Shown here: positions 1-64,000 of the stretch, in pieces
Position numbering within the stretch: position 1 is the stretch's first letter
How the letters are laid out: every line of letters starts with the position of its first letter
NCBI RefSeq assembly: GCF_030254645.1
Contig: NZ_CP116346.1
Span: forward strand, 4,381,001-4,445,000
DNA: 64,000 nucleotides
Source: Paucibacter sediminis
Lineage (GTDB): Bacteria > Pseudomonadota > Gammaproteobacteria > Burkholderiales > Burkholderiaceae_C
Direction of reading: 5' to 3'
Program-made: the position numbers and the translations under genes
The notes under the pieces: model-generated
Database searches by the model: none
What the model saw: the letters and a program-made list of their open reading frames with translations, nothing else
Told to the model about the DNA's origin: nothing

Positions 1-147
1 ATTGAAAAGCTGGGCTTGCTCACCGAGCTGCGTGCTCGCGAGTTCTACGAAAAGCCCACGGCTGAGCGCAAGCGCAAGAAGGCTGCGGCCGTCAAGCGCC
101 ACTACAAGCGCGTGCGCAGCATGCAGCTGCCGAAGAAGCTGTACTGA
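1..147 (+). CDS. rpsU: 30S ribosomal protein S21, C-terminal part
   Basis: The last 48 codons of S21 are visible, ending in TGA at 145-147; the start lies left of the window. The reading begins [19 protein letters not shown] and continues into the very basic tail ([14 protein letters not shown]) typical of the family. S21 binds the 30S platform near the anti-Shine-Dalgarno region. It sits upstream of yqeY, the usual order in many proteobacteria. A terminator-like hairpin lies between the two genes. Confidence 0.95.
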
Positions 148-194
148 TCGGTCTCGATTAGTCGCTTCGGGAAAGGCCTCGGCCTCTCCGATCA

Positions 195-225
195 AGCCCG
201 CGCAGGACGCTGCCGCGGGCTTTTT
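195..225 (+). terminator. Rho-independent terminator after rpsU
   Basis: GCCCGCG at 196-202 pairs with CGCGGGC at 214-220 around an 11-nt loop and is followed directly by TTTTT. It should end rpsU transcription, or reduce read-through into yqeY 30 bp downstream. Confidence 0.8.
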
Positions 226-255
226 CCATTCTGGAACAGCCAACAAGGAATTCTG

Positions 256-702
256 ATGAGCCTGAAAGATCGCATTACCGAAGACATGAAGGCCGCCATG
301 CGTGCCAAGGAGATGGACAAGCTCTCCACCATCCGCATGCTGCTGGCCGCCGTCAAGCAAAAGGAAGTGGACGAGCGCGTGGTGGTGGATGATGCCGCCC
401 TGATCGCCATCGTCGACAAGCTGATCAAGCAGCGCAAGGATTCGATCAGCCAGTTCAGCGCCGCCGGCCGCCAGGATCTGGCCGACAAGGAAAGCGCCGA
501 ACTGCCGGTGCTGGAAGCCTATCTGCCGCAGCGCCTGAGCGCGGAGGAAATCAAGGCCGCCGTGCTCGCCATCGTCGCCGAGCTGGGCGCCAAGGGTCCC
601 GGCGACATGGGCAAGGTGATGGGCGCGGTGAAGGCACAATTGGCCGGCAAGGCCGACATGTCCCTGGTCTCGGCCGCCGTCAAACAAGCCCTCAGCAACT
701 GA
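256..702 (+). CDS. GatB/YqeY family protein
   Basis: 148-aa YqeY-family protein, a stand-alone relative of the GatB tail domain that binds tRNA in the amidotransferase. Here it is probably a small tRNA- or RNA-associated protein of unknown exact role. The N-terminal part (MSLKDRITEDMKAAMRAKE) and the segment with KQRKDSI and EAYLPQRLS are family hallmarks, and length is typical (about 150 aa). It starts at ATG 256, just after the rpsU terminator, matching the conserved rpsU-yqeY order. Confidence 0.92.
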   Translation: MSLKDRITEDMKAAMRAKEMDKLSTIRMLLAAVKQKEVDERVVVDDAALIAIVDKLIKQRKDSISQFSAAGRQDLADKESAELPVLEAYLPQRLSAEEIKAAVLAIVAELGAKGPGDMGKVMGAVKAQLAGKADMSLVSAAVKQALSN

Positions 703-710
703 ATCACACC

Positions 711-1052
711 ATGAGTCTGCCCGCCCAAGCCCTGACCCCCGAGCTCAGCGTCGCCCCGCAGCTGGATCCCTCCGCCATGGCGGCGGCGGCGGCGGCGGGC
801 TTTCGCAGCGTGATCAACAACCGGCCGGACTTCGAGGGCGGCCCCGAGCAACCCACCGCGGCGCAGATGGAAGCAGCGGCGCTGGCCGCCGGCCTGGCCT
901 ACGCCTACCTCCCGGTCAACGGCGCCTACCAGTCGCCCGAAGAGATCGCGCAGTTCAAGCAGTTGCTGGAGCGCCTGCCCAAGCCCGTGCTGGCCTTCTG
1001 CCGCTCGGGCGCGCGCTCGACCAAGCTCTTCATGGCCGCCACGGCCCCCTGA
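711..1052 (+). CDS. TIGR01244/DUF442 family phosphatase-fold (sulfur-transfer-like) protein
   Basis: 113-aa protein of the DUF442 (TIGR01244, 'beta-lactamase hydrolase-like') family, a tyrosine-phosphatase-like fold. The segment FRSVINNRPDFEGGPEQP resembles the domain start. The active-site loop is CRSGARS near residue 98, so the nucleophilic Cys and the Arg are present. Family members are linked to sulfide or persulfide chemistry and are sometimes fused to a metallo-beta-lactamase domain; no such fusion is present here. No clear ribosome-binding site precedes ATG 711, which follows the yqeY stop by 8 bp, so the two may be cotranscribed. The physiological substrate is unknown. Confidence 0.8.
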   Translation: MSLPAQALTPELSVAPQLDPSAMAAAAAAGFRSVINNRPDFEGGPEQPTAAQMEAAALAAGLAYAYLPVNGAYQSPEEIAQFKQLLERLPKPVLAFCRSGARSTKLFMAATAP

Positions 1053-1076
1053 GTCTGCGCCCCAAGGGAATACGCG

Positions 1077-1094
1077 CCTAGGACTTGCCCTAGG
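1077..1094. promoter_or_regulatory. paired CCTAGG operator candidate
   Basis: Two copies of the palindrome CCTAGG (1077-1082 and 1089-1094) are separated by 6 bp, upstream of the TRAP permease genes. CTAG-containing sites are scarce in this high-GC sequence, so the 12-bp repeat looks deliberate. The binding protein is unknown. Confidence 0.35.
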
Positions 1095-1151
1095 TCCGGC
1101 GTCCCGTTCAGGCAAGTTTCAGGCCTGGGCTCTTACATTGCGACAAACACT

Positions 1152-1179
1152 CGCGGCAGGCGCTTTTGCGCCTGCCGCG
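1152..1179 (+). repeat. perfect 12-bp hairpin in the TRAP operon leader
   Basis: CGCGGCAGGCGC at 1152-1163 and its exact complement at 1168-1179 surround a TTTT loop. The hairpin ends 20 bp before the AGGAGG ribosome-binding site of the TRAP small permease. No T-run follows, so it is not a normal terminator. It could stabilise the mRNA 5' end or act as an attenuator. Confidence 0.6.
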
Positions 1180-1210
1180 TGCGCTCGCATCAAGAACTCA
1201 GGAGGCATTC

Positions 1211-1810
1211 GTGTCCTTACTCCTCAAGCTTTCCGGCCTGATCGATGGCCTCAACCGCTTCGTCGGCCGTTGGGTCATCTGGCTGATCCTCGGATCGACC
1301 GCCATCAGCGCCATCAACGCCGTGGTGCGCAAGGCCTTCAACTACAGCTCCAATGCCTTTCTCGAAGTGCAGTGGTATCTGTTTGCCGCCTCGTTCCTGC
1401 TGGCAGCCGGCTACACCCTGCTGAACAACGAGCATGTGCGCATCGACGTGGTGGTGGGCCGCTTCTCCAAGCGCGTGCAGACCTGGGTCGATATCTTCGG
1501 CTTCGTGGTGTTCCTGCTGCCGCTGTGCTTCACGGTGCTCTACCTCGGCATCCCCTTCTTTCTGCAGGGCTACCACTCCAATGAGGTGTCCTCCAACGCC
1601 GGCGGCCTGACGCTCTGGCCGGTCTACTTGCTCATGCCTCTCGGCTTTGGCCTGCTGCTGCTGCAAGGCCTGAGCGAGCTGATCAAGCGCTTCGCCTTTT
1701 TGCAGGGCCTGATTCCCGACCCGACCCTCAAGGTCGCCGCCATGACGCCGGAAGAGGAGTTGGCAGAAGCCATCCGCCTGGCGGCCGAACAGAAGAAGAA
1801 CCAGGCCTGA
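1211..1810 (+). CDS. TRAP transporter small permease (DctQ/TakQ-like)
   Basis: 199-aa inner-membrane subunit of a tripartite ATP-independent periplasmic transporter. Four hydrophobic segments are visible (about residues 17-37, 50-70, 95-118 and 138-160), with the conserved FLEVQWYLFAASFLLAAGY segment in the second. The GTG start at 1211 is chosen because a perfect AGGAGG lies 5 nt upstream; an upstream in-frame start at 1166 would fall inside the leader hairpin. It forms an operon with the large permease (13-bp gap). The binding protein at 4363-5445 belongs to the same system by similarity but is on the opposite strand. Confidence 0.9.
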   Translation: MSLLLKLSGLIDGLNRFVGRWVIWLILGSTAISAINAVVRKAFNYSSNAFLEVQWYLFAASFLLAAGYTLLNNEHVRIDVVVGRFSKRVQTWVDIFGFVVFLLPLCFTVLYLGIPFFLQGYHSNEVSSNAGGLTLWPVYLLMPLGFGLLLLQGLSELIKRFAFLQGLIPDPTLKVAAMTPEEELAEAIRLAAEQKKNQA

Positions 1811-1823
1811 GGGAGCTGCATCC

Positions 1824-3590
1824 ATGGAATTTCTAGCCAACAACCTGGCCCCCATCATGTTTGCGGGGCTGATCGTGTTCCTGCTGATGGGCTTTCCGGT
1901 CGCCTTCAGCCTGGGCGCCTGCGGCCTTTTCTTCGGCTTCATCGGCATCGAGCTGAACGTGCTGCCGGCCTCGCTGATGCAGGCCCTGCCGCTGCGCATC
2001 TTCGGCATCATGAAGAACGACACGCTGCTGGCGATCCCGTTCTTCACCCTGATGGGCCTGATATTGGAACGCTCGGGCATGGCCGAGGATCTGCTCGACA
2101 CCATCGGCCAGCTGTTCGGCCCGATTCGCGGCGGCCTCGCCTTCGCGGTGATCTTCGTGGGCGCGCTGCTCGCCGCCACCACCGGCGTGGTGGCCGCTTC
2201 GGTGATCTCGATGGGCCTGATCTCGCTGCCCATCATGCTGCGCTACGGCTATGACCGCCGGGTCGCCTCCGGCGTGATCGCCGCCTCCGGCACGCTGGCC
2301 CAGATCATTCCGCCCTCGCTGGTGCTCATCATCCTGGCCGACCAGCTCGGCAAGAGCGTGGGCGACATGTACAAGGGCGCCTTCGTGCCCGGCTTCGTGC
2401 TGACCGGCCTCTACACCCTCTACATCATTGGCATCGCCATCTTCAAGCCCAAGTGGGTGCCGGCGCTGCCGCTGGAGGCACGCTCGATCCGCGAAGACAA
2501 CGGCAAGAGCGGCCTCGCCTCGCTGGGCATCCTGACCCTGGTGTCGGTGGGCGTGGCGGTCTACTTCGGCGAACACTACGGCCAGGTGCTGGGCTACTTC
2601 AAGGGCGAAGCCGTCAGCAACGTGCCGCTGGACGAAACCATCGTCGTCTCGATGTCGGTGGGCGTCGGCCTGGCCTTCCTGGCTTCGGTCGTGAACAAGC
2701 TCACCGGCCTGGGCCTGCTCTCGCGCATGGCCGAGCGTGTCACCTTTGTGCTGATCCCGCCGCTGGCGCTGATCTTCCTGGTGCTGGGCACCATCTTCCT
2801 GGGCATCGCCACCCCCACCGAGGGTGGCGCCATGGGTGCCATGGGCGCGCTGCTGATGGCGCTGGCGCGCGGGCGCCTGAGCGGCAAGCTGCTGACGCAG
2901 GCGCTGACCTCCACCACCAAGCTGGCCTGTTTCGTGGTGTTCATCCTGATCGGCTCCACGGTGTTCAGCCTGTCCTTCCAGGGCGTGGACGGCCCCAAGT
3001 GGGTCGAGCATCTGCTTACCAGCCTGCCCGGCGGCCAGCTGGGCTTCCTGATCTTCGTGAACCTGCTGATCTTCGTGCTGGCCTTCTTCCTGGACTTCTT
3101 CGAACTCAGCTTCATCGTCGTGCCGCTGCTGGGGCCCGTCGCGGAGAAGCTGGGCATCGATCTGATCTGGTTCGGTGTGCTGCTGGGCGTCAATATGCAG
3201 ACCAGCTTCATGCATCCGCCCTTCGGCTTCGCCCTCTTCTACCTGCGCAGCGTCGCGCCGCTCACCGATTACATCGACAAGCTCACCGGCCGCAAGATCG
3301 CGCGCATCACCACGGGCCAGATCTACTGGGGTGCGGTGCCCTTCGTGGTGATCCAGATCATCATGGTCGGGCTCATCATCGCCTTCCCCAACCTGGTCTC
3401 GGGCGGCATTGGCAAGCATGAGGCGCTGGACACCAGCAATGTGCAGTTGGACGTGCAGCCCGCCGACGACAACTCGGCCAAGGAGATGGACGCCAACGCC
3501 CTGTTCGGGCCGGGCGACGGCGCCGCCTCGGCGCCCGTCAAGCCGGCCTCGGCGAGCAGTGATCCGCTGGAAGCGGCGGCCGGCAAATAA
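1824..3590 (+). CDS. TRAP transporter large permease (DctM/TakM-like)
   Basis: 588-aa multi-spanning DctM-family permease that uses an ion gradient to import the ligand delivered by the periplasmic binding protein. It starts MEFLANNLAPIMFAGLIVFL and contains family blocks such as IPFFTLMGLILERSGMAEDL, GTLAQIIPPSLVLIILADQLG and FLDFFELSFIVVPLLGPV. It is longer than the ~430-aa DctM type, with an extra central segment (about residues 205-300) and a soluble Ala/Asp-rich tail of about 60 residues. That long form accompanies TakP-type (2-oxo acid) systems. A strong terminator follows. Confidence 0.93.
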   Translation: MEFLANNLAPIMFAGLIVFLLMGFPVAFSLGACGLFFGFIGIELNVLPASLMQALPLRIFGIMKNDTLLAIPFFTLMGLILERSGMAEDLLDTIGQLFGPIRGGLAFAVIFVGALLAATTGVVAASVISMGLISLPIMLRYGYDRRVASGVIAASGTLAQIIPPSLVLIILADQLGKSVGDMYKGAFVPGFVLTGLYTLYIIGIAIFKPKWVPALPLEARSIREDNGKSGLASLGILTLVSVGVAVYFGEHYGQVLGYFKGEAVSNVPLDETIVVSMSVGVGLAFLASVVNKLTGLGLLSRMAERVTFVLIPPLALIFLVLGTIFLGIATPTEGGAMGAMGALLMALARGRLSGKLLTQALTSTTKLACFVVFILIGSTVFSLSFQGVDGPKWVEHLLTSLPGGQLGFLIFVNLLIFVLAFFLDFFELSFIVVPLLGPVAEKLGIDLIWFGVLLGVNMQTSFMHPPFGFALFYLRSVAPLTDYIDKLTGRKIARITTGQIYWGAVPFVVIQIIMVGLIIAFPNLVSGGIGKHEALDTSNVQLDVQPADDNSAKEMDANALFGPGDGAASAPVKPASASSDPLEAAAGK

Positions 3591-3610
3591 GGCTGCTCCA
3601 CTAAGCTCCA

Positions 3611-3638
3611 AGGGCCGCCGCTGGCGGCCCTCTTTTTT
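3611..3638 (+). terminator. Rho-independent terminator after the TRAP permease operon
   Basis: AGGGCCGCC at 3611-3619 pairs with GGCGGCCCT at 3623-3631 around a 3-nt loop, followed by CTTTTTT. Confidence 0.9.
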
Positions 3639-4294
3639 GGTTCTTCGCCGATGTGTGGGGAAGCTTCCAGAAGTACTGGCAGCGAGTGAGTTCGCGCCGC
3701 GGCCCAGGCCGGCAGGCACTCGGCCCCAGAGGCGGAGGCCTTCACTGCGTTCAGGCCCCCCTCGCTGCTCACCAAACCGGGACTCGCGCAGAACTCGCCC
3801 TCGCACCCCTGCGGGCCGTTGTCCGCCTGCGGCGGCCAACTGTGCTCGGTGCTCAAACAAGCTGCGCTCGACGCATCGCCTGGAGCGATGCGCAACCCGG
3901 TTTGGCTGCGCGGCTCGGCACCACCAATGGGGCCTCGCACCTACCGGCCTGGGCCGCTCGAAGCACGCTCGTGGCACGAGGAGCGCGCACAAGCAGCGGT
4001 GTTGGCACAGCCCTGGGCGGGTGGTTGCGAAGGCCCTTTGCGCTGCCGAGCAGCGCAGCGCCTTGTGGCCGCGCGCGTATTCGCGCGCTTCAAGCTCTGG
4101 ATTGGCGCAGCCTGTCTGAGCGCAATGAGCGCAGCGAATGCAGCGAGTTCTGCGCCAGGCCGCAAGGCGCGAGCAGCGCAGGGGAGCCCGAGCGTAGCGA
4201 GGGCCTGCGCAGCCGGGCCGCAGCGGCCACCCGCCCAGGGCTTTGCCGTCCGCCCCACCTTGATAGAGGCTTCCCCGCACATCGGCGATGAACC
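3639..4294. repeat. 656-bp non-coding block with 27-bp terminal inverted repeats
   Basis: This gap between the convergent TRAP genes holds no convincing gene; long frames exist on both strands only because stops are rare at this GC. Its ends (3639-3665 and 4268-4294) are inverted repeats matching at 24 of 27 positions, centred on CGCCGATGTG and its complement. Further inverted pairs are nested inside: GCGCAGAACTCGC (3787-3799) with its complement at 4143-4155, and CCAAACCGGG (3772-3781) with its complement at 3896-3905. A short-period patch (GCGCAATGAGCGCAGCGAAT and on) lies near 4120-4150. The whole could fold back on itself. No transposase or target duplication was seen. It may be a MITE-like relic or a lineage-specific intergenic repeat. 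Confidence 0.55.
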
Positions 4295-4308
4295 TTTTTT
4301 TGCGCGCA

Positions 4309-4346
4309 CAAAAAGGCCCGACAGGTTGTGAAACCTGCCGGGCCTT
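4309..4346 (-). terminator. Rho-independent terminator of the TRAP binding-protein gene
   Basis: On the minus strand a 15-bp stem (4332-4346 with 4313-4327, one mismatch) with a 4-nt loop is followed by TTTT. It sits 16 bp beyond the stop of the leftward takP-like gene. Confidence 0.85.
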
Positions 4347-4362
4347 GCGAGCGCCGCGCTGC

Positions 4363-5445
4363 TTAGAGCTTCTGCGCCTGCATGAAGTCGTCGAACCCGG
4401 CCTCGGCAAAACGGAACCAAAGGTTCTGCTCGCGGCGGAACTTGGACCAGTCCTCGTAGACCTTCTTCCAGTTCGGATTCTTGGCCGAGAGCTCGCTGTA
4501 GAGCGCCTGCGATTCCTTAAAGGCCGCCTCCATCACGTCCTTGGGCATGCGGAACAGCTTGGTGCCGCCGGCCACCAACTGGCGCAGGGCATCCGGGTTC
4601 TTGGCATCGTACTTGGCCTGCATGTCGGTGTGCGCCATCGCGGTGGCGGCCTCGACGATCGCCTTGTACTCGGCGCTCAGGCCCTCATAGGCCTTGGTGT
4701 TGATGAAGAAGTCCAGCTGCGGGCCGCCTTCCCACCAGGCCGGGTAGGCATAGTACGGGGCCACCTTGTTGAAGCCCAGCTTCTGGTCGTCATAGGGGCC
4801 CACCCACTCGGCCGCATCGATGGTGCCCTTCTCCAGCGATTGGTAGATTTCTCCGCCGGGAATGTTCTGCGGCACACCACCGATGCGCTCCAGCACGCGG
4901 CCGGCAAAACCGCCGATACGCATCTTCTGGCCCTTGATGTCGGCCAGGCTCTTCACTTCCTTGCGATACCAGCCACCCATCTGCGCACCGGTATTGCCGC
5001 CCAGGAAGTTGATGATGTTGTAGTTGCGATAGAACTCGCGCATCAGCTTCAGGCCATTGCCCTCGATCATCCAGGCGGTGTTCTGGCGGCTGTTCAGGCC
5101 AAAGGGAACGGCGCAGCCCAGCGCGAAGGTCTCGTCCTTGCCGAAGAAGTAGTAGGGCGCGGTATGTGCAATCTCGACCGTGCCGTCCTTCACCGCATCA
5201 ACCACGCCGAACGGGGGCATCAACTCGCCACCAGCGTGCACCGAAATCTGGAACTTGCCGCCGGTCATCTCGCCGACCTTCTTGGCGAACACATCGGCCG
5301 CGCCAAAGATGGTGTCCAAGGACTTTGGGAAACTCGAAGCCAGGCGCCAGCGGATATTCGCTTGTGCCTGCACGATGGCAGGCGCAGCGCCCGCGGCCAA
5401 GACCCCGGCCAAACCTGCCTGACGGACGAAGGAACGACGTTCCAT
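4363..5445 (-). CDS. TRAP periplasmic binding protein, TakP-like (2-oxo acid type)
   Basis: 360-aa DctP-family solute-binding protein. The start is ATG 5445, with AGGAGC 7 nt upstream; it gives a twin-arginine-type signal MERRSFVRQAGLAG and a signal-peptidase site after VQAQA. The mature protein opens WRLASSFPKSLDTIFG and carries QMGGWYRKE, GTIDAAEWVGPYDD and YPAWWEGGPQ. These blocks are the ones I recall from the alpha-keto-acid binding protein TakP of Rhodobacter, so pyruvate or other 2-oxo acids are the likely ligands (family knowledge, not shown here). It is convergent with its permease genes, an unusual layout for a TRAP system. Confidence 0.9.
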   Translation of the reverse strand: MERRSFVRQAGLAGVLAAGAAPAIVQAQANIRWRLASSFPKSLDTIFGAADVFAKKVGEMTGGKFQISVHAGGELMPPFGVVDAVKDGTVEIAHTAPYYFFGKDETFALGCAVPFGLNSRQNTAWMIEGNGLKLMREFYRNYNIINFLGGNTGAQMGGWYRKEVKSLADIKGQKMRIGGFAGRVLERIGGVPQNIPGGEIYQSLEKGTIDAAEWVGPYDDQKLGFNKVAPYYAYPAWWEGGPQLDFFINTKAYEGLSAEYKAIVEAATAMAHTDMQAKYDAKNPDALRQLVAGGTKLFRMPKDVMEAAFKESQALYSELSAKNPNWKKVYEDWSKFRREQNLWFRFAEAGFDDFMQAQKL

Positions 5446-5572
5446 AAGCTTGCTCCTAGTAATTGAAATGCACAGAGATGCGCGCAAATTCTAGGAGTGG
5501 CGAAATGCCAGCTTCACGGGTACAAACCCCTGCGAAATAGGCTAGTAAATCGACCGCCCCTGCAGCGAATCG

Positions 5573-6949
5573 TCAGCTGCCCGCAAGCTTCATGCGATCG
5601 ATCAGCACCGAGCCCACGGTCTTGCTGCCCAGGGTGTACTGGTCGTTGCCGATGCCGACGATGCCCTTGAGCATGTCCTTCATATTGCCGGCAATGGTGA
5701 CCTCATGCACCGGGAAGGCGATCTCGCCGTTCTCCACCCAGTAGCCGCTGGCGCCGCGCGAATAGTCGCCGGTCACATAGTTGACGCCCTGCCCCATCAG
5801 CTCGGTGACGAACAGGCCGCGCCCCATGCGCCGCAGCATGGTGTCGAGGCTGTCGCCGGGCGCGGTCAGGCGGCTCGTCATCACCAGATTGTGCGAGCCA
5901 CCGGCATGGCCCGTGGTGCGCATGCCCAGCTTGCGCGCCGAGTAGGTGGAGAGGAAATAGCCCTGCAGCACGCCGGCCTCGACGACGCTGCGCGCATGCG
6001 TGGCCACACCTTCGTCGTCGAAGGGCGCGCTGCCCTTGCCCTTGAGCACATGCGGGTCCTCGTGCACGTCGATATGCGAGGCCAGCACGCTCTGGCCCAG
6101 GCTGTCGAGCAGGAAGCTGGCCTTGCGGTAGAGCGCGCCACCGCTGGTGGCCTGCACCAGCGCGCCCAGCAGCCCAGCCGCCACCGTGCTTTCGAACAGC
6201 ACCGGCACCTCGGCCGTCTTGACCTTGCGCGACTTCAGGCGCGAGAGCGCGCGCTCGGCGGCATAACGGCCCACCGCCTCGGGCGAAGCCAGCTCGGCGG
6301 CATCGCGCATCGAGCTGTACCAGGAATCGCGCTGCATGCCGGCGCCGCGGCCAGCAATCGGCGCCACCGAGAGCGAATGCCGCGAACTGGCGTAGCCGCC
6401 GCGGAAGCCGCGCGTGTTGCCGGAGAAGAAATGCGATTGCTGGGCCGACACCGCCGCGCCCTCGGAATTGGTGATGCGTGCATCCACCGCGAAGGTGGCG
6501 GCCTCGCAGCGCAGCGCCAGCTCGGCGGCCTGCTGGGCGTCGATGTCCCAGGCGTGGAACAGGTCCAGCTCGGGGCGGGCCGCGACGTCGAGCGAGAGGT
6601 CCTGCTCGTCGGGCAGGCCGGCCACCGGATCCTCGGCGGTGAAGCGTGCGATATCGAAGGCGGCGCGCACCGTGTCGTGCAAGGCCTTGGCCGAGAAGTC
6701 CGAGGTGCTGGCATTGCCGCGGCGCTGGCCCACATAGACCGAGATGCCCAGCGACTTGTCGCGGTTGCGCTCCACGTTCTCCAGCTCGCTCCGGCGCACC
6801 GAGACCGAGAGCCCGCAGCCCTCGGACACCTCGGCCCCCGCATCGCTGGCACCCAGGCGTCTGGCCTCGGCGAGCACCTCGTCGATCAACTGGCGAAAAC
6901 GCTCCTGGCTGTAGGCGAAACCGTGGTCAGTGTTGCTGCTTGCTGTCAT
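5573..6949 (-). CDS. pmbA: metalloprotease-related protein PmbA/TldE
   Basis: 458-aa PmbA, the partner of TldD. The heterodimer degrades unfolded peptides, matures microcin B17-type peptides in enterobacteria and processes CcdA; the zinc site is in TldD. Family features include the N-terminal RFRQLIDEVLAEARRLGASDA, SELENVERNRDKSLGISVYVGQRRG, and the C-terminal TGDYSRGASGYWVENGEIAF, HEVTIAGNMKDML and GIGNDQY. Length matches the E. coli protein (about 450 aa). ATG 6949 is preferred over longer in-frame starts, which would run into the divergent darP promoter region. Confidence 0.93.
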   Translation of the reverse strand: MTASSNTDHGFAYSQERFRQLIDEVLAEARRLGASDAGAEVSEGCGLSVSVRRSELENVERNRDKSLGISVYVGQRRGNASTSDFSAKALHDTVRAAFDIARFTAEDPVAGLPDEQDLSLDVAARPELDLFHAWDIDAQQAAELALRCEAATFAVDARITNSEGAAVSAQQSHFFSGNTRGFRGGYASSRHSLSVAPIAGRGAGMQRDSWYSSMRDAAELASPEAVGRYAAERALSRLKSRKVKTAEVPVLFESTVAAGLLGALVQATSGGALYRKASFLLDSLGQSVLASHIDVHEDPHVLKGKGSAPFDDEGVATHARSVVEAGVLQGYFLSTYSARKLGMRTTGHAGGSHNLVMTSRLTAPGDSLDTMLRRMGRGLFVTELMGQGVNYVTGDYSRGASGYWVENGEIAFPVHEVTIAGNMKDMLKGIVGIGNDQYTLGSKTVGSVLIDRMKLAGS

Positions 6950-7053
6950 GGATGCTGATGCTGTTCTGTGGGGCGAGGAACGCCGGACGACTATCATACG
7001 GGGCCGTGCCCCCGCCCCGAAGTACACCACCGCGGCCACCCAGCAGCAGCCAG

Positions 7054-7632
7054 ATGCCACAACATTACGAAGAACAAGCCGCGGACGACGAGTTCGATCG
7101 TCCCAGCAAGAGCCAGAAGAAGCGCGAGATGCATGATCTGCAGTCGCTGGGCGAAGACCTGCTGGCCCTGCCCAGCAGCCGCCTCGCGCCGCTGGACCTG
7201 CCCGAGATTCTTTTCGACGCCATCAAGGCCGCCAAGAAGATCACCAATTTCGAGGGCAAGCGCCGCCAGGTGCAGTACATCGGCAAGCTGATGCGCAAGG
7301 TCGACCCCGAGCCGCTGCGCCAGGCGGTGGCCGATTTCAAGCTGGGGCGCGCCAAGGACAGCCTGGCCCTGCACCAGAGCGAGCGCTGGCGCGAGCGCCT
7401 GCTCGACAACGACGAAGCCCTGCAGGCCTTCATCGCCGAGCATGGCGGCACCGACGTGCAGCAGTTGCGCAGCCTGGTGCGCGCCGCGCGCAAGGACGCC
7501 GCCAACGAGCCCGAGAAGCGCAGCGGCCGCGCCTTCCGCGAACTGTTCCAGTTCATCAAGGCCGAGAACCTGCGCGTCAATGGTCCCGGTGAGCAGGCCG
7601 ACGACATCGAGCCCGAAGACGATGACGAGTGA
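7054..7632 (+). CDS. darP: ribosome-associated protein DarP/YjgA (DUF615)
   Basis: 192-aa DUF615 protein. DarP associates with late 50S assembly intermediates and helps peptidyl-transferase centre maturation. Seen here are the acidic start EEQAADDEFDRPSKSQKKR, the LPEILFDAIKAAKKI and EGKRRQVQYIGKLMRKVD blocks, and GRAFRELFQFIK near the C-terminus. It starts at ATG 7054, diverges from pmbA (a conserved neighbour pair), and overlaps mog by 11 bp. Confidence 0.93.
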   Translation: MPQHYEEQAADDEFDRPSKSQKKREMHDLQSLGEDLLALPSSRLAPLDLPEILFDAIKAAKKITNFEGKRRQVQYIGKLMRKVDPEPLRQAVADFKLGRAKDSLALHQSERWRERLLDNDEALQAFIAEHGGTDVQQLRSLVRAARKDAANEPEKRSGRAFRELFQFIKAENLRVNGPGEQADDIEPEDDDE

Positions 7633-8203
7633 AACCGTACGCATCGGCATCGTCTCGATCAGCGACCGTGCCTCCACCGGTGTCTACGAGGACAAGGGCC
7701 TGCCCGCGCTGCAGGACTGGCTGAGGCGGGCGCTGCTGAACCCGATCGAGTTCGTGCCGCGCCTGATCCCGGACGAGCGCGTCGGCATTGCCGCCACCCT
7801 GCGCGAGCTGGTGGACGAGGCGCGCTGCGACCTGGTGCTGACCACCGGCGGCACCGGGCCGGCGCCGCGCGATGTCACGCCCGAAGCCACGCTGGACGTG
7901 GCCGAGCGCGAAATGCCCGGCTTTGGCGAGCAGATGCGCCAGATCTCGCTGCACTTCGTGCCCACCGCCATCCTGTCGCGCCAGGTGGCGGTGATACGCG
8001 GCAAGAGCCTGATCATCAATCTGCCCGGCCAACCCAAGGCGATTGCCGAGACCCTGGAGGGCCATGCCGCCGCCAGCGGCATCTTCGCCGCCGTGCCCTA
8101 TTGCATCGACCTGATCGGCGGCCCGTATCTCGAAACGCGCGATGCGGTGATCAAGGCCTTTCGGCCCAAGTCGGCGCAGCGCCCGGCACGCCCGGCTACT
8201 TGA
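7622..8203 (+). CDS. mog: molybdopterin adenylyltransferase
   Basis: 193-aa MogA/MoaB-fold enzyme that adenylylates molybdopterin before molybdenum insertion. The N-terminal [19 protein letters not shown], the [17 protein letters not shown] loop and [18 protein letters not shown] are the family's binding and catalytic blocks. ATG 7622 lies inside the end of darP, which suggests translational coupling. Its 3' end overlaps the convergent cysE gene by 8 bp. Confidence 0.93.
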
Positions 8204-8957
8204 CCAACTGGCTCAGCGAGGCCGCGTCAAAGCTCTCGCTTTGCTGGGCATCGACCGGCACGCAATTGCCCACCGGCTCGCGCGTGGCCGCCGAGAGCTT
8301 GCACACCGCCTGCCAGAGCAGCGCGATCTGGTGTTCATGGCCGGCAGCGTTGTCGATCAAGCCCTTGAGCGCCTGTGCGGTGGGGTCGTCGCCCAGCTTG
8401 ACCCCGTAGGCCGAGAAGCCCGGCTTGGCCGGGGAAGCCTCGGCCTCGATGATGCGCGCCGGATTGCCCACCGCGGTGGCGCCCGCCGGCACCGGCTTGG
8501 TGACCACCGCCCCCGAGCCGATGCGCGCACCGGCGCCCACCGTGAAGCCACCCAGCACGCAGGCGTTGGCGCCGACGATCACGCCGGCCTCCAGCGTGGG
8601 ATGACGCTTGGCGCCCTTCACCAGCGAGGTGCCGCCCAGGGTCACGCCCTGGTAGATGGTGCAGCCCTCGCCGATCTCGGCCATCTCGCCGATCACGATG
8701 CCCATGCCATGGTCGATGAAGACGCGGCGTGCGATGGTGGCGCCGGGGTGGATCTCGATGCCGGTGAGAAAACGCGCCAGGTGCGAGACGAAGCGGCCCA
8801 GCCATTTGAAGCCATGGGTCCAGCAGGCATGGGCCCAGCGGTGCATCACCAGCGCATGCAGGCCCGGGTAACAGCTCAGCACCTCCCAGGCCGAACGGGC
8901 GGCGGGGTCGCGTTCCTGGATAAGGGCGATGTCTTCACGAAGGCGCTGGAACAACAT
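8196..8957 (-). CDS. cysE: serine O-acetyltransferase
   Basis: 253-aa left-handed beta-helix acetyltransferase making O-acetylserine for cysteine synthesis. The N-terminal [32 protein letters not shown], the hexapeptide repeats from about residue 60, and [15 protein letters not shown] plus GVTLGGTS are typical. The start ATG 8957 gives [10 protein letters not shown], the canonical beginning; a TTG at 8972 is the alternative. The C-terminal tail (about 190-253) is long and not beta-helical; such tails usually contact cysteine synthase or mediate feedback control. Confidence 0.92.
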
Positions 8958-8999
8958 GGGGCTGCGGATCAAAAGGGCTGGCCAGTTTAGCCAGACCTA

Positions 9000-9743
9000 T
9001 CAACCCTTGCCGGCCTGCTGCTTCGCCAGCATGGCGCGGGCGATGCCACGCCAGATATGCACTTCCTCGGCGGTCAGCTGGGCGCGGTTGAAGAGCTGGT
9101 TGAGGCGCGGCATCAGCTTCTTGGGCGCGGCGGGGTCCAGGTAGCCGATGCCCTCCAGCGCCTGCTGCAGGTGCGTGAGCAGGCCCTGTACCGCCTGCGC
9201 GTCGGCCAGCTGCGGGTCGGGCGTGCGCGGCGCCACCAGGTAGCCACCCAGGGCCTGGCGCAGATCGTAGGCCAGCAGCTGCACCGCCTGGGCCAGGTTC
9301 AGCGAACCGTAGTCGGGGTGGGTGGGGATGGAGAGCACCGCATGGCAGCGGTACACGTCCTCGTTGCTCATGCCGTAGCGCTCGGAGCCGAACAGCAGGC
9401 CGATCTTGTGCTGTTGCTGCTGGGCCAGCTCGGCGAACAGGCCGCGCGGCTCGCGCGTGGGCGGGCCGAAGTCGCGCGGCGTCATCGCGGTGGCGCAGGC
9501 AAAGGTCACGCCATCCAGGGCCTCGGCGACGGTGTCGACTATGCGCGCGCGCGCCAGGATGTCGGCGGCGCCGCTGGCCATGGCCACGGTCTCCTCCTGG
9601 CACAGCACGTCGGCAAAACGCGGCCGCACCAGCACCAGCTCGGCAAAGCCCATCACCTTCATGGCCCGCGCGGCGGCGCCCACATTGCCGGGGTGGCTGG
9701 TCTCAATCAGGACAAATCGTGTGGAATCCACGCTGGCAGACAT
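9000..9743 (-). CDS. trmJ: tRNA (cytidine/uridine-2'-O-)-methyltransferase TrmJ
   Basis: 247-aa SPOUT-class methyltransferase that 2'-O-methylates position 32 of tRNAs. It opens [20 protein letters not shown] and has motif 2 [16 protein letters not shown] and motif 3 [17 protein letters not shown], which form the knotted SAM site. The C-terminal extension (about 170-247) is the family's dimerisation/tRNA-binding region. It diverges from suhB with a 98-bp gap, a conserved proteobacterial neighbourhood. Confidence 0.93.
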
Positions 9744-9761
9744 GCAAGGCTCGGCTAAAAT
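9733..9761 (+). promoter_or_regulatory. sigma70-type promoter candidate for suhB
   Basis: CTGGCA (9733-9738, 4/6 to TTGACA) and TAAAAT (9756-9761, 5/6 to TATAAT) are separated by 17 bp, about 80 bp upstream of the suhB start. Confidence 0.4.
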
Positions 9762-9841
9762 GCGCGATTATCCGCGGGCACCCTGCCCGCCACCGCTCTT
9801 TTCCTTCGCCAGTCCACCCCTACACCCTTGCAGGTTCCAGC

Positions 9842-10801
9842 ATGACGCAGCAAGTCGCACTCCATCCCATGCTCAACGTGGCCATCAAGGCCGCGCGTGC
9901 AGCAGGTTCCATCATCAACCGCGCGTCCCTGGACCTCGACATTCTCAAGATCAACACCAAGTCGCCCAATGACTTCGTGACCGAGGTGGACCAGGCGGCC
10001 GAGCAGGTCATCATCGAGACCCTGCTGCAGGCCTATCCCGACCATGCCATCCTGGCCGAAGAATCCGGCCGCACCCATGGCGCCAAGCATTCCGAGTTCC
10101 AGTGGATCATCGACCCGCTGGACGGCACCACCAACTTCATCCACGGCTTCCCGGTCTATTGCGTGTCGATCGCGCTGGCGCACCGCGGCGTGGTGCAGCA
10201 GGCGGTCGTCTACGATCCGACCCGCAACGACCTCTTCTACGCCACGCGCGGCCGCGGCGCCTATCTGAACGACCGCCGCCTGCGCGTCTCCAAGCGCACG
10301 CGCATGAGCGACGCGCTGATCGGCACCGGCTTCCCGTTCCGTCGCGGCGACAACTTCAAGCGCTATATGAAGATGTTCGAGGACGTCATGACCCAATGCG
10401 CCGGCCTGCGCCGCCCGGGTGCCGCGGCCCTGGACCTCTGCTATGTGGCCGCCGGCTATTACGACGCCTTCTTCGAAACCGGCCTGAACCCCTGGGACGT
10501 GGCCGCGGGCTCGCTCATCATCACCGAGGCCGGTGGCCTGGTGGGCAACTTCACCGGCGAATCGGACTTCCTGCACCAGCGCGAGATCGTCGCCGGCAGC
10601 CCCAAGATCTACGGCCAGATGGTGCAGATCCTGACGCCCTACACGCGCGTGATCAAGGCCGAGGAAGAAGCAGCCGCGGCAGCCGCCGAGGCCAAGCCCA
10701 GCGCCGCCGACGCGGTGGCCGAGGCGGCCCAGGCCGATGCCGCGCCCAAGAAGCGCGCCGCGGTGCGCATCAAGAAGCCGGTCGACGGCCAGGCCGAGTA
10801 A
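9842..10801 (+). CDS. suhB: inositol-1-monophosphatase family protein SuhB
   Basis: 319-aa member of the lithium-sensitive sugar phosphatase family. It hydrolyses inositol monophosphate in vitro and, in enterobacteria, also joins the rRNA antitermination complex. Metal-binding motifs are [18 protein letters not shown] (about residues 83-100) and [14 protein letters not shown] further down; LAEESG precedes the first. ATG 9842 gives [19 protein letters not shown], matching the usual SuhB start. The C-terminal 50 residues form an Ala/Lys-rich tail absent from E. coli SuhB. It is convergent with the GH30 gene (16-bp gap). Confidence 0.92.
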
Positions 10802-10817
10802 GCCGCGGCGGTGCCAC

Positions 10818-12263
10818 CTAGCGCGGCGCCTGCCAGACAAAGGTGGCCACGCTGGACGCCGGCAGTTCGTAGGCAAAGCGCTGGCCCTGCGCGGTGACCG
10901 AGAAGCGGCGCGGCTGCGCCGCCGAGTTGCAGACGATCAGCACCTCGCGGCCATCGTCGGCATGGCGGAAGGCCACGCTGTCGAGCCCGTCCATGCCACT
11001 GCTGGAGGCAATGCGCTGCGCGCCCTGGCGCACGAAGCGGCTCGCGTGGCCGAAGGCGTAGTACTCGATATTGCGCGTCACCGCCCCGGTCTTCGAGTCG
11101 ATGGTGACGACGCCGCGGCAATCCTTGCAGCCGCCCAGGTGCGGGCCATGGTTCTCGTCCAGCGCCAGATTCCACATCAGCACGCCGCGCGCCCAATGGC
11201 GGGTGGCGCCGATGATGAGGTTGCGCGTCAACCAGGGCAGCGATTCGTCGAAGCGCGGCGCCCATTCGCCGCCCGAGCATTCGGTGAACCAGACCTCCTT
11301 GTCGGGATAGGCATCATGCACCCGGCCCTGCGCCGCCACATCCCCGGCATAGCAATGCCAGGCCACGCCCTGCACAAAGCCGCGCGCCTGCGCATCGCCC
11401 AGCATCGCCAGCGGTGATTGCGGCTCGTCCCAGTTGTGGTCCCAGTCGAACAGCTGGGTCTTGAGGCCGTGGCTTTGCAGCAGCGGACCCAGATGCTGGC
11501 CGATCAGCGCCGCACGCGCCGCCGGGTCCAGGCGCATGCCGGGATAGTCGGGCGGCTCGAAGTGCGGCTCGTTCTGCAGGGTGAGCGCAAAGATCGGCAC
11601 GCCCTCGGCCGCATAGGCCTGCACATAGCGCAGCAGGTACTCGGCGAACACGCCATACATCTCGGGCTTGAGCGCGCCCTGGATCAGGCTGTCGCTGGTC
11701 TTCATCCAGCCCGGCGCGCTCCAGGGCGAGGCCATCACCTGCAGCTGCGGATTGATGGCGCGCGCCGCCTTCAGCACCGGCAGCAGCTCGGCGCGGTTCG
11801 GCTCGATCGAGAAGCGCGCCAGGCCGGGGTCGGTCTGGCCGCGCGGCATGTCGTCGAAGGAATAGTGCTGGCGCGAGAAGTCGGAGGCGCCGATGGTCAG
11901 GCGCGCGAAGTCGAAGCCCAGGCCCTGCGGCCCGCGGCCGAACAGTTCCTCCAGCAGGGCCTGGCGCTGGCCGGCGCTCATGCGCTGCTGGATCAGCCAG
12001 GCCGAGGCATCGGTGATCGAGGCGCCGAAGCCCACCATGGTCTGGTAGCGCTGGCCGGCGTCGACGACGATGTCCAGCGCCTGCGCCGGCTGGCTGCCGA
12101 AGGCCAGATCCGGCGCACGCGCCAGCAGCCGGCTCTGGTCGCCGGTGGTGATCCAGGCCTGCACCGCGGCGCCCGCGGCCGGGCCGGGCGGCGCACCGGT
12201 ACCGCAGGCGGTCAGCAGGCCGGCGCAAAGCAAGGCAATCGTGGCAGCGACAGGTCTTCTCAT
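10818..12263 (-). CDS. glycoside hydrolase family 30 lipoprotein (beta-glucosidase/beta-1,6-glucanase type)
   Basis: 481-aa GH30 enzyme with a lipoprotein signal ending LLTAC (Cys20), so it is probably anchored in the periplasm or on the outer membrane. The clan A acid/base is Glu232 in LTLQNEPHFE and the nucleophile Glu328 in WFTECSGGEW. ASPWSAPGWMKTS and MWNLALDENHGPHLGGC are further family blocks. GH30 members of this type act on beta-glucosides, glucosylceramide or beta-1,6-glucan; the sequence cannot decide. It is the last gene of the leftward operon, directly after the halogenase-like gene. Confidence 0.88.
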   Translation of the reverse strand: MRRPVAATIALLCAGLLTACGTGAPPGPAAGAAVQAWITTGDQSRLLARAPDLAFGSQPAQALDIVVDAGQRYQTMVGFGASITDASAWLIQQRMSAGQRQALLEELFGRGPQGLGFDFARLTIGASDFSRQHYSFDDMPRGQTDPGLARFSIEPNRAELLPVLKAARAINPQLQVMASPWSAPGWMKTSDSLIQGALKPEMYGVFAEYLLRYVQAYAAEGVPIFALTLQNEPHFEPPDYPGMRLDPAARAALIGQHLGPLLQSHGLKTQLFDWDHNWDEPQSPLAMLGDAQARGFVQGVAWHCYAGDVAAQGRVHDAYPDKEVWFTECSGGEWAPRFDESLPWLTRNLIIGATRHWARGVLMWNLALDENHGPHLGGCKDCRGVVTIDSKTGAVTRNIEYYAFGHASRFVRQGAQRIASSSGMDGLDSVAFRHADDGREVLIVCNSAAQPRRFSVTAQGQRFAYELPASSVATFVWQAPR

Positions 12264-13790
12264 TCAATGGCTCTCATCGGGATGGGTGGCCGCGCAATGC
12301 GCGGCAATGAACTCGGCGTGGCCGGGCATCACGGCCACGCAGCGCTGGATCACGCTGCGCGTGTCGTCGACCATGGCCTGCACCTCGGCGAGCGGACGCT
12401 GGTCGACAAAGGGGTGATAGCCGGCCGGCAGCAGGCCCTGGCCCACCATCACCTGCAGCCAGCTCATCTCGGTGAAGAGCTCGGTGCCCTCGCGGAACAG
12501 GCGGCCGTTGGCACGGAACAGCTCGATCTTGTGGCGCAGCGTCTCGGGCACCTGCATATGGCGGCAATAACGCCAGAACTCGCTGTCCTCGCGCGCGCTG
12601 GCCTTGTAGTGCAGGATGATGAAGTCGCGGATGCGCTCGTACTCGAACTGGGTCTGGCGGTTGTATTCGGCTATCTCCACCGCCTCCAGCCCGGCATGCG
12701 GGAAGAACTGGATCAGCCGCGTCACCGCCGACTGGATCAGGTGGATGCTGGTGGACTCGAGCGGCTCCATGAAGCCGCTGGCCAGGCCCACGGCCACGCA
12801 GTTGAGCTTCCAGAACTCCTTGCGTCGGCCGGTCAGGAACTTGACCAGGCGCGGCTCGGCCAGCGGCGCACCGTCCAGCTGGGCCAGCAGGGTGCTGCGG
12901 GCCTCGTCCTCGCCGATGAAGCGGCTGCTGAACACATGGCCGTTGCCGACGCGGTGCTGCAAGGGGATGCGCCATTGCCAGCCGGCCGCGTGCGCGGTCG
13001 AGCGCGTGTAGGGCAGCAGCGGCGGCGCCGCGGCGCTGGGCACGGCCAGCGCGCGGTCGCAGGGCAGCCAATGCGACCAGTCCTCGTAGCCGGCCTTCAG
13101 GGTCTGCTCGATCAGCAGCGCGCGCATGCCTGAGCAGTCGATGAAGAAGTCGCCCTCCACCAGCTCGCCGCTGGCGAGGCGCAGGCCCTTGATGCGGCCA
13201 TCGTCCGCGTGGCGCAGCACCTGCTCGATGCGGCCCTCGATGCGCTGCACGCCGCGCTGCTCGGCATGGTGGCGCAGGAAGCGCGCGTACAGGCTGGCAT
13301 CGAAGTGATAGGCATAGCCGATGTCGGCCAGCGGCGACTCGGCCATGTCGGGCCGCGGCCGCAGGAACTTGCATTCGCGCGGTGCCGCGGTGTTGATCGA
13401 ATAGTCGCCCAGCTCGCCCGCCCTGCCCTCGCGCCGCAGGCGCAGCCAGTAATGGTGAAAGGGCACGGCGCCGAGTTCGCGGCCCACCTTGCCGAAACCG
13501 TGGATATAGCGCTCGCCGCGCGCGCCCCAGTCGACGAACTCGATGCCCAGCTTGAAGCTGCCCTGGGTGGCGCGCAGGAACTCGTCCTCGTCGATGCCCA
13601 GGGCCTCGTTGAAGGCGCGGATATGCGGGATGGTGGCCTCGCCCACGCCGATGATGCCGATCTCGTCGGACTCGACCAGGCGTAGCTCGTAGGGCGGGCC
13701 CAGCAGCTTGGCGAGCGCCGCGGCGCTCATCCAGCCGGCGGTGCCGCCGCCGACGATGACGATGCGGCGCAGGGGGGCAACAGCAGTCAT
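12264..13790 (-). CDS. FAD-dependent tryptophan halogenase-like protein
   Basis: 508-aa flavoprotein of the PrnA-type halogenase family. It has the FAD motif GGGTAGW (14-20), the second halogenase signature WQWRIP (271-276), Lys80 in GSFKLGIEF at the place of the catalytic lysine of PrnA, and Glu345 in MEPLESTS like the catalytic glutamate. All key residues therefore look intact. Such genes recur beside TonB receptors and glycosidases in proteobacteria, where the substrate is unknown; free tryptophan is unlikely. ATG 13790 is chosen because an upstream extension would overlap the ABC ATPase gene. No flavin reductase gene is nearby. Confidence 0.85.
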   Translation of the reverse strand: MTAVAPLRRIVIVGGGTAGWMSAAALAKLLGPPYELRLVESDEIGIIGVGEATIPHIRAFNEALGIDEDEFLRATQGSFKLGIEFVDWGARGERYIHGFGKVGRELGAVPFHHYWLRLRREGRAGELGDYSINTAAPRECKFLRPRPDMAESPLADIGYAYHFDASLYARFLRHHAEQRGVQRIEGRIEQVLRHADDGRIKGLRLASGELVEGDFFIDCSGMRALLIEQTLKAGYEDWSHWLPCDRALAVPSAAAPPLLPYTRSTAHAAGWQWRIPLQHRVGNGHVFSSRFIGEDEARSTLLAQLDGAPLAEPRLVKFLTGRRKEFWKLNCVAVGLASGFMEPLESTSIHLIQSAVTRLIQFFPHAGLEAVEIAEYNRQTQFEYERIRDFIILHYKASAREDSEFWRYCRHMQVPETLRHKIELFRANGRLFREGTELFTEMSWLQVMVGQGLLPAGYHPFVDQRPLAEVQAMVDDTRSVIQRCVAVMPGHAEFIAAHCAATHPDESH

Positions 13791-13803
13791 GTCCTGACTC
13801 CCA

Positions 13804-14877
13804 TCAGAGGCGTTGCTCGCTGCCGGCATCGAACAGCGACAGGCGGCTGGCGTCGAGGTCGAACTCGACGACCTGGCCGGCGCGCAGCACCAGGGCCTCG
13901 TGCACCAGCGCGGCCAGGCTGTGGCCGGCGCTGGCAATCCACACCACCTGGTGGTTGCCCATCGGCTCGACCAGCTCGACCTGGCCGCTGAAGGCGCCGC
14001 CCTGGCGCAACAGCACATGCTCGGGCCGGATGCCGGCCACCACCGCCTGGCCATGCACCGGCGCGGCCAGGAATTCATAGCCGCCCAGGTCCAGCTCGAA
14101 GGGCTGGAGCAGGCGCACCGGCGCGCCCGGCTTGCAGCTCAGCTGGGCCGGCACGAAGTTCATGCCCGGCGCGCCCAGAAAGCCCGCCACGAAGAGATTG
14201 GCCGGCCGCTCGTAGACCTCGCCCGGCGCGCCCACCTGCTGGATCACGCCGCCCTTCATCACCACGATGCGGCTGGCCAGGGTCATGGCCTCCACCTGGT
14301 CGTGGGTGACGTAAATCATGGTGGCGCCGAGCTGCTGGTGCAGCAGCTTGAGCTCGCGGCGCAGCTCGGCGCGCAGCTTGGCATCGAGGTTGGAGAGCGG
14401 CTCGTCGAACAGCAGCACCGCCGCCTCGCGCACCAGCGCACGCCCGATCGCCACGCGCTGGCGCTGCCCGCCGGAGAGCTGGGCCGGCTTGCGCTGCAGC
14501 AGCGGCTCCAGCTGCAGCATCTGCGCGGCGCGCTGCACGCGGCGCGCGATCTCGGCCTTGGGCACGCCGGCCACGCGCGGGCCGAAGGACATATTGCGCT
14601 CCACCGTCATGGTCGGATAGAGGGCGTAGGACTGGAACACCATGCCGATGCCGCGCTCGCTGGGCTCGGCATCGGTCATGTCGGCGCCGCCGATCTCGAT
14701 GCGGCCGCCGCTCACCTCGATGAGGCCGGCAATGCTGTGCAGCAGGGTGGACTTGCCGCAGCCCGAGGGCCCCAGCAGCACCAGGAACTCGCCCTCCTGC
14801 ACCGCCAGGTTCAAGCCCTGGATCACCGCATGGCTGCCGAATGAGATATCTAGATCGCTGACCTTCACGGCACTCAT
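13804..14877 (-). CDS. ABC sugar transporter ATPase (UgpC/MsmK/MalK type)
   Basis: 357-aa CUT1-family ATPase. Walker A is GPSGCGKST (about 38-46), the Q-loop is in VFQSYALYP, the signature is LSGGQRQRVAIGRAL, Walker B is LLFDEPLSNLDAKLR and the H-loop is YVTHDQVEA. A C-terminal TOBE-type regulatory domain follows from about residue 240. It powers the importer formed by the next two permeases and the binding protein at 16626-17879. The gap to the MalG-like gene is 4 bp. Confidence 0.92.
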   Translation of the reverse strand: MSAVKVSDLDISFGSHAVIQGLNLAVQEGEFLVLLGPSGCGKSTLLHSIAGLIEVSGGRIEIGGADMTDAEPSERGIGMVFQSYALYPTMTVERNMSFGPRVAGVPKAEIARRVQRAAQMLQLEPLLQRKPAQLSGGQRQRVAIGRALVREAAVLLFDEPLSNLDAKLRAELRRELKLLHQQLGATMIYVTHDQVEAMTLASRIVVMKGGVIQQVGAPGEVYERPANLFVAGFLGAPGMNFVPAQLSCKPGAPVRLLQPFELDLGGYEFLAAPVHGQAVVAGIRPEHVLLRQGGAFSGQVELVEPMGNHQVVWIASAGHSLAALVHEALVLRAGQVVEFDLDASRLSLFDAGSEQRL

Positions 14878-14881
14878 GCCT

Positions 14882-15754
14882 TCATCCCTTCACCGCGCCG
14901 GCCGCAATGCCGCGCACAAACCAGCGCCCGGAGGCGAAATACACCAGCAGCGGCACCAGCGAGGTCAGGATGGTGGCCGCCATATTGAGGTTGTAGAGCC
15001 GCTCGCCGGTGGTGGTGTTGATGACGTTGTTGAGCTGCACCGTCATCGGCAGGTTGTCGCGGCCGGCGAACACCAGGCCCAGGATGTAGTCGTTCCACAC
15101 CCCCGTCACCTGCATGATGGTGGCGACGATGATGATGGGCGGCGACATCGGCAGCATCAGCTGGAAGAAGATGCGCCAGAAGCCGCCACCATCGATGCGC
15201 GCGGCCTTGAACAGCTCGGCCGGGATGCCCGCGTAGTAGTTGCGGAACAGCAGCGTCATCACCGGCATGCTGAAGATCAGGTGCACCAGCACGATGCCGG
15301 GCAGCGAGCTGTAGAGCGCCACCGCGGCCAGCATCTTCACGAGCGGATAGATCATCACCTGCACCGGGATGAAGGCGCCCAGCATCAGCAGGCCAAACAG
15401 CGCATTCGCGCCGCGCGGCCGCCAGAAGCTCAGCGCATAGCCGTTCACCGCCCCCACCAGGATGGGCAGCACGGTGCTGGGCACGGTGATCAGCACCGAG
15501 TTCCAGAAGCCGGCGCTGACGCCCTCGCAGGCCACGCCGGTGCAGGCCTCGCTCCAGGCGGCGCGCCAGGGCTCCAGCGTCAGCGCCATCGGCCAGGCGA
15601 ACAGCTGGCCCAGCCGGATCTCGTCCATGCTTTTCAGCGAGGTGACGATCATGATGTAGAGCGGCGCCAGGAAGAACAGCGCGGCGCTCAGCAGGAAGGC
15701 ATAGATGCCCAGGCGGCCGATATTCATGCGGCGGCGTTTGCTGGCGAGCCTCAT
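14882..15754 (-). CDS. ABC sugar transporter permease, MalG type
   Basis: 290-aa CUT1 inner-membrane permease with about six membrane segments. The coupling motif is NYYAGIPAELFKAARIDGGG (EAA loop). The tail YFASGRWFVRGIAAGAVKG is characteristic of MalG-like subunits. The start at ATG 15754 overlaps the stop of the upstream permease by 4 bp, indicating coupled translation. Confidence 0.92.
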   Translation of the reverse strand: MRLASKRRRMNIGRLGIYAFLLSAALFFLAPLYIMIVTSLKSMDEIRLGQLFAWPMALTLEPWRAAWSEACTGVACEGVSAGFWNSVLITVPSTVLPILVGAVNGYALSFWRPRGANALFGLLMLGAFIPVQVMIYPLVKMLAAVALYSSLPGIVLVHLIFSMPVMTLLFRNYYAGIPAELFKAARIDGGGFWRIFFQLMLPMSPPIIIVATIMQVTGVWNDYILGLVFAGRDNLPMTVQLNNVINTTTGERLYNLNMAATILTSLVPLLVYFASGRWFVRGIAAGAVKG

Positions 15755-16629
15755 GCGCCCTCCCGCGCCCGCGCACGGCTGCGCGCATAGAGCAGCGGCG
15801 CCACCAGCACCACCACGGTGAGCAGCAGCACGATGGCGCCGGCCGAGGCCAGCGCGATATTGGCGCGGCCGAACAGATGGTCCATGATGAACTTGGCCGG
15901 CACGTCGCTGGCGGTGCCGGGGCCGCCCTGGGTCATCGCCACCACCGCGTCGAACACCTTCACCACCGCGGTGGACAGCAGCACGAAAACGGTGGCCAGC
16001 GTCGGCGCCAGCATCGGCAGCACGATGCTCAGGTAGACGCGCCAGGCCGGGATGCCGTCCATGCGGGCGGCCTTCCAGATGTCCTCGTCGATGCCGCGCA
16101 GCCCGGCCAGCAGCATCGCCATCACCAGACCCGCGGCCTGCCAGACGCTGGCGATCACCACCGTGTAGATGACCTTGTCCTGGTCGATGATCCAGTCGAA
16201 GGTGAAGTCGCTCCAGCCCAGCTGCTGCAGCGCCGGCTGCAGGCCCGCGCCGGGGTTGAGCACCCATTGCCAGACCAGGCCGGTGGCGACGAAGCTCATC
16301 GCATAGGGGTAGAGAAAGGCGGTGCGCAGCAGGCCCTCGCCGCGCACCTTCTGGTCGATGAAGACCGCCAGCGCAAAGCCGATCACCATGCAGGCCAGCA
16401 TGAACAGCAGGCCGTAGACCGCCAGATTGCCCAGCGACTGCAGCCAGCGCTCGTTCTCGAACAGGCGCTGGTACTGGGCCAGGCCGACGAAGTCATCGCG
16501 CGGAAAGGTGCGCGAGCTGCTCAGCGAGACGCGCAGCGTCCACAGCGTCGTGCCCAGATAGGCCAGCAGCACGGTCAGCGCCATCGGCAGCAGCGCCAGC
16601 CAGGCCATGCCCCAGCGGCGCCGCTTCAT
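15751..16629 (-). CDS. ABC sugar transporter permease, MalF type
   Basis: 292-aa CUT1 permease. It starts MKRRRWGMAWLALLPMALTV, carries DFVGLAQYQRLFENERW in the periplasmic loop and the EAA-type loop GIDEDIWKAARMDG. Stop and start overlap both neighbours by 4 bp. It is clearly paralogous to the permease at 28267-29142 (shared DQKVRGEGLLRT/DQKIRLEGLLRT and LNPGAGL/LNPGLGL). Confidence 0.92.
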   Translation of the reverse strand: MKRRRWGMAWLALLPMALTVLLAYLGTTLWTLRVSLSSSRTFPRDDFVGLAQYQRLFENERWLQSLGNLAVYGLLFMLACMVIGFALAVFIDQKVRGEGLLRTAFLYPYAMSFVATGLVWQWVLNPGAGLQPALQQLGWSDFTFDWIIDQDKVIYTVVIASVWQAAGLVMAMLLAGLRGIDEDIWKAARMDGIPAWRVYLSIVLPMLAPTLATVFVLLSTAVVKVFDAVVAMTQGGPGTASDVPAKFIMDHLFGRANIALASAGAIVLLLTVVVLVAPLLYARSRARAREGA

Positions 16630-17879
16630 CCGCCCTCCCGCAGCGCCGCCAGGATGTCCTTCTGCACCTTCTCGACCGGAATGTTGCGGTTCCAGTAGGC
16701 CGTCAGCACATCGCTCAGCGCGCCGTTCTGGTCGGGGCTCAGATAGACCTCACCATTGCCGAGCTGGCGGCTCTTGTCCTTCATGATGGCCAGGCCCTGC
16801 TGGGCGCAGGCGTCGAGCTTGCTGGCATCGACATCGGTGCGGATCGGGATCGAGCCCTTGCGCTGGCTGAAGGCCACCTGCGCGGCCGGCGCGGTGATCA
16901 CGCTGGCCAGCAGCTGCTGGGCCTTCAGCGCATCGGGCTTGTCGGTCTTGGGGAAGACGAACACATCGCCCTGGATGATGTAGGGCGAGGCAGGGCCGAA
17001 GCCGGCGATGCAGCCATAGTCACGCCCGGGCTCCTGCCGCGCCAGCGCGAACTCGCCCTTGGCCCAGTCGCCCATGAACTGCACGCCCGCCTTGCCGCTG
17101 ATCAGCATCGCGGTGGCGTCGTTCCAGTTGCGCCCCGGCGAGCCCTTGTCCACATAGCCCTGCAGGCGCTTGAAGCTCAGCAGCACCTGCTTGAAGGGCT
17201 CGCCCAGGATGGCCTTGGGGTCGCGGTCGCGCAGCACCTTGAGGTAGAGCTCGCGCCCGCCCTGGTTGGCCAGCACCGCGGTGAAGACGATGTTGTCCTG
17301 CCAGGTCTGGCCGCCATGGGCCAGCGGCACCAGGCCCGCCGCGCGGAGCTTGTCGAGCGCGGCGAACAGCTCGTCCATGCTGCGCGGGTCGGCGGCAATG
17401 CCGGCCTTCTTGAACGCCGCCTTGGAGGTCCAGATCCAGGCGGGCATGTGGATGTCCACCGGCGCGGCGTAGTAATGGCCCTTGACGCGGATCACATTGA
17501 GCACGGTCTCGGGCAGGAACTTGTCCCAGCCGTCGCGCTGCGCCACCGCGTCGACGTTGTTGAGCAGGCCCTGCTCCACCACGTCGAGGAACTGCTTGGA
17601 GGTGTTGAACTGGGCCGCGGTGGGCGGGTTGCCGCCGACGATGCGGTTGATCGCCACCGCGCGCGCCTGCTCGCCCAGCGCGATCGCGGTGTCCACCCAG
17701 GTGCCGCCGGCGGCACGGTAGGCGTCCGCCAGGGTCTTGACCGCGGCCGACTCTCCGCCGGCCGTCCACCAGTGGATCACCTCGGCCTTCAGGGGTGCCG
17801 GCTGCGCCCGGCTGGCGCCGGGCAGCGTCAGCGCCAGCGCGGCGGCCATGGTGGTGATCAGCATGCGGGATGGGGTCAT
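16626..17879 (-). CDS. ABC sugar-binding protein (GtsA-like)
   Basis: 417-aa periplasmic family 1 solute-binding protein with a signal peptide (MTPSRMLITTMAAALALTL, cleavage near SRAQP). The mature start EVIHWWTAGGESAAVKTL, then LAHGGQTWQDNIVF and GKAGVQFMGDWAKGEF, match glucose/oligosaccharide-binding proteins of the Pseudomonas GtsA kind. ATG 17879 is the start; the longer frame would overlap the GH1 gene. Given the GH1, GH3 and GH30 neighbours, beta-gluco-oligosaccharides or glucose are likely ligands (inference). Confidence 0.9.
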   Translation of the reverse strand: MTPSRMLITTMAAALALTLPGASRAQPAPLKAEVIHWWTAGGESAAVKTLADAYRAAGGTWVDTAIALGEQARAVAINRIVGGNPPTAAQFNTSKQFLDVVEQGLLNNVDAVAQRDGWDKFLPETVLNVIRVKGHYYAAPVDIHMPAWIWTSKAAFKKAGIAADPRSMDELFAALDKLRAAGLVPLAHGGQTWQDNIVFTAVLANQGGRELYLKVLRDRDPKAILGEPFKQVLLSFKRLQGYVDKGSPGRNWNDATAMLISGKAGVQFMGDWAKGEFALARQEPGRDYGCIAGFGPASPYIIQGDVFVFPKTDKPDALKAQQLLASVITAPAAQVAFSQRKGSIPIRTDVDASKLDACAQQGLAIMKDKSRQLGNGEVYLSPDQNGALSDVLTAYWNRNIPVEKVQKDILAALREGG

Positions 17880-17895
17880 GTCTTGCCTTCGCATC

Positions 17896-19241
17896 TCAGG
17901 ACTTGAGAAAGTCACGGTACCAGAGGCCGCTGGCCTTGAGCGTGCGGCGCTGCGTCGGGTAATCCACATAGGTGAGGCCGAAGCGGCGCAGATAGCCCTC
18001 GGCCCATTCGAAGTTGTCGAGCAGGCTCCAGGCGAAATAGCCCTGCAGCGGCACGCCCTGGGCGCGCGCCTGCCAGGCCGCCTCGAGATGGCGCGCAAGA
18101 TAGCGGCGGCGTTCGATGTCGAGCACGCTGCCGTCGGGCAGCGGCTGGTCCTCGTAGGTGGAGCCGTTCTCGGTCAGATAGACGCGCGAGGGGCCGTAGT
18201 CGCGCTGGATGCGGTTCAGCAGCGTCACCATGCCCTCGGGCGAGACCTGCCAGCCAAAGGCGGTGCGTTCCACGCCGGCCGGCTCCACCACGCGCGTGGC
18301 GATCGGGCCGCTGCCGGGCGCGTCCTCCACCACCTCGGGGAAGTAGTAGTTCACGCCCAGGAAGTCGGTGGGCGTGGCGATCGCCGCCAGGTCGCCGTCC
18401 AGCACCTGGGGCGCCTGCGCGCCCAGCAGGGCCCAGATGTCCGAAGGGTAGCCGCGGCCATGCAGGGGGTCGAGGAACCAGCGGTTGCGCGAGCCGTCGT
18501 GGCGCAGGTGCGCGGCGGCGTCGGCGGCGCTGTGGCTGGCGGCTTCGATCGGGTGCAGGCTGAGCGTGATGCCGGCCTGGGCGCCGGGCGCGTTGCGGCG
18601 TATCACCGGCAGGGCCAGGCCATGCGAGAGCAGCAGGTGGTGGCAGACCTGCAGCGCGGCTGCGTAGTCGCGGATGCCCGGCGCATGGTTGCCCTCGTGG
18701 TGGCCCAGAAAGGCGCTGCACCAGGGCTCGTTGTGGGTGATCCAGTGCTTGACGCGATCGCCCAGCGCGCGCGTCACGAGCTCGGTGTATTCGAGAAAAG
18801 CGTCCACGCAGGCACGCTGCTGCCAGCCGCCCTGCTCCTGCAGGGCCTGGGGCAGATCCCAGTGGTAGAGCGTGGCCCAGGGCTGCAGGCCGCGCTCCAG
18901 CATGCCGTCCACCAGACGTGAATAGAAGTCCAGCCCACGCTGGTTCACCGCGCCGCGGCCCTGCGGCAGGACGCGCGGCCAGGCAATCGAGAAGCGGTAG
19001 GCATTCACGCCCAGGCTGCGCGCCAGGTCCAGGTCCTCGGGCCAGCGGTGGTAATGGTCGCAGGCCACCGCGCCGCTGGAGCCGTCGCGGATATGGCCCG
19101 CGCCGGCACAGAAGCGGTCCCAGATCGATTCGCCGCGGCCGTCCTCCGTGGCCGCGCCTTCGATCTGGTAGGAGGAGGTGGAGCAACCCCAGACGAAATC
19201 GGCCGGGAAGTCGCTGCGACGGATGTGGGGCAAGGAGTCTG

Positions 19242-19245
<4 letters not shown>
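17896..19245 (-). CDS. GH1 beta-glucosidase
   Basis: 449-aa family 1 beta-glucosidase without a signal peptide, so probably cytoplasmic and acting on imported cellobiose or other beta-glucosides. The acid/base is Glu173 in THNEPW, the nucleophile Glu359 in LTENG. The N-terminal signature FVWGCSTSSYQIEGA and NAYRFSIAWPRVLPQG are clear. ATG 19245 overlaps the GH3 stop (ATGA), consistent with one operon. Confidence 0.94.
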
Positions 19246-21785
<2,540 letters not shown>

Positions 21786-21786
21786 C

Positions 21787-24552
21787 TTAGAACTTGTAGT
21801 TCACGCCCAGCAGGTACTGGCGGCCGTACTTCTCGTAGGTGCCCGGGTAGAGCAGATTGGGCACGGTGCCGCTGTTGTCCGACACCGTCATCATGGTGCG
21901 GTAGGCCTCGTTGGTGACGTTGTTGACCTGGAACAGCACCGACACCCCCTTCAGCGGCCCGCTGTCCCAGCCATAACCCAGCTGCAGATCGGTGATGTGC
22001 TCGGGTTCGATGGTGGTGTAGGAGGTATCGCCCCAGGCATTGCGCACCGCCGCCATATAGCGCGAGCGATAGCGCTGCGCCACACGCGCCTGCAGGCCGC
22101 TCTTCTCGTAGTAAAGCACCCAGCTCGCCACCGTGCCCGAGAGGCCCTCGAGCGGATTGCTGAGGTCGTTGTTCTGGTGGATGCTGCTCTTGGTGAAGGA
22201 GGCCGACAGGATCGCGCCGAAGCCGTCCAGCATGGGGCTGAGCTTGGCGCCGTCGATGGCGGCGCTGAACTCGGTGCCGCGCACATAGCCGCCATCGCCG
22301 TTGGCCATGGCGTTGAGCTTGCCGGTGTAGGTCAGGATCGGGTAGCGCGGATCGCCCTTGAGCGGGTCGGGATAGCCCGAGAAGTCATAGCCCAGGATGT
22401 CCTGCTTGTAGACGGTGGACTTCAGCTCCTTGTAGAAGCCGGCCAGCGAGATGTAGCTGCGCTTGCCGTAGTACTTCTCCAGCGCCAGGTCCACCGCGTC
22501 GGCGCGCCAGGGGTCCAGCGTGGGGTTGCCGCCGCTGGCCGACCATTCGCCCTTGCCGGTGGTGGCACGGCTGATGTTGGTGACGCCGGCGCGCATGTCT
22601 TCCATGTTCGGGCGCGCCAGCACGCGGGCGGCGCCGAAGCGCAGCATGGTGTTGCTGCCCAGATCGGCCGCCAGGTTCAGGCTGGGCAGCACATCGGTAT
22701 AGCTCTTGCCGCCGCTCACCGGCTGGGTGCTGTTGTCAATCCAGGCCAGGCCATGACCCTCCTGCTTGGCATGCACGACCTGCAGGCCGATATTGCCGCG
22801 CACCGGCACGCCGGCATTGAACTCGAGGCTGAACTTGCCAAACGCGGTGCTGACCTTCTCGCGCACGCCCCACTCGCGATTGGGCGCGCTGCTGAGGTCG
22901 TCGGCGCGCGCGCTGAACAGGCCGGTGTCCAGCAGCGCCTGCACGTCGAAGTTGGCCACCGCGGGAATGCTGCCGAAGCCCAGCGTGGCCGGCGCCATCA
23001 GGATGCCGTTCGGAAAGGCCAGATTGGTCTTGCCGGTCTTGAGGTCGTAGGCCTCCTTGACGGCGCGATAGTCCTTGCTGCGCTCGCTGTAGTTGAAGCC
23101 GCCCTCGAACTGGTGCACCGCGCCCCAGTCGAGCTCGCGCTTGGCCGAGAGGCGCAGGCTCTTGAGTTCATCGCTGACCTTGAAGTGGCGCGCCGCGCCC
23201 ATCTGGCCCCAGAACTGCTGCAAGCTCATCACCGCCGGATCGGCCCAGTTGATGCTGGGCACGAACTGCGAGAAGCCGGTCATCGAGATGGCCGTGCTGG
23301 TGAAGCCCGAGGGCAGGCTGGAGCCCGCATACATCTCGGCGGTGGTCTCGTCGCGGTCGGCCTTGGAGTAGCTCAGGTCGGCCACGGTGGTCCAGCCGCC
23401 CAGCTTGAGCTCGTTGTTCAGGCCGATCGCCTTGATGGTGTCGTCGCGCTGGTTGCGGCGCGAGAGCAGCTTGCCGGCGATGTTGTCGATCGCGCCCCCC
23501 ACCGTGACCTTCTCGCCGCCGAAGTTCTCGTAGCTGGTGCCGTGGTAGGTGACGCCGTTCCAGGTGTTCATCTCGCCCTGGAACTCGCGCCCGACAAACT
23601 TCTTGCTGAAGTTGGAGTAGTACAGATCCAGCACGGTGTGCAGCTGGTCGTTGGGCTTGTACTCGAACACGCCCATCAGGCCGTTGCGCACCTGGTTGGT
23701 GGAGAAGGCGGTGGCCTCGAAACCCTGCAGCGAGACGGCGTCGCGGTCCACACCCTTGAGGCCGCAGTCGCCGCCACACCAGTCGGGCGGGTAGGACTTG
23801 GTGTTGGCGGTATTGGCCCACCACCAGTTGGCGTAATGCTGCTGCTGCTCGGGGCTGTCCAAGTGCGCATAGCCCAGCGCGACGCCGATGGTGCGATCGG
23901 CAAACTGGTCCACATAGCTGGCGCTCAGGCGCTTGCCCTGGCTGCTCAGGCCGGGGATCTGCTCGCCGTTGGAGTTCTTCTCCATGCGCGCATTCAGGTT
24001 GCCCTGGCGGCCGCGGAAGTTCAGCGGCCGGATCGACTGCATATTGACCGTGCCCGACAGGCCTTGCGCACCCAGCGCCGCGTCGGGGGTCTTGTAGACG
24101 GTGGCGCCCCCCATCAGCTCGGCGGGAAACTGGTCGAACTCGACCGAGCGGTCCGAGCCCGAGCTGACCATCTCGCGGCCGTTCAGCAGGGTCACGCCGT
24201 ACTTGGGCGACATGCCGCGGATCGACAGCACCTGCGCATTGCCGTTCACGCGCTGGGCCGCCAGGCCCGGCAGGCGCGCCAGCGATTCGGCAATGCTCAG
24301 ATCGGGCAGCTTGCCCAGGTCCTCGGCGGTGACCGCTTCGACGATCGAATCGGCATTGCGCTTGACCGAGATCGAGCTCTCGATGGCCGAGCGTATGCCC
24401 GTCACCACCACCGTCTCCAGTTGCTGCGGGGCCTGCTGCGCATGCGCCGCCCCCATCAACAGCACCGCGCCCGCGCAGGCCGCGGCGATCGGGAGGACTT
24501 GCGGAGGGGTGGCGCAGCGGCGCTGGGCCGGCTGCTTGGCGTGGGTCTTCAT
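21787..24552 (-). CDS. TonB-dependent receptor (Caulobacter-type, carbohydrate)
   Basis: 921-aa outer-membrane receptor of the TIGR01782 type. It has a signal peptide, a TonB box-like ETVVVTGIRSAIESS, a plug domain (SIAESLARLPGLAAQRV, LSIRGMSPKYGVTLLNGREM) and a 22-strand-type barrel ending in YLLGVNYKF with terminal Phe. The start ATG 24552 has AGGAGA upstream and is preferred over a start 30 bp earlier. As first gene of the leftward operon with GH3, GH1, ABC and GH30 genes, it probably imports beta-gluco-oligosaccharides. The upstream region holds paired GTTAA boxes. Confidence 0.93.
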   Translation of the reverse strand: MKTHAKQPAQRRCATPPQVLPIAAACAGAVLLMGAAHAQQAPQQLETVVVTGIRSAIESSISVKRNADSIVEAVTAEDLGKLPDLSIAESLARLPGLAAQRVNGNAQVLSIRGMSPKYGVTLLNGREMVSSGSDRSVEFDQFPAELMGGATVYKTPDAALGAQGLSGTVNMQSIRPLNFRGRQGNLNARMEKNSNGEQIPGLSSQGKRLSASYVDQFADRTIGVALGYAHLDSPEQQQHYANWWWANTANTKSYPPDWCGGDCGLKGVDRDAVSLQGFEATAFSTNQVRNGLMGVFEYKPNDQLHTVLDLYYSNFSKKFVGREFQGEMNTWNGVTYHGTSYENFGGEKVTVGGAIDNIAGKLLSRRNQRDDTIKAIGLNNELKLGGWTTVADLSYSKADRDETTAEMYAGSSLPSGFTSTAISMTGFSQFVPSINWADPAVMSLQQFWGQMGAARHFKVSDELKSLRLSAKRELDWGAVHQFEGGFNYSERSKDYRAVKEAYDLKTGKTNLAFPNGILMAPATLGFGSIPAVANFDVQALLDTGLFSARADDLSSAPNREWGVREKVSTAFGKFSLEFNAGVPVRGNIGLQVVHAKQEGHGLAWIDNSTQPVSGGKSYTDVLPSLNLAADLGSNTMLRFGAARVLARPNMEDMRAGVTNISRATTGKGEWSASGGNPTLDPWRADAVDLALEKYYGKRSYISLAGFYKELKSTVYKQDILGYDFSGYPDPLKGDPRYPILTYTGKLNAMANGDGGYVRGTEFSAAIDGAKLSPMLDGFGAILSASFTKSSIHQNNDLSNPLEGLSGTVASWVLYYEKSGLQARVAQRYRSRYMAAVRNAWGDTSYTTIEPEHITDLQLGYGWDSGPLKGVSVLFQVNNVTNEAYRTMMTVSDNSGTVPNLLYPGTYEKYGRQYLLGVNYKF

Positions 24553-24619
24553 GGACTGTCTCCTGTGGCTCGTTTTGAACAAGGCTCTGGGTCAGTGCGG
24601 CCGGGCTACACTGGATCGT

Positions 24620-24688
24620 GTTAACTGTCGTTAAGGTTCGGTGCTGTCAATTCTTAATGAATCCATAACGCTGTTAATAGAACGTTAA
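24620..24688. promoter_or_regulatory. GTTAA half-site pairs between receptor and response-regulator genes
   Basis: GTTAA occurs at 24620-24624, 24630-24634, 24673-24677 and 24684-24688, in the 187-bp divergent region. The second pair has an 11-bp period (GTTAATAGAACGTTAA), the geometry of PmrA/QseB-subfamily sites; the first has a 10-bp period. The same 11-bp pair recurs at 26912-26927. The regulator at 24740 is the obvious candidate binder. Confidence 0.55.
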
Positions 24689-24739
24689 CCCTTAGAGTGC
24701 GGTTTGCGCCACAGGCCACGATTGCCCATGCCCTCACAA

Positions 24740-25417
24740 ATGAACCTGCTGCTCGCCGAAGACGATGCCATCCTGGCCGATGCACTCTCGGCCCAGTTGC
24801 GCCGTGCCGGCTTTGTGGTGGAGCACGCACCCAATGGCGCGGTGGCCGAGTACCTGCTGCTGAAGCAGAACTTCAACGTCGCCATCCTCGACCTCGGCCT
24901 GCCCATGGTGGACGGGCTGACGGTGCTGAAGCGGCTGCGTGCGGCGCGCCGCCAGCTGCCGGTGCTGGTGCTGACCGCGCTGGACAGCCTGGACGACCGC
25001 GTGGCTGGGCTGAACGCTGGCGCCGACGACTACCTGACCAAGCCCTTCGACTTCCCCGAGCTGGAGGCGCGCCTGCATGCGCTGATGCGGCGCGGCCGCC
25101 CGCCCACCGCCAGCGCCGCGCTGGGTGACCTGGTGTTCGACCGCGACACGCGCCGCGCCTCGGTGCGCGGCGAGCCGCTGGAGCTGAGCCCGCGCGAGGC
25201 GATGCTGCTGGATCTGCTGCTGTCACAGCGCGACCATGTCGTCACCAAGGAGCAGATCACCCAGGCCTGGGCGCAGGACGGCTCGGACAACAGCGGCACC
25301 GGCTCGATCGAGGTCTATATCCATCGCCTGCGCCGCAAGCTTGAGCAGTCCGGCCTGGCGATACGCACGGTGCGCGGCCTGGGTTACCTGCTCGAGAACG
25401 AGGCCGCCGCGGCATGA
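24740..25417 (+). CDS. OmpR-family response regulator (QseB/TctD-like)
   Basis: 225-aa two-component regulator. The receiver has the acidic pair Asp8-Asp9, phospho-acceptor Asp51 in AILDLGLPMVDG, the switch Thr in VLTA and Lys in DDYLTKPF. A winged-helix domain follows (about 125-222; DNSGTGSIEVYIHRLRRKL and IRTVRGLGYLLE). ATG 24740 (MNLLLAEDD) gives the usual start; ATG 24728 adds four residues, and neither has a strong ribosome-binding site. It overlaps the sensor kinase gene by 4 bp. It likely controls both flanking sugar operons and itself. Confidence 0.92.
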   Translation: MNLLLAEDDAILADALSAQLRRAGFVVEHAPNGAVAEYLLLKQNFNVAILDLGLPMVDGLTVLKRLRAARRQLPVLVLTALDSLDDRVAGLNAGADDYLTKPFDFPELEARLHALMRRGRPPTASAALGDLVFDRDTRRASVRGEPLELSPREAMLLDLLLSQRDHVVTKEQITQAWAQDGSDNSGTGSIEVYIHRLRRKLEQSGLAIRTVRGLGYLLENEAAAA

Positions 25418-26895
25418 ACCATCCGGCCGGCCGCCGCCCGCATTGGTTCACGGCCGTGCCGGGGGCGCGCTCGCTGCATCGGCAGCTGTTCGTGTGGCTG
25501 CTGCTGCCGCAGATCATCCTGTGGCTGGCGGCCGCGCTGTTCACCTACAACCTGGCGGCGCGCTATGCCAATGCCGCCATCGATGCCAGCCTCTCGCAGG
25601 CCTCGCGCGCGCTGGCCCGCCAGGTCAAGCCCCAGGGCAACGGCCTGCTGATCGATTTCCCGCGCGCCGCCCAGGACATCCTCGAGGCCGACCCCAGCGA
25701 CCGCGTGCTCTACACCGTCAGCACCCCGCCCGGCCAGTTCATCCTCGGCAACCAGAACCTGCCACCGGTGCCGGCGCTCGCCGCGCCGGCGCTGGGCGAG
25801 CCCTACTTCTACGATGGCGTGCTGCGCGAGCCCGGCAGCGACGGCGAGCCGGCGCGCAGCGCCCGCGTGCGCATGGTGGCGCTCTACCTCAACTATGGCG
25901 AGGACGGCGGCACGCCGCAGACCATGCTGGTGCAGGTGGCGCGCTCCAGCGCCAACCGCGAGGAGCTGGCGCGCCAGATCCTGCTCGACACGGTGCTGCC
26001 GCTCTCCGGCCTGATCGTGCTGATGACCATGATCGTCTGGGCCGGCATCCGCGCCGGCCTGGCGCCGCTGGCCCTGCTGCAGCGCCAGGTGGAGGGGCGC
26101 GCCGCCAACGATCTGGCCCCCATCAAGCTGGACGCCGCACCGCCCGAGGTGCGCTCGCTGGCGCAGGCCATCAACACCTTGCTGGGCGAGGTCAGCCACA
26201 ACGTGGTGGCACAGAAGCGCTTCATCTCCGACGCGGCCCACCAGCTGCGCACGCCGCTGGCCGGCCTCAAGAGCCAGGCCGAGCTGGCGCTGCGCGACGT
26301 CAGCGATCCGCTGCTGACCGCGCGGCTCAAGCTGGTGCACGAGGGCGCAGCGCGCAGCGCCCATCTGGTGAACCAACTGCTGACGCTGGCGCGCGCCGAG
26401 CCCGAATCGGCGGTGCGCCAGGACCGCGTGCCGGTGGACATGCTGAAGCTGGCGCGCGAGGTCACCGCCGAGCTGGTGCCCAAGGCCCTGCATGCCGGCA
26501 TAGACCTGGGTTTTGACGAGCCCGATCCCGAGGGTGCGAGCGCGCCCATGCCGGTGCTGGGCATCGCCCTGCTGCTGCGCGAGGCGCTCGCCAACCTGAT
26601 CGACAACGCGATCCGCTATGCCGGCCGCGGCGCCAGCGTGACGGTGCGCTGCCATGGCAGCGCCGGCCAGCTGGTGCTGGAGGTGGAAGACAACGGCCCC
26701 GGCATCGCGCCCGAGGAGCTCGAGCATGTGTTCGAGCGCTTCGTGCGCGCCACCCACGACGGCAGCGGCTGCGGCCTCGGCCTGGCGATCGTGCGCGAGA
26801 TCGTCGAGCGCCATGCCGGCAGCGTCAGCCTGAGCCCGACCCAGCCCCATGGCCTGCTGGCGCGGGTGCGCCTGCCACTGGCAAGCAAGGGTTAG
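25414..26895 (+). CDS. sensor histidine kinase (TctE/QseC-like)
   Basis: 493-aa inner-membrane kinase. A first membrane segment lies near 25-46, a periplasmic region of about 140 residues of the 2CSK_N type follows, and a second membrane segment is near 190-212. The phospho-acceptor is His276 in FISDAAHQLRTPLAGLKSQ. N-box NLIDNAIRYA, G1 VEDNGPGI and G2 GSGCGLGLAI complete the ATP domain. The TctE family often senses small carboxylates or sugars; here the context points to a carbohydrate-derived signal (inference). Confidence 0.93.
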   Translation: MNHPAGRRPHWFTAVPGARSLHRQLFVWLLLPQIILWLAAALFTYNLAARYANAAIDASLSQASRALARQVKPQGNGLLIDFPRAAQDILEADPSDRVLYTVSTPPGQFILGNQNLPPVPALAAPALGEPYFYDGVLREPGSDGEPARSARVRMVALYLNYGEDGGTPQTMLVQVARSSANREELARQILLDTVLPLSGLIVLMTMIVWAGIRAGLAPLALLQRQVEGRAANDLAPIKLDAAPPEVRSLAQAINTLLGEVSHNVVAQKRFISDAAHQLRTPLAGLKSQAELALRDVSDPLLTARLKLVHEGAARSAHLVNQLLTLARAEPESAVRQDRVPVDMLKLAREVTAELVPKALHAGIDLGFDEPDPEGASAPMPVLGIALLLREALANLIDNAIRYAGRGASVTVRCHGSAGQLVLEVEDNGPGIAPEELEHVFERFVRATHDGSGCGLGLAIVREIVERHAGSVSLSPTQPHGLLARVRLPLASKG

Positions 26896-26911
26896 TACTT
26901 TCTCGCCAAGC

Positions 26912-26927
26912 GTTAATGTTTCGTTAA
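26912..26927. promoter_or_regulatory. GTTAA pair upstream of the second ABC operon
   Basis: GTTAATGTTTCGTTAA, with an 11-bp period, lies 48 bp upstream of the binding-protein start and 16 bp after the kinase stop. It matches the geometry of the pair at 24673-24688, so the same regulator probably binds both. Confidence 0.55.
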
Positions 26928-26974
26928 ACTTGCCGGACCGAGCCCACGACGGGCCGTACCGGAGACAAGACGAC

Positions 26975-28255
26975 ATGACGCATCCGCGCGCCCCGGGCCG
27001 CCGCCCCATCGCTGCCATGGCCCCGCTGCTCACGGCCCTAAGCCTGAGCCTGGCGGCCCAACTGGCCACCGCTGGCGAGGTCGAGGTGCTGCACTGGTGG
27101 ACCAGCGGTGGCGAGGCCAAGGCCGCGCAGGCGCTCAAGGCCAGCCTGCAGGCCAAGGGCCACAGCTGGAAGGATTTCGCGGTGGCGGGCGGCGGGGGCG
27201 ACTCCGCCATGACGGTGCTGAAGTCGCGCGTGGTCTCGGGCAATGCGCCCGCCGCGGCGCAGATCAAGGGCCCCTCGATCCAGGACTGGGCCCGCGAGGG
27301 CGTGCTGGCCTCGATCGACGAGGTGGCGCGCGCCGACAAATGGGACGAGCTGCTGCCCAAGGTGGTGAGCGAGCAGATGAAATACCGCGGCAGCTATGTC
27401 GCGGTGCCGGTGAACGTGCACCGCGTCAACTGGCTCTGGATCAATGCCGATGTCTTCAAGCGCGCCGGGCTCAAGCCGCCGCTCAGCTGGGACGATTTCT
27501 TCAGCGCCGCCGACGCGCTCAAGAAGCTGGGCATCACGCCACTGGCGCATGGGGGCCAGAACTGGCAAGACCTGACCCTGTTCGAGGCGGTGGTGCTGGG
27601 CGTGGGCGGCGCCGATTTCTACGCCAAGGCGCTGGTGCAGCTGGACCAGAGCAGCCTGACGAGCGACACCATGGAGCGCGCGCTCGCCACCTTCAAGCGC
27701 CTCAAGCCCTATACCGACAAGAACGCCCCGGGGCGCGACTGGAACCTTGCCACCGCGATGGTGATCAAGGGCGAGGCGGCGATGCAGATCATGGGCGACT
27801 GGGCCAAGGGCGAGTTCGTCGCGGCCGGCAAGCAGCCGGGCAAGGATTTCCTCTGCGTGGCCGCGCCCGGCAGCGCCAAATCCTTCAGCTACAACATCGA
27901 CTCCTTCGCGATGTTCAAGCTCAAGAACGAGGCCAACAGCCGCGCGCAGAAGGACCTCGCCGCAGCCATCATGGCGCCCGAGTTCCAGGAGCTCTTCAAC
28001 CTCAACAAGGGCTCGATCCCGGCGCGCCTGGGCATGAAGATGGACCGCTTCGACGACTGCGCCAAGACCTCGGCGCAGGACTTCGCCAGCAGCGCCAAGG
28101 CCGGCTCCCTGCTGCCCTCGATCGCCCATGGCATGGCGGTGCCGAGCGCGGCCGAGGGCGCCATCAAGGACGCCATCAGCCAGTACTGGAACAGCGACCG
28201 GCTGAGCGCCCGCGATGCCATGAAGAAGCTCGCCGCAGCCGCCCGCAGCAAGTAA
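26975..28255 (+). CDS. ABC sugar-binding protein (GtsA-like), second copy
   Basis: 426-aa periplasmic solute-binding protein with a signal peptide ending near LATAGE. The mature protein begins EVEVLHWWTSGGEAKAAQAL and carries LAHGGQNWQDLTLFEAVVLG and AAMQIMGDWAKGEF, the pattern of GtsA-type glucose/mannose-binding proteins. It is paralogous to the protein at 16626-17879. ATG 26975 is chosen because earlier in-frame starts lie within the kinase gene. First gene of the rightward operon, preceded by a GTTAA pair. Confidence 0.92.
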   Translation: MTHPRAPGRRPIAAMAPLLTALSLSLAAQLATAGEVEVLHWWTSGGEAKAAQALKASLQAKGHSWKDFAVAGGGGDSAMTVLKSRVVSGNAPAAAQIKGPSIQDWAREGVLASIDEVARADKWDELLPKVVSEQMKYRGSYVAVPVNVHRVNWLWINADVFKRAGLKPPLSWDDFFSAADALKKLGITPLAHGGQNWQDLTLFEAVVLGVGGADFYAKALVQLDQSSLTSDTMERALATFKRLKPYTDKNAPGRDWNLATAMVIKGEAAMQIMGDWAKGEFVAAGKQPGKDFLCVAAPGSAKSFSYNIDSFAMFKLKNEANSRAQKDLAAAIMAPEFQELFNLNKGSIPARLGMKMDRFDDCAKTSAQDFASSAKAGSLLPSIAHGMAVPSAAEGAIKDAISQYWNSDRLSARDAMKKLAAAARSK

Positions 28256-28266
28256 GCCCAGCCGCC

Positions 28267-29142
28267 ATGCCAAGCCGCGCCCGCACCCTGTGGTTGCCCA
28301 AGCTGGTGATTGCGCCTTCCTTCGTGCTCTCGCTGCTGTTCATCTATGGCCTGATGGCCTGGAACGGGGTGCTCTCGCTGTCGGCCTCGCGCATGCTGCC
28401 CAACTACGAGTTCGTCGGGCTGGCGCAGTACGAGGCGCTGTTCGAGTCGGAGCGCTGGTGGGTGGCGCTGCGCAATCTGGGCATCTTCGGCGGCCTGTTC
28501 GTGGGCGGCGGCATGGCGCTGGGCCTGCTGCTGGCGATCCTGCTGGACCAGAAGATCCGCCTGGAGGGCCTGCTGCGCACCATCTACCTCTACCCGATGG
28601 CGCTCAGCTTCATCGTCACCGGCACGGCCTGGAAATGGATACTCAATCCGGGCCTGGGCCTGGAGCATCTGGTGCAGGAATGGGGCTTCGCCGACTTCAG
28701 CTTCGGCTGGCTGGTGGACCCCGACATGGCGATCTACTGCGTCGTCATCGCCGGCATCTGGCAGAGCGCGGGCTTCGTGATGGCGCTGTTTCTGGCCGGC
28801 CTGCGCGGCATCGACGACAGCATCATCAAGGCCGCCCAGGTGGACGGCGCCAGCCTGCCTCGCATCTACTGGCGCATCATCATCCCCAGCCTGCGGCCGG
28901 TGTTCTTCTCCACCCTGATGGTGGTGAGCCATCTGGCGATCAAGAGCTTCGACCTGGTGATGGCGCTCACCGCCGGCGGCCCCGGCTATGCCACCGACCT
29001 GCCCGCCACCTTCATGTACACGATGGCCTTCTCGCGCGGCCAGATCGGCCTGGGCGCGGCCAGCGCCACCATCATGCTGGCCACCGTGGCGGCCATCGTC
29101 GTGCCCTACCTCTACTCCGAGCTGCGTGGGACGCGTCGATGA
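28267..29142 (+). CDS. ABC sugar transporter permease, MalF type, second copy
   Basis: 291-aa CUT1 permease with six predicted membrane segments. It has NYEFVGLAQYEALFESERWW and the EAA-type loop GIDDSIIKAAQVDGASL. It starts 11 bp after the binding-protein gene and overlaps the next permease. Confidence 0.92.
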   Translation: MPSRARTLWLPKLVIAPSFVLSLLFIYGLMAWNGVLSLSASRMLPNYEFVGLAQYEALFESERWWVALRNLGIFGGLFVGGGMALGLLLAILLDQKIRLEGLLRTIYLYPMALSFIVTGTAWKWILNPGLGLEHLVQEWGFADFSFGWLVDPDMAIYCVVIAGIWQSAGFVMALFLAGLRGIDDSIIKAAQVDGASLPRIYWRIIIPSLRPVFFSTLMVVSHLAIKSFDLVMALTAGGPGYATDLPATFMYTMAFSRGQIGLGAASATIMLATVAAIVVPYLYSELRGTRR

Positions 29143-30002
29143 TGGCTCGGCCGCGCCTTTCGCCCGCCCGCCTGCTGCTGCTGGGCGCTTTGCTGTTGTT
29201 CGCGCTGTTCTTCCTGGCGCCGCTCTACGTGATGCTGAGCGCCTCGCTGAAGAGCATGGACGAGATCCGCAACACCAGCCTGCTGGCCCTGCCCGCCAGC
29301 CCCAGCCTGCAGGCCTGGGCCACCGCCTGGTCGGCGGCCTGTACCGGCACCGACTGCGGCGGGCTCAAGCCCTTCTTCCTCAACTCGCTGCTGATGGTGC
29401 TGCCCGCCGTCGGCATCTCCACCTCACTGGGCGCGCTGAACGGCTATGTGCTGAGCAAGTGGCGCTTCCGCGGCAGCGAGCTGCTGTTCGCGCTGATGCT
29501 GTTCGGCGTCTTCATGCCCATGCAGGTGGTGCTGCTGCCGATGAGCCAGGTGCTGGGCTGGCTGGGCCTGGCCAGCTCGGTATGGGGGCTGATCCTGGTG
29601 CATGTGCTGGCCGGCATCCCCTCCACCACGCTGTTCTTCCGCAACTACTACGCCGGCCTGCCCGACGAGCTGATCAAGGCTGCCACCCTGGACGGGGCCT
29701 CGTTCTGGCAGATCTTCCGCCGCATCGTGCTGCCGCTCTCCGCGCCCATCCTGGTGGTGACGCTGATCTGGCAGTTCACCAATATCTGGAACGACTTCCT
29801 CTACGGCGTGGTGTTCTCGGGTGCCGACAGCAAGCCCATCACCGTGGGGCTCAACAACCTGGCCAACACCTCGAGTTCGGTGAAGGAATACAACGTCGAC
29901 ATGGCCGCCGCCATGATCGCCGGCCTGCCCACCCTGCTCGTCTACGCGCTGGCCGGCAAGTATTTTGTGCGCGGGCTCACCGCCGGCGCCGTGAAGGGAT
30001 AG
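29139..30002 (+). CDS. ABC sugar transporter permease, MalG type, second copy
   Basis: 287-aa CUT1 permease. The EAA loop is NYYAGLPDELIKAATLDGAS and the tail KYFVRGLTAGAVKG matches the first copy. Two adjacent ATG codons (29139 and 29142) are possible; the first overlaps the upstream stop. Confidence 0.92.
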   Translation: MMARPRLSPARLLLLGALLLFALFFLAPLYVMLSASLKSMDEIRNTSLLALPASPSLQAWATAWSAACTGTDCGGLKPFFLNSLLMVLPAVGISTSLGALNGYVLSKWRFRGSELLFALMLFGVFMPMQVVLLPMSQVLGWLGLASSVWGLILVHVLAGIPSTTLFFRNYYAGLPDELIKAATLDGASFWQIFRRIVLPLSAPILVVTLIWQFTNIWNDFLYGVVFSGADSKPITVGLNNLANTSSSVKEYNVDMAAAMIAGLPTLLVYALAGKYFVRGLTAGAVKG

Positions 30003-30008
30003 GCAGCA

Positions 30009-31088
<1,080 letters not shown>

Positions 31089-31096
31089 AGCACGCC

Positions 31097-31810
31097 ATGG
31101 CACGCAAGATCCTGATCGTCGACGCCGATCTCCGCACCCGCCTGCTGCTGAAGGCCTATCTGGAGAAGAACCACTACGAGGTGGTGGCGGCGCCGGATGG
31201 TGCCGGCTTTCTGGCCGAGTACCAGCGCCATGCCGAGGAGCTCTCGATGGCCATCATGGACGTGATGCTGCCCGACACCGATGGCTTCGCGCTGTGCCGC
31301 ATGGTGCGCGCGCGCTCCGACCTGCCCATCATCATGCTGACCGCCAGCGCCGACGAGACCGACCGCGTGGTCGGCCTGGAGCTGGGTGCCGACGACTACA
31401 TCGCCAAGCCCTACAGCCCACGCGAGCTGCTGGCCCGCATCAAGGCGATCCTGCGCCGCTGCGGCCAGGAGCTGCGCGCGGCGGCGCGCTACCGCCGCTT
31501 CGATGCCTTCACCCTCGACCTGCTGGAGCGCCGCGTGACCGATCGCCAGGGCACGGAGGTGGCGCTGACCGGGCTGGACTTCCAGCTGCTGAAATGCTTT
31601 GTCGAGCATCCCGGCGAGATCCTCGACCGCAATGTGCTGGCCGAATACACGCGCGGCCGCGACATCGGCCCGCTGGACCGCTCGCTGGACGTGCAGATCA
31701 GCCGCCTGCGCCTGCGCCTGCAGGACGATGGCAAGCAGCCGCACCTGATCAAGACGGTACGCGGCGCCGGCTATGTGTTCTCGGCCGACGTCGTGGCCTC
31801 GCATGGCTGA
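31097..31810 (+). CDS. orphan OmpR-family response regulator
   Basis: 237-aa regulator with receiver (phospho-acceptor Asp55 in AIMDVMLPDTDG, Lys in DDYIAKPYSP) and winged-helix domain (SLDVQISRLRLRLQ, KTVRGAGYVFS). The acidic pocket is DAD (Asp9-Ala10-Asp11) rather than the usual adjacent pair, with Asp9 and Asp11 available. No kinase gene adjoins; it lies 8 bp after the ABC ATPase and overlaps the next gene by 8 bp, so it belongs to the sugar operon. It may be served by the kinase at 25414 or by an unlinked one. Confidence 0.88.
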   Translation: MARKILIVDADLRTRLLLKAYLEKNHYEVVAAPDGAGFLAEYQRHAEELSMAIMDVMLPDTDGFALCRMVRARSDLPIIMLTASADETDRVVGLELGADDYIAKPYSPRELLARIKAILRRCGQELRAAARYRRFDAFTLDLLERRVTDRQGTEVALTGLDFQLLKCFVEHPGEILDRNVLAEYTRGRDIGPLDRSLDVQISRLRLRLQDDGKQPHLIKTVRGAGYVFSADVVASHG

Positions 31811-32915
31811 GGCGCAGCGCGCGCGTGCGCTCGACGTGCTGCGCGGCGCCACGCTGGCGCTGATGATCGTCGTCAATATGTCGATCAGCGAGGCGCTCTC
31901 CTACGGCCCGCTGCTGCATGCGCCCTGGCATGGCCTGACCCTCACCGACGTCGTGTTCCCGACCTTTCTGTTCGTGGTCGGCGCCGCCCTCAGCTTCACC
32001 CTGCCGCGCTACGAGCGCCTGGGCGAGGCGGCGCTGCTGATGAAGCTGTGCAGGCGCAGCGCGCTGATCTTTCTGTGCGGCTATCTGCTCTCCTGGTTCC
32101 CCTTCGTGCGCGTCGGCCCCGATGGCGGGCTCGCCCTGCTGCCGCTCGCCGGCACACGCATCCTCGGCGTGCTGCAGCGCATCGCCCTGGCCTATGCCAT
32201 CGCTGCCCTGCTGCTGCACTACGGCCGTGCGCGCGCCGCGCTTATCTACAGCGGCGCCGTGCTGCTGCTGTGCTGGTGGGTGCTGGCGCAATGGGGCGAT
32301 CTGAGCCTGGCCGGCAATGCCGCGCGCAAGCTGGACCTGTGGCTGCTGGGCGCGGCCCACCTCTACCAGGGCGAGGGCCTGGCCTTTGACCCCGAAGGCC
32401 TGCTGGGCACCCTGCCCGCGGTGGTGCATGTGCTGGCCGGCCATGCCGCGGCGGGCTTGGTACAGCGCCGCGGCCCCGGCTACGAGAGCATCGCCAAGCT
32501 GCTGATGGCGGGGCTGCTGGCGATCGCGCTGGCGCTGGCCTGGCATGGCGTGCTGCCCATCAACAAGAAGCTCTGGACCGGCTCCTATGTGCTGTGCACC
32601 GTGGGCATCGACCTGTGCCTGCTGGGCCTGCTGGTGTGGGCCGTCGACCTGCGCGGCTGGCGCCGCGGCTGCGCCTTCTTCGAGGTGTTCGGCCGGAACA
32701 CGCTCTTCATCTACCTGCTGGCCGAGGTGGCGATGAGCCTGCTGTGGCTGCTGCCGCTGCGGGGCCGCCCGCTGTTCGAGCAGCTCTATGCGCACGGCTT
32801 CCAGTCCTGGGCGGGCGACAAGCCCGGTTCGCTGCTGTTCGCGCTCTGCTTCATGCTGGTCTGCTGGGCCGTCGCGGCCTGGATGGACCGGCGGCAGCTC
32901 TACATCAAGCTCTAA
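31803..32915 (+). CDS. NagX-like membrane protein (HGSNAT/DUF5009-related acyltransferase)
   Basis: 370-aa polytopic protein with about ten hydrophobic segments. It opens RARALDVLRGATLALMIVVN and contains FPTFLFVVGAALSFTLPR and RILGVLQRIALAYAIAALL, the pattern of the heparan-alpha-glucosaminide N-acetyltransferase-related family called NagX in GlcNAc and glycan loci. The role is probably acyl transfer to an amino sugar, or transport, across the inner membrane; this is not proven for bacterial members. It starts inside the end of the regulator gene. Confidence 0.8.
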   Translation: MAEAQRARALDVLRGATLALMIVVNMSISEALSYGPLLHAPWHGLTLTDVVFPTFLFVVGAALSFTLPRYERLGEAALLMKLCRRSALIFLCGYLLSWFPFVRVGPDGGLALLPLAGTRILGVLQRIALAYAIAALLLHYGRARAALIYSGAVLLLCWWVLAQWGDLSLAGNAARKLDLWLLGAAHLYQGEGLAFDPEGLLGTLPAVVHVLAGHAAAGLVQRRGPGYESIAKLLMAGLLAIALALAWHGVLPINKKLWTGSYVLCTVGIDLCLLGLLVWAVDLRGWRRGCAFFEVFGRNTLFIYLLAEVAMSLLWLLPLRGRPLFEQLYAHGFQSWAGDKPGSLLFALCFMLVCWAVAAWMDRRQLYIKL

Positions 32916-32933
32916 ACCGACGAGACCGCCACC

Positions 32934-33782
32934 ATGCGATTGCTGCCCATCCTCGCCCTGCTCACGGCCATGCTCGCATCCCTGCCCGCCTGGGCCGGGC
33001 CGCCGCTCAATGTGGCCAGCTACAACCTGCGCCTCAACACCCCCGACGACGGCCCCAATGTCTGGGCCCAGCGCGTCGAGGCGGTGAAGGCGCTGATCCG
33101 CTACCACGAGTTCGATCTGTTCGGCACCCAGGAGGGCCAGCCCGAGCAGATCCGCGACCTGGAGGCGCTGAGCGAGTTCGAGCATGTGGGCGTGGGCCGC
33201 GACGATGGCCGGGACGCCGGCGAGCATTCCAGCATCTTCTACCGGCGCGCGCGCTTCCAGCGCCTTGCGCATGGCGACTTCTGGCTCAGCGAGACCCCCG
33301 ACCGCCCCTCCAAGGGCTGGGATGCGCGCTGCTGCAACCGCCTCGCCAGCTGGGTACGGCTGCAGGAGCGCCGCGGCGGGCAGCGCCTGCTGGTGGTGTC
33401 GGTGCATTTCGACCACGAGGGGCCGATCGCGCGCCGCGAATCCGCCCAGCTGCTGCTGCGCTGGCTGGCCGAGCAGCGGCGCCAACACCCCGGCGACCAT
33501 GTGATCGCGCTGGGCGACTTCAACTCGACGCCGGACACGGTGCAGATCCAGGCCATGCGCGGCCAGCTGCGCGATGCCCGCCTGGTCTCGCTGACGCCGC
33601 CCTATGGCCCGCCGGCCAGCTTCAATGATTTCAAGTTCGGCAGCGCGCCGGAGCTGCTGATCGACTACATCTTCCTCAGCCCGCGCATCCGCGTGCTCAA
33701 GTACGCGGTGCTGACCGACTCCAACGGCCAGCGCTACCCCTCCGACCATTTCCCGGTGCTGGCGCGCCTGCAGCTTGACTAG
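32934..33782 (+). CDS. exported endonuclease/exonuclease/phosphatase-family protein
   Basis: 282-aa protein with signal peptide MRLLPILALLTAMLASLPAWA. The EEP fold is shown by VASYNLRL, LFGTQEGQPEQI, VVSVHFDHEG, VIALGDFNSTPD and YPSDHFPVLARL, which together hold the metal-binding and catalytic Asn, Glu, His and Asp residues. Secreted members linked to glycan loci may be phosphodiesterases of unknown substrate. Its stop overlaps the convergent SGNH gene by 4 bp. Confidence 0.87.
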   Translation: MRLLPILALLTAMLASLPAWAGPPLNVASYNLRLNTPDDGPNVWAQRVEAVKALIRYHEFDLFGTQEGQPEQIRDLEALSEFEHVGVGRDDGRDAGEHSSIFYRRARFQRLAHGDFWLSETPDRPSKGWDARCCNRLASWVRLQERRGGQRLLVVSVHFDHEGPIARRESAQLLLRWLAEQRRQHPGDHVIALGDFNSTPDTVQIQAMRGQLRDARLVSLTPPYGPPASFNDFKFGSAPELLIDYIFLSPRIRVLKYAVLTDSNGQRYPSDHFPVLARLQLD

Positions 33783-34486
33783 GGCTTCAGCGCCGCCTCG
33801 ATCTCGCGCTCCAGCAGGGGCGCCATGACGCGGTAGCCGGCGGCATTGGGGTGCACGCCGTCCTCGGAGTACTTGAGCGGCAGGCCGCCCCGTTCATCGG
33901 CAAGGGCGGCGTGGTAATCGACCCAGCGGTGGCCGCCCTCGCGCGCCAGTTCGCGCAGGCGCTGGTTCAGCGCGACGATGGTGGCCGCCGGCTGGACGGC
34001 CGGGTTCCAGTAATAGGCCGCCGCGGGCAACACCGCGCACAGCACCACGCGGATGCCATGGGCCCGCGCCAGCTGCGTCATCGAGCGCACATGGCCGGCG
34101 ATCATCTCGACCGAGCTGGGCCCGCTGTTGCCGGCGATGTCATTGGTGCCGGCCAGTATCACCACCGCGGCCGGCTGCAGCTCGATCACGTCCTGCCGGA
34201 AGCGCAGCAGCATCTGCGGCGTGGTCTGGGCGCTGATGCCCCGGTTCACATAGGGCTTGCCGGGGAAGGCCTGGGCCAGCGCCGGGCTCCAGAACTCGGT
34301 GATCGAGTCGCCCATGAAGACCACGCGGCGCTCGCCGCTGGCGGGCGCCGGCAGGCTCGCATTGGCGGCGCGGTAGCGCCCATGGCCGGCCCAGTCGCCC
34401 GCGGCGGGCTGGGCCGACGCCAGCGCCCAGCCTCCCAGCAGAAGATGGGCGGCGAGAAGCTTGAGGCCGAGTCGGCGTGCGTGCAT
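33779..34486 (-). CDS. exported SGNH/GDSL hydrolase
   Basis: 235-aa SGNH esterase-like protein with a signal peptide ending ALASAQ. Block I is VVFMGDSITEFW (catalytic Ser), block II Gly in NRGISAQTT, block III VILAGTNDI (Asn) and block V DGVHPNAAGY (Asp and His). Next to GH20 and GlcNAc-PTS genes it may deacetylate or de-esterify amino-sugar oligomers (inference). It lies 15 bp downstream of the GH20 gene in the same leftward operon. Confidence 0.88.
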   Translation of the reverse strand: MHARRLGLKLLAAHLLLGGWALASAQPAAGDWAGHGRYRAANASLPAPASGERRVVFMGDSITEFWSPALAQAFPGKPYVNRGISAQTTPQMLLRFRQDVIELQPAAVVILAGTNDIAGNSGPSSVEMIAGHVRSMTQLARAHGIRVVLCAVLPAAAYYWNPAVQPAATIVALNQRLRELAREGGHRWVDYHAALADERGGLPLKYSEDGVHPNAAGYRVMAPLLEREIEAALKP

Positions 34487-34501
34487 GAGAGTGATCCTTG
34501 C

Positions 34502-36994
34502 TCAGGGGTTGTCGATCCATGAAGGCCGGCCGGCGCGACCGTTGCGGTCGAAGGCGGCCACGCCGATGCGCCCGCGCGCCGTGATCGGCCCCTGCACCAG
34601 CGGGCTGTCGGGCCGCGGCGGGCTGCCGTCGCTGGTGTAGCGCAGCGTCATGCCGGGCAGCTGGGCGCGCGCCAGCACGCGATCGCCCTGCCTCAGCAGG
34701 CCGGGCGGCGCGATGCGGTAATGCAGCGCCGGCGCCTCGGCATCCAGGCGCGGCAGCAGCTGGCTGCCAAGCTGCTGCATGAACTGGGCGCGCGCCCGCG
34801 CCTGGGCGGCCGGGTCGGGCAGGCGCTCCCAGCCGGGCTCGGCGGCCCAGGCGCGCTCGGCCAGGCCCAGCAGGCGTGGCATCAGCATCTGGGCCAGGCG
34901 CTCGGGGCCGCGCACGGTCTCGGAGAACAGCGTGGCCTCCAGCCCGATGAGGTGGCGGCGGCCTTCGGCACTCAGGCCCTGGCGGCCCGGCATGCGCGTG
35001 GGCATGAAGTCGAACACCTGGTCGAGGTCCAGAAAGGCCGCCCAGTCGTGGCCGGGCTCGGTCGGGTCCTTCTGATGCGCCATGTCGAAGTAAAGCCGGG
35101 TGGCCGGCGCCAGCACGGTGGCATAGCCCGCGTTGGCGAGCCGGTAGGCGAGGTCCGCGTTGGCGCCGGTGTTGTTCCAGACATGCAGGCGGATGTCGCG
35201 CCCCAGGAAATGCGCATTTGGCGCCAGCCCGGGCTCACCCGCCAGCATGGCCTTGCGTGCGCCCAGCTCCTCCCAGCCCGCCGCCGCGATGCCCTGACGC
35301 CGCAGCAGGGCCTGCACGCGGTCGAAGAAGTGATCCCAGAGCGCCTCGGTATCGCTGGCCCCCAGCTGCTTGAGCAGGGCCTGGCAGGCGGGCGATTGTT
35401 CCCAGGCGCCCGCCGGCAGTTCGTCGCCGCCGACATGCAGGCGCCGCAGCGGCATGCCGGCCTCGGCGTGCATGGCCTTGAGCGCGCCCACCACCTGCTC
35501 GACAAAGGCGTAGGTGGAGGGCAGCGCCGGGTTCATCACATGGTCGGTGTAAAGCTGGGCCGAGCGATAGACCGAGCGGTCGCCCGGCTCGCTCAGGAGG
35601 AACTCGTCCGCGCCGGCGGCACCGCTGCGCAGGCGGCGTTGCCAGCGACTTTCCATCGCCTTCACCGCGGCGCGCGCATGCGCCGGCATGTCGATCTCGG
35701 GGATCACCTCGATCTGCAGCGCCGCCGCATGGCGCAGGATCTCCAGATAGTCGGCGCGGCTGTAATGGCCGCTGCCATAGGGGTCGGCCAGATCCGGCCC
35801 GGAGCCATAGGCGGGCGGCAGATGCGCGAGCGGATCGGCCTGCTGGCCGCGGCGCCCGCCCACCTCGGTGAGCTCGGGCAGGCCAGGGATCTCGAGCCGC
35901 CAGCCTTCGTCGTCGCTGAGGTGCAGGTGCAGGGTGTTGAGCTTGTAGCGCGCCATCAGGTCCAAGGTCGACAGCAGCGTGGCCTTGCTCTGGAAATTGC
36001 GCGCCACGTCCAGCATCAGGCCGCGGTAGGCGTAGCGCGGCGCGTCGACGATGTGCAGCGCCGGCAGGTCCACGCCCTGCCGCGCCAGCACCGCCGTGGG
36101 CAGCGGCAGCAGCATGCGCAGGCTCTGCAGCCCGCGCGCCAGCCCGGCCGGGCTGGCCGCCCGGAGGCGCACGCCCTGGCGCGCGCCGATGCTCAGCGCA
36201 TAGGCCTCGGGCGAGCGCAGGCCGGCCACCGGCCCCAGGCTCAGTTGCACGGCGGGCTGGCCACGCCGCACCTGGCCGCTCGGGAACAGCGGGCGCAGCC
36301 AGGACTGCAGTTGCTCGGCCTGCGCCGCCAGCGCGGGCGCGGCGCGTACCTCGGGCAAGCCGTCCCAGTGCAGGGTGCCGGCCAGCCTGCGGTATTGCAG
36401 CGGCGTCGGCAACAGCGGCGGCAGCTCGGCCGGCACTGTGGCCTGGGCATAGCGCTGGTAGAGCGATTGCGGCGTCGCCAGCGGCAGAGCAGCGCCGGGC
36501 GGCAGCTCGGTCTGCTCGGGGCGGCTGGGCGGCAGCAACTGGTAGTCGCGGATCGCCAGGCCGCGCCCGGGCGCCTCGTCCAGCACCAGATAGGGCGCTT
36601 GCGGTGCCTTGTCCGGCATCAGCACCAGCTCCGGATGGAGCAGCACGATGCGCAGGGTCTGGCCGCTGTCCAGCGGCTGGAAACCTGCCGCGGGGCGCAG
36701 GCGGAACAGCGTGGCGACGACGCGCTCCAGCAAGACCTGACCCTCCAGCGCCGGGCCCAGCTCGACGCCGGCCATGGCGCTGAAATAGATGGACCAGCCC
36801 TGCGCCGGCAGGGGCCGGCGGTCCAGATTGGTGAGCGTGAACAGCGCGCGCGAGCGGCCTTCGGGATGCTCGGCCGAGAACTGGCTGCGCTCCAGCTCCC
36901 AGCGCAGGCGCAGCGGCGCGCCCTCGCCTGACGGCCCTGCACTCGCGCCCGAAAGCAGCAAGCCCAGCAGCAAGCTCGCCAGCAGCGCCCTCAT
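34502..36994 (-). CDS. GH20 beta-N-acetylhexosaminidase, exported
   Basis: 830-aa chitobiase-type enzyme. A signal peptide is followed by an N-terminal carbohydrate-binding beta-sandwich (about 25-165), a GH20b domain (about 190-315), the catalytic barrel (about 318-690; YRGLMLDVARNFQS, HLHLSDDEGWRLEI) and a short C-terminal beta domain. The catalytic pair is Asp524-Glu525 in LHVGGDELP, the substrate-assisted mechanism typical of GH20. It releases GlcNAc from chitin oligomers, which NagE/NagF would then import. It overlaps nagE by 4 bp. Confidence 0.94.
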   Translation of the reverse strand: MRALLASLLLGLLLSGASAGPSGEGAPLRLRWELERSQFSAEHPEGRSRALFTLTNLDRRPLPAQGWSIYFSAMAGVELGPALEGQVLLERVVATLFRLRPAAGFQPLDSGQTLRIVLLHPELVLMPDKAPQAPYLVLDEAPGRGLAIRDYQLLPPSRPEQTELPPGAALPLATPQSLYQRYAQATVPAELPPLLPTPLQYRRLAGTLHWDGLPEVRAAPALAAQAEQLQSWLRPLFPSGQVRRGQPAVQLSLGPVAGLRSPEAYALSIGARQGVRLRAASPAGLARGLQSLRMLLPLPTAVLARQGVDLPALHIVDAPRYAYRGLMLDVARNFQSKATLLSTLDLMARYKLNTLHLHLSDDEGWRLEIPGLPELTEVGGRRGQQADPLAHLPPAYGSGPDLADPYGSGHYSRADYLEILRHAAALQIEVIPEIDMPAHARAAVKAMESRWQRRLRSGAAGADEFLLSEPGDRSVYRSAQLYTDHVMNPALPSTYAFVEQVVGALKAMHAEAGMPLRRLHVGGDELPAGAWEQSPACQALLKQLGASDTEALWDHFFDRVQALLRRQGIAAAGWEELGARKAMLAGEPGLAPNAHFLGRDIRLHVWNNTGANADLAYRLANAGYATVLAPATRLYFDMAHQKDPTEPGHDWAAFLDLDQVFDFMPTRMPGRQGLSAEGRRHLIGLEATLFSETVRGPERLAQMLMPRLLGLAERAWAAEPGWERLPDPAAQARARAQFMQQLGSQLLPRLDAEAPALHYRIAPPGLLRQGDRVLARAQLPGMTLRYTSDGSPPRPDSPLVQGPITARGRIGVAAFDRNGRAGRPSWIDNP

Positions 36995-38697
36995 GGCCCC
37001 GCCCTTTCGGCCAGCAGGGCCGCATGCGCGGCGGCGGCGTCGGCCAGCAGCACATGCACCAGCGCCGGCGAGAAGCTCTGCAGGCCCAGCGCGCCCAGGC
37101 CCAGCAGCGCCGCCTCGTCGACGCGCGCGGCATCGCCCAGCACCACGCGCAGCCGCGTGCCGGCCACCGCCTCGATGCGCTGCACATTGGCCTCCCCGCC
37201 CAGCGCCAGCAGCCAGGCCCTGCGGTCCAGGCGCAGCTCGGCCGGCGGCACTGGCGGCACTGGCGGCGGCGGCATGGCCGCGGCGGGCGGCTGCGGCGCC
37301 TGACCCTGCAGCGCGCGCAGCTCGTCGGCCACCTGGTCGGCCTCGGGGCCCAGCACCACCTGCACGCTGCCGGGCGCCGGCATGATGACGCCGCGGGCAC
37401 CGAGGGCGCGCAGCGCGGCCGCGTCGATGGCGCCGTTGTCGGCCACCTGCAGGCGCAGGCGCGTGGTGCAGGCGTCCACCGAGCGCAGATTGGCGGCCCC
37501 GCCCAGCGCCACCAGCAGGCCCTGCGCACGCGCGCTGCCGCGGCCACTGGCGCTAACGGTGGGCGCCGGTCCCGCGCCGCCCTCCTCGCGCCCCATGGTC
37601 GGCAGCTTGAAGCGCCGGATGAAGAAGCTGAACAGCAGGTAATAGACCAGGCCATAGGCCAGGCCCACCGGCAGCAGCAACAGGCCGTTGTGGCCCTTGC
37701 CGAAGGACAGCAGGTAATCGAACAGCCCGGCCGAGAAGGTGAAGCCCAGGCGCACGTCGAGCGCGTGCATCAGCGCCATCGACAGCCCCGTCAGCAGGGC
37801 ATGGATCGCATACAGCAGCGGCGCCAGGAACATGAAGGAGAACTCCACCGGCTCGGTTACGCCGGTGAGCATGGCGGTGAGGCCCATGGAGAGCAGCAGC
37901 CCGCCCACCGCGGCGCGGTTCTCGGGCCGCGCCGCGCGGTAGATCGCCAGGCAGGCGGCGGGCAGGCCGAACATCATCACCGGGAAGAAGCCGGTCATGA
38001 AGCTGCCGGCCGTAGGGTCGCCGGCAAAGAAGCGATTCAGGTCGCCGGTGGCGATCTTGCCGGCCACCAGCGGGTCCGGGAAGCTGCCGAACACGAACCA
38101 GGTGAGCGAGTTGAGGATGTGGTGCAGGCCGGTGACGATCAGCAGCCGGTTCAGCACGCCGTAGATGAACAGGCCCAGCCCGCCGGCGCCGATCAGCCAA
38201 TGGCCCAGCGCGTCGATGCCCTGTTGCACCGGCGGCCACAGCAGGCTCAGCAGCACGCCGGCCAGCAGCATCGCAAAGCCGGTGGCGATGGGCACGAAAC
38301 GCTTGCCGCCGAAAAAGGCCAGGTAGGACGGCAGGGCGATGTCCTTGCAGCGGTTGTAGAGCAGGCCGGCGGAGAGCCCGGCGGTGATGCCGGCCAGCAC
38401 GCCCATATTGATCTTGGCATCGCTGGCCTTCAGCACCGCCGTGAGCACCAGGTAGCCGATCGCCCCCGCCAGCCCGGCCGTGCCGTTGTTCTCCCGCGCG
38501 AAGCCCACCGCCACGCCGATCGCGAAGATCAGCGCCAGGTTGGCGAAGATGGCATCGCCCGCCTGCGCCATCACCGCGATGTCCAGCAGGTCGGGCTGGC
38601 CCAGGCGCAGCAGCAAGCCCGCCACCGGCAAGACCGCGATCGGCAGCATCAGGGCGCGCCCGAGCTGCTGGATGCCGGCAAATCTGCTTGGTTTCAT
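36991..38697 (-). CDS. nagE: PTS N-acetylglucosamine-type EIICB with a second, degenerate EIIB
   Basis: 568-aa phosphotransferase permease. EIIC spans about 1-365 (GLHHILNSLTWFVFGSF, GVTEPVEFSFMFLAPLLYA). EIIB follows, with phospho-acceptor Cys410 in SVDACTTRLRL. A proline linker leads to a second EIIB-like domain (about 487-560) where the Cys position is Ala512 (IEAVAGTRLRV), so it cannot be phosphorylated there. There is no fused EIIA; that function is in the adjacent gene. The specificity call rests on the EIIC sequence and on the GH20 neighbour. Confidence 0.9.
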   Translation of the reverse strand: MKPSRFAGIQQLGRALMLPIAVLPVAGLLLRLGQPDLLDIAVMAQAGDAIFANLALIFAIGVAVGFARENNGTAGLAGAIGYLVLTAVLKASDAKINMGVLAGITAGLSAGLLYNRCKDIALPSYLAFFGGKRFVPIATGFAMLLAGVLLSLLWPPVQQGIDALGHWLIGAGGLGLFIYGVLNRLLIVTGLHHILNSLTWFVFGSFPDPLVAGKIATGDLNRFFAGDPTAGSFMTGFFPVMMFGLPAACLAIYRAARPENRAAVGGLLLSMGLTAMLTGVTEPVEFSFMFLAPLLYAIHALLTGLSMALMHALDVRLGFTFSAGLFDYLLSFGKGHNGLLLLPVGLAYGLVYYLLFSFFIRRFKLPTMGREEGGAGPAPTVSASGRGSARAQGLLVALGGAANLRSVDACTTRLRLQVADNGAIDAAALRALGARGVIMPAPGSVQVVLGPEADQVADELRALQGQAPQPPAAAMPPPPVPPVPPAELRLDRRAWLLALGGEANVQRIEAVAGTRLRVVLGDAARVDEAALLGLGALGLQSFSPALVHVLLADAAAAHAALLAERAGP

Positions 38698-38722
38698 GCT
38701 GAAGTTCCTCGGGCTTGCTTGA

Positions 38723-41263
<2,541 letters not shown>

Positions 41264-41666
41264 GGCAGCAGCCGCCGCGCCGGCGGGGGCATGGGACGGC
41301 CTTGCTGGCCCAGATTCATAGGGGTCTCGCTCGCGTTGCAGGGGGATGGATCGGTCTACAAACGATGCTAGCAGCGGGCCTCTGTGACAGCGCCGGCGCG
41401 ACGGCGCGGCCGCGGCCCGGCGCCAGGGGGTGGCGCTTACAAAACATTACCGAGGCCGCGCGCGGCCTAGGCCACGCCTCGGTGGGCGCGGTGGGCCGGC
41501 GCTTACCGGGCCACAGACTGGCTTACCGTAAATAACCAAAAAGCCGCCGCGCCTGTTGCGCGCCCGCCGCGACGGCCGCGCCGCAGCCAACAAGTAAGAT
41601 GCGCCGCTGCCCGCGGCAAGGGCCCGCCCGCCCGGGCGCCGACATCACCTGTACGAATCGATACCC
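41264..41666. other. intergenic region between nagF and the original mutS start
   Basis: No gene is supported here. It holds the divergent promoters for the leftward nag operon and the original mutS start. A TAAGAT at 41595-41600 could be the -10 element of the original mutS promoter, but no matching -35 was seen. A rightward frame reading NITEAARGLGHASVGAV near 41450 resembles a helix-turn-helix by chance and lacks the rest of a domain. Confidence 0.5.
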
Positions 41667-41762
41667 ATGGGTCACCCAGACAACGCCCCGGCCACGGCAC
41701 GGGCTCAGCCCGCTGACTATTCAGCCCATACGCCGATGATGCAGCATCATGTCGGTGTTTAG
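41667..41762 (+). pseudogene. mutS: stranded 5' end of mutS (displaced by island)
   Basis: ATG 41667 opens a 31-codon frame whose residues 20-26 are AHTPMMQ, the conserved N-terminal motif of MutS (E. coli MutS reads DAHTPMMQQYL from memory). After ATGATG (41736-41741) similarity stops and the frame ends at TAG 41760-41762 in island DNA. Base composition up to the break is GC-rich like the backbone. The matching remainder, beginning [12 protein letters not shown], is at 54500 onward. This marks the left junction of the island. Confidence 0.85.
41727..41741 (+). other. attL core candidate
   Basis: CATACGCCGATGATG, coding HTPMM in the stranded mutS start. Island-side bases extend it into the inverted repeat ATGATG-CAG-CATCAT (41736-41750), the layout of core-type recombinase sites. 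Confidence 0.65.
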
Positions 41763-41794
41763 GTTTTTCCCTCTGTACAGCGCACGTTTTTGAA

Positions 41795-41830
41795 CTTGTA
41801 GCCCAGCACTGAGCTACACAGACGCTACAG
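41795..41830. repeat. left-end GCTACA boxes
   Basis: Three related boxes: CTTGTAGCCCAG (41795-41806; reverse complement CTGGGCTACAAG), CTGAGCTACAC (41809-41819) and GCTACAG (41824-41830). The first recurs exactly at 54214-54225 in direct orientation. They are candidate arm-type integrase sites. Confidence 0.6.
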
Positions 41831-41892
41831 TTTTTGCGGCTCACTTGGGCGCACTTTGCACCACGCCGCGAGCACAAAACGGCTCTCCAAGA

Positions 41893-41919
41893 GGCCTGTT
41901 TTCGGGGCTCAAACAGGCC
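41893..41919 (-). terminator. hairpin downstream of the toxin gene
   Basis: GGCCTGTTT (41893-41901) pairs with AAACAGGCC (41911-41919) around a 9-nt loop, about 75 bp beyond the toxin stop. There is no T-run on the minus strand, so termination is uncertain. Confidence 0.35.
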
Positions 41920-41993
41920 CTCTGATGGGCCTTCACACATGCTGTTTTGGGGCTCGTGGAGAGCTGCAAAAATCACCAGCCGAGGAACCCTGA

Positions 41994-42518
41994 TCAGTCC
42001 TTGTTTTGCGAATCGGAAGCCGGTGGTTGTGCAGAGGGCAGACTCAGCCGCCTAGGCTTCACCGTAACGATTGTGGCGACCTTCGGAGCCGCAGCAACAT
42101 GGGTGGAAGCCGAGAGCTTTCCAGGTGGCAGATGGGTCTCAATCATCTTCAAGACCTGAGCTTCGAGTGCTTTCGGGAGCCGCCCCCGTGCCAACGTGTG
42201 GGTGTCAGCAGGAAACCAAGGCTCTTCCACCTTCAAGGCCACGTGCTTCTTGAAATGGAATCGCGTCTGCTCCGCGAGGCCTGTGCTCGGGTTCGCATCC
42301 ACGTCGATCTGATCGCCAGAGCACGCATCACCTCCTTTGTCAGCAGTTCCCTGCCCTGTGCCAAAAACGACATGAGCCCATTGGCTGCCATCGGCTTCGT
42401 TCAGGGTGCGAATCACAAGCACACGGTGGTACGGAGCGGGCTTGGTAGCGTCGCTATGCGTACTGGCGTGTGGAAAACGGCATCGAACGATGTCCAGCGC
42501 GTTGAGTCGAATTGCCAC
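41994..42518 (-). CDS. PemK/MazF-like toxin candidate
   Basis: 174-aa protein resembling the PemK/MazF-like growth inhibitor group: an N-terminal ALDIVRCRFPH block, a HRVLVIRTLNEADG strand, VVFGTGQG (in place of the usual GTSQ), then GLAEQTRFHFKKHVAL and EEPWFP. MazF-type proteins are mRNA endonucleases. GTG 42518 places the CRFP block near the N-terminus as in the family and lies 4 nt after the upstream stop. ATG 42563, with GAGG upstream and a 41-bp overlap, is the alternative. The C-terminal 50 residues are low-complexity. The family call is from pattern memory and needs a profile search. Confidence 0.6.
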   Translation of the reverse strand: MAIRLNALDIVRCRFPHASTHSDATKPAPYHRVLVIRTLNEADGSQWAHVVFGTGQGTADKGGDACSGDQIDVDANPSTGLAEQTRFHFKKHVALKVEEPWFPADTHTLARGRLPKALEAQVLKMIETHLPPGKLSASTHVAAAPKVATIVTVKPRRLSLPSAQPPASDSQNKD

Positions 42519-42522
42519 GATG

Positions 42523-42816
42523 TCAGACGCGTGGTGTGCGCTTTGCCTGATCCACCTTGGCATAGCCAAAGGCCTCACGAACGCTCTCGGGCACCTGCTC
42601 CCAAGCTGCGGCCAACGCCTCATCGGAGGGAAGCTCTACCGCATCTACGATCTGAGGTGCAGCTCCTCGCTGTGGCACAACCTTCTTAGGAGCCGTGGAC
42701 TTCTGAACCCCGTCAGCAGGTGTGGTCCCATGAGCCGAGCTCAACCGCTTCCCAAGATCACTGGAAGTCATGAAACCGATGGTGATGCGATCGTCGTTAG
42801 GTTTTTTTGTGGCCAT
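42523..42816 (-). CDS. candidate antitoxin upstream of the PemK-like gene
   Basis: 97-aa protein of no recognised family, starting at ATG 42816 with GGAAGGAG 10 nt upstream. It opens MATKKPNDDRITIGFMTSSD; the middle is basic and proline-rich (APKKVVPQRGAAP), and the C-terminal part is helical and acidic (ELPSDEALAAAWEQVPESV). Small size, its place as first gene and its tight linkage to the toxin candidate suggest an antitoxin, but no DNA-binding motif is obvious. It diverges from the NdpA/Rel operon across 240 bp rich in inverted repeats. Confidence 0.5.
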   Translation of the reverse strand: MATKKPNDDRITIGFMTSSDLGKRLSSAHGTTPADGVQKSTAPKKVVPQRGAAPQIVDAVELPSDEALAAAWEQVPESVREAFGYAKVDQAKRTPRV

Positions 42817-42950
42817 ACGCTGCAAACTCCTTCCTTATACCGATATCACACCATCATCATGCGAGTCAAGGCACTTGGGCGGGAGCCTTCCTGATCGACC
42901 TGAGGCTCACATCGTAAGCCCCAGTTCAAGTCCCGATCCCTTTGGTCGAT

Positions 42951-43029
42951 GATGGCTCACGCCATGAGCCATCAAGGCAGTAAGGTATTGCCTGTACGAT
43001 GTGTTTTGGCGGTGCAATTTCGATTGCAC
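42951..43029. promoter_or_regulatory. inverted repeats in the toxin/NdpA divergent region
   Basis: GATGGCTCA (42951-42959) with TGAGCCATC (42965-42973) forms a 9-bp inverted repeat, and GTGCAAT (43012-43018) with ATTGCAC (43023-43029) forms a 7-bp one with a TTCG centre. Both lie 27-106 bp upstream of the NdpA-like start. They are operator or stem-loop candidates. The rest of the 240-bp gap shows no gene. Confidence 0.5.
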
Positions 43030-43056
43030 TCGGGAGCATAAAAAACAAACTGCACT

Positions 43057-44154
43057 ATGGCATTTGAAAACCTCACCATTGGCCGAATCATCATCCATGA
43101 GATTTTCCGTCTTAATGAAGACCGGACCATGGCAGACCCTCACTACGGGAATGGGCTGATTCAGCTTGATGCTGAGGCCAAAGATGCCCTTCAAAAGCGC
43201 ATCACTGAGGCTTTGGGCAGCTCGTCGCATGGCGTTGAAATGAGCATCCATGACTCTGGGGCCCAAAGCGCTTGGATGGCAGCGAAAAATATTATTGACG
43301 CTGCGGGCAACAACGCTCAGTTCATCCAGCTTTCACAAACCATCACAGCAAAGCTCGCCGCCTCGCAAACCACAAAGGTTGTACCTGGCGGCATCGTGGT
43401 GGTGATTGATGGCACTGCGGGGCACCCTGCACGTCCGTTTGTGTGTGCAATCAAAGCAGAGCCGCATCCGGGCTTCATTAAGAAGGAAGAAAACGGTCAG
43501 CTTCTTTTGGAGTACCTCAAAGAGCTCATCCTCACCCCCGAGGCCAAGCTCTACAAAATCGGGGCCTTCATTCATGCTGACCCTGCACAAGTGGACCCCC
43601 AACAGCCTACGGCTGGATGGCGTGCATTTCTGTTTGATGACCTGATCACCAAGGGCAACCGCTTGGGGGCCGCTCATTATTTTTACTCCACATTTTTGGG
43701 TTTGGTGTTCCCGTCCAACAGTGCCTTTCAGACCAAAGAATTTCACACGCTCACCAAGACCTTCATCAAGTCGGCCAACATTGATGAAGAGCGACGCAGC
43801 GACCTCTTGAACGCCCTGACTGCGTACCTTAAAGCCGAACAAATTGCGACCATTCAGGTGGGCGTGTTTTCGGACACGTACCTTGGCACACCAGAACTCA
43901 AAGACGCTTACACGCACTACATGGAACAAAACGAGTTCCCCGTGCAAGCCATTCACAAGGATCTGAGTGAGGTTGCTCCTGCCCTCAAAAAGCGCAAGAT
44001 CACGTTTGGGCACAACATTAGCCTGACCGCCCCTCCTGAGGAATTTGAGGGGCTTGTGCGTATCCAAGCCATTGATGGTGAAGCCGATGAGCATGGGCAA
44101 GTGCCCAAGTGGACCCAAATCACCATCAGGGACCGCATTCGGGAACAGGAATGA
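43057..44154 (+). CDS. nucleoid-associated protein, NdpA/YejK family
   Basis: 365-aa protein of the 37-kDa nucleoid-associated family (PF04245-type). It opens ENLTIGRIIIHEIFRLNED, has the central VVVIDGTAGHPARPFVCAIK and AEPHPGFIKKE, and KLYKIGAFIH, in the order seen in YejK. The family binds DNA; its physiological role is poorly known. It overlaps the RelA/SpoT-domain gene by ATGA, so the two proteins are probably made in fixed ratio. Upstream are two inverted repeats and no strong ribosome-binding site. Backbone copies are not expected to pair with a Rel enzyme, so this looks like a specialised accessory version. Confidence 0.75.
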   Translation: MAFENLTIGRIIIHEIFRLNEDRTMADPHYGNGLIQLDAEAKDALQKRITEALGSSSHGVEMSIHDSGAQSAWMAAKNIIDAAGNNAQFIQLSQTITAKLAASQTTKVVPGGIVVVIDGTAGHPARPFVCAIKAEPHPGFIKKEENGQLLLEYLKELILTPEAKLYKIGAFIHADPAQVDPQQPTAGWRAFLFDDLITKGNRLGAAHYFYSTFLGLVFPSNSAFQTKEFHTLTKTFIKSANIDEERRSDLLNALTAYLKAEQIATIQVGVFSDTYLGTPELKDAYTHYMEQNEFPVQAIHKDLSEVAPALKKRKITFGHNISLTAPPEEFEGLVRIQAIDGEADEHGQVPKWTQITIRDRIREQE

Positions 44155-45140
44155 AAGAAGCTGAGCTTCTTGCTAGGTGGAGAGCGGAGAAGCCTCTGTA
44201 CGAGGCTTGGTCTGACTTCATCAGCCAGAAAGTACACGAGGGCTTGCTTGCCAGCATTGCCCCGGTGTCGCTCGACTATTTCATCAAGGTGCCAGTGAAG
44301 CCGAGGCTCAAAGTCGATAGCACACTGGTTGATAAGGCCCTGCATCGCAAGAAGTACGCAAACCCCTACGAGGACCTCACCGACAAGGTGGGCATGCGGT
44401 TTGTCGTGCTGCTCACCACGGATATCAAGAAGGTCTGTGAGGTCATTGACGCGGGCGTTGGGCAAGGCTTCTGGGAGGCCTCAAAGGATCGGGACTACGA
44501 AAAGGAGCGGCTTGAAAAGCCCTTGGAGTTCTCCTATCAGTCGGTGCATTACGTCCTTCGGGCAAAGGCGGGCATCACTCATCAAGGGCACAGCATCCCC
44601 GAAGGTGCCCCCTGCGAAGTCCAGATTCGCACCCTGCTGCAACACGCTCACAGTGAGCTGACGCACGACACGCTCTACAAGCCCAAGACCACAGCACAGC
44701 CTGAGGTCAAGCGCACGGTCGCAAAGAGCATGGCCCTCATCGAGGCCACCGATGAATTTTTCGAGAAGGCCATCAAGGACCTTGATGAAGCCGCACGACC
44801 TGGCCGAGAGCTTCTAGCGTTTTTGGCCAAGCTGTATGAGAGCGGCACCAAGGTTGCACCCGGCCATGAGCTCTCCAATCAGATCGTCATAGACACCTGC
44901 TTTGAGTTGGCCCCACAGGCTCCGTACAAGGAAATTGGCGACTTCTTACAGGCCAAGGGCTTTGTCTTCGACAAGATCAAAGAGCGACTCACCACGAGAC
45001 ACTTTTTCACCCAGCCTGTGGTGCTTCTTGCCTACTACCTGGCTCACGCAAAGCCTGCACAAGTCAAAGACATTTGGCCTTTGGATCGGGACGATTTGGC
45101 CCTCGTGTTCAGTGATCTTGGGAAGAAGTTCGAGGACTGA
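44151..45140 (+). CDS. RelA/SpoT-domain (p)ppGpp synthetase-like protein
   Basis: 329-aa protein with a RelA/SpoT nucleotidyltransferase domain at about 45-180. The elements are KPRLKVDSTLVDKALHRKK (basic substrate loop), NPYEDLTDKVGMRFVV with Asp78 and Arg83, YQSVHY (129-134), and CEVQIRTLLQHAHSELTHD with Glu156. The synthetase active site thus looks complete, and no HD hydrolase domain is present. Residues 180-329 are an unassigned helical region. Single-domain alarmone synthetases on mobile DNA include known toxins (toxSAS, CapRel), which modify nucleotides or tRNA. The coupled NdpA-like partner is a new context to my knowledge. Confidence 0.8.
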   Translation: MKEAELLARWRAEKPLYEAWSDFISQKVHEGLLASIAPVSLDYFIKVPVKPRLKVDSTLVDKALHRKKYANPYEDLTDKVGMRFVVLLTTDIKKVCEVIDAGVGQGFWEASKDRDYEKERLEKPLEFSYQSVHYVLRAKAGITHQGHSIPEGAPCEVQIRTLLQHAHSELTHDTLYKPKTTAQPEVKRTVAKSMALIEATDEFFEKAIKDLDEAARPGRELLAFLAKLYESGTKVAPGHELSNQIVIDTCFELAPQAPYKEIGDFLQAKGFVFDKIKERLTTRHFFTQPVVLLAYYLAHAKPAQVKDIWPLDRDDLALVFSDLGKKFED

Positions 45141-45209
45141 TAGCGCACTGCTCAGTTGCCGCTTTCTGCGCTAGCATTGCGCCTCCCCTCACTTGGCAAA
45201 AGGAAGATC

Positions 45210-45560
45210 ATGGCAAAGCCCACGTACCACGAGCTCAAAGCACAAGCCGAAAAGCTCATGGCACAAGCCGAGCAGGTTCGCAAAGAGGAAGTCGCTTCTG
45301 TCGCCAAAGAAGTAGTAGCCAAGCTCAATGAATACGAAATCAGCCTAGCCGACCTGAAAGCTGCAGGCTACGCCTTTGCATCGCAAGACACAGGCCCCAA
45401 GTTCGGAAAACCCAAGAAAGCGGGCACGGGACACGTAGCGATGAAATATCGCGACCCCAAAAACTCTGCCAATGAATGGTCTGGTCGTGGCCGCTCCCCT
45501 AAGTGGATGCAGGACTATCTTGCCGTCGGCAAGAAAAAGGATGACTTTCTGATTAATTGA
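45210..45560 (+). CDS. H-NS family nucleoid protein
   Basis: 116-aa H-NS/MvaT-type xenogeneic silencer. A coiled-coil N-terminal part (about 5-55, rich in Ala, Glu and Lys) leads to the DNA-binding motif NEWSGRGRSPKWMQDYL near 88-104, with the W-x-G-x-G-R-x-P-x-W pattern typical of Burkholderiales proteins. ATG 45210 has AGGAAG just upstream. It probably silences AT-rich island genes. A bidirectional terminator follows. Confidence 0.9.
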   Translation: MAKPTYHELKAQAEKLMAQAEQVRKEEVASVAKEVVAKLNEYEISLADLKAAGYAFASQDTGPKFGKPKKAGTGHVAMKYRDPKNSANEWSGRGRSPKWMQDYLAVGKKKDDFLIN

Positions 45561-45585
45561 TAGAAGTATTTTTTCTTCGCCAATG

Positions 45586-45614
45586 AAAAAAGGACCCATC
45601 CGGGTCCTTTTTTG
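45586..45614. terminator. bidirectional terminator between H-NS and pilin genes
   Basis: AGGACCC (45591-45597) pairs with GGGTCCT (45602-45608), flanked by an A-run on the left and a T-run on the right. It serves both convergent genes. Confidence 0.9.
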
Positions 45615-45630
45615 TTTTCCAGTTAATGGA

Positions 45631-46191
45631 TTAGCAGATCGCACCACCGCTCTTCTTCTTGCAACCGGAGTTTGCATCAATGTTGTAGGAAACATTGCCC
45701 TGCGCATCAACAGTCGCATTGAAGATTAGAGTGTCAGTAGCCGCAATTCCACCGACAGCTTGAGGCGTGCCTGTAATTGTCAACGTGTTTGTACCGTGGC
45801 CAGTTACGTTCCATTGAGCGGGAACCAAGGCACCAGAGGCATCATATGCAGTCTGAACAACTTTTCCGTTTGCCGTTGGCAAAGGGATGGTCAATTCAGA
45901 CAAAACAAAGTTTGTCTCAACAGCAGGAGTATTTGGATCATCACCCAACACAGCCAAACGGTCAGCACCAGTACCTTGTGGATTCCATGCACCTGCCGTT
46001 ACACCCGAGCCGTCCTGAGCAGCAACCGATAGAGCCGTCTTGATAGGCGAAACAGCCATAACCATTTCACTATAACGCGCTTTATTCGTGTAATTATTGT
46101 AAGCCGGCAAAGCTACTGCGGCCAAAATACCAATGATCGCCACCACGATCATCAGCTCGATTAAGGTAAAACCTTTTTGTAATGCTTTCAT
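45631..46191 (-). CDS. type IV pilin (PilA-like)
   Basis: 186-aa type IVa pilin. The prepilin leader MKALQKG is followed by [20 protein letters not shown] with the Glu5 of mature pilin, then [15 protein letters not shown]. The C-terminal [12 protein letters not shown] supplies a disulfide-bonded loop. AGGAGA precedes ATG 46191 with a good spacing. No other pilus genes are nearby, so it would rely on the host assembly machinery. Codon use and composition are more AT-rich than the backbone. It could alter surface structures or serve phage or DNA interactions. Confidence 0.92.
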
Positions 46192-46371
46192 ATTTATCTC
46201 CTATGTGTTTATTCAAGCAGCTTATCTATTTGTCTACTTCGACCCGCCAGGAATGTTTCAACTGACTAGGGCAGGCAAGTGGATGTGAAAATAAATTCAG
46301 TCCATTGCTGACAAATACATTCGCAAATCAAAAACACATAGTCAAGCAAAAAGCAAGGTTTTATCTCCCGT

Positions 46372-46644
46372 CTATCGCTTATTGGACTTACTCAAAGCAG
46401 AGCACCCGCTTTGAACGTACCAAGCCGCCAAATCATCCAAATCCACCAAAGGTGTTCGATTGATGTATCTGCACGGCACAAAAAGCATGCCCTCTCTTGC
46501 ATGTAGATAAAGTGTCGCCTTTTTTACTCCGACGATTTTTGCCAGCACTGGCAATTGAATGAGCTGCGACTCAATCCTAAAACGCCGCCTTAAAAGGTCC
46601 ACCACCTCCGATTTGTCAACCGTTGCCAAATCTATTGTTTCCAT
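46372..46644 (-). CDS. small helix-turn-helix protein (excisionase/AlpA-like)
   Basis: 90-aa protein with LPVLAKIVGVKKATLYLHARE, a helix-turn-helix start, followed by VDLDDLAAWYVQSG, the pattern of MerR-like excisionase/AlpA DNA-binding folds that read an element's own att or promoter sites. A strong GGGAGG lies just upstream of ATG 46644. It neighbours the recombinase at 47182, which supports a role in excision or regulation. Exact family not assigned. Confidence 0.6.
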   Translation of the reverse strand: METIDLATVDKSEVVDLLRRRFRIESQLIQLPVLAKIVGVKKATLYLHAREGMLFVPCRYINRTPLVDLDDLAAWYVQSGCSALSKSNKR

Positions 46645-47181
46645 AGAACACCTCCCTTTTGGTCCATAACCTTACTTTCACTTCAAAAGGCAAATTTGGA
46701 CGCGGCGGCGATGAATGGAAAAGCGCAAATAAATCAGCACTGAATTAATTCAGCAGCAATGTTTGGCGAGGCTTTTTGAGGAGGAGGAGGAGGCTACCGT
46801 TCGTCGGTCGCAGGGATTTTTTCATGTTGCAGTAATCCACACTGCCAATTTTTCGGTTTTACCGATTTGAACGACCATCTACACAATTTAGGTGTTTTGT
46901 CGTTCAGAAAGTGATGTTTTGTATTACAGAAAGGTGTTTTCAGGCATTAGCCGTGCCGTTATTGTAGGCTGGCAGTTCCATTGTTATAGGCTGGCAGTGC
47001 GTCCAAAATAAACCATCGTCATCCGAGGTATTGCACTCGTACAAAGCATGTGATTCTTTACTCCAAGTTGCAGCGCGAAGTCTGCCAATCCACAGTTGCA
47101 AATGTGGATTGAAGATTAGCCGCTCAACCGGCCACCGTCCAAAACGATCTGGTCGGCCGAAAAATAACACGGAGGAAAATC
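46645..47181. other. AT-rich intergenic region upstream of the first recombinase
   Basis: No gene is convincing. It contains a GAGGAGGAGGAGG purine run near 46780, T-rich stretches near 46850-46930 and the 22-bp tandem repeat at 46955-46998. A leftward 76-codon frame (46940-47170) ends in LPAYNNGTANA, pilin-like only in that tail. The region likely holds the recombinase promoter and perhaps its attachment site; GGAGG precedes its ATG. Confidence 0.45.
46955..46998. repeat. 22-bp imperfect tandem repeat resembling pilA codons
   Basis: Two adjacent units (46955-46976 and 46977-46998) share TAGGCTGGCAGT and differ mainly at their left ends. On the minus strand each reads CTGCCAGCCTAYAAYAAYGG, coding LPAYNNG, like the LPAYNN segment of the pilin gene at about 46087-46115. 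Confidence 0.55.
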
Positions 47182-48231
47182 ATGGCAGCAATTAGAAAAC
47201 GAGAAAACAAAGATGGAACAGAGTCCTGGCTTGTTCAGATTCGCATCAAAGGATCGACACCAATAAACCGATCTTTTCCAACGTATCCAGAAGCTGAGCA
47301 ATTTGTCAGAGGCGAGGAGTCAAGACTTCGGCGCGATCAAAATCAAAAGATCAAAGGCGACCCGAGACAGTTTAGCAACGAGATTTTTACAGACACGATT
47401 CGCGCATGGATCGAGAAAAATCCTGACAAAAAGAAAAGGATATTTCGGCTACAAACCGTACTCAGGTACTTCGGCGACATCCGAATTGGGATGATTGATG
47501 AAGATTATGTTCAGGAATACATAAACAAGATGCTGAAAACCAAGAACCGGAATGGGTACGAATTCGCACCAGGCTCCATAAATCAGCACTTCGCTGCAAT
47601 GAGTGTCATATACAAGTGGAGAGCCAAGCAGCTTCGCGTACCGGCAGGAGATTTACCTTTCAAAACTTCACTTTTGCCCAAAGGATGGAACGAAGGTCGA
47701 GATAGGCGTCTTGAACCATCCGAAGAACAATGTCTTCGCGCCCGAATGCGCCGCGCCAGAGACAATCGGCACCATTGGCGTTTGCTTTTAAACCTTGCGC
47801 TGGAATCTGCGGCTCGTTATCAGGAACTCCTTCTTGCCGAATGGAAACACGTCTCCATAGACAGAAGAAATTGGCACATTCCAAAGGAGAACTGCAAAAC
47901 TCGCAAGGCACGCGACGTACCCATGAGCAAGAAGATGATTCGGACATTCAAGATGCTTGAACTACTTCGTGATCCAAATGATCCGAGAGTTTTTCACCCC
48001 TTCAAATCAAAAGATGGCACGTCTTCATCATTCTTCTTTTTTCTTGAAGAGTGCAAAATCAAGGGCTTCCGCTTTCATGACTTGCGACACGAAGCCATTT
48101 CACGAATGGTTCTCTACAAGCGCGATTTAAACATGTTTGAGATTATGCGCATCGTCGGACATTCGAGCATCAAGATGCTAGATCGGTACGCAAACCTCAG
48201 AAGCCACGAATTAGCAGACCGAATGGGATAG
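47182..48231 (+). CDS. tyrosine recombinase/integrase (internal)
   Basis: 349-aa integrase. The N-terminal part MAAIRKRENKDGTESWLVQI is an arm-binding-like domain; the catalytic domain has Arg in ALESAARYQELLLAEW, the HxxR box in FHDLRHEAISRM, GH in IVGHSSIKML and the nucleophile Tyr in DRYANLRS. All five key residues are present. GGAGG lies 6 nt upstream of ATG 47182. It is AT-rich relative to the backbone and lies in the middle of the island, so it may belong to a nested element. Confidence 0.9.
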   Translation: MAAIRKRENKDGTESWLVQIRIKGSTPINRSFPTYPEAEQFVRGEESRLRRDQNQKIKGDPRQFSNEIFTDTIRAWIEKNPDKKKRIFRLQTVLRYFGDIRIGMIDEDYVQEYINKMLKTKNRNGYEFAPGSINQHFAAMSVIYKWRAKQLRVPAGDLPFKTSLLPKGWNEGRDRRLEPSEEQCLRARMRRARDNRHHWRLLLNLALESAARYQELLLAEWKHVSIDRRNWHIPKENCKTRKARDVPMSKKMIRTFKMLELLRDPNDPRVFHPFKSKDGTSSSFFFFLEECKIKGFRFHDLRHEAISRMVLYKRDLNMFEIMRIVGHSSIKMLDRYANLRSHELADRMG

Positions 48232-48283
48232 GCCTTTTGTCGGGTTGGCGTCCAAAAGGGCCTTGTCGGGTGAAGTGATGGAT

Positions 48284-48298
48284 GTGCATCAATTGCAC
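48284..48298. promoter_or_regulatory. GTGCA/TGCAC inverted repeat
   Basis: GTGCATCAATTGCAC, 14 bp upstream of the small gene at 48313, resembles the GTGCAAT-TTCG-ATTGCAC repeat before the NdpA-like gene. It is a shared operator candidate. Confidence 0.35.
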
Positions 48299-48312
48299 GC
48301 AAAGGAGACCTT

Positions 48313-48648
48313 ATGAAAACAATCACAACACCCACAGATCAATCCGACTTCATTTTTATACTATCACCAGAAACAATGGCAGCATTCAACAGTGCCGCCG
48401 CTTACGCCAATTGCACCCTGGATGAAATATTGGACTCGCAAGTCATTGAATGCTTGGGGCCATTAACAATCTGCATGCCGCACCTCATAGCCGCTGCAAA
48501 CGATATGGGCATGAAGCCCGCCAATGTATTGAGATGCATTCTGGCAAATGCATTGGAATACGCCCGCCATGATCCGGCAGCTATTGCCAAGTTTTCCCTT
48601 CGTAAACACAAGCATGATGCTAAGCGTGGCGGGCTTACACCTCGGTGA
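48313..48648 (+). CDS. hypothetical island protein, 111 aa
   Basis: Not recognised. AGGAGA is well placed before ATG 48313. The sequence has FIFILSPETMAAFNSAAAYANCTLDEILDSQVIECLG, suggesting a small helical fold perhaps related to the N-terminal part of the protein at 48747, and a basic C-terminus (FSLRKHKHDAKRGG). It lies between the internal recombinase and the restriction-modification genes; a perfect hairpin follows. Confidence 0.55.
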   Translation: MKTITTPTDQSDFIFILSPETMAAFNSAAAYANCTLDEILDSQVIECLGPLTICMPHLIAAANDMGMKPANVLRCILANALEYARHDPAAIAKFSLRKHKHDAKRGGLTPR

Positions 48649-48667
48649 TCCTCAAACCATGGGGCGT

Positions 48668-48694
48668 ATGCCAGCACAAAAAATGTGCTGGCAT
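48668..48694. terminator. perfect 11-bp hairpin between small island genes
   Basis: ATGCCAGCACA (48668-48678) and TGTGCTGGCAT (48684-48694) flank an AAAAA loop. Only TTTC follows, so it may be a weak terminator or an operator in front of the restriction-modification operon. Confidence 0.5.
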
Positions 48695-48746
48695 TTCAAC
48701 GCTCTCTCGCTACCAACAACAAAAAATAAAACAAGGAGACGTTCCC

Positions 48747-49403
48747 ATGACCACAACGAACACCAAGGCGGATAAAAAGCTCTCGCTCTATCTGTCCACC
48801 AAACGCCTGGCCGTATTGACGCGACATGCCAATGGGCAAGGCCTTACTCATTCCCAATGCCTTTACGAGCTCATTGACGCATTGGATGACCCGTTGCCCA
48901 GCATTGGAGACGCTCTCCAAGCTGATATGCGACGCATTGAGAGCTTGGTACAACTGTCCGTCGAGAGCACCTGCAATCTCACGGAGGTTTTTACACAGGC
49001 CATGGAGGGACAGCCACGAGAGCCGGCACAGGCCGTCCAATCGACCTTAGCGGCATGGCTCGCGGCAGTGCTTGGAGGCCGACCCGTGAGCGATGTTGCC
49101 GCTGTCGTGATTCCGAACCAGGCAACCTCAACGGGTGTGCGCCTCACGGTTCACTCGCTGATGGTGGGCCAAGAGCGGTCAGGCACCCACCCCAACGAGC
49201 TCACCCTCTCCCGAGAGCAAGCGGGGCCAGCGCTCTGCGTTGCTGCCAACCAGGCCAAACCTCAGTCCGTAGCTCTGGTAGGTAAGCGAGTGGAAGGCAC
49301 CCACTGGCATTTTCGCTTTCTGGTCAAAGACGCTCAGGGCAAGTGGAGCCACCAAATTCATACGTTTTCGCACCCCTCCCGAGACATTCAGGAGGCCTCT
49401 TGA
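48747..49403 (+). CDS. hypothetical protein upstream of the methylase, 218 aa
   Basis: Not recognised. AAGGAGA lies upstream of ATG 48747. The N-terminal part (ADKKLSLYLSTKRLAVLTRHANGQ) looks like a small DNA-binding, ribbon-helix-helix-type segment; the middle is helical; the C-terminal HWHFRFLVKDAQGKWSHQIH looks like a beta domain. Its stop is immediately before the methylase ATG, so it is cotranscribed. It could be a regulator for the restriction-modification system (inference), though it does not resemble known C proteins. Confidence 0.55.
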   Translation: MTTTNTKADKKLSLYLSTKRLAVLTRHANGQGLTHSQCLYELIDALDDPLPSIGDALQADMRRIESLVQLSVESTCNLTEVFTQAMEGQPREPAQAVQSTLAAWLAAVLGGRPVSDVAAVVIPNQATSTGVRLTVHSLMVGQERSGTHPNELTLSREQAGPALCVAANQAKPQSVALVGKRVEGTHWHFRFLVKDAQGKWSHQIHTFSHPSRDIQEAS

Positions 49404-51215
49404 ATGTCTCCCACCACTTTGGTGCGTAAGGTGTATACATCTTCCTCGACTGCGGCCTCGGTCCACTGTCCAGAGACTCAGGTGGGGCACAATCCGTTGA
49501 TGCCCCCCGCCCTCCAAGCCCCTCTTTTTGAGGATCATTGCCCCGTCCAACAGGCTCATGACAGCCTTGCACATGCGTCGTCTGTGGATGAACGGGGAGC
49601 GATCTACACCCGAAAAGAGGTAGTCGATTGCATGCTCGATTGGGTGGGCTACACCAGCGACAAGAATCTCAAATCCGTTCGGATTTTGGAGCCCTCGTGT
49701 GGAAGCGGTGAATTTTTGCTCGCTACTATCGAGCGGCTTTTGAAGTCGTGCGAAAAGAAAGTAAAAGCCAAAGAGCTATCCGGCTGCATTCGTGCCGTTG
49801 AGCTTCACAAGTCTTCGTTTGATCACGCGACCCATTCCGTTAAAGCGCTTCTAGGCCGCTTCGGATATTCCGTAAAAGATCAAGATGAGCTTTGTGCCAG
49901 TTGGCTCGTTCATGGCGATTTTTTGCTCACGAACCTTCCGGGCTCTTTTGACATTGTTATCGGCAATCCGCCTTATGTGCGCCAAGAGCTCATTCCAGCG
50001 GCCTTATTGTCCGAATACAAAAAACGATTCACCACGCTCTACGATAGGGCCGACCTGTACGTGCTCTTTATCGAAAGAAGCTTAGAGCTGCTATCAGACA
50101 ACGGGCAACTGTGCTTCATCTGTGCTGATCGCTGGATGAAGAACAAGTACGGCCAACCACTGCGCCAATACGTGTCCCAAGGCTTTGGTTTGAAGGCCTA
50201 CATGGACATGACCCATATCGACGCCTTCCACTCGGAAGTTGCGGCCTACCCTGCCATCACGCTCATTGAGCGGGCCTACACCGGCCCTACTTTCGTGGCT
50301 CATGCCAAGAGCGTTGAGGCCCTTCCCAAGCTGTTGTTTGAAGCCGATGCAGTCCACGCACCGGATATCAGACTGGCTCGGGGTGTTGTCCAAGGCTCTG
50401 AGCCATGGCTACTTGATGCGAGTGATCTACTGGCCCTTGTGCGTCGCTTGGAAGAGCGCTTTCCCACACTAGAAGAAGACGGCTGCAAAGTCGGCATTGG
50501 TGTTGCGACGGGGGCAGATAAGGCCTTCATTGGCCCCATGGACGAGTTGGACGTAGAGCCCTCTCGAAAGCTCCCACTTGCGACCACACGAGATTTGGAC
50601 TCGGGCCACGTGGAGTGGCGAGGCCTTGGGGTCGTGAATCCGTTTGAGGAAGACGGGAGCCTTGCGAGCTTCAAAAAATATCCGAAGTTCGCGGCCTACC
50701 TGATGGAGCGTCAGGAACAAATCGCCAAGCGACACGTAGCCAAGCGAGACCAGGCACGCTGGTATCGGACCATTGACCGCATCACGCCAAGCCTGGCTCA
50801 GTGCCCCAAGCTGCTGATACCAGACATCAAGGGCGAGGCCCTTGTCGCCTATGAGCCTGGCCGCCTGTACCCGCACCACAACCTCTACTACGTGGTCAGT
50901 GATACGTGGGACTTGGAAGCCCTGCAAGCCATTTTGCTATCCGATGTGGCACGGCTTTTCGTCGCCACCTACTCCACCAAGATGCGTGGTGGCTTCCTGC
51001 GGTTTCAAGCTCAGTACCTTCGTCGCATTCGCATCCCTGCTTACCTAAGCCTCAGCGTCAAAGACAAGAAAGCGCTGATATCAGCCGCACGAAGCTTGGA
51101 CAAAGAGAAGGCCAACGCTGCCGCCTTCAAGGTGTACGGAATCAGCGACGATGAGGCTATGCTCTTGCGTGAACACTTTAAAAAACCTGATCAGGAGGAA
51201 AAAGGTGGGGCTTGA
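49404..51215 (+). CDS. type II N6-adenine DNA methyltransferase (XhoI/PaeR7I type)
   Basis: 603-aa methylase. Motif I is [12 protein letters not shown] (SAM binding) and motif IV is [11 protein letters not shown] (catalytic NPPY), in gamma-class order, with a target-recognition half after about residue 300 ([29 protein letters not shown]). It protects the site cut by the next gene, expected to be CTCGAG from the identity of the nuclease. AGGAGG precedes ATG 49404; a later ATG at 49502 would remove a low-complexity start. It overlaps the nuclease gene by 11 bp. Confidence 0.9.
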
Positions 51216-51939
51216 TTTAGCAGACTATGACAAGCGTGCTCGGGAAGTCGTCAAAGGTTTTTGGCAAGCCCGATTTGACGCCAAAGAGAAGCAGATTCGA
51301 GAAGGCAAACAGGATCAAGGCGAGCGCGCAGGCGTTACGGGCGGGAAGAACCTTGATGGCTTCACCAAGCTGATTGTGGAGCTCGTGCACGCCAATGGCC
51401 TTGGGCATGCTCAGATTTATCAAGAGCGTGCAGTCGTGGTGTTGCCCGGCTACTTTCGCCCCACCAAGCTGTGGGACTTGCTGGTGATCAATGAAGGTCG
51501 CCTGATAGCAGCCATCGAGCTCAAAAGCCAAGTTGGCCCATCTTTCGGAAATAATTTTAATAATCGTACCGAAGAAGCCATTGGCACTGCTCATGACTTT
51601 GCAGTGGCCTATCGCGAGGGTGCTTTGGGCAAGCAAAACCCGCCATTCATGGGCTGGCTGATGCTGGTTGAAGATGCGCCAGAATCTCGCAAGCCCGTCA
51701 AAGACAAGAGCCCTCACTTCAAGGTCTTCCCAGAGTTCAAGGATGCGAGCTATCTGAAACGCTACGACATCCTGTGCGAGCGACTGATGAAGGAGAAGCT
51801 TTACACGGCTGCAAGCGTGATGGCGTCTCCCCGGTCTGCTATCAGCGACGGCCAATACAGCGACATGTCGGAATTCACCAGCCTATCGAACTTTGTGAGG
51901 CAATTTGCAGCCCACATTGCGGCAGAAGCTGCCCGCTGA
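51205..51939 (+). CDS. type II restriction endonuclease, XhoI/PaeR7I family
   Basis: 244-aa endonuclease closely following the pattern I recall for Xho[13 protein letters not shown], the GGKNLDGF block, [41 protein letters not shown], and the end [13 protein letters not shown]. The metal-binding core is the Asp of KLWDLL with Glu-x-Lys in IELKSQ. XhoI and PaeR7I cut CTCGAG. GTG 51205 is the start because AGGAGG lies 6 nt upstream and it yields the standard N-terminus. CTCGAG sites exist in the backbone (for example 25391 and 25681), so the methylase must be active. Confidence 0.93.
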
Positions 51940-51941
51940 TA

Positions 51942-52622
51942 TCAGTCGGACAGAGGGCTTGGTTGGTGGGCCACTTCTTTCATAGCCCCAATCACACTCG
52001 CAGCCACACGCCCTGTCTGGGCGGCCTCCAAAGCTCCGGTGAGAAGCGATGTGTAGTGGGCCTCAAAGACCTGGCGCTGTGCCACGCCCAGCCATGCCCT
52101 TCTCATTGCCTCGGGCCAATCGAACCACTCGATGTGCGCCGCCTCGCCTGATATCAGTTCTGGGGTCAGAGGGGTTGCAAGCACGTGCCCTAAGATCGCA
52201 TCCACACCCTTGCTCTCGGTGATCCAGAAGGGCTCTTCCACGCCAAGGCTGTGAAGCGTGGCGAACATCGTGCCGCGCCTTTGAGCTGCATGAATCGTGG
52301 AGGTGGTGCGCTGCGAAGCGAGCCAGTCTTTGAGGTCGCCCAAGCGGTACGTGATCTTCTGATTGCGCGCGGTCGAGTCGGTTTCTGGCTGCGTGTAGGC
52401 AGGGCCACTCTTGGTGCCGCGAAGCTCTCGAAGGTTGCGTTCCGAGCGACCAATGAAGACGGCTGCAAGACCTGGCGTGAGCTCTGTGTCGTCATGCAAA
52501 GCTGCGATCTGTGAGCGCACTTTGGCTTCTTCAAGCTGCTTGCGAACGTCCAGAAGCTGCGCCTTCTCCCAAGCCTCGTATTCGCTTTGGACAGCCTCCC
52601 CCAAGGTGATGTCGTCGCTCAT
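51942..52622 (-). CDS. helix-turn-helix protein of the integrase operon, 226 aa
   Basis: The N-terminal part is a charged helix (EAVQSEYEAWEKAQLLDVRKQ). A DNA-binding segment follows: LTPGLAAVFIGRSERNLREL with ITYRLGDLKDWLAS, like MerR/AlpA-type excisionase folds. The C-terminal half (FATLHSLGVEEPFWITESKG, and HIEWFDWPEAMRRAWL) is unassigned. Its start overlaps the integrase stop by ATGA, so it is coexpressed with the integrase and may direct excision. It is convergent with the nuclease gene, with only 2 bp between them. Confidence 0.6.
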   Translation of the reverse strand: MSDDITLGEAVQSEYEAWEKAQLLDVRKQLEEAKVRSQIAALHDDTELTPGLAAVFIGRSERNLRELRGTKSGPAYTQPETDSTARNQKITYRLGDLKDWLASQRTTSTIHAAQRRGTMFATLHSLGVEEPFWITESKGVDAILGHVLATPLTPELISGEAAHIEWFDWPEAMRRAWLGVAQRQVFEAHYTSLLTGALEAAQTGRVAASVIGAMKEVAHQPSPLSD

Positions 52623-54160
52623 GGCTGGGTCCCCCTGCCTTGTGATTTACGGGCACTCTTGGGCTCCTTGCCGCGCAGGGGCTTGGGCGTCCAAGGCTTC
52701 TCTTCCATCGGCTGCATGTGCAAAGGCCGAAGGGCATTCCAAGCCCGAGGGCACCTAGACACAAACGCTTGCTCCAAGCGCTGCATGTGCTCGGCAAACC
52801 TTGCCCACTCAGCATCGGTATAGCGATCTGTCACGCTTTTGACGCCGTGATTGAGGATGCGCTTTGTCATCTTCTCCGAGAAGTCCAAAGACTCGCACAT
52901 GCGGCCCGTGGTCCGTCTAATGTCGTGCATGGAAAACTTCTCGACCCCTGCATCCACGCGGATGCTCTCCAAGAGTTCATCAGGCGACGAGTAGTGGCCA
53001 GTTTTGGACATGGGACTCTCGGCTGGAAAAACAAACAGTCTGCGCTTTCCAAGGTCTTGCGACTCTTCCAATTCGGCAAGCCACTCTTGCCGTTCTTGAA
53101 GTATTTTCTTCGCAAAGTCGCCCAAAGGCAGTCGATGGGAAAGTCCGTTTTTGGTCTTGTAAAAGAAAACCATGCCAGCCTTCAAGTCCACCCACGAATT
53201 CACGGGCACTTCATCGGGGGACAAAAGCTCCTTCCATTTGAGTCCTGCGTGCTCGCTCTTGCGGCAACCCCACCAGAAATTCAATAGCAAATAGTCGCAG
53301 CCTGTGCGGCGCATCGAGCGCTTGTCCCAAATCGTGTTCAAAAACGCCGTAAGGTTTTCGTTTTCGCCCGCCTGCACGTTCAATGGATTTCTTGCTCGGC
53401 TTTCCTCATACGCCTCTTCCAGCTCTTTGCGGCTGCGGTACATGTTGTTGACTTTGAGGATGTGAAACGGATTGGAGACGATGGCAGGGCGCTCCCCCCT
53501 GCTTCCTGTGGCCAAGAGGTCGTTGTCGATTTTTCGACTCACCGCAGAAGAGGCCCAACGAAACGCCGCCTCTGTGGCTGTGGGGGCCTTCTCGTACAGC
53601 TCGTTAAAGCGTGCTTTGATGTCGTCCGTAGTGATGTCCACCACGCGCCGCGAAAGCCACGGCTCAAACTTGGCAATGCCTTTATCGAGCGACAAGATGC
53701 TGTTGGGCTTGGCTCGTGGCTTTCGCTCCGTGGTGAGGTAGGTCTTGTAGGCTGCAAAGACCTCTGCCAAGGTGTACTCCCCAAGCTGGCGATGGCGCCT
53801 GAGGGTGTTGGGGTTGCGGGACGTTTCCCGAATGGTTTTGAGCGATTTGAAGGCCGCCTCATAGGCGTCATTCATCGTCTCAAATTCGCTGATGTCCCCC
53901 ACCTTGGTCTTGATGACCCGCGTGCCTTGCCGCACTTGCACGATGAAGGATTTGCCCCTCGGGCTCACTTTGACGGCAAAGCCTTTTGGAGCATCCCGAT
54001 GCTCATCAAATACCATGTATGGCTTGCGGTCCTTGTTCTCTTCAAAGAGCACAGCCTTCTTGCCGTCGCGTAAGACCTGCCCGGTCTTCTCGTCTACCTG
54101 AGGGCGCTTGTCGATGGTGAGCGCTACGCGAACAAGAGTACGGTCTAGCTGGGTGTGCAT
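52619..54160 (-). CDS. tyrosine recombinase/integrase of the mutS island
   Basis: 513-aa integrase. The N-terminal arm-binding part includes DAPKGFAVKVSPRGKSFIVQV; the core-binding part is about 120-220. Catalytic residues are Arg in NFWWGCRKSEHAGLKW, the HxxR box in FSMHDIRRTTGRM, NH in RILNHGVKSVTDR (the second His-type position) and nucleophile Tyr in DRYTDAEW. It is the outermost gene at the right end and reads into the island, with GCTACA boxes between it and mutS, so it is the best candidate for the enzyme that targeted mutS. The C-terminal tail is basic and proline-rich. Confidence 0.9.
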   Translation of the reverse strand: MHTQLDRTLVRVALTIDKRPQVDEKTGQVLRDGKKAVLFEENKDRKPYMVFDEHRDAPKGFAVKVSPRGKSFIVQVRQGTRVIKTKVGDISEFETMNDAYEAAFKSLKTIRETSRNPNTLRRHRQLGEYTLAEVFAAYKTYLTTERKPRAKPNSILSLDKGIAKFEPWLSRRVVDITTDDIKARFNELYEKAPTATEAAFRWASSAVSRKIDNDLLATGSRGERPAIVSNPFHILKVNNMYRSRKELEEAYEESRARNPLNVQAGENENLTAFLNTIWDKRSMRRTGCDYLLLNFWWGCRKSEHAGLKWKELLSPDEVPVNSWVDLKAGMVFFYKTKNGLSHRLPLGDFAKKILQERQEWLAELEESQDLGKRRLFVFPAESPMSKTGHYSSPDELLESIRVDAGVEKFSMHDIRRTTGRMCESLDFSEKMTKRILNHGVKSVTDRYTDAEWARFAEHMQRLEQAFVSRCPRAWNALRPLHMQPMEEKPWTPKPLRGKEPKSARKSQGRGTQP

Positions 54161-54213
54161 GCGTGTAGCCTAGTGGGCACAAGAGCCGAAAATGACGGGG
54201 GGGTTGACCCCGC

Positions 54214-54344
54214 CTTGTAGCCCAGTGGCCTTGTGTGCCGCAGAGCACCGAGCTACAAGTAAAATCAACAAGTTAGCGCAGTGTAGCTCAGTCTTTTTTC
54301 CGCGCATAGAGGACTAGGCTACACGCTACAATCGAGCTACAAAG
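54214..54344. repeat. right-end GCTACA boxes
   Basis: Related boxes occur at 54214-54225 (CTTGTAGCCCAG, identical to the left-end box), 54248-54259 (CCGAGCTACAAG), 54281-54291 (GTGTAGCTCAG), 54314-54324 (CTAGGCTACAC), 54325-54330 (GCTACA) and 54333-54344 (CGAGCTACAAAG). The consensus is close to CTGAGCTACAAG in either orientation. The remaining part of 54161-54490 shows no gene; it must contain the present mutS promoter. Confidence 0.65.
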
Positions 54345-54490
54345 TCTGTGTCTCACATCGGCTCAAAACGGCCCACAAAGACGCAGACGGCGAAGCTGGC
54401 AGGACGGACAACAACGATAAGTCATTGATTTTGAAAGAAACAGCCGCAAATCTTGCCGACGTGAAGAACTCTCCCGGAGGTCCAGAAGGG

Positions 54491-57058
54491 GTGCAAAATC
54501 ACACCCCTATGATGGCCCAGTACCTGCGCATCAAGGCCGAATTCCCCGAGACCCTGGTGTTCTACCGCATGGGCGACTTCTACGAAGTCTTCTTCGACGA
54601 TGCGCGCAAGGCCAATGCCCTGCTGGACATCACCCTGACGGTGCGCGGCCAGAGCGCCGGCCAGCCGGTGGTGATGGCCGGCGTGCCGGTGCATTCGCTG
54701 GAGTCCTACCTCGCCAAGCTGATCAAGCTGGGCGAGGCGGTGGCGATTGCCGAGCAGGTGGGCGATGTGGCCACGGCCAAGGGGCCGGTGGAGCGCAAGG
54801 TGGTGCGGGTGGTGACGCCCGGCACCGTCACCGATACCGAGCTGCTGGCCGACAAGCAGGACTCCATCCTGCTGGCTGTGGCCACGCAGGGTAAAAAACT
54901 GGGCCTGGCCTGGCTCTCGCTCACCCAGGGCCAGCTGGGCCTGGCCGAATGCAGCGAGCGCGAGCTTTCCTCCTGGCTGGCGCGCCTCGCGCCGGCCGAG
55001 GTACTGGTGGACCGCGAGCGTCAGCCCGCCGGCGTGCTGGCCGCACGCCTGCCCATCACCAATCGCCCCAGCTGGCAGTTCGACAGCATGCTGGGCGCGC
55101 GCAAGCTCTGCGAACAGCTGGGCGTGGCCAGCCTGGCAGGCTTCAATGCCCAGGAGTTCACGGCCGGCCATGCCGCCGCCGCCGCGCTGCTGAGCTATGC
55201 CGAGCACACCCAGGGCCGGGCGCTGGCGCATGTGAAGAGCCTGCAGGTGCAGCGCAGCAGCGAGCTGATGGACCTGCCACCGGCCACCCAGCGCAATCTG
55301 GAGTTGACCCTGACGCTGCGCGGCGAGACCACGCCCACCCTGCTCTCGGTGCTCGATACCTGCCGCTCCGGCATGGGCAGCCGTGCGCTGCGCCACTGGC
55401 TGCTGCACCCCAGGCGCGAGCGTGGCGAGGCGCTGGCGCGCCATGGCGCGATCGCGGCGCTGCTGCAGGGCGGCTTCGAGGGCCTGCGCGATGCCCTGCG
55501 CGGTGTCTCCGACGTGGAGCGCATTGCCGCCCGCATCGCGCTGCGCCAGGTACGCCCGCGCGAGCTCACCGGCCTGCGCGCCACCTTGCAGCTGCTGCCC
55601 CAGCTGCAGGGCACCGTGCCCGCCGGCAGCGCCCTGCTGGACGAACTGGCCAGCGGCCTGCTGGCCTCGCCGCATATCGAGGAGCTGCTGCGCCGCGCGA
55701 TCGCCGATGAACCGGCGGTGCTGCTGCGCGACGGCGGCGTGATCGCCCCCGGCTTCGACGCTGAGCTCGACGAGCTGCGCGCGATCCAGCAGAACTGCGA
55801 CAGCTTCCTGCTGGACCTGGAAACGCACGAACGCGCCCGCACCGGCATCGCCAATCTGCGCGTGCAGTACAACAAGGTGCATGGCTTCTACATCGAGGTC
55901 ACGCAGGGCCAGGTGGACAAGGTACCGCTGGACTACCAGCGCCGCCAGACGCTCAAGAACGCCGAGCGCTACATCACGCCCGAGCTGAAGGCCTTCGAGG
56001 ACAAGGCGCTCTCGGCCCAGGAGCGCGCGCTGGCACGCGAGAAGCTATTGTTCGACGCGGTGCTTGACCACTTGATCGAGGAGCTCGCCGCGCTGACCCA
56101 GCTGGGCCGTGCGCTGGCCAGCCTCGACGCGCTGGCGGCGCTGGCCGAGCGCGCCGCCACGCTGCGCTGGTGCAAGCCGGAATTCGTCGGCCAGCCCTGC
56201 ATCGAGATCGCGGGTGGCCGCCACCCGGTGGTGGAGATGCGCTTGCGCGAAACCGGCGCCGGCGAGTTCATGGCGAATGACTGCCGGCTCGACGCACGCA
56301 CCCGCATGCAGGTCATCACCGGCCCCAATATGGGCGGCAAGAGCACCTTCATGCGCCAGGTGGCGCTGATCTGCCTGCTCGCCGCCATCGGTTCCTATGT
56401 GCCGGCCGCGGCCTGCCGCCTGGGGCCGATGGACGCGATCCACACCCGCATCGGCGCGGCGGACGACCTGGCCAATGCGCAGTCGACCTTCATGCTGGAG
56501 ATGACCGAGGCGGCCGCCATCCTGCACAGCGCCACCGACCAGAGCCTGGTGCTGATGGACGAGATCGGCCGCGGCACCTCCACCTTCGACGGCCTGGCCC
56601 TGGCCGGCGCGATCGCCAGCCATCTGCACGACAAGTGCCGCGCCTTCACGCTCTTCGCCACCCATTACTTCGAGCTCACCGAGTTCCCGGCCAAGCACCA
56701 ACAGGCCCTGAACATGCATGTCTCGGCGGTGGAGAGCGGCGAGGACATCGTGTTCCTGCACGAGATCCAGCCCGGCCCGGCCAGCCGCAGCTATGGCGTG
56801 CAGGTGGCACGCCTGGCCGGCATGCCGGCCAGCCTGGTGCGCCAGGCGCGCGCCACGCTGGAAGCCCTGGAAGCCAAGGCCGGCGAGGGCGAGGCGCAGA
56901 TCGATCTGTTCGCTGCACCACCCGAGCCCGCGCCCGGTGTCGCCGCCGCGACCAGCCCGGCGCTGGAAGCGCTGCAAGATCTGGATCCCGATGCCCTGAG
57001 CCCGCGCGAGGCGCTGGAAGCGCTCTACAAGCTCAAGGCCCTCAGCAAGCACGCATGA
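54491..57058 (+). CDS. mutS: DNA mismatch repair protein MutS with island-supplied start
   Basis: 855-aa MutS from GTG 54491, which has GGAGG 10 nt upstream and yields [18 protein letters not shown] 54461 and TTG 54425 are longer alternatives. The mismatch-reading Phe30-x-Glu32 is in GDFYEVFF. The clamp and lever regions lead to Walker [10 protein letters not shown] (about 611-619), Walker [17 protein letters not shown] and the ATPase His in FATHYFEL. Length equals the E. coli protein (853 aa). The first few codons and all upstream signals come from the island, because the original start is stranded at 41667. It overlaps the hydrolase gene by ATGA. Confidence 0.93.
54500..54514 (+). other. 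attR core candidate
   Basis: CACACCCCTATGATG, again coding HTPMM, matches the attL core at 12 of 15 positions. Everything after it is uninterrupted mutS. Confidence 0.65.
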
Positions 57059-57910
57059 AGAAGCAAGCCCAAGGCACGATCGTCTTTTCCCACGCCAACG
57101 GATTTCCGGCCGGCTGCTACCGCGTGCTGTTCGAGATCTGGGAGCGTGCCGGCTGGCGCGTGGCCGCCCTGCCCCGCATCGGCCATGACCCCAAGTTTCC
57201 CGTCAGCAGCAACTGGCCGCATCTGCGCGACGAGCTGATCCACTTCATCGAGCACGAGGTGCGCCCACGCATGACAACGCCTGGCCCGGTGATGCTGGTG
57301 GGCCATTCGCTGGGCGGCATCCTGAGCCTGCTCACCGCCTGCCGCCGGCCCGATCTGGCGCAGGGCCTGATCCTGCTGGACTCGCCCATCGTGGCGGGCT
57401 GGCGCGCCCACAGCGTGCAGGTGGCCAAGGCGACAAGGCTGATGCAGCGCGTCTCGCCCGGCAAGGTCTCGCACCAGCGGCGCCATGAGTGGCCCGATCG
57501 TGCGGCGGTGATGGAACACTTTGCGTCCAAGCACAAGTTCGCGCGCTGGGACCCGCGCGTGCTGCAGGACTATGTGGCTTGCGGCTTCGATGAAGCGCCG
57601 GACGGCAAGACCGTGCTGGGCTTCCGGCGCGAGATCGAGACCCGCATCTACAACACCTTGCCGCATCACATCGAAGGGCTCATCAAGCGCCATGCGCCGC
57701 GCTGCCCGGTCGCCTTTGTGGCCGGCACGCAGTCGGAAGAGTTGCGCCAGGCCGGTGCCACGGCGTCCAAGGCGCTGGCCCATGGCAACTTCCACTGGCT
57801 GGAGGGCTCGCATCTCTATCCCTTCGAGCGCCCCGACGACACGGCGGCCCTGGTACTGCAATTGCTGGACAGCCTGCGCTCGCAGGCCCGGGTGGCCGGC
57901 GCGGCATCGC

Positions 57911-57915
<5 letters not shown>
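57055..57915 (+). CDS. alpha/beta hydrolase
   Basis: 286-aa alpha/beta hydrolase. [15 protein letters not shown] holds the oxyanion region, the nucleophile elbow is VGHSLGGIL, and the C-terminal SHLYPFERP gives the catalytic His. The substrate is unknown; family members near mutS in related genomes are uncharacterised. It is translationally coupled to mutS by ATGA, and its stop codon lies inside the TATAAT in front of pyrG. Confidence 0.85.
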
Positions 57916-59604
<1,689 letters not shown>

Positions 59605-59609
59605 GCATC

Positions 59610-60470
59610 ATGATGAAGCTGTGCGGGTTTGACGTCGGGATCGACAAGCCTTTCTTCCTGATCGCCGGCACCTGCTCGATCGAGAGCCAGGAGCTCTCGA
59701 TCGAGGTAGCCGGCCAACTCAAGGAAGCCTGTACGGCGCTTGGCATTCCGCTGATCTACAAGGGTTCCTTCGACAAGGCCAACCGCTCGTCGGGCAGCAG
59801 CAAGCGCGGCGTGGGGATGGATGCGGGCCTCAAGATCCTGGACGAGGTGCGCCGCCAGCTGCAGCTGCCCATCCTGACCGATGTGCATGACGAAGCCCAG
59901 GTGGCGCCCGTGGCCGCCGTGGTCGACGTGCTGCAGACCCCGGCCTTCCTGTGCCGCCAGACCGACTTCATCCGCGCGGTGGCCATGAGCGGCAAGCCGG
60001 TGAACATCAAGAAGGGGCAGTTCCTGGCGCCCTGGGACATGAAGAACGTGATCGACAAGGCACGCGAAGCGGCGCGCGAAGCGGGCCTGTCGGAGGATCG
60101 CTTCCTGGCCTGCGAACGCGGCGTGAGCTTCGGCTACAACAACCTCGTGGCCGACATGACCAGCCTGGCCGAGATGCGCAAGTCCGGCGCGCCCGTGGTG
60201 TTCGACGTGACGCACTCGGTGCAGAAGCCCGGTGGCCAGGGCACCACCAGCGGCGGTGCCCGCGAGATGGTGCCCGTGCTGGCCCGGGCGGGCGTCGGCG
60301 CGGGCGTGGCGGGCCTCTTCATGGAAACCCATCCGCGCCCGGCCGAAGCCTGGTCGGACGGCCCCAACGCCGTGCCCCTGAACCGCATGCGGGCCCTGCT
60401 GGAGCAGCTGGTAGCGCTGGACCGCGTGGTCAAGAGCCAGCCGCTGCTCGAGAACGACTTCTTCTGCTGA
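59610..60470 (+). CDS. kdsA: 3-deoxy-8-phosphooctulonate synthase
   Basis: 286-aa KDO-8-phosphate synthase, which condenses PEP and arabinose 5-phosphate for lipopolysaccharide core. Blocks include [49 protein letters not shown] and [11 protein letters not shown]. The segment after the first strand reads GTCSIES, with a Cys that is found in metal-dependent forms; whether this enzyme needs metal cannot be settled by eye. ATG 59610 is followed by a second ATG at 59613. Confidence 0.97.
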
Positions 60471-60474
60471 ACCC

Positions 60475-60765
60475 ATGCCCTCCGCCTACATCCTCGCCAA
60501 CGTCAGCGTCACCAATCCCACGCAGTACGAGGAGTACCGCAGGTTCTCCAGCATCGCGATGCAGGCGCATGGCGCCGAGGTCTGCGTGCGTGGCGGCAAG
60601 GTCGAGGTGCTGGAGGGCGACTGGACGCCCGAGCGCGTGGTGCTCCTGAAGTTCCCGAGCCTGGAAGCCGCCAAGGCCTTCAACGACTCGCCGGAATATG
60701 GCCAGGCCCGCCAGGCGCGCGCCGGCGCGGCGGTGATGCGCATGGTGTTGATCGAAGGCGTCTGA
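60475..60765 (+). CDS. DUF1330 family protein
   Basis: 96-aa small ferredoxin-like-fold protein: AYILANVSVTNPTQYEEYRR, the GGKVEVLEGDW block and FPSLEAAKAFNDSPEYGQARQAR are family hallmarks. Function unknown; related to dimeric alpha-beta barrel proteins. It starts 4 bp after kdsA and is probably cotranscribed. Confidence 0.88.
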   Translation: MPSAYILANVSVTNPTQYEEYRRFSSIAMQAHGAEVCVRGGKVEVLEGDWTPERVVLLKFPSLEAAKAFNDSPEYGQARQARAGAAVMRMVLIEGV

Positions 60766-60838
60766 TCTTGTTCAGCGCTGGTAACGAAAACCCGGCACAG
60801 TCCCGCCTGAGAATTTTTGACCTTCTGGAGACTTTTGA

Positions 60839-62122
<1,284 letters not shown>

Positions 62123-62130
62123 GTCCTGAG

Positions 62131-62152
62131 GCGCGGCTCCGAAGAGCCGCGC
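62131..62152 (+). terminator. GC-rich hairpin between eno and ftsB
   Basis: GCGCGGCTC (62131-62139) and GAGCCGCGC (62144-62152) form a perfect 9-bp stem with a CGAA tetraloop. No T-run follows. It could partly terminate or stabilise the eno transcript upstream of the ftsB GTG start 13 bp later. Confidence 0.5.
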
Positions 62153-62165
62153 TAAACTGCGGCGC

Positions 62166-62444
62166 GTGAAGACCATCGCCCTCATCCTGGCCGCTTTTTT
62201 GCTGGCCATCCAAGCCCAACTCTGGTTCGGCAAGGGCGGTCTTGCGCGCGGCGTGCAGCTGCGCGCCCAGCTCAAGACCCAGGAAGAAGCCAACGACCAG
62301 GCACGTGCGCGCAATGCGCAGATGCTGGCCGAGTTGCGCGACCTGCGCGAAGGCCTGGAAATGGTCGAGGAGAAGGCGCGCCTGGAGCTGGGCATGGTGC
62401 GCCCCGACGAGATCTACGTGCAGCTTCAGCAGCAGCGCCACTGA
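62166..62444 (+). CDS. ftsB: cell division protein FtsB
   Basis: 92-aa divisome protein with a short cytoplasmic start, one membrane segment (about 3-20, IALILAAFLLAIQAQLWFG) and a periplasmic coiled coil (about 28-75) that binds FtsL and FtsQ. The tail EEKARLELGMVRPDEIYVQL is the conserved FtsB end. The start is GTG 62166. Position after eno is conserved. Confidence 0.93.
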   Translation: MKTIALILAAFLLAIQAQLWFGKGGLARGVQLRAQLKTQEEANDQARARNAQMLAELRDLREGLEMVEEKARLELGMVRPDEIYVQLQQQRH

Positions 62445-62459
62445 GGCGGGGCCACTCCG

Positions 62460-63095
62460 ATGGACGCCCTGCTGCTCTGGCTGCAACCCCTGTTCCTGTC
62501 CGCCTTCGAGGCCTTCGGCAGCCCCATCACCTGGCTGGAGGTGCTGGCCTTCGTGCTGGCCATCTGGATGGTCTTGTGCAATATGCGCGTGCATGTGCTG
62601 GCCTGGCCGCTGGCGCTGGTCAGCTCGCTGCTCTATTTCCTGCTGTTCTGGAGCGGCAAGCTCTATGGTGAGGCCACGCTGCAGCTGGTGTTCGCCGCGC
62701 TGGCGCTATGGGGCTGGTGGCAATGGCTGTATGGCCGCACCGACGAGGGTCAGGTCTTGCGGGTGCGGCGCCTGAGCCCGCGCGGGCGCTGGGTGGCGAT
62801 TGCCGCCACCGCGCTGGCCTGGCCGCTCTTGGGCCTGTGGCTGCAGCGTCATACCGATTCCACCCTACCCTTCTGGGACGCCTTCCCCACCGTGGCCAGC
62901 CTCTTGGGCCAATGGCTGCTGGGGCGCAAATACCATGAGAACTGGAGCGTCTGGGTGCTGGTGAACGCCGTCAGCGTCACGCTGTTCGCCTACAAGGGCT
63001 ATTGGCTCACCGTGCTGCTCTACGCCGTCTTCATCCCCATGTCGGTGGCCGGCTGGCGCGCCTGGCAGCGCCAGATCGAACCGGCGGCGGCCTGA
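62460..63095 (+). CDS. pnuC: nicotinamide riboside transporter PnuC
   Basis: 211-aa inner-membrane protein with about seven hydrophobic segments. The block ITWLEVLAFVLAIWMVLCNM, the WPLALVSSLLYFLLFW segment, and KYHENWSVWVLVNAVSV are PnuC features. It facilitates uptake of nicotinamide riboside, which is trapped by phosphorylation. The next gene encodes a NadR-like kinase, supporting that substrate over thiamine or riboflavin. No thiamine or FMN riboswitch was seen upstream. Confidence 0.9.
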   Translation: MDALLLWLQPLFLSAFEAFGSPITWLEVLAFVLAIWMVLCNMRVHVLAWPLALVSSLLYFLLFWSGKLYGEATLQLVFAALALWGWWQWLYGRTDEGQVLRVRRLSPRGRWVAIAATALAWPLLGLWLQRHTDSTLPFWDAFPTVASLLGQWLLGRKYHENWSVWVLVNAVSVTLFAYKGYWLTVLLYAVFIPMSVAGWRAWQRQIEPAAA

Positions 63096-63098
63096 GGC

Positions 63099-63788
63099 AT
63101 GGCAGGCGCCATGCTGATCGCCATCGTCGGCGCCGAGAGCACCGGCAAGAGCGCCCTCGCCGCCGAACTGCAGCAGGCCCTGCTCGCCCGCACGGGGCTG
63201 CGCTGCGCGCGCGTGGACGAGCATCTGCGTGCCTGGTGCGAGCAGGCCGGCCGCACGCCGCAGGCCCATGAGCAGGCCGCCATCGCCGCGGCCCAGCGCG
63301 AGCAGATCGAAGCCGCCGCACGGACGCACGAACTGGTGATCTGCGACACCACGCCGCTGATGACCGCGATCTACAGCGAGCTGCTGTTCGGCGACGCGGG
63401 GCTGCACGCGGACGCGCTGGCCTTTCAGGCGCGCTGCGCGCTCACCCTGCTGACCGGCCTGGACCTGCCCTGGGTGGCCGATGGCCTGCAGCGAGATGGT
63501 GCACATGTGCGCGCCCCCGTCGACGCCGCGCTGCGCCGTGCGCTGCGCCAGGCACACTTAAGCTGGAGCGTCGTGCACGGCCAGGGCCCCCAGCGCCTGG
63601 ACAGCGCGCTCAACGCCATCACACCGCTGCTGATGCAGCGCGCACCGCAGCAGGCCGCCGGCCTTTTCAGCCGCCTGCTCGACCGCGAAGCCGGATTGCC
63701 CGCGGCGACGCGCTGGACCTGCGAACATTGCGACCAACCCGAGTGCGAGCATGCCAGCCTCGCCCTGACCAGCAAGCCCCTGCCATGA
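63099..63788 (+). CDS. NadR-like ribosylnicotinamide kinase
   Basis: 229-aa P-loop kinase with Walker A GAESTGKSAL near the N-terminus (AAA_28/NadR kinase type) and DTTPLMTAIYSELLFGD in the middle, as in NadR kinase domains. No adenylyltransferase or helix-turn-helix domain is attached. The last 30 residues contain CEHCDQPECEH, a zinc-knuckle-like cluster that is unusual for the family. It follows pnuC by 3 bp and overlaps the next gene by ATGA, so phosphorylation is coupled to uptake. Confidence 0.85.
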   Translation: MAGAMLIAIVGAESTGKSALAAELQQALLARTGLRCARVDEHLRAWCEQAGRTPQAHEQAAIAAAQREQIEAAARTHELVICDTTPLMTAIYSELLFGDAGLHADALAFQARCALTLLTGLDLPWVADGLQRDGAHVRAPVDAALRRALRQAHLSWSVVHGQGPQRLDSALNAITPLLMQRAPQQAAGLFSRLLDREAGLPAATRWTCEHCDQPECEHASLALTSKPLP

Positions 63789-64000
63789 CACCTATCGCAC
63801 GTCTCCCCTTTGCTATTGCCTGCGTCGCGCTGCTGCTGAGCGCCTGCGTCAGCACGCCGCCAAGCACGCCGCCAAGTGCGCCTCTCAGTGTCAAGCTGCT
63901 GGCCATCAACGACTTCCATGGCAATCTGAAGCCCCCAGCCGGCGGCATCCGCGTGGCCGACCCGGCCCAGCCCGGCGCCAGCATGGAGCTGGCCGCGGGC
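63785..64000 (+). CDS. 5'-nucleotidase/metallophosphatase lipoprotein, N-terminal part
   Basis: The first 72 codons are visible; the gene continues beyond the window. A lipoprotein signal ends LLLSACV, then a Thr/Pro-Ser linker and VKLLAINDFHGNLKPP, the metal-binding start of the UshA/YfkN-type 5'-nucleotidase family (Asp and His of NDFHGN). Such enzymes dephosphorylate extracellular nucleotides, including NMN to nicotinamide riboside, which fits the pnuC and kinase genes upstream. Confidence 0.85.
   Translation, partial: MTPIARLPFAIACVALLLSACVSTPPSTPPSAPLSVKLLAINDFHGNLKPPAGGIRVADPAQPGASMELAAG

Follow-up and report, generated by a model that had tools for sequence, protein, structure and literature searches.

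Described relatives of the regulatory system

The two-component system described here resembles known systems in its protein families, its boxes or the genes that surround it. For PmrA, the box is given as (C/T)TTAA(G/T)-N5-(C/T)TTAA(G/T), while the consensus printed for QseB is G(C/T)(G/A)ACAAT(A/T)A-N4-TT (PMC10729948). Five residues of PmrA are named as contacting bases (PMC3973317). For TctD, the targets described are its own gene and opdH-tctCBA (PMC4513871). In P. aeruginosa, GtrS-GltR drives the gltBFGK-oprB genes, and GltB is needed for the activation of the kinase (PMC7927077). The operator of GltR is reported as tgGTTTTTc or GTNACAAA (PMC4081096, PMC7927077), and the regulator itself has been reported both as an activator and as a repressor, the repressor model being that of PMC4081096.

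The window studied here is the whole analysed stretch of 64,000 nucleotides from Paucibacter sediminis. In it, a two-component system stands between two opposite operons for sugar uptake, and a direct repeat, TTAA-N7-TTAA, occurs on each side of it. In our judgement there is a good chance that the two-component system forms a local circuit that acts on both operons through these boxes, whatever the sign of the control.

The two-component system and the flanking operons

The response regulator (24740..25417, + strand) belongs to the OmpR/PhoB family; the Pfam domains Response_reg and Trans_reg_C both score above the gathering threshold. Among the NCBIfam models TctD (PRK15479) fits best, with 211.5 bits at a cut-off of 337, followed by PmrA (PRK10643) with 178.2 bits at a cut-off of 330. 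The models of QseB (160.2 bits, cut-off 345) and QseC (178.9 bits, cut-off 475) also remain below their limits. The first-pass annotation had counted the regulator as a member of the PmrA/QseB type, which this ranking does not support. By sequence it is TctD-like, at a score below the cut-off for a TctD equivalog.

The gene that follows (25414..26895, + strand) encodes a sensor histidine kinase with a 2CSK_N domain (Pfam PF08521, 120.6 bits, cut-off 23.2), HisKA and HATPase_c. This kinase is of the TctE/QseC type, and TctE carries a 2CSK_N domain as well. The likeness to TctD-TctE also includes the best NCBIfam model for the regulator and, as a parallel to the control predicted here, the autoregulation of TctD and its control of a linked outer-membrane gate and transporter. 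In contrast to that system, the neighbours here are genes for a sugar ABC importer, a TonB receptor and glycoside hydrolases, and tctCBA is not among them.

Downstream, on the + strand, lies the gene of a sugar-binding protein of an ABC importer (26975..28255). Its best matches in PDB are 5dvf (E 7e-144) and 8hqq (E 3e-130), while 2b3b, annotated as 'glucose-binding protein', is more distant (E 4e-42). Both 5dvf and 8hqq are presumably glucose-binding proteins of Pseudomonas, 8hqq being the one from P. aeruginosa. The next open reading frame (28290..30002, + strand) contains an ABC permease of the GlcU/UgpE type in its C-terminal half, and the first permease of the operon is expected in an overlapping frame. 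An ATPase of the MalK/UgpC type completes the series (30009..31088, + strand; both assignments from Pfam/NCBIfam). The operon at 26975-31088 is a glucose-type ABC importer.

The divergent operon starts with a TonB-dependent receptor of the Xanthomonas-Caulobacter type (21787..24552, - strand, ATG at 24552), recognised by Pfam Plug and by TIGR01782 (586 bits, above the cut-off of 310). It continues through 10818..21785 on the - strand with abutting or overlapping reading frames for GH3, GH1, a sugar-binding protein, a permease, MalK, a member of the tryptophan-halogenase family and GH30. Besides the receptor and the glycoside hydrolases, the - operon thus includes a second ABC importer. The two operons that may begin at the boxes cover, with the two-component system between them, about 10.8-31.1 kb. 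The first-pass annotation had proposed the kinase as a master sensor for about 23 kb of glycan genes; given the operon structure and the predicted binding, such control is plausible for these ~20 kb.

Two boxes and their rarity in the genome

Box A (24673..24688, + strand; GTTAATAGAACGTTAA) is a direct repeat, GTTAAT-AGAAC-GTTAA, in the region that separates the genes of the TonB receptor and the regulator. Box B (26912..26927, + strand; GTTAATGTTTCGTTAA) is the direct repeat GTTAAT-GTTTC-GTTAA in the gap between the kinase and the sugar-binding protein, 47 nt 5' of the start of the latter. The start-to-start period is 11 bp in both.

When only the window is considered, the count of GTTAA pairs is modest: with up to 2 mismatches there are 6 matches against a shuffled mean of 3.86, and we set aside this window-limited chance test as uninformative. 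Searched across the genome, GTTAAN6GTTAA gives 2 matches, compared with 0 for a control with the pattern reversed. The shorter word TTAA-N7-TTAA also occurs at exactly 2 places in the 5,324,202 bases of the single contig (reversed-pattern control, 1 place), and both are boxes A and B, flanking the two-component system at 24740/25414. There is no further exact copy in the 5.32-Mb genome. Versions of the boxes with one mismatch are not enriched, with 8 and 9 matches (boxes A and B counted in) against 11 and 11 for the control.

The genome contains 9 matches to 2CSK_N, the 25414 kinase counted in, and the regulators adjoining the other 8 kinases are 38-48% identical to the 24740 regulator. Since there is no third exact place, none of these 8 kinases has an exact box nearby. 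As further exact boxes are lacking and one-mismatch matches do not exceed the control, the predicted regulon looks local in the P. sediminis genome.

Operators of OmpR/PhoB-family regulators consist of paired direct-repeat half-sites with a period near 11 bp; repeats of this kind are present and conserved beside the 24740 regulator and would be its putative operator. The boxes had been described earlier as PmrA/QseB-like. The first half of that name is fair for core and spacing, as boxes A and B share with the PmrA box the TTAA core, the 11-bp period and the head-to-tail half-sites; the second half is not, because the QseB consensus, as printed, is unlike both boxes, and a QseB-type box was rejected. 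There are also differences from PmrA. The letters that flank the core differ from those of the PmrA box, and the TTAA is mostly preceded by G or A, less often by C/T. In an alignment with PmrA, with K153 outside the comparison, the regulator keeps T187 and H195, while the recognition-helix positions N188 and H193 are changed to G and Y, and the neighbouring genes here are those of sugar uptake. The frame of the recognition helix, as judged from this alignment, is common to the two proteins.

Conservation of the boxes in relatives

Related loci were found with the kinase protein alone, in 399 genomes of the family (best 30 matches) and in a scan of genome contigs (best 80 of 361). The test of the boxes is therefore independent of how the loci were found, and the sample, being the best matches, represents the closest relatives. 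The 110 loci, including the window, were reduced to 84 by removing 26 near-duplicates. Upstream regions of the regulator were available for 83 loci, as no regulator was detected in locus L033; 4 of them were incomplete, leaving 79.

The box is most conserved where the kinase and the sugar-binding protein are adjacent: TTAA at a distance of 11 is present in 27/29 gaps, compared with a mean of 0.12 and a maximum of 2 in 200 dinucleotide shuffles. The two misses are L057 and L104, the latter with a gap of length 0 that is scored as a miss. Before the regulator the pair is found in 35/79 loci and is absent in 44/79. After the kinase, when the sugar-binding protein is further off, it is found in 14/22 loci, and within 250 bases before those 22 distant sugar-binding proteins in 2/22. 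For all three sets of regions the dinucleotide shuffles give means of at most 0.12 and maxima of 1 to 2. The spacing is sharp: distances of 10 and 12 are both seen in 0/29 gaps, and in 2/79 and 0/79 of the regions before the regulator. When every four-letter word (256 in all) was scanned blind at spacings of 4-25 (5,632 combinations), TTAA at 11 bp came out on top with 82/164 regions; the best unrelated word reached 26 regions.

In total 112 boxes were found in the 84 loci, and 98 of these are in the regions directly preceding the regulator or directly following the kinase. The remaining ~901 kb holds 14 boxes, of which 10 are located 270-550 bp past the kinase, 3 at most 65 bp before the sugar-binding protein and 1 elsewhere. 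An exact box is wholly absent from 14/84 loci. Boxes are present somewhere in 54/58 loci with a sugar-binding protein and in 16/26 where none was found. The sequence of the recognition helix does not predict the presence of a box across loci, as loci with and without a box are not separated by it.

The order of genes differs among the relatives. In 7 loci the sugar-binding protein is divergent from the regulator, and boxes stand before the regulator in 7/7. Of the 22 loci with a gene between the kinase and the sugar-binding protein, 6 were scanned for the identity of that gene, which proved to be a LamB porin in 5/6 and a SASA-type esterase in 1/6. Genome G113, which is outside the 84 loci, encodes the sugar-binding protein on the other strand, ~5 kb away from the kinase, and has a box no more than about 0.15 kb in front of its gene. 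Boxes thus follow the importer when the importer moves. The divergent gene beside the two-component system also varies. The system suggests how a local circuit could swap its outer-membrane gate, a porin or a TonB receptor, while the regulatory box is kept.

The first-pass annotation had reported two GTTAA pairs with an 11-bp period, linked to one two-component system and standing before both flanking uptake operons. The sequence confirms both pairs, and chance does not account for them, given 2 places in the genome and their retention in relatives; they recur with the two-component system also under other gene orders.

Predicted promoter before the receptor gene

A third pair, at 24620..24634 (+ strand; GTTAACTGTCGTTAA), had been listed with the other two as having an 11-bp period. 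Its period is actually 10 bp, and the window is one of the only 2/79 loci that have a TTAA pair at this distance before the regulator gene. Spacing and lack of conservation rule it out, and we do not regard it as a site of the 24740 regulator.

A conserved element that was absent from the first-pass annotation lies closer to box A. It is found at 24650..24660 on the - strand (ATTCTTAATGA), and its TTAA is 20 bp from the TTAA of the 24673 pair. It is likely the -10 of the TonB receptor operon (AAGAAT, 24655-24650), alternatively an extra half-site. Among the loci of the receptor/GH3 type (n=18) the motif ATT[C/A]TTAA is present in 17 to 18/18, counted position by position, at a fixed distance from box A, and the whole arrangement reads ATT[C/A]TTAA-N16-TTAAT-N6-TTAACCC with fixed spacing. 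Read on the - strand, box A is followed in these 18 loci by AAKAAT, which resembles a -10, at a constant distance. There is also a degenerate pair upstream (24653..24668, + strand; CTTAATGAATCCATAA) with a distance of 11 bp; with box A it forms a 0-11-20-31 array, and the TTAA spacings before the regulator in the 79 loci peak at 11, 20 and 31.

A promoter scan of 24400-27100 gave a single promoter-like site, TTAACA-16-AAGAAT on the - strand, which matches 9 of 12 positions (shuffles: mean 0.0, sd 0.2). The TTAACA, the predicted -35 of the receptor operon, coincides with the second half-site of box A. After box B the same scan found no promoter hexamers. A putative -10 of the regulator gene, TACAGT, was noted by eye near its start, and its distance varies among loci. 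As box A keeps a fixed spacing to the -10 on the receptor side while the distance of TACAGT is variable, we see the receptor operon as the main target of box A, and the regulator gene as a possible second one.

Proposed circuit and direction of control

In the circuit that we propose, the 2CSK_N kinase would phosphorylate the TctD-like regulator, and the phosphorylated regulator would bind as a head-to-tail dimer to direct repeats of the form RTTAAY-N5-RTTAA. Its site before the glucose-type ABC importer would be box B. Box A would be its site between the regulator and the divergent operon of TonB receptor and glycoside hydrolases, with the second half-site on the TTAACA -35 and the AAGAAT -10 at a fixed spacing. 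A periplasmic compound, which we infer to be a sugar, would then act in concert on the outer-membrane gate, the importer of the inner membrane and the hydrolases, most likely by switching them on. The signal might be reported through the sugar-binding protein, by analogy with the need for GltB in the GtrS-GltR system as described for P. aeruginosa.

As to the direction, activation appears likely rather than settled. PhoP boxes that lie over the -35 are activating, and in class II PhoP promoters the box is c. 12 nt from the -10 (PMC3335776). On the receptor side the distance from the box to the -10 is 17 nt, so a class II spacing of the PhoP kind does not match, and in the series of PhoP promoters tested in the same paper the one with 17 nt had little activity. 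PhoP recognises a box made up of different letters, so this mismatch is a caution only.

A box that covers a good -35 is just as compatible with repression. The corresponding alternative is that the unphosphorylated regulator covers the receptor -35 and leaves it upon phosphorylation, as one group proposed for GltR of P. aeruginosa (PMC4081096). This appears unlikely to us: the overlap of box A with the TTAACA of a 9-of-12 promoter and the GltR precedent speak for it, while the activating PhoP boxes over the -35 point the other way, and near box B the scan shows no promoter hexamers to repress.

Another alternative concerns the extent of the circuit. The regulator could bind the boxes and control only the glucose-type ABC operon and itself, with the receptor and hydrolase operon under other control and simply sharing the intergenic region. 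The better conservation of the box between kinase and sugar-binding protein than before the regulator, and the changing identity of the divergent gene, would fit such an arrangement. We consider it distinctly unlikely in view of the fixed spacing to the ATT[C/A]TTAA on the receptor side in 18 loci, set against the variable position of the putative TACAGT. A circuit that includes both operons is the reading that we prefer.

Homologous importers in other families

The sugar-binding protein was found at E 1e-90 in 7 of 274 genomes drawn from the class, the window counted in, and 5 of these 7 are from other families. Within the 6.5-9.5 kb around the importer in those five loci there is no box (0/5) and no close homologue of the kinase (0/5); two kinases seen there are without 2CSK_N. 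One of the five, L148, has the order regulator-kinase-sugar-binding protein as in the window. The L148 kinase resembles EnvZ/CpxA, carrying HAMP but lacking 2CSK_N; the regulator beside it shares only 35% identity with the 24740 regulator, and the locus has no box. A different type of two-component system thus stands beside a homologous importer, and the locus resembles the GtrS-GltR system of Pseudomonas.

What the window shares with GtrS-GltR is a two-component system beside a glucose ABC importer, which it controls in Pseudomonas and would control here; the binding proteins of the two importers are homologous (26975 protein against 8hqq, E 3e-130). The operators printed for GltR, tgGTTTTTc or GTNACAAA, differ from the TTAA-N7-TTAA of the boxes here. 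A comparison of the glucose-contact residues of GltB with the PDB alignment gave no consistent numbering.

The simplest reading of these loci would be a replacement of the two-component system beside the glucose importer. Tentatively, one can go further. In Burkholderiales a TctD/2CSK_N-type system may have replaced the unrelated EnvZ/CpxA-like system that other members of the class have next to the homologous glucose importer, and it would carry a private operator of its own, TTAA-N7-TTAA. Along one branch, this operator and its promoter spacing would have let the operon of TonB receptor and glycoside hydrolases join in place of the LamB porin, with the glucose-binding protein as a third sensing component. 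Taken as a whole this scenario is possible, and we would put it at somewhat below an even chance. The comparison that it opens is that of two unrelated types of two-component system on homologous glucose importers.

Boxes elsewhere in the genomes of relatives

Exact boxes were also searched genome-wide in 20 genomes picked from the better kinase matches, with a count by hand for 14. Among the matches listed for these 14 genomes, 25/72 exact places are at the two-component system, with at least one per genome, and 47/72 are away from it. A plasmid search for named relatives gave 7 records, each below 60% identity, and was uninformative.

These counts bear on whether the boxes could be sites of an unlinked regulator that controls sugar importers. 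Such a regulator would account for the exact word elsewhere in the relatives, and for the 16/26 loci that carry boxes although no sugar-binding protein was found. In the P. sediminis genome, however, the exact box occurs only at the two-component system, and all five importers from other families lack the box together with a close homologue of the kinase, the two kinases seen there being without 2CSK_N. We regard this alternative as very improbable. A chance match of AT-rich promoter sequence in a GC-rich genome, which the unimpressive counts in the window alone could suggest, is negligible given a spacing so sharply at 11 and dinucleotide shuffles near zero.

Our preferred reading, a local circuit through boxes A and B, would make these boxes a ready and testable candidate operator for a two-component system that recurs in many named genera of Burkholderiales. 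A literature search found no description of a TTAA-N7-TTAA operator for such systems; subscription papers were mostly outside this search, which makes it weak evidence of novelty.

One of the arrays away from the two-component system in relatives, that of locus L151 with three boxes, precedes a GH5 cellulase with CBM6, 20 kb from the two-component system. This array may be a true extra target.

Further elements near the two-component system

When the gap between the kinase gene and the gene of the sugar-binding protein is inspected by eye, a second element of the form GGGWWAGYCC, commonly CCTAGGGAAAGTCC, can be seen in many relatives (loci L026, L029, L042 and L080, for example). In most of the listed cases it lies 20-50 bp upstream of box B, the TTAA-N7-TTAA pair of this gap. 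In the window the element is GGTTAGTACT (26890-26899) and overlaps the stop codon of the kinase gene. It may be an additional half-site or the site of another factor.

A TACAGT element is found close to the start of the regulator gene, on the upstream side, in relatives such as L036, L038, L042, L051 and L102. At L038 an ATG follows the element so closely that transcription of the regulator gene might give a leaderless mRNA.

Other loci and neighbouring genes

Three more TTAA-N7-TTAA pairs are present at L151 4799-4957 (G296:C50), in a Paucibacter-like genome, 20 kb from the two-component system; downstream of them is a GH5 cellulase with a CBM6, which the regulator may control as an additional target.

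At L148, a locus from another family, regulator, kinase and sugar-binding protein (2686-6366) are ordered as in the window and stand at the homologous importer. There the kinase is EnvZ/CpxA-like with a HAMP, and the TTAA box is absent from the locus around this importer.

Next door in the window, on the minus strand, a GDSL lipase, a GH20 hexosaminidase, a PTS EIIC-EIIB and a fused EIIA-HPr-EI (33779-41263) probably form a GlcNAc/chitin PTS cluster; the genome-wide TTAA-N7-TTAA search gave no exact box at these genes.

The divergent sugar-uptake series with the TonB receptor also includes a tryptophan-halogenase family protein (12264-13790, minus strand; Pfam E 1e-197).
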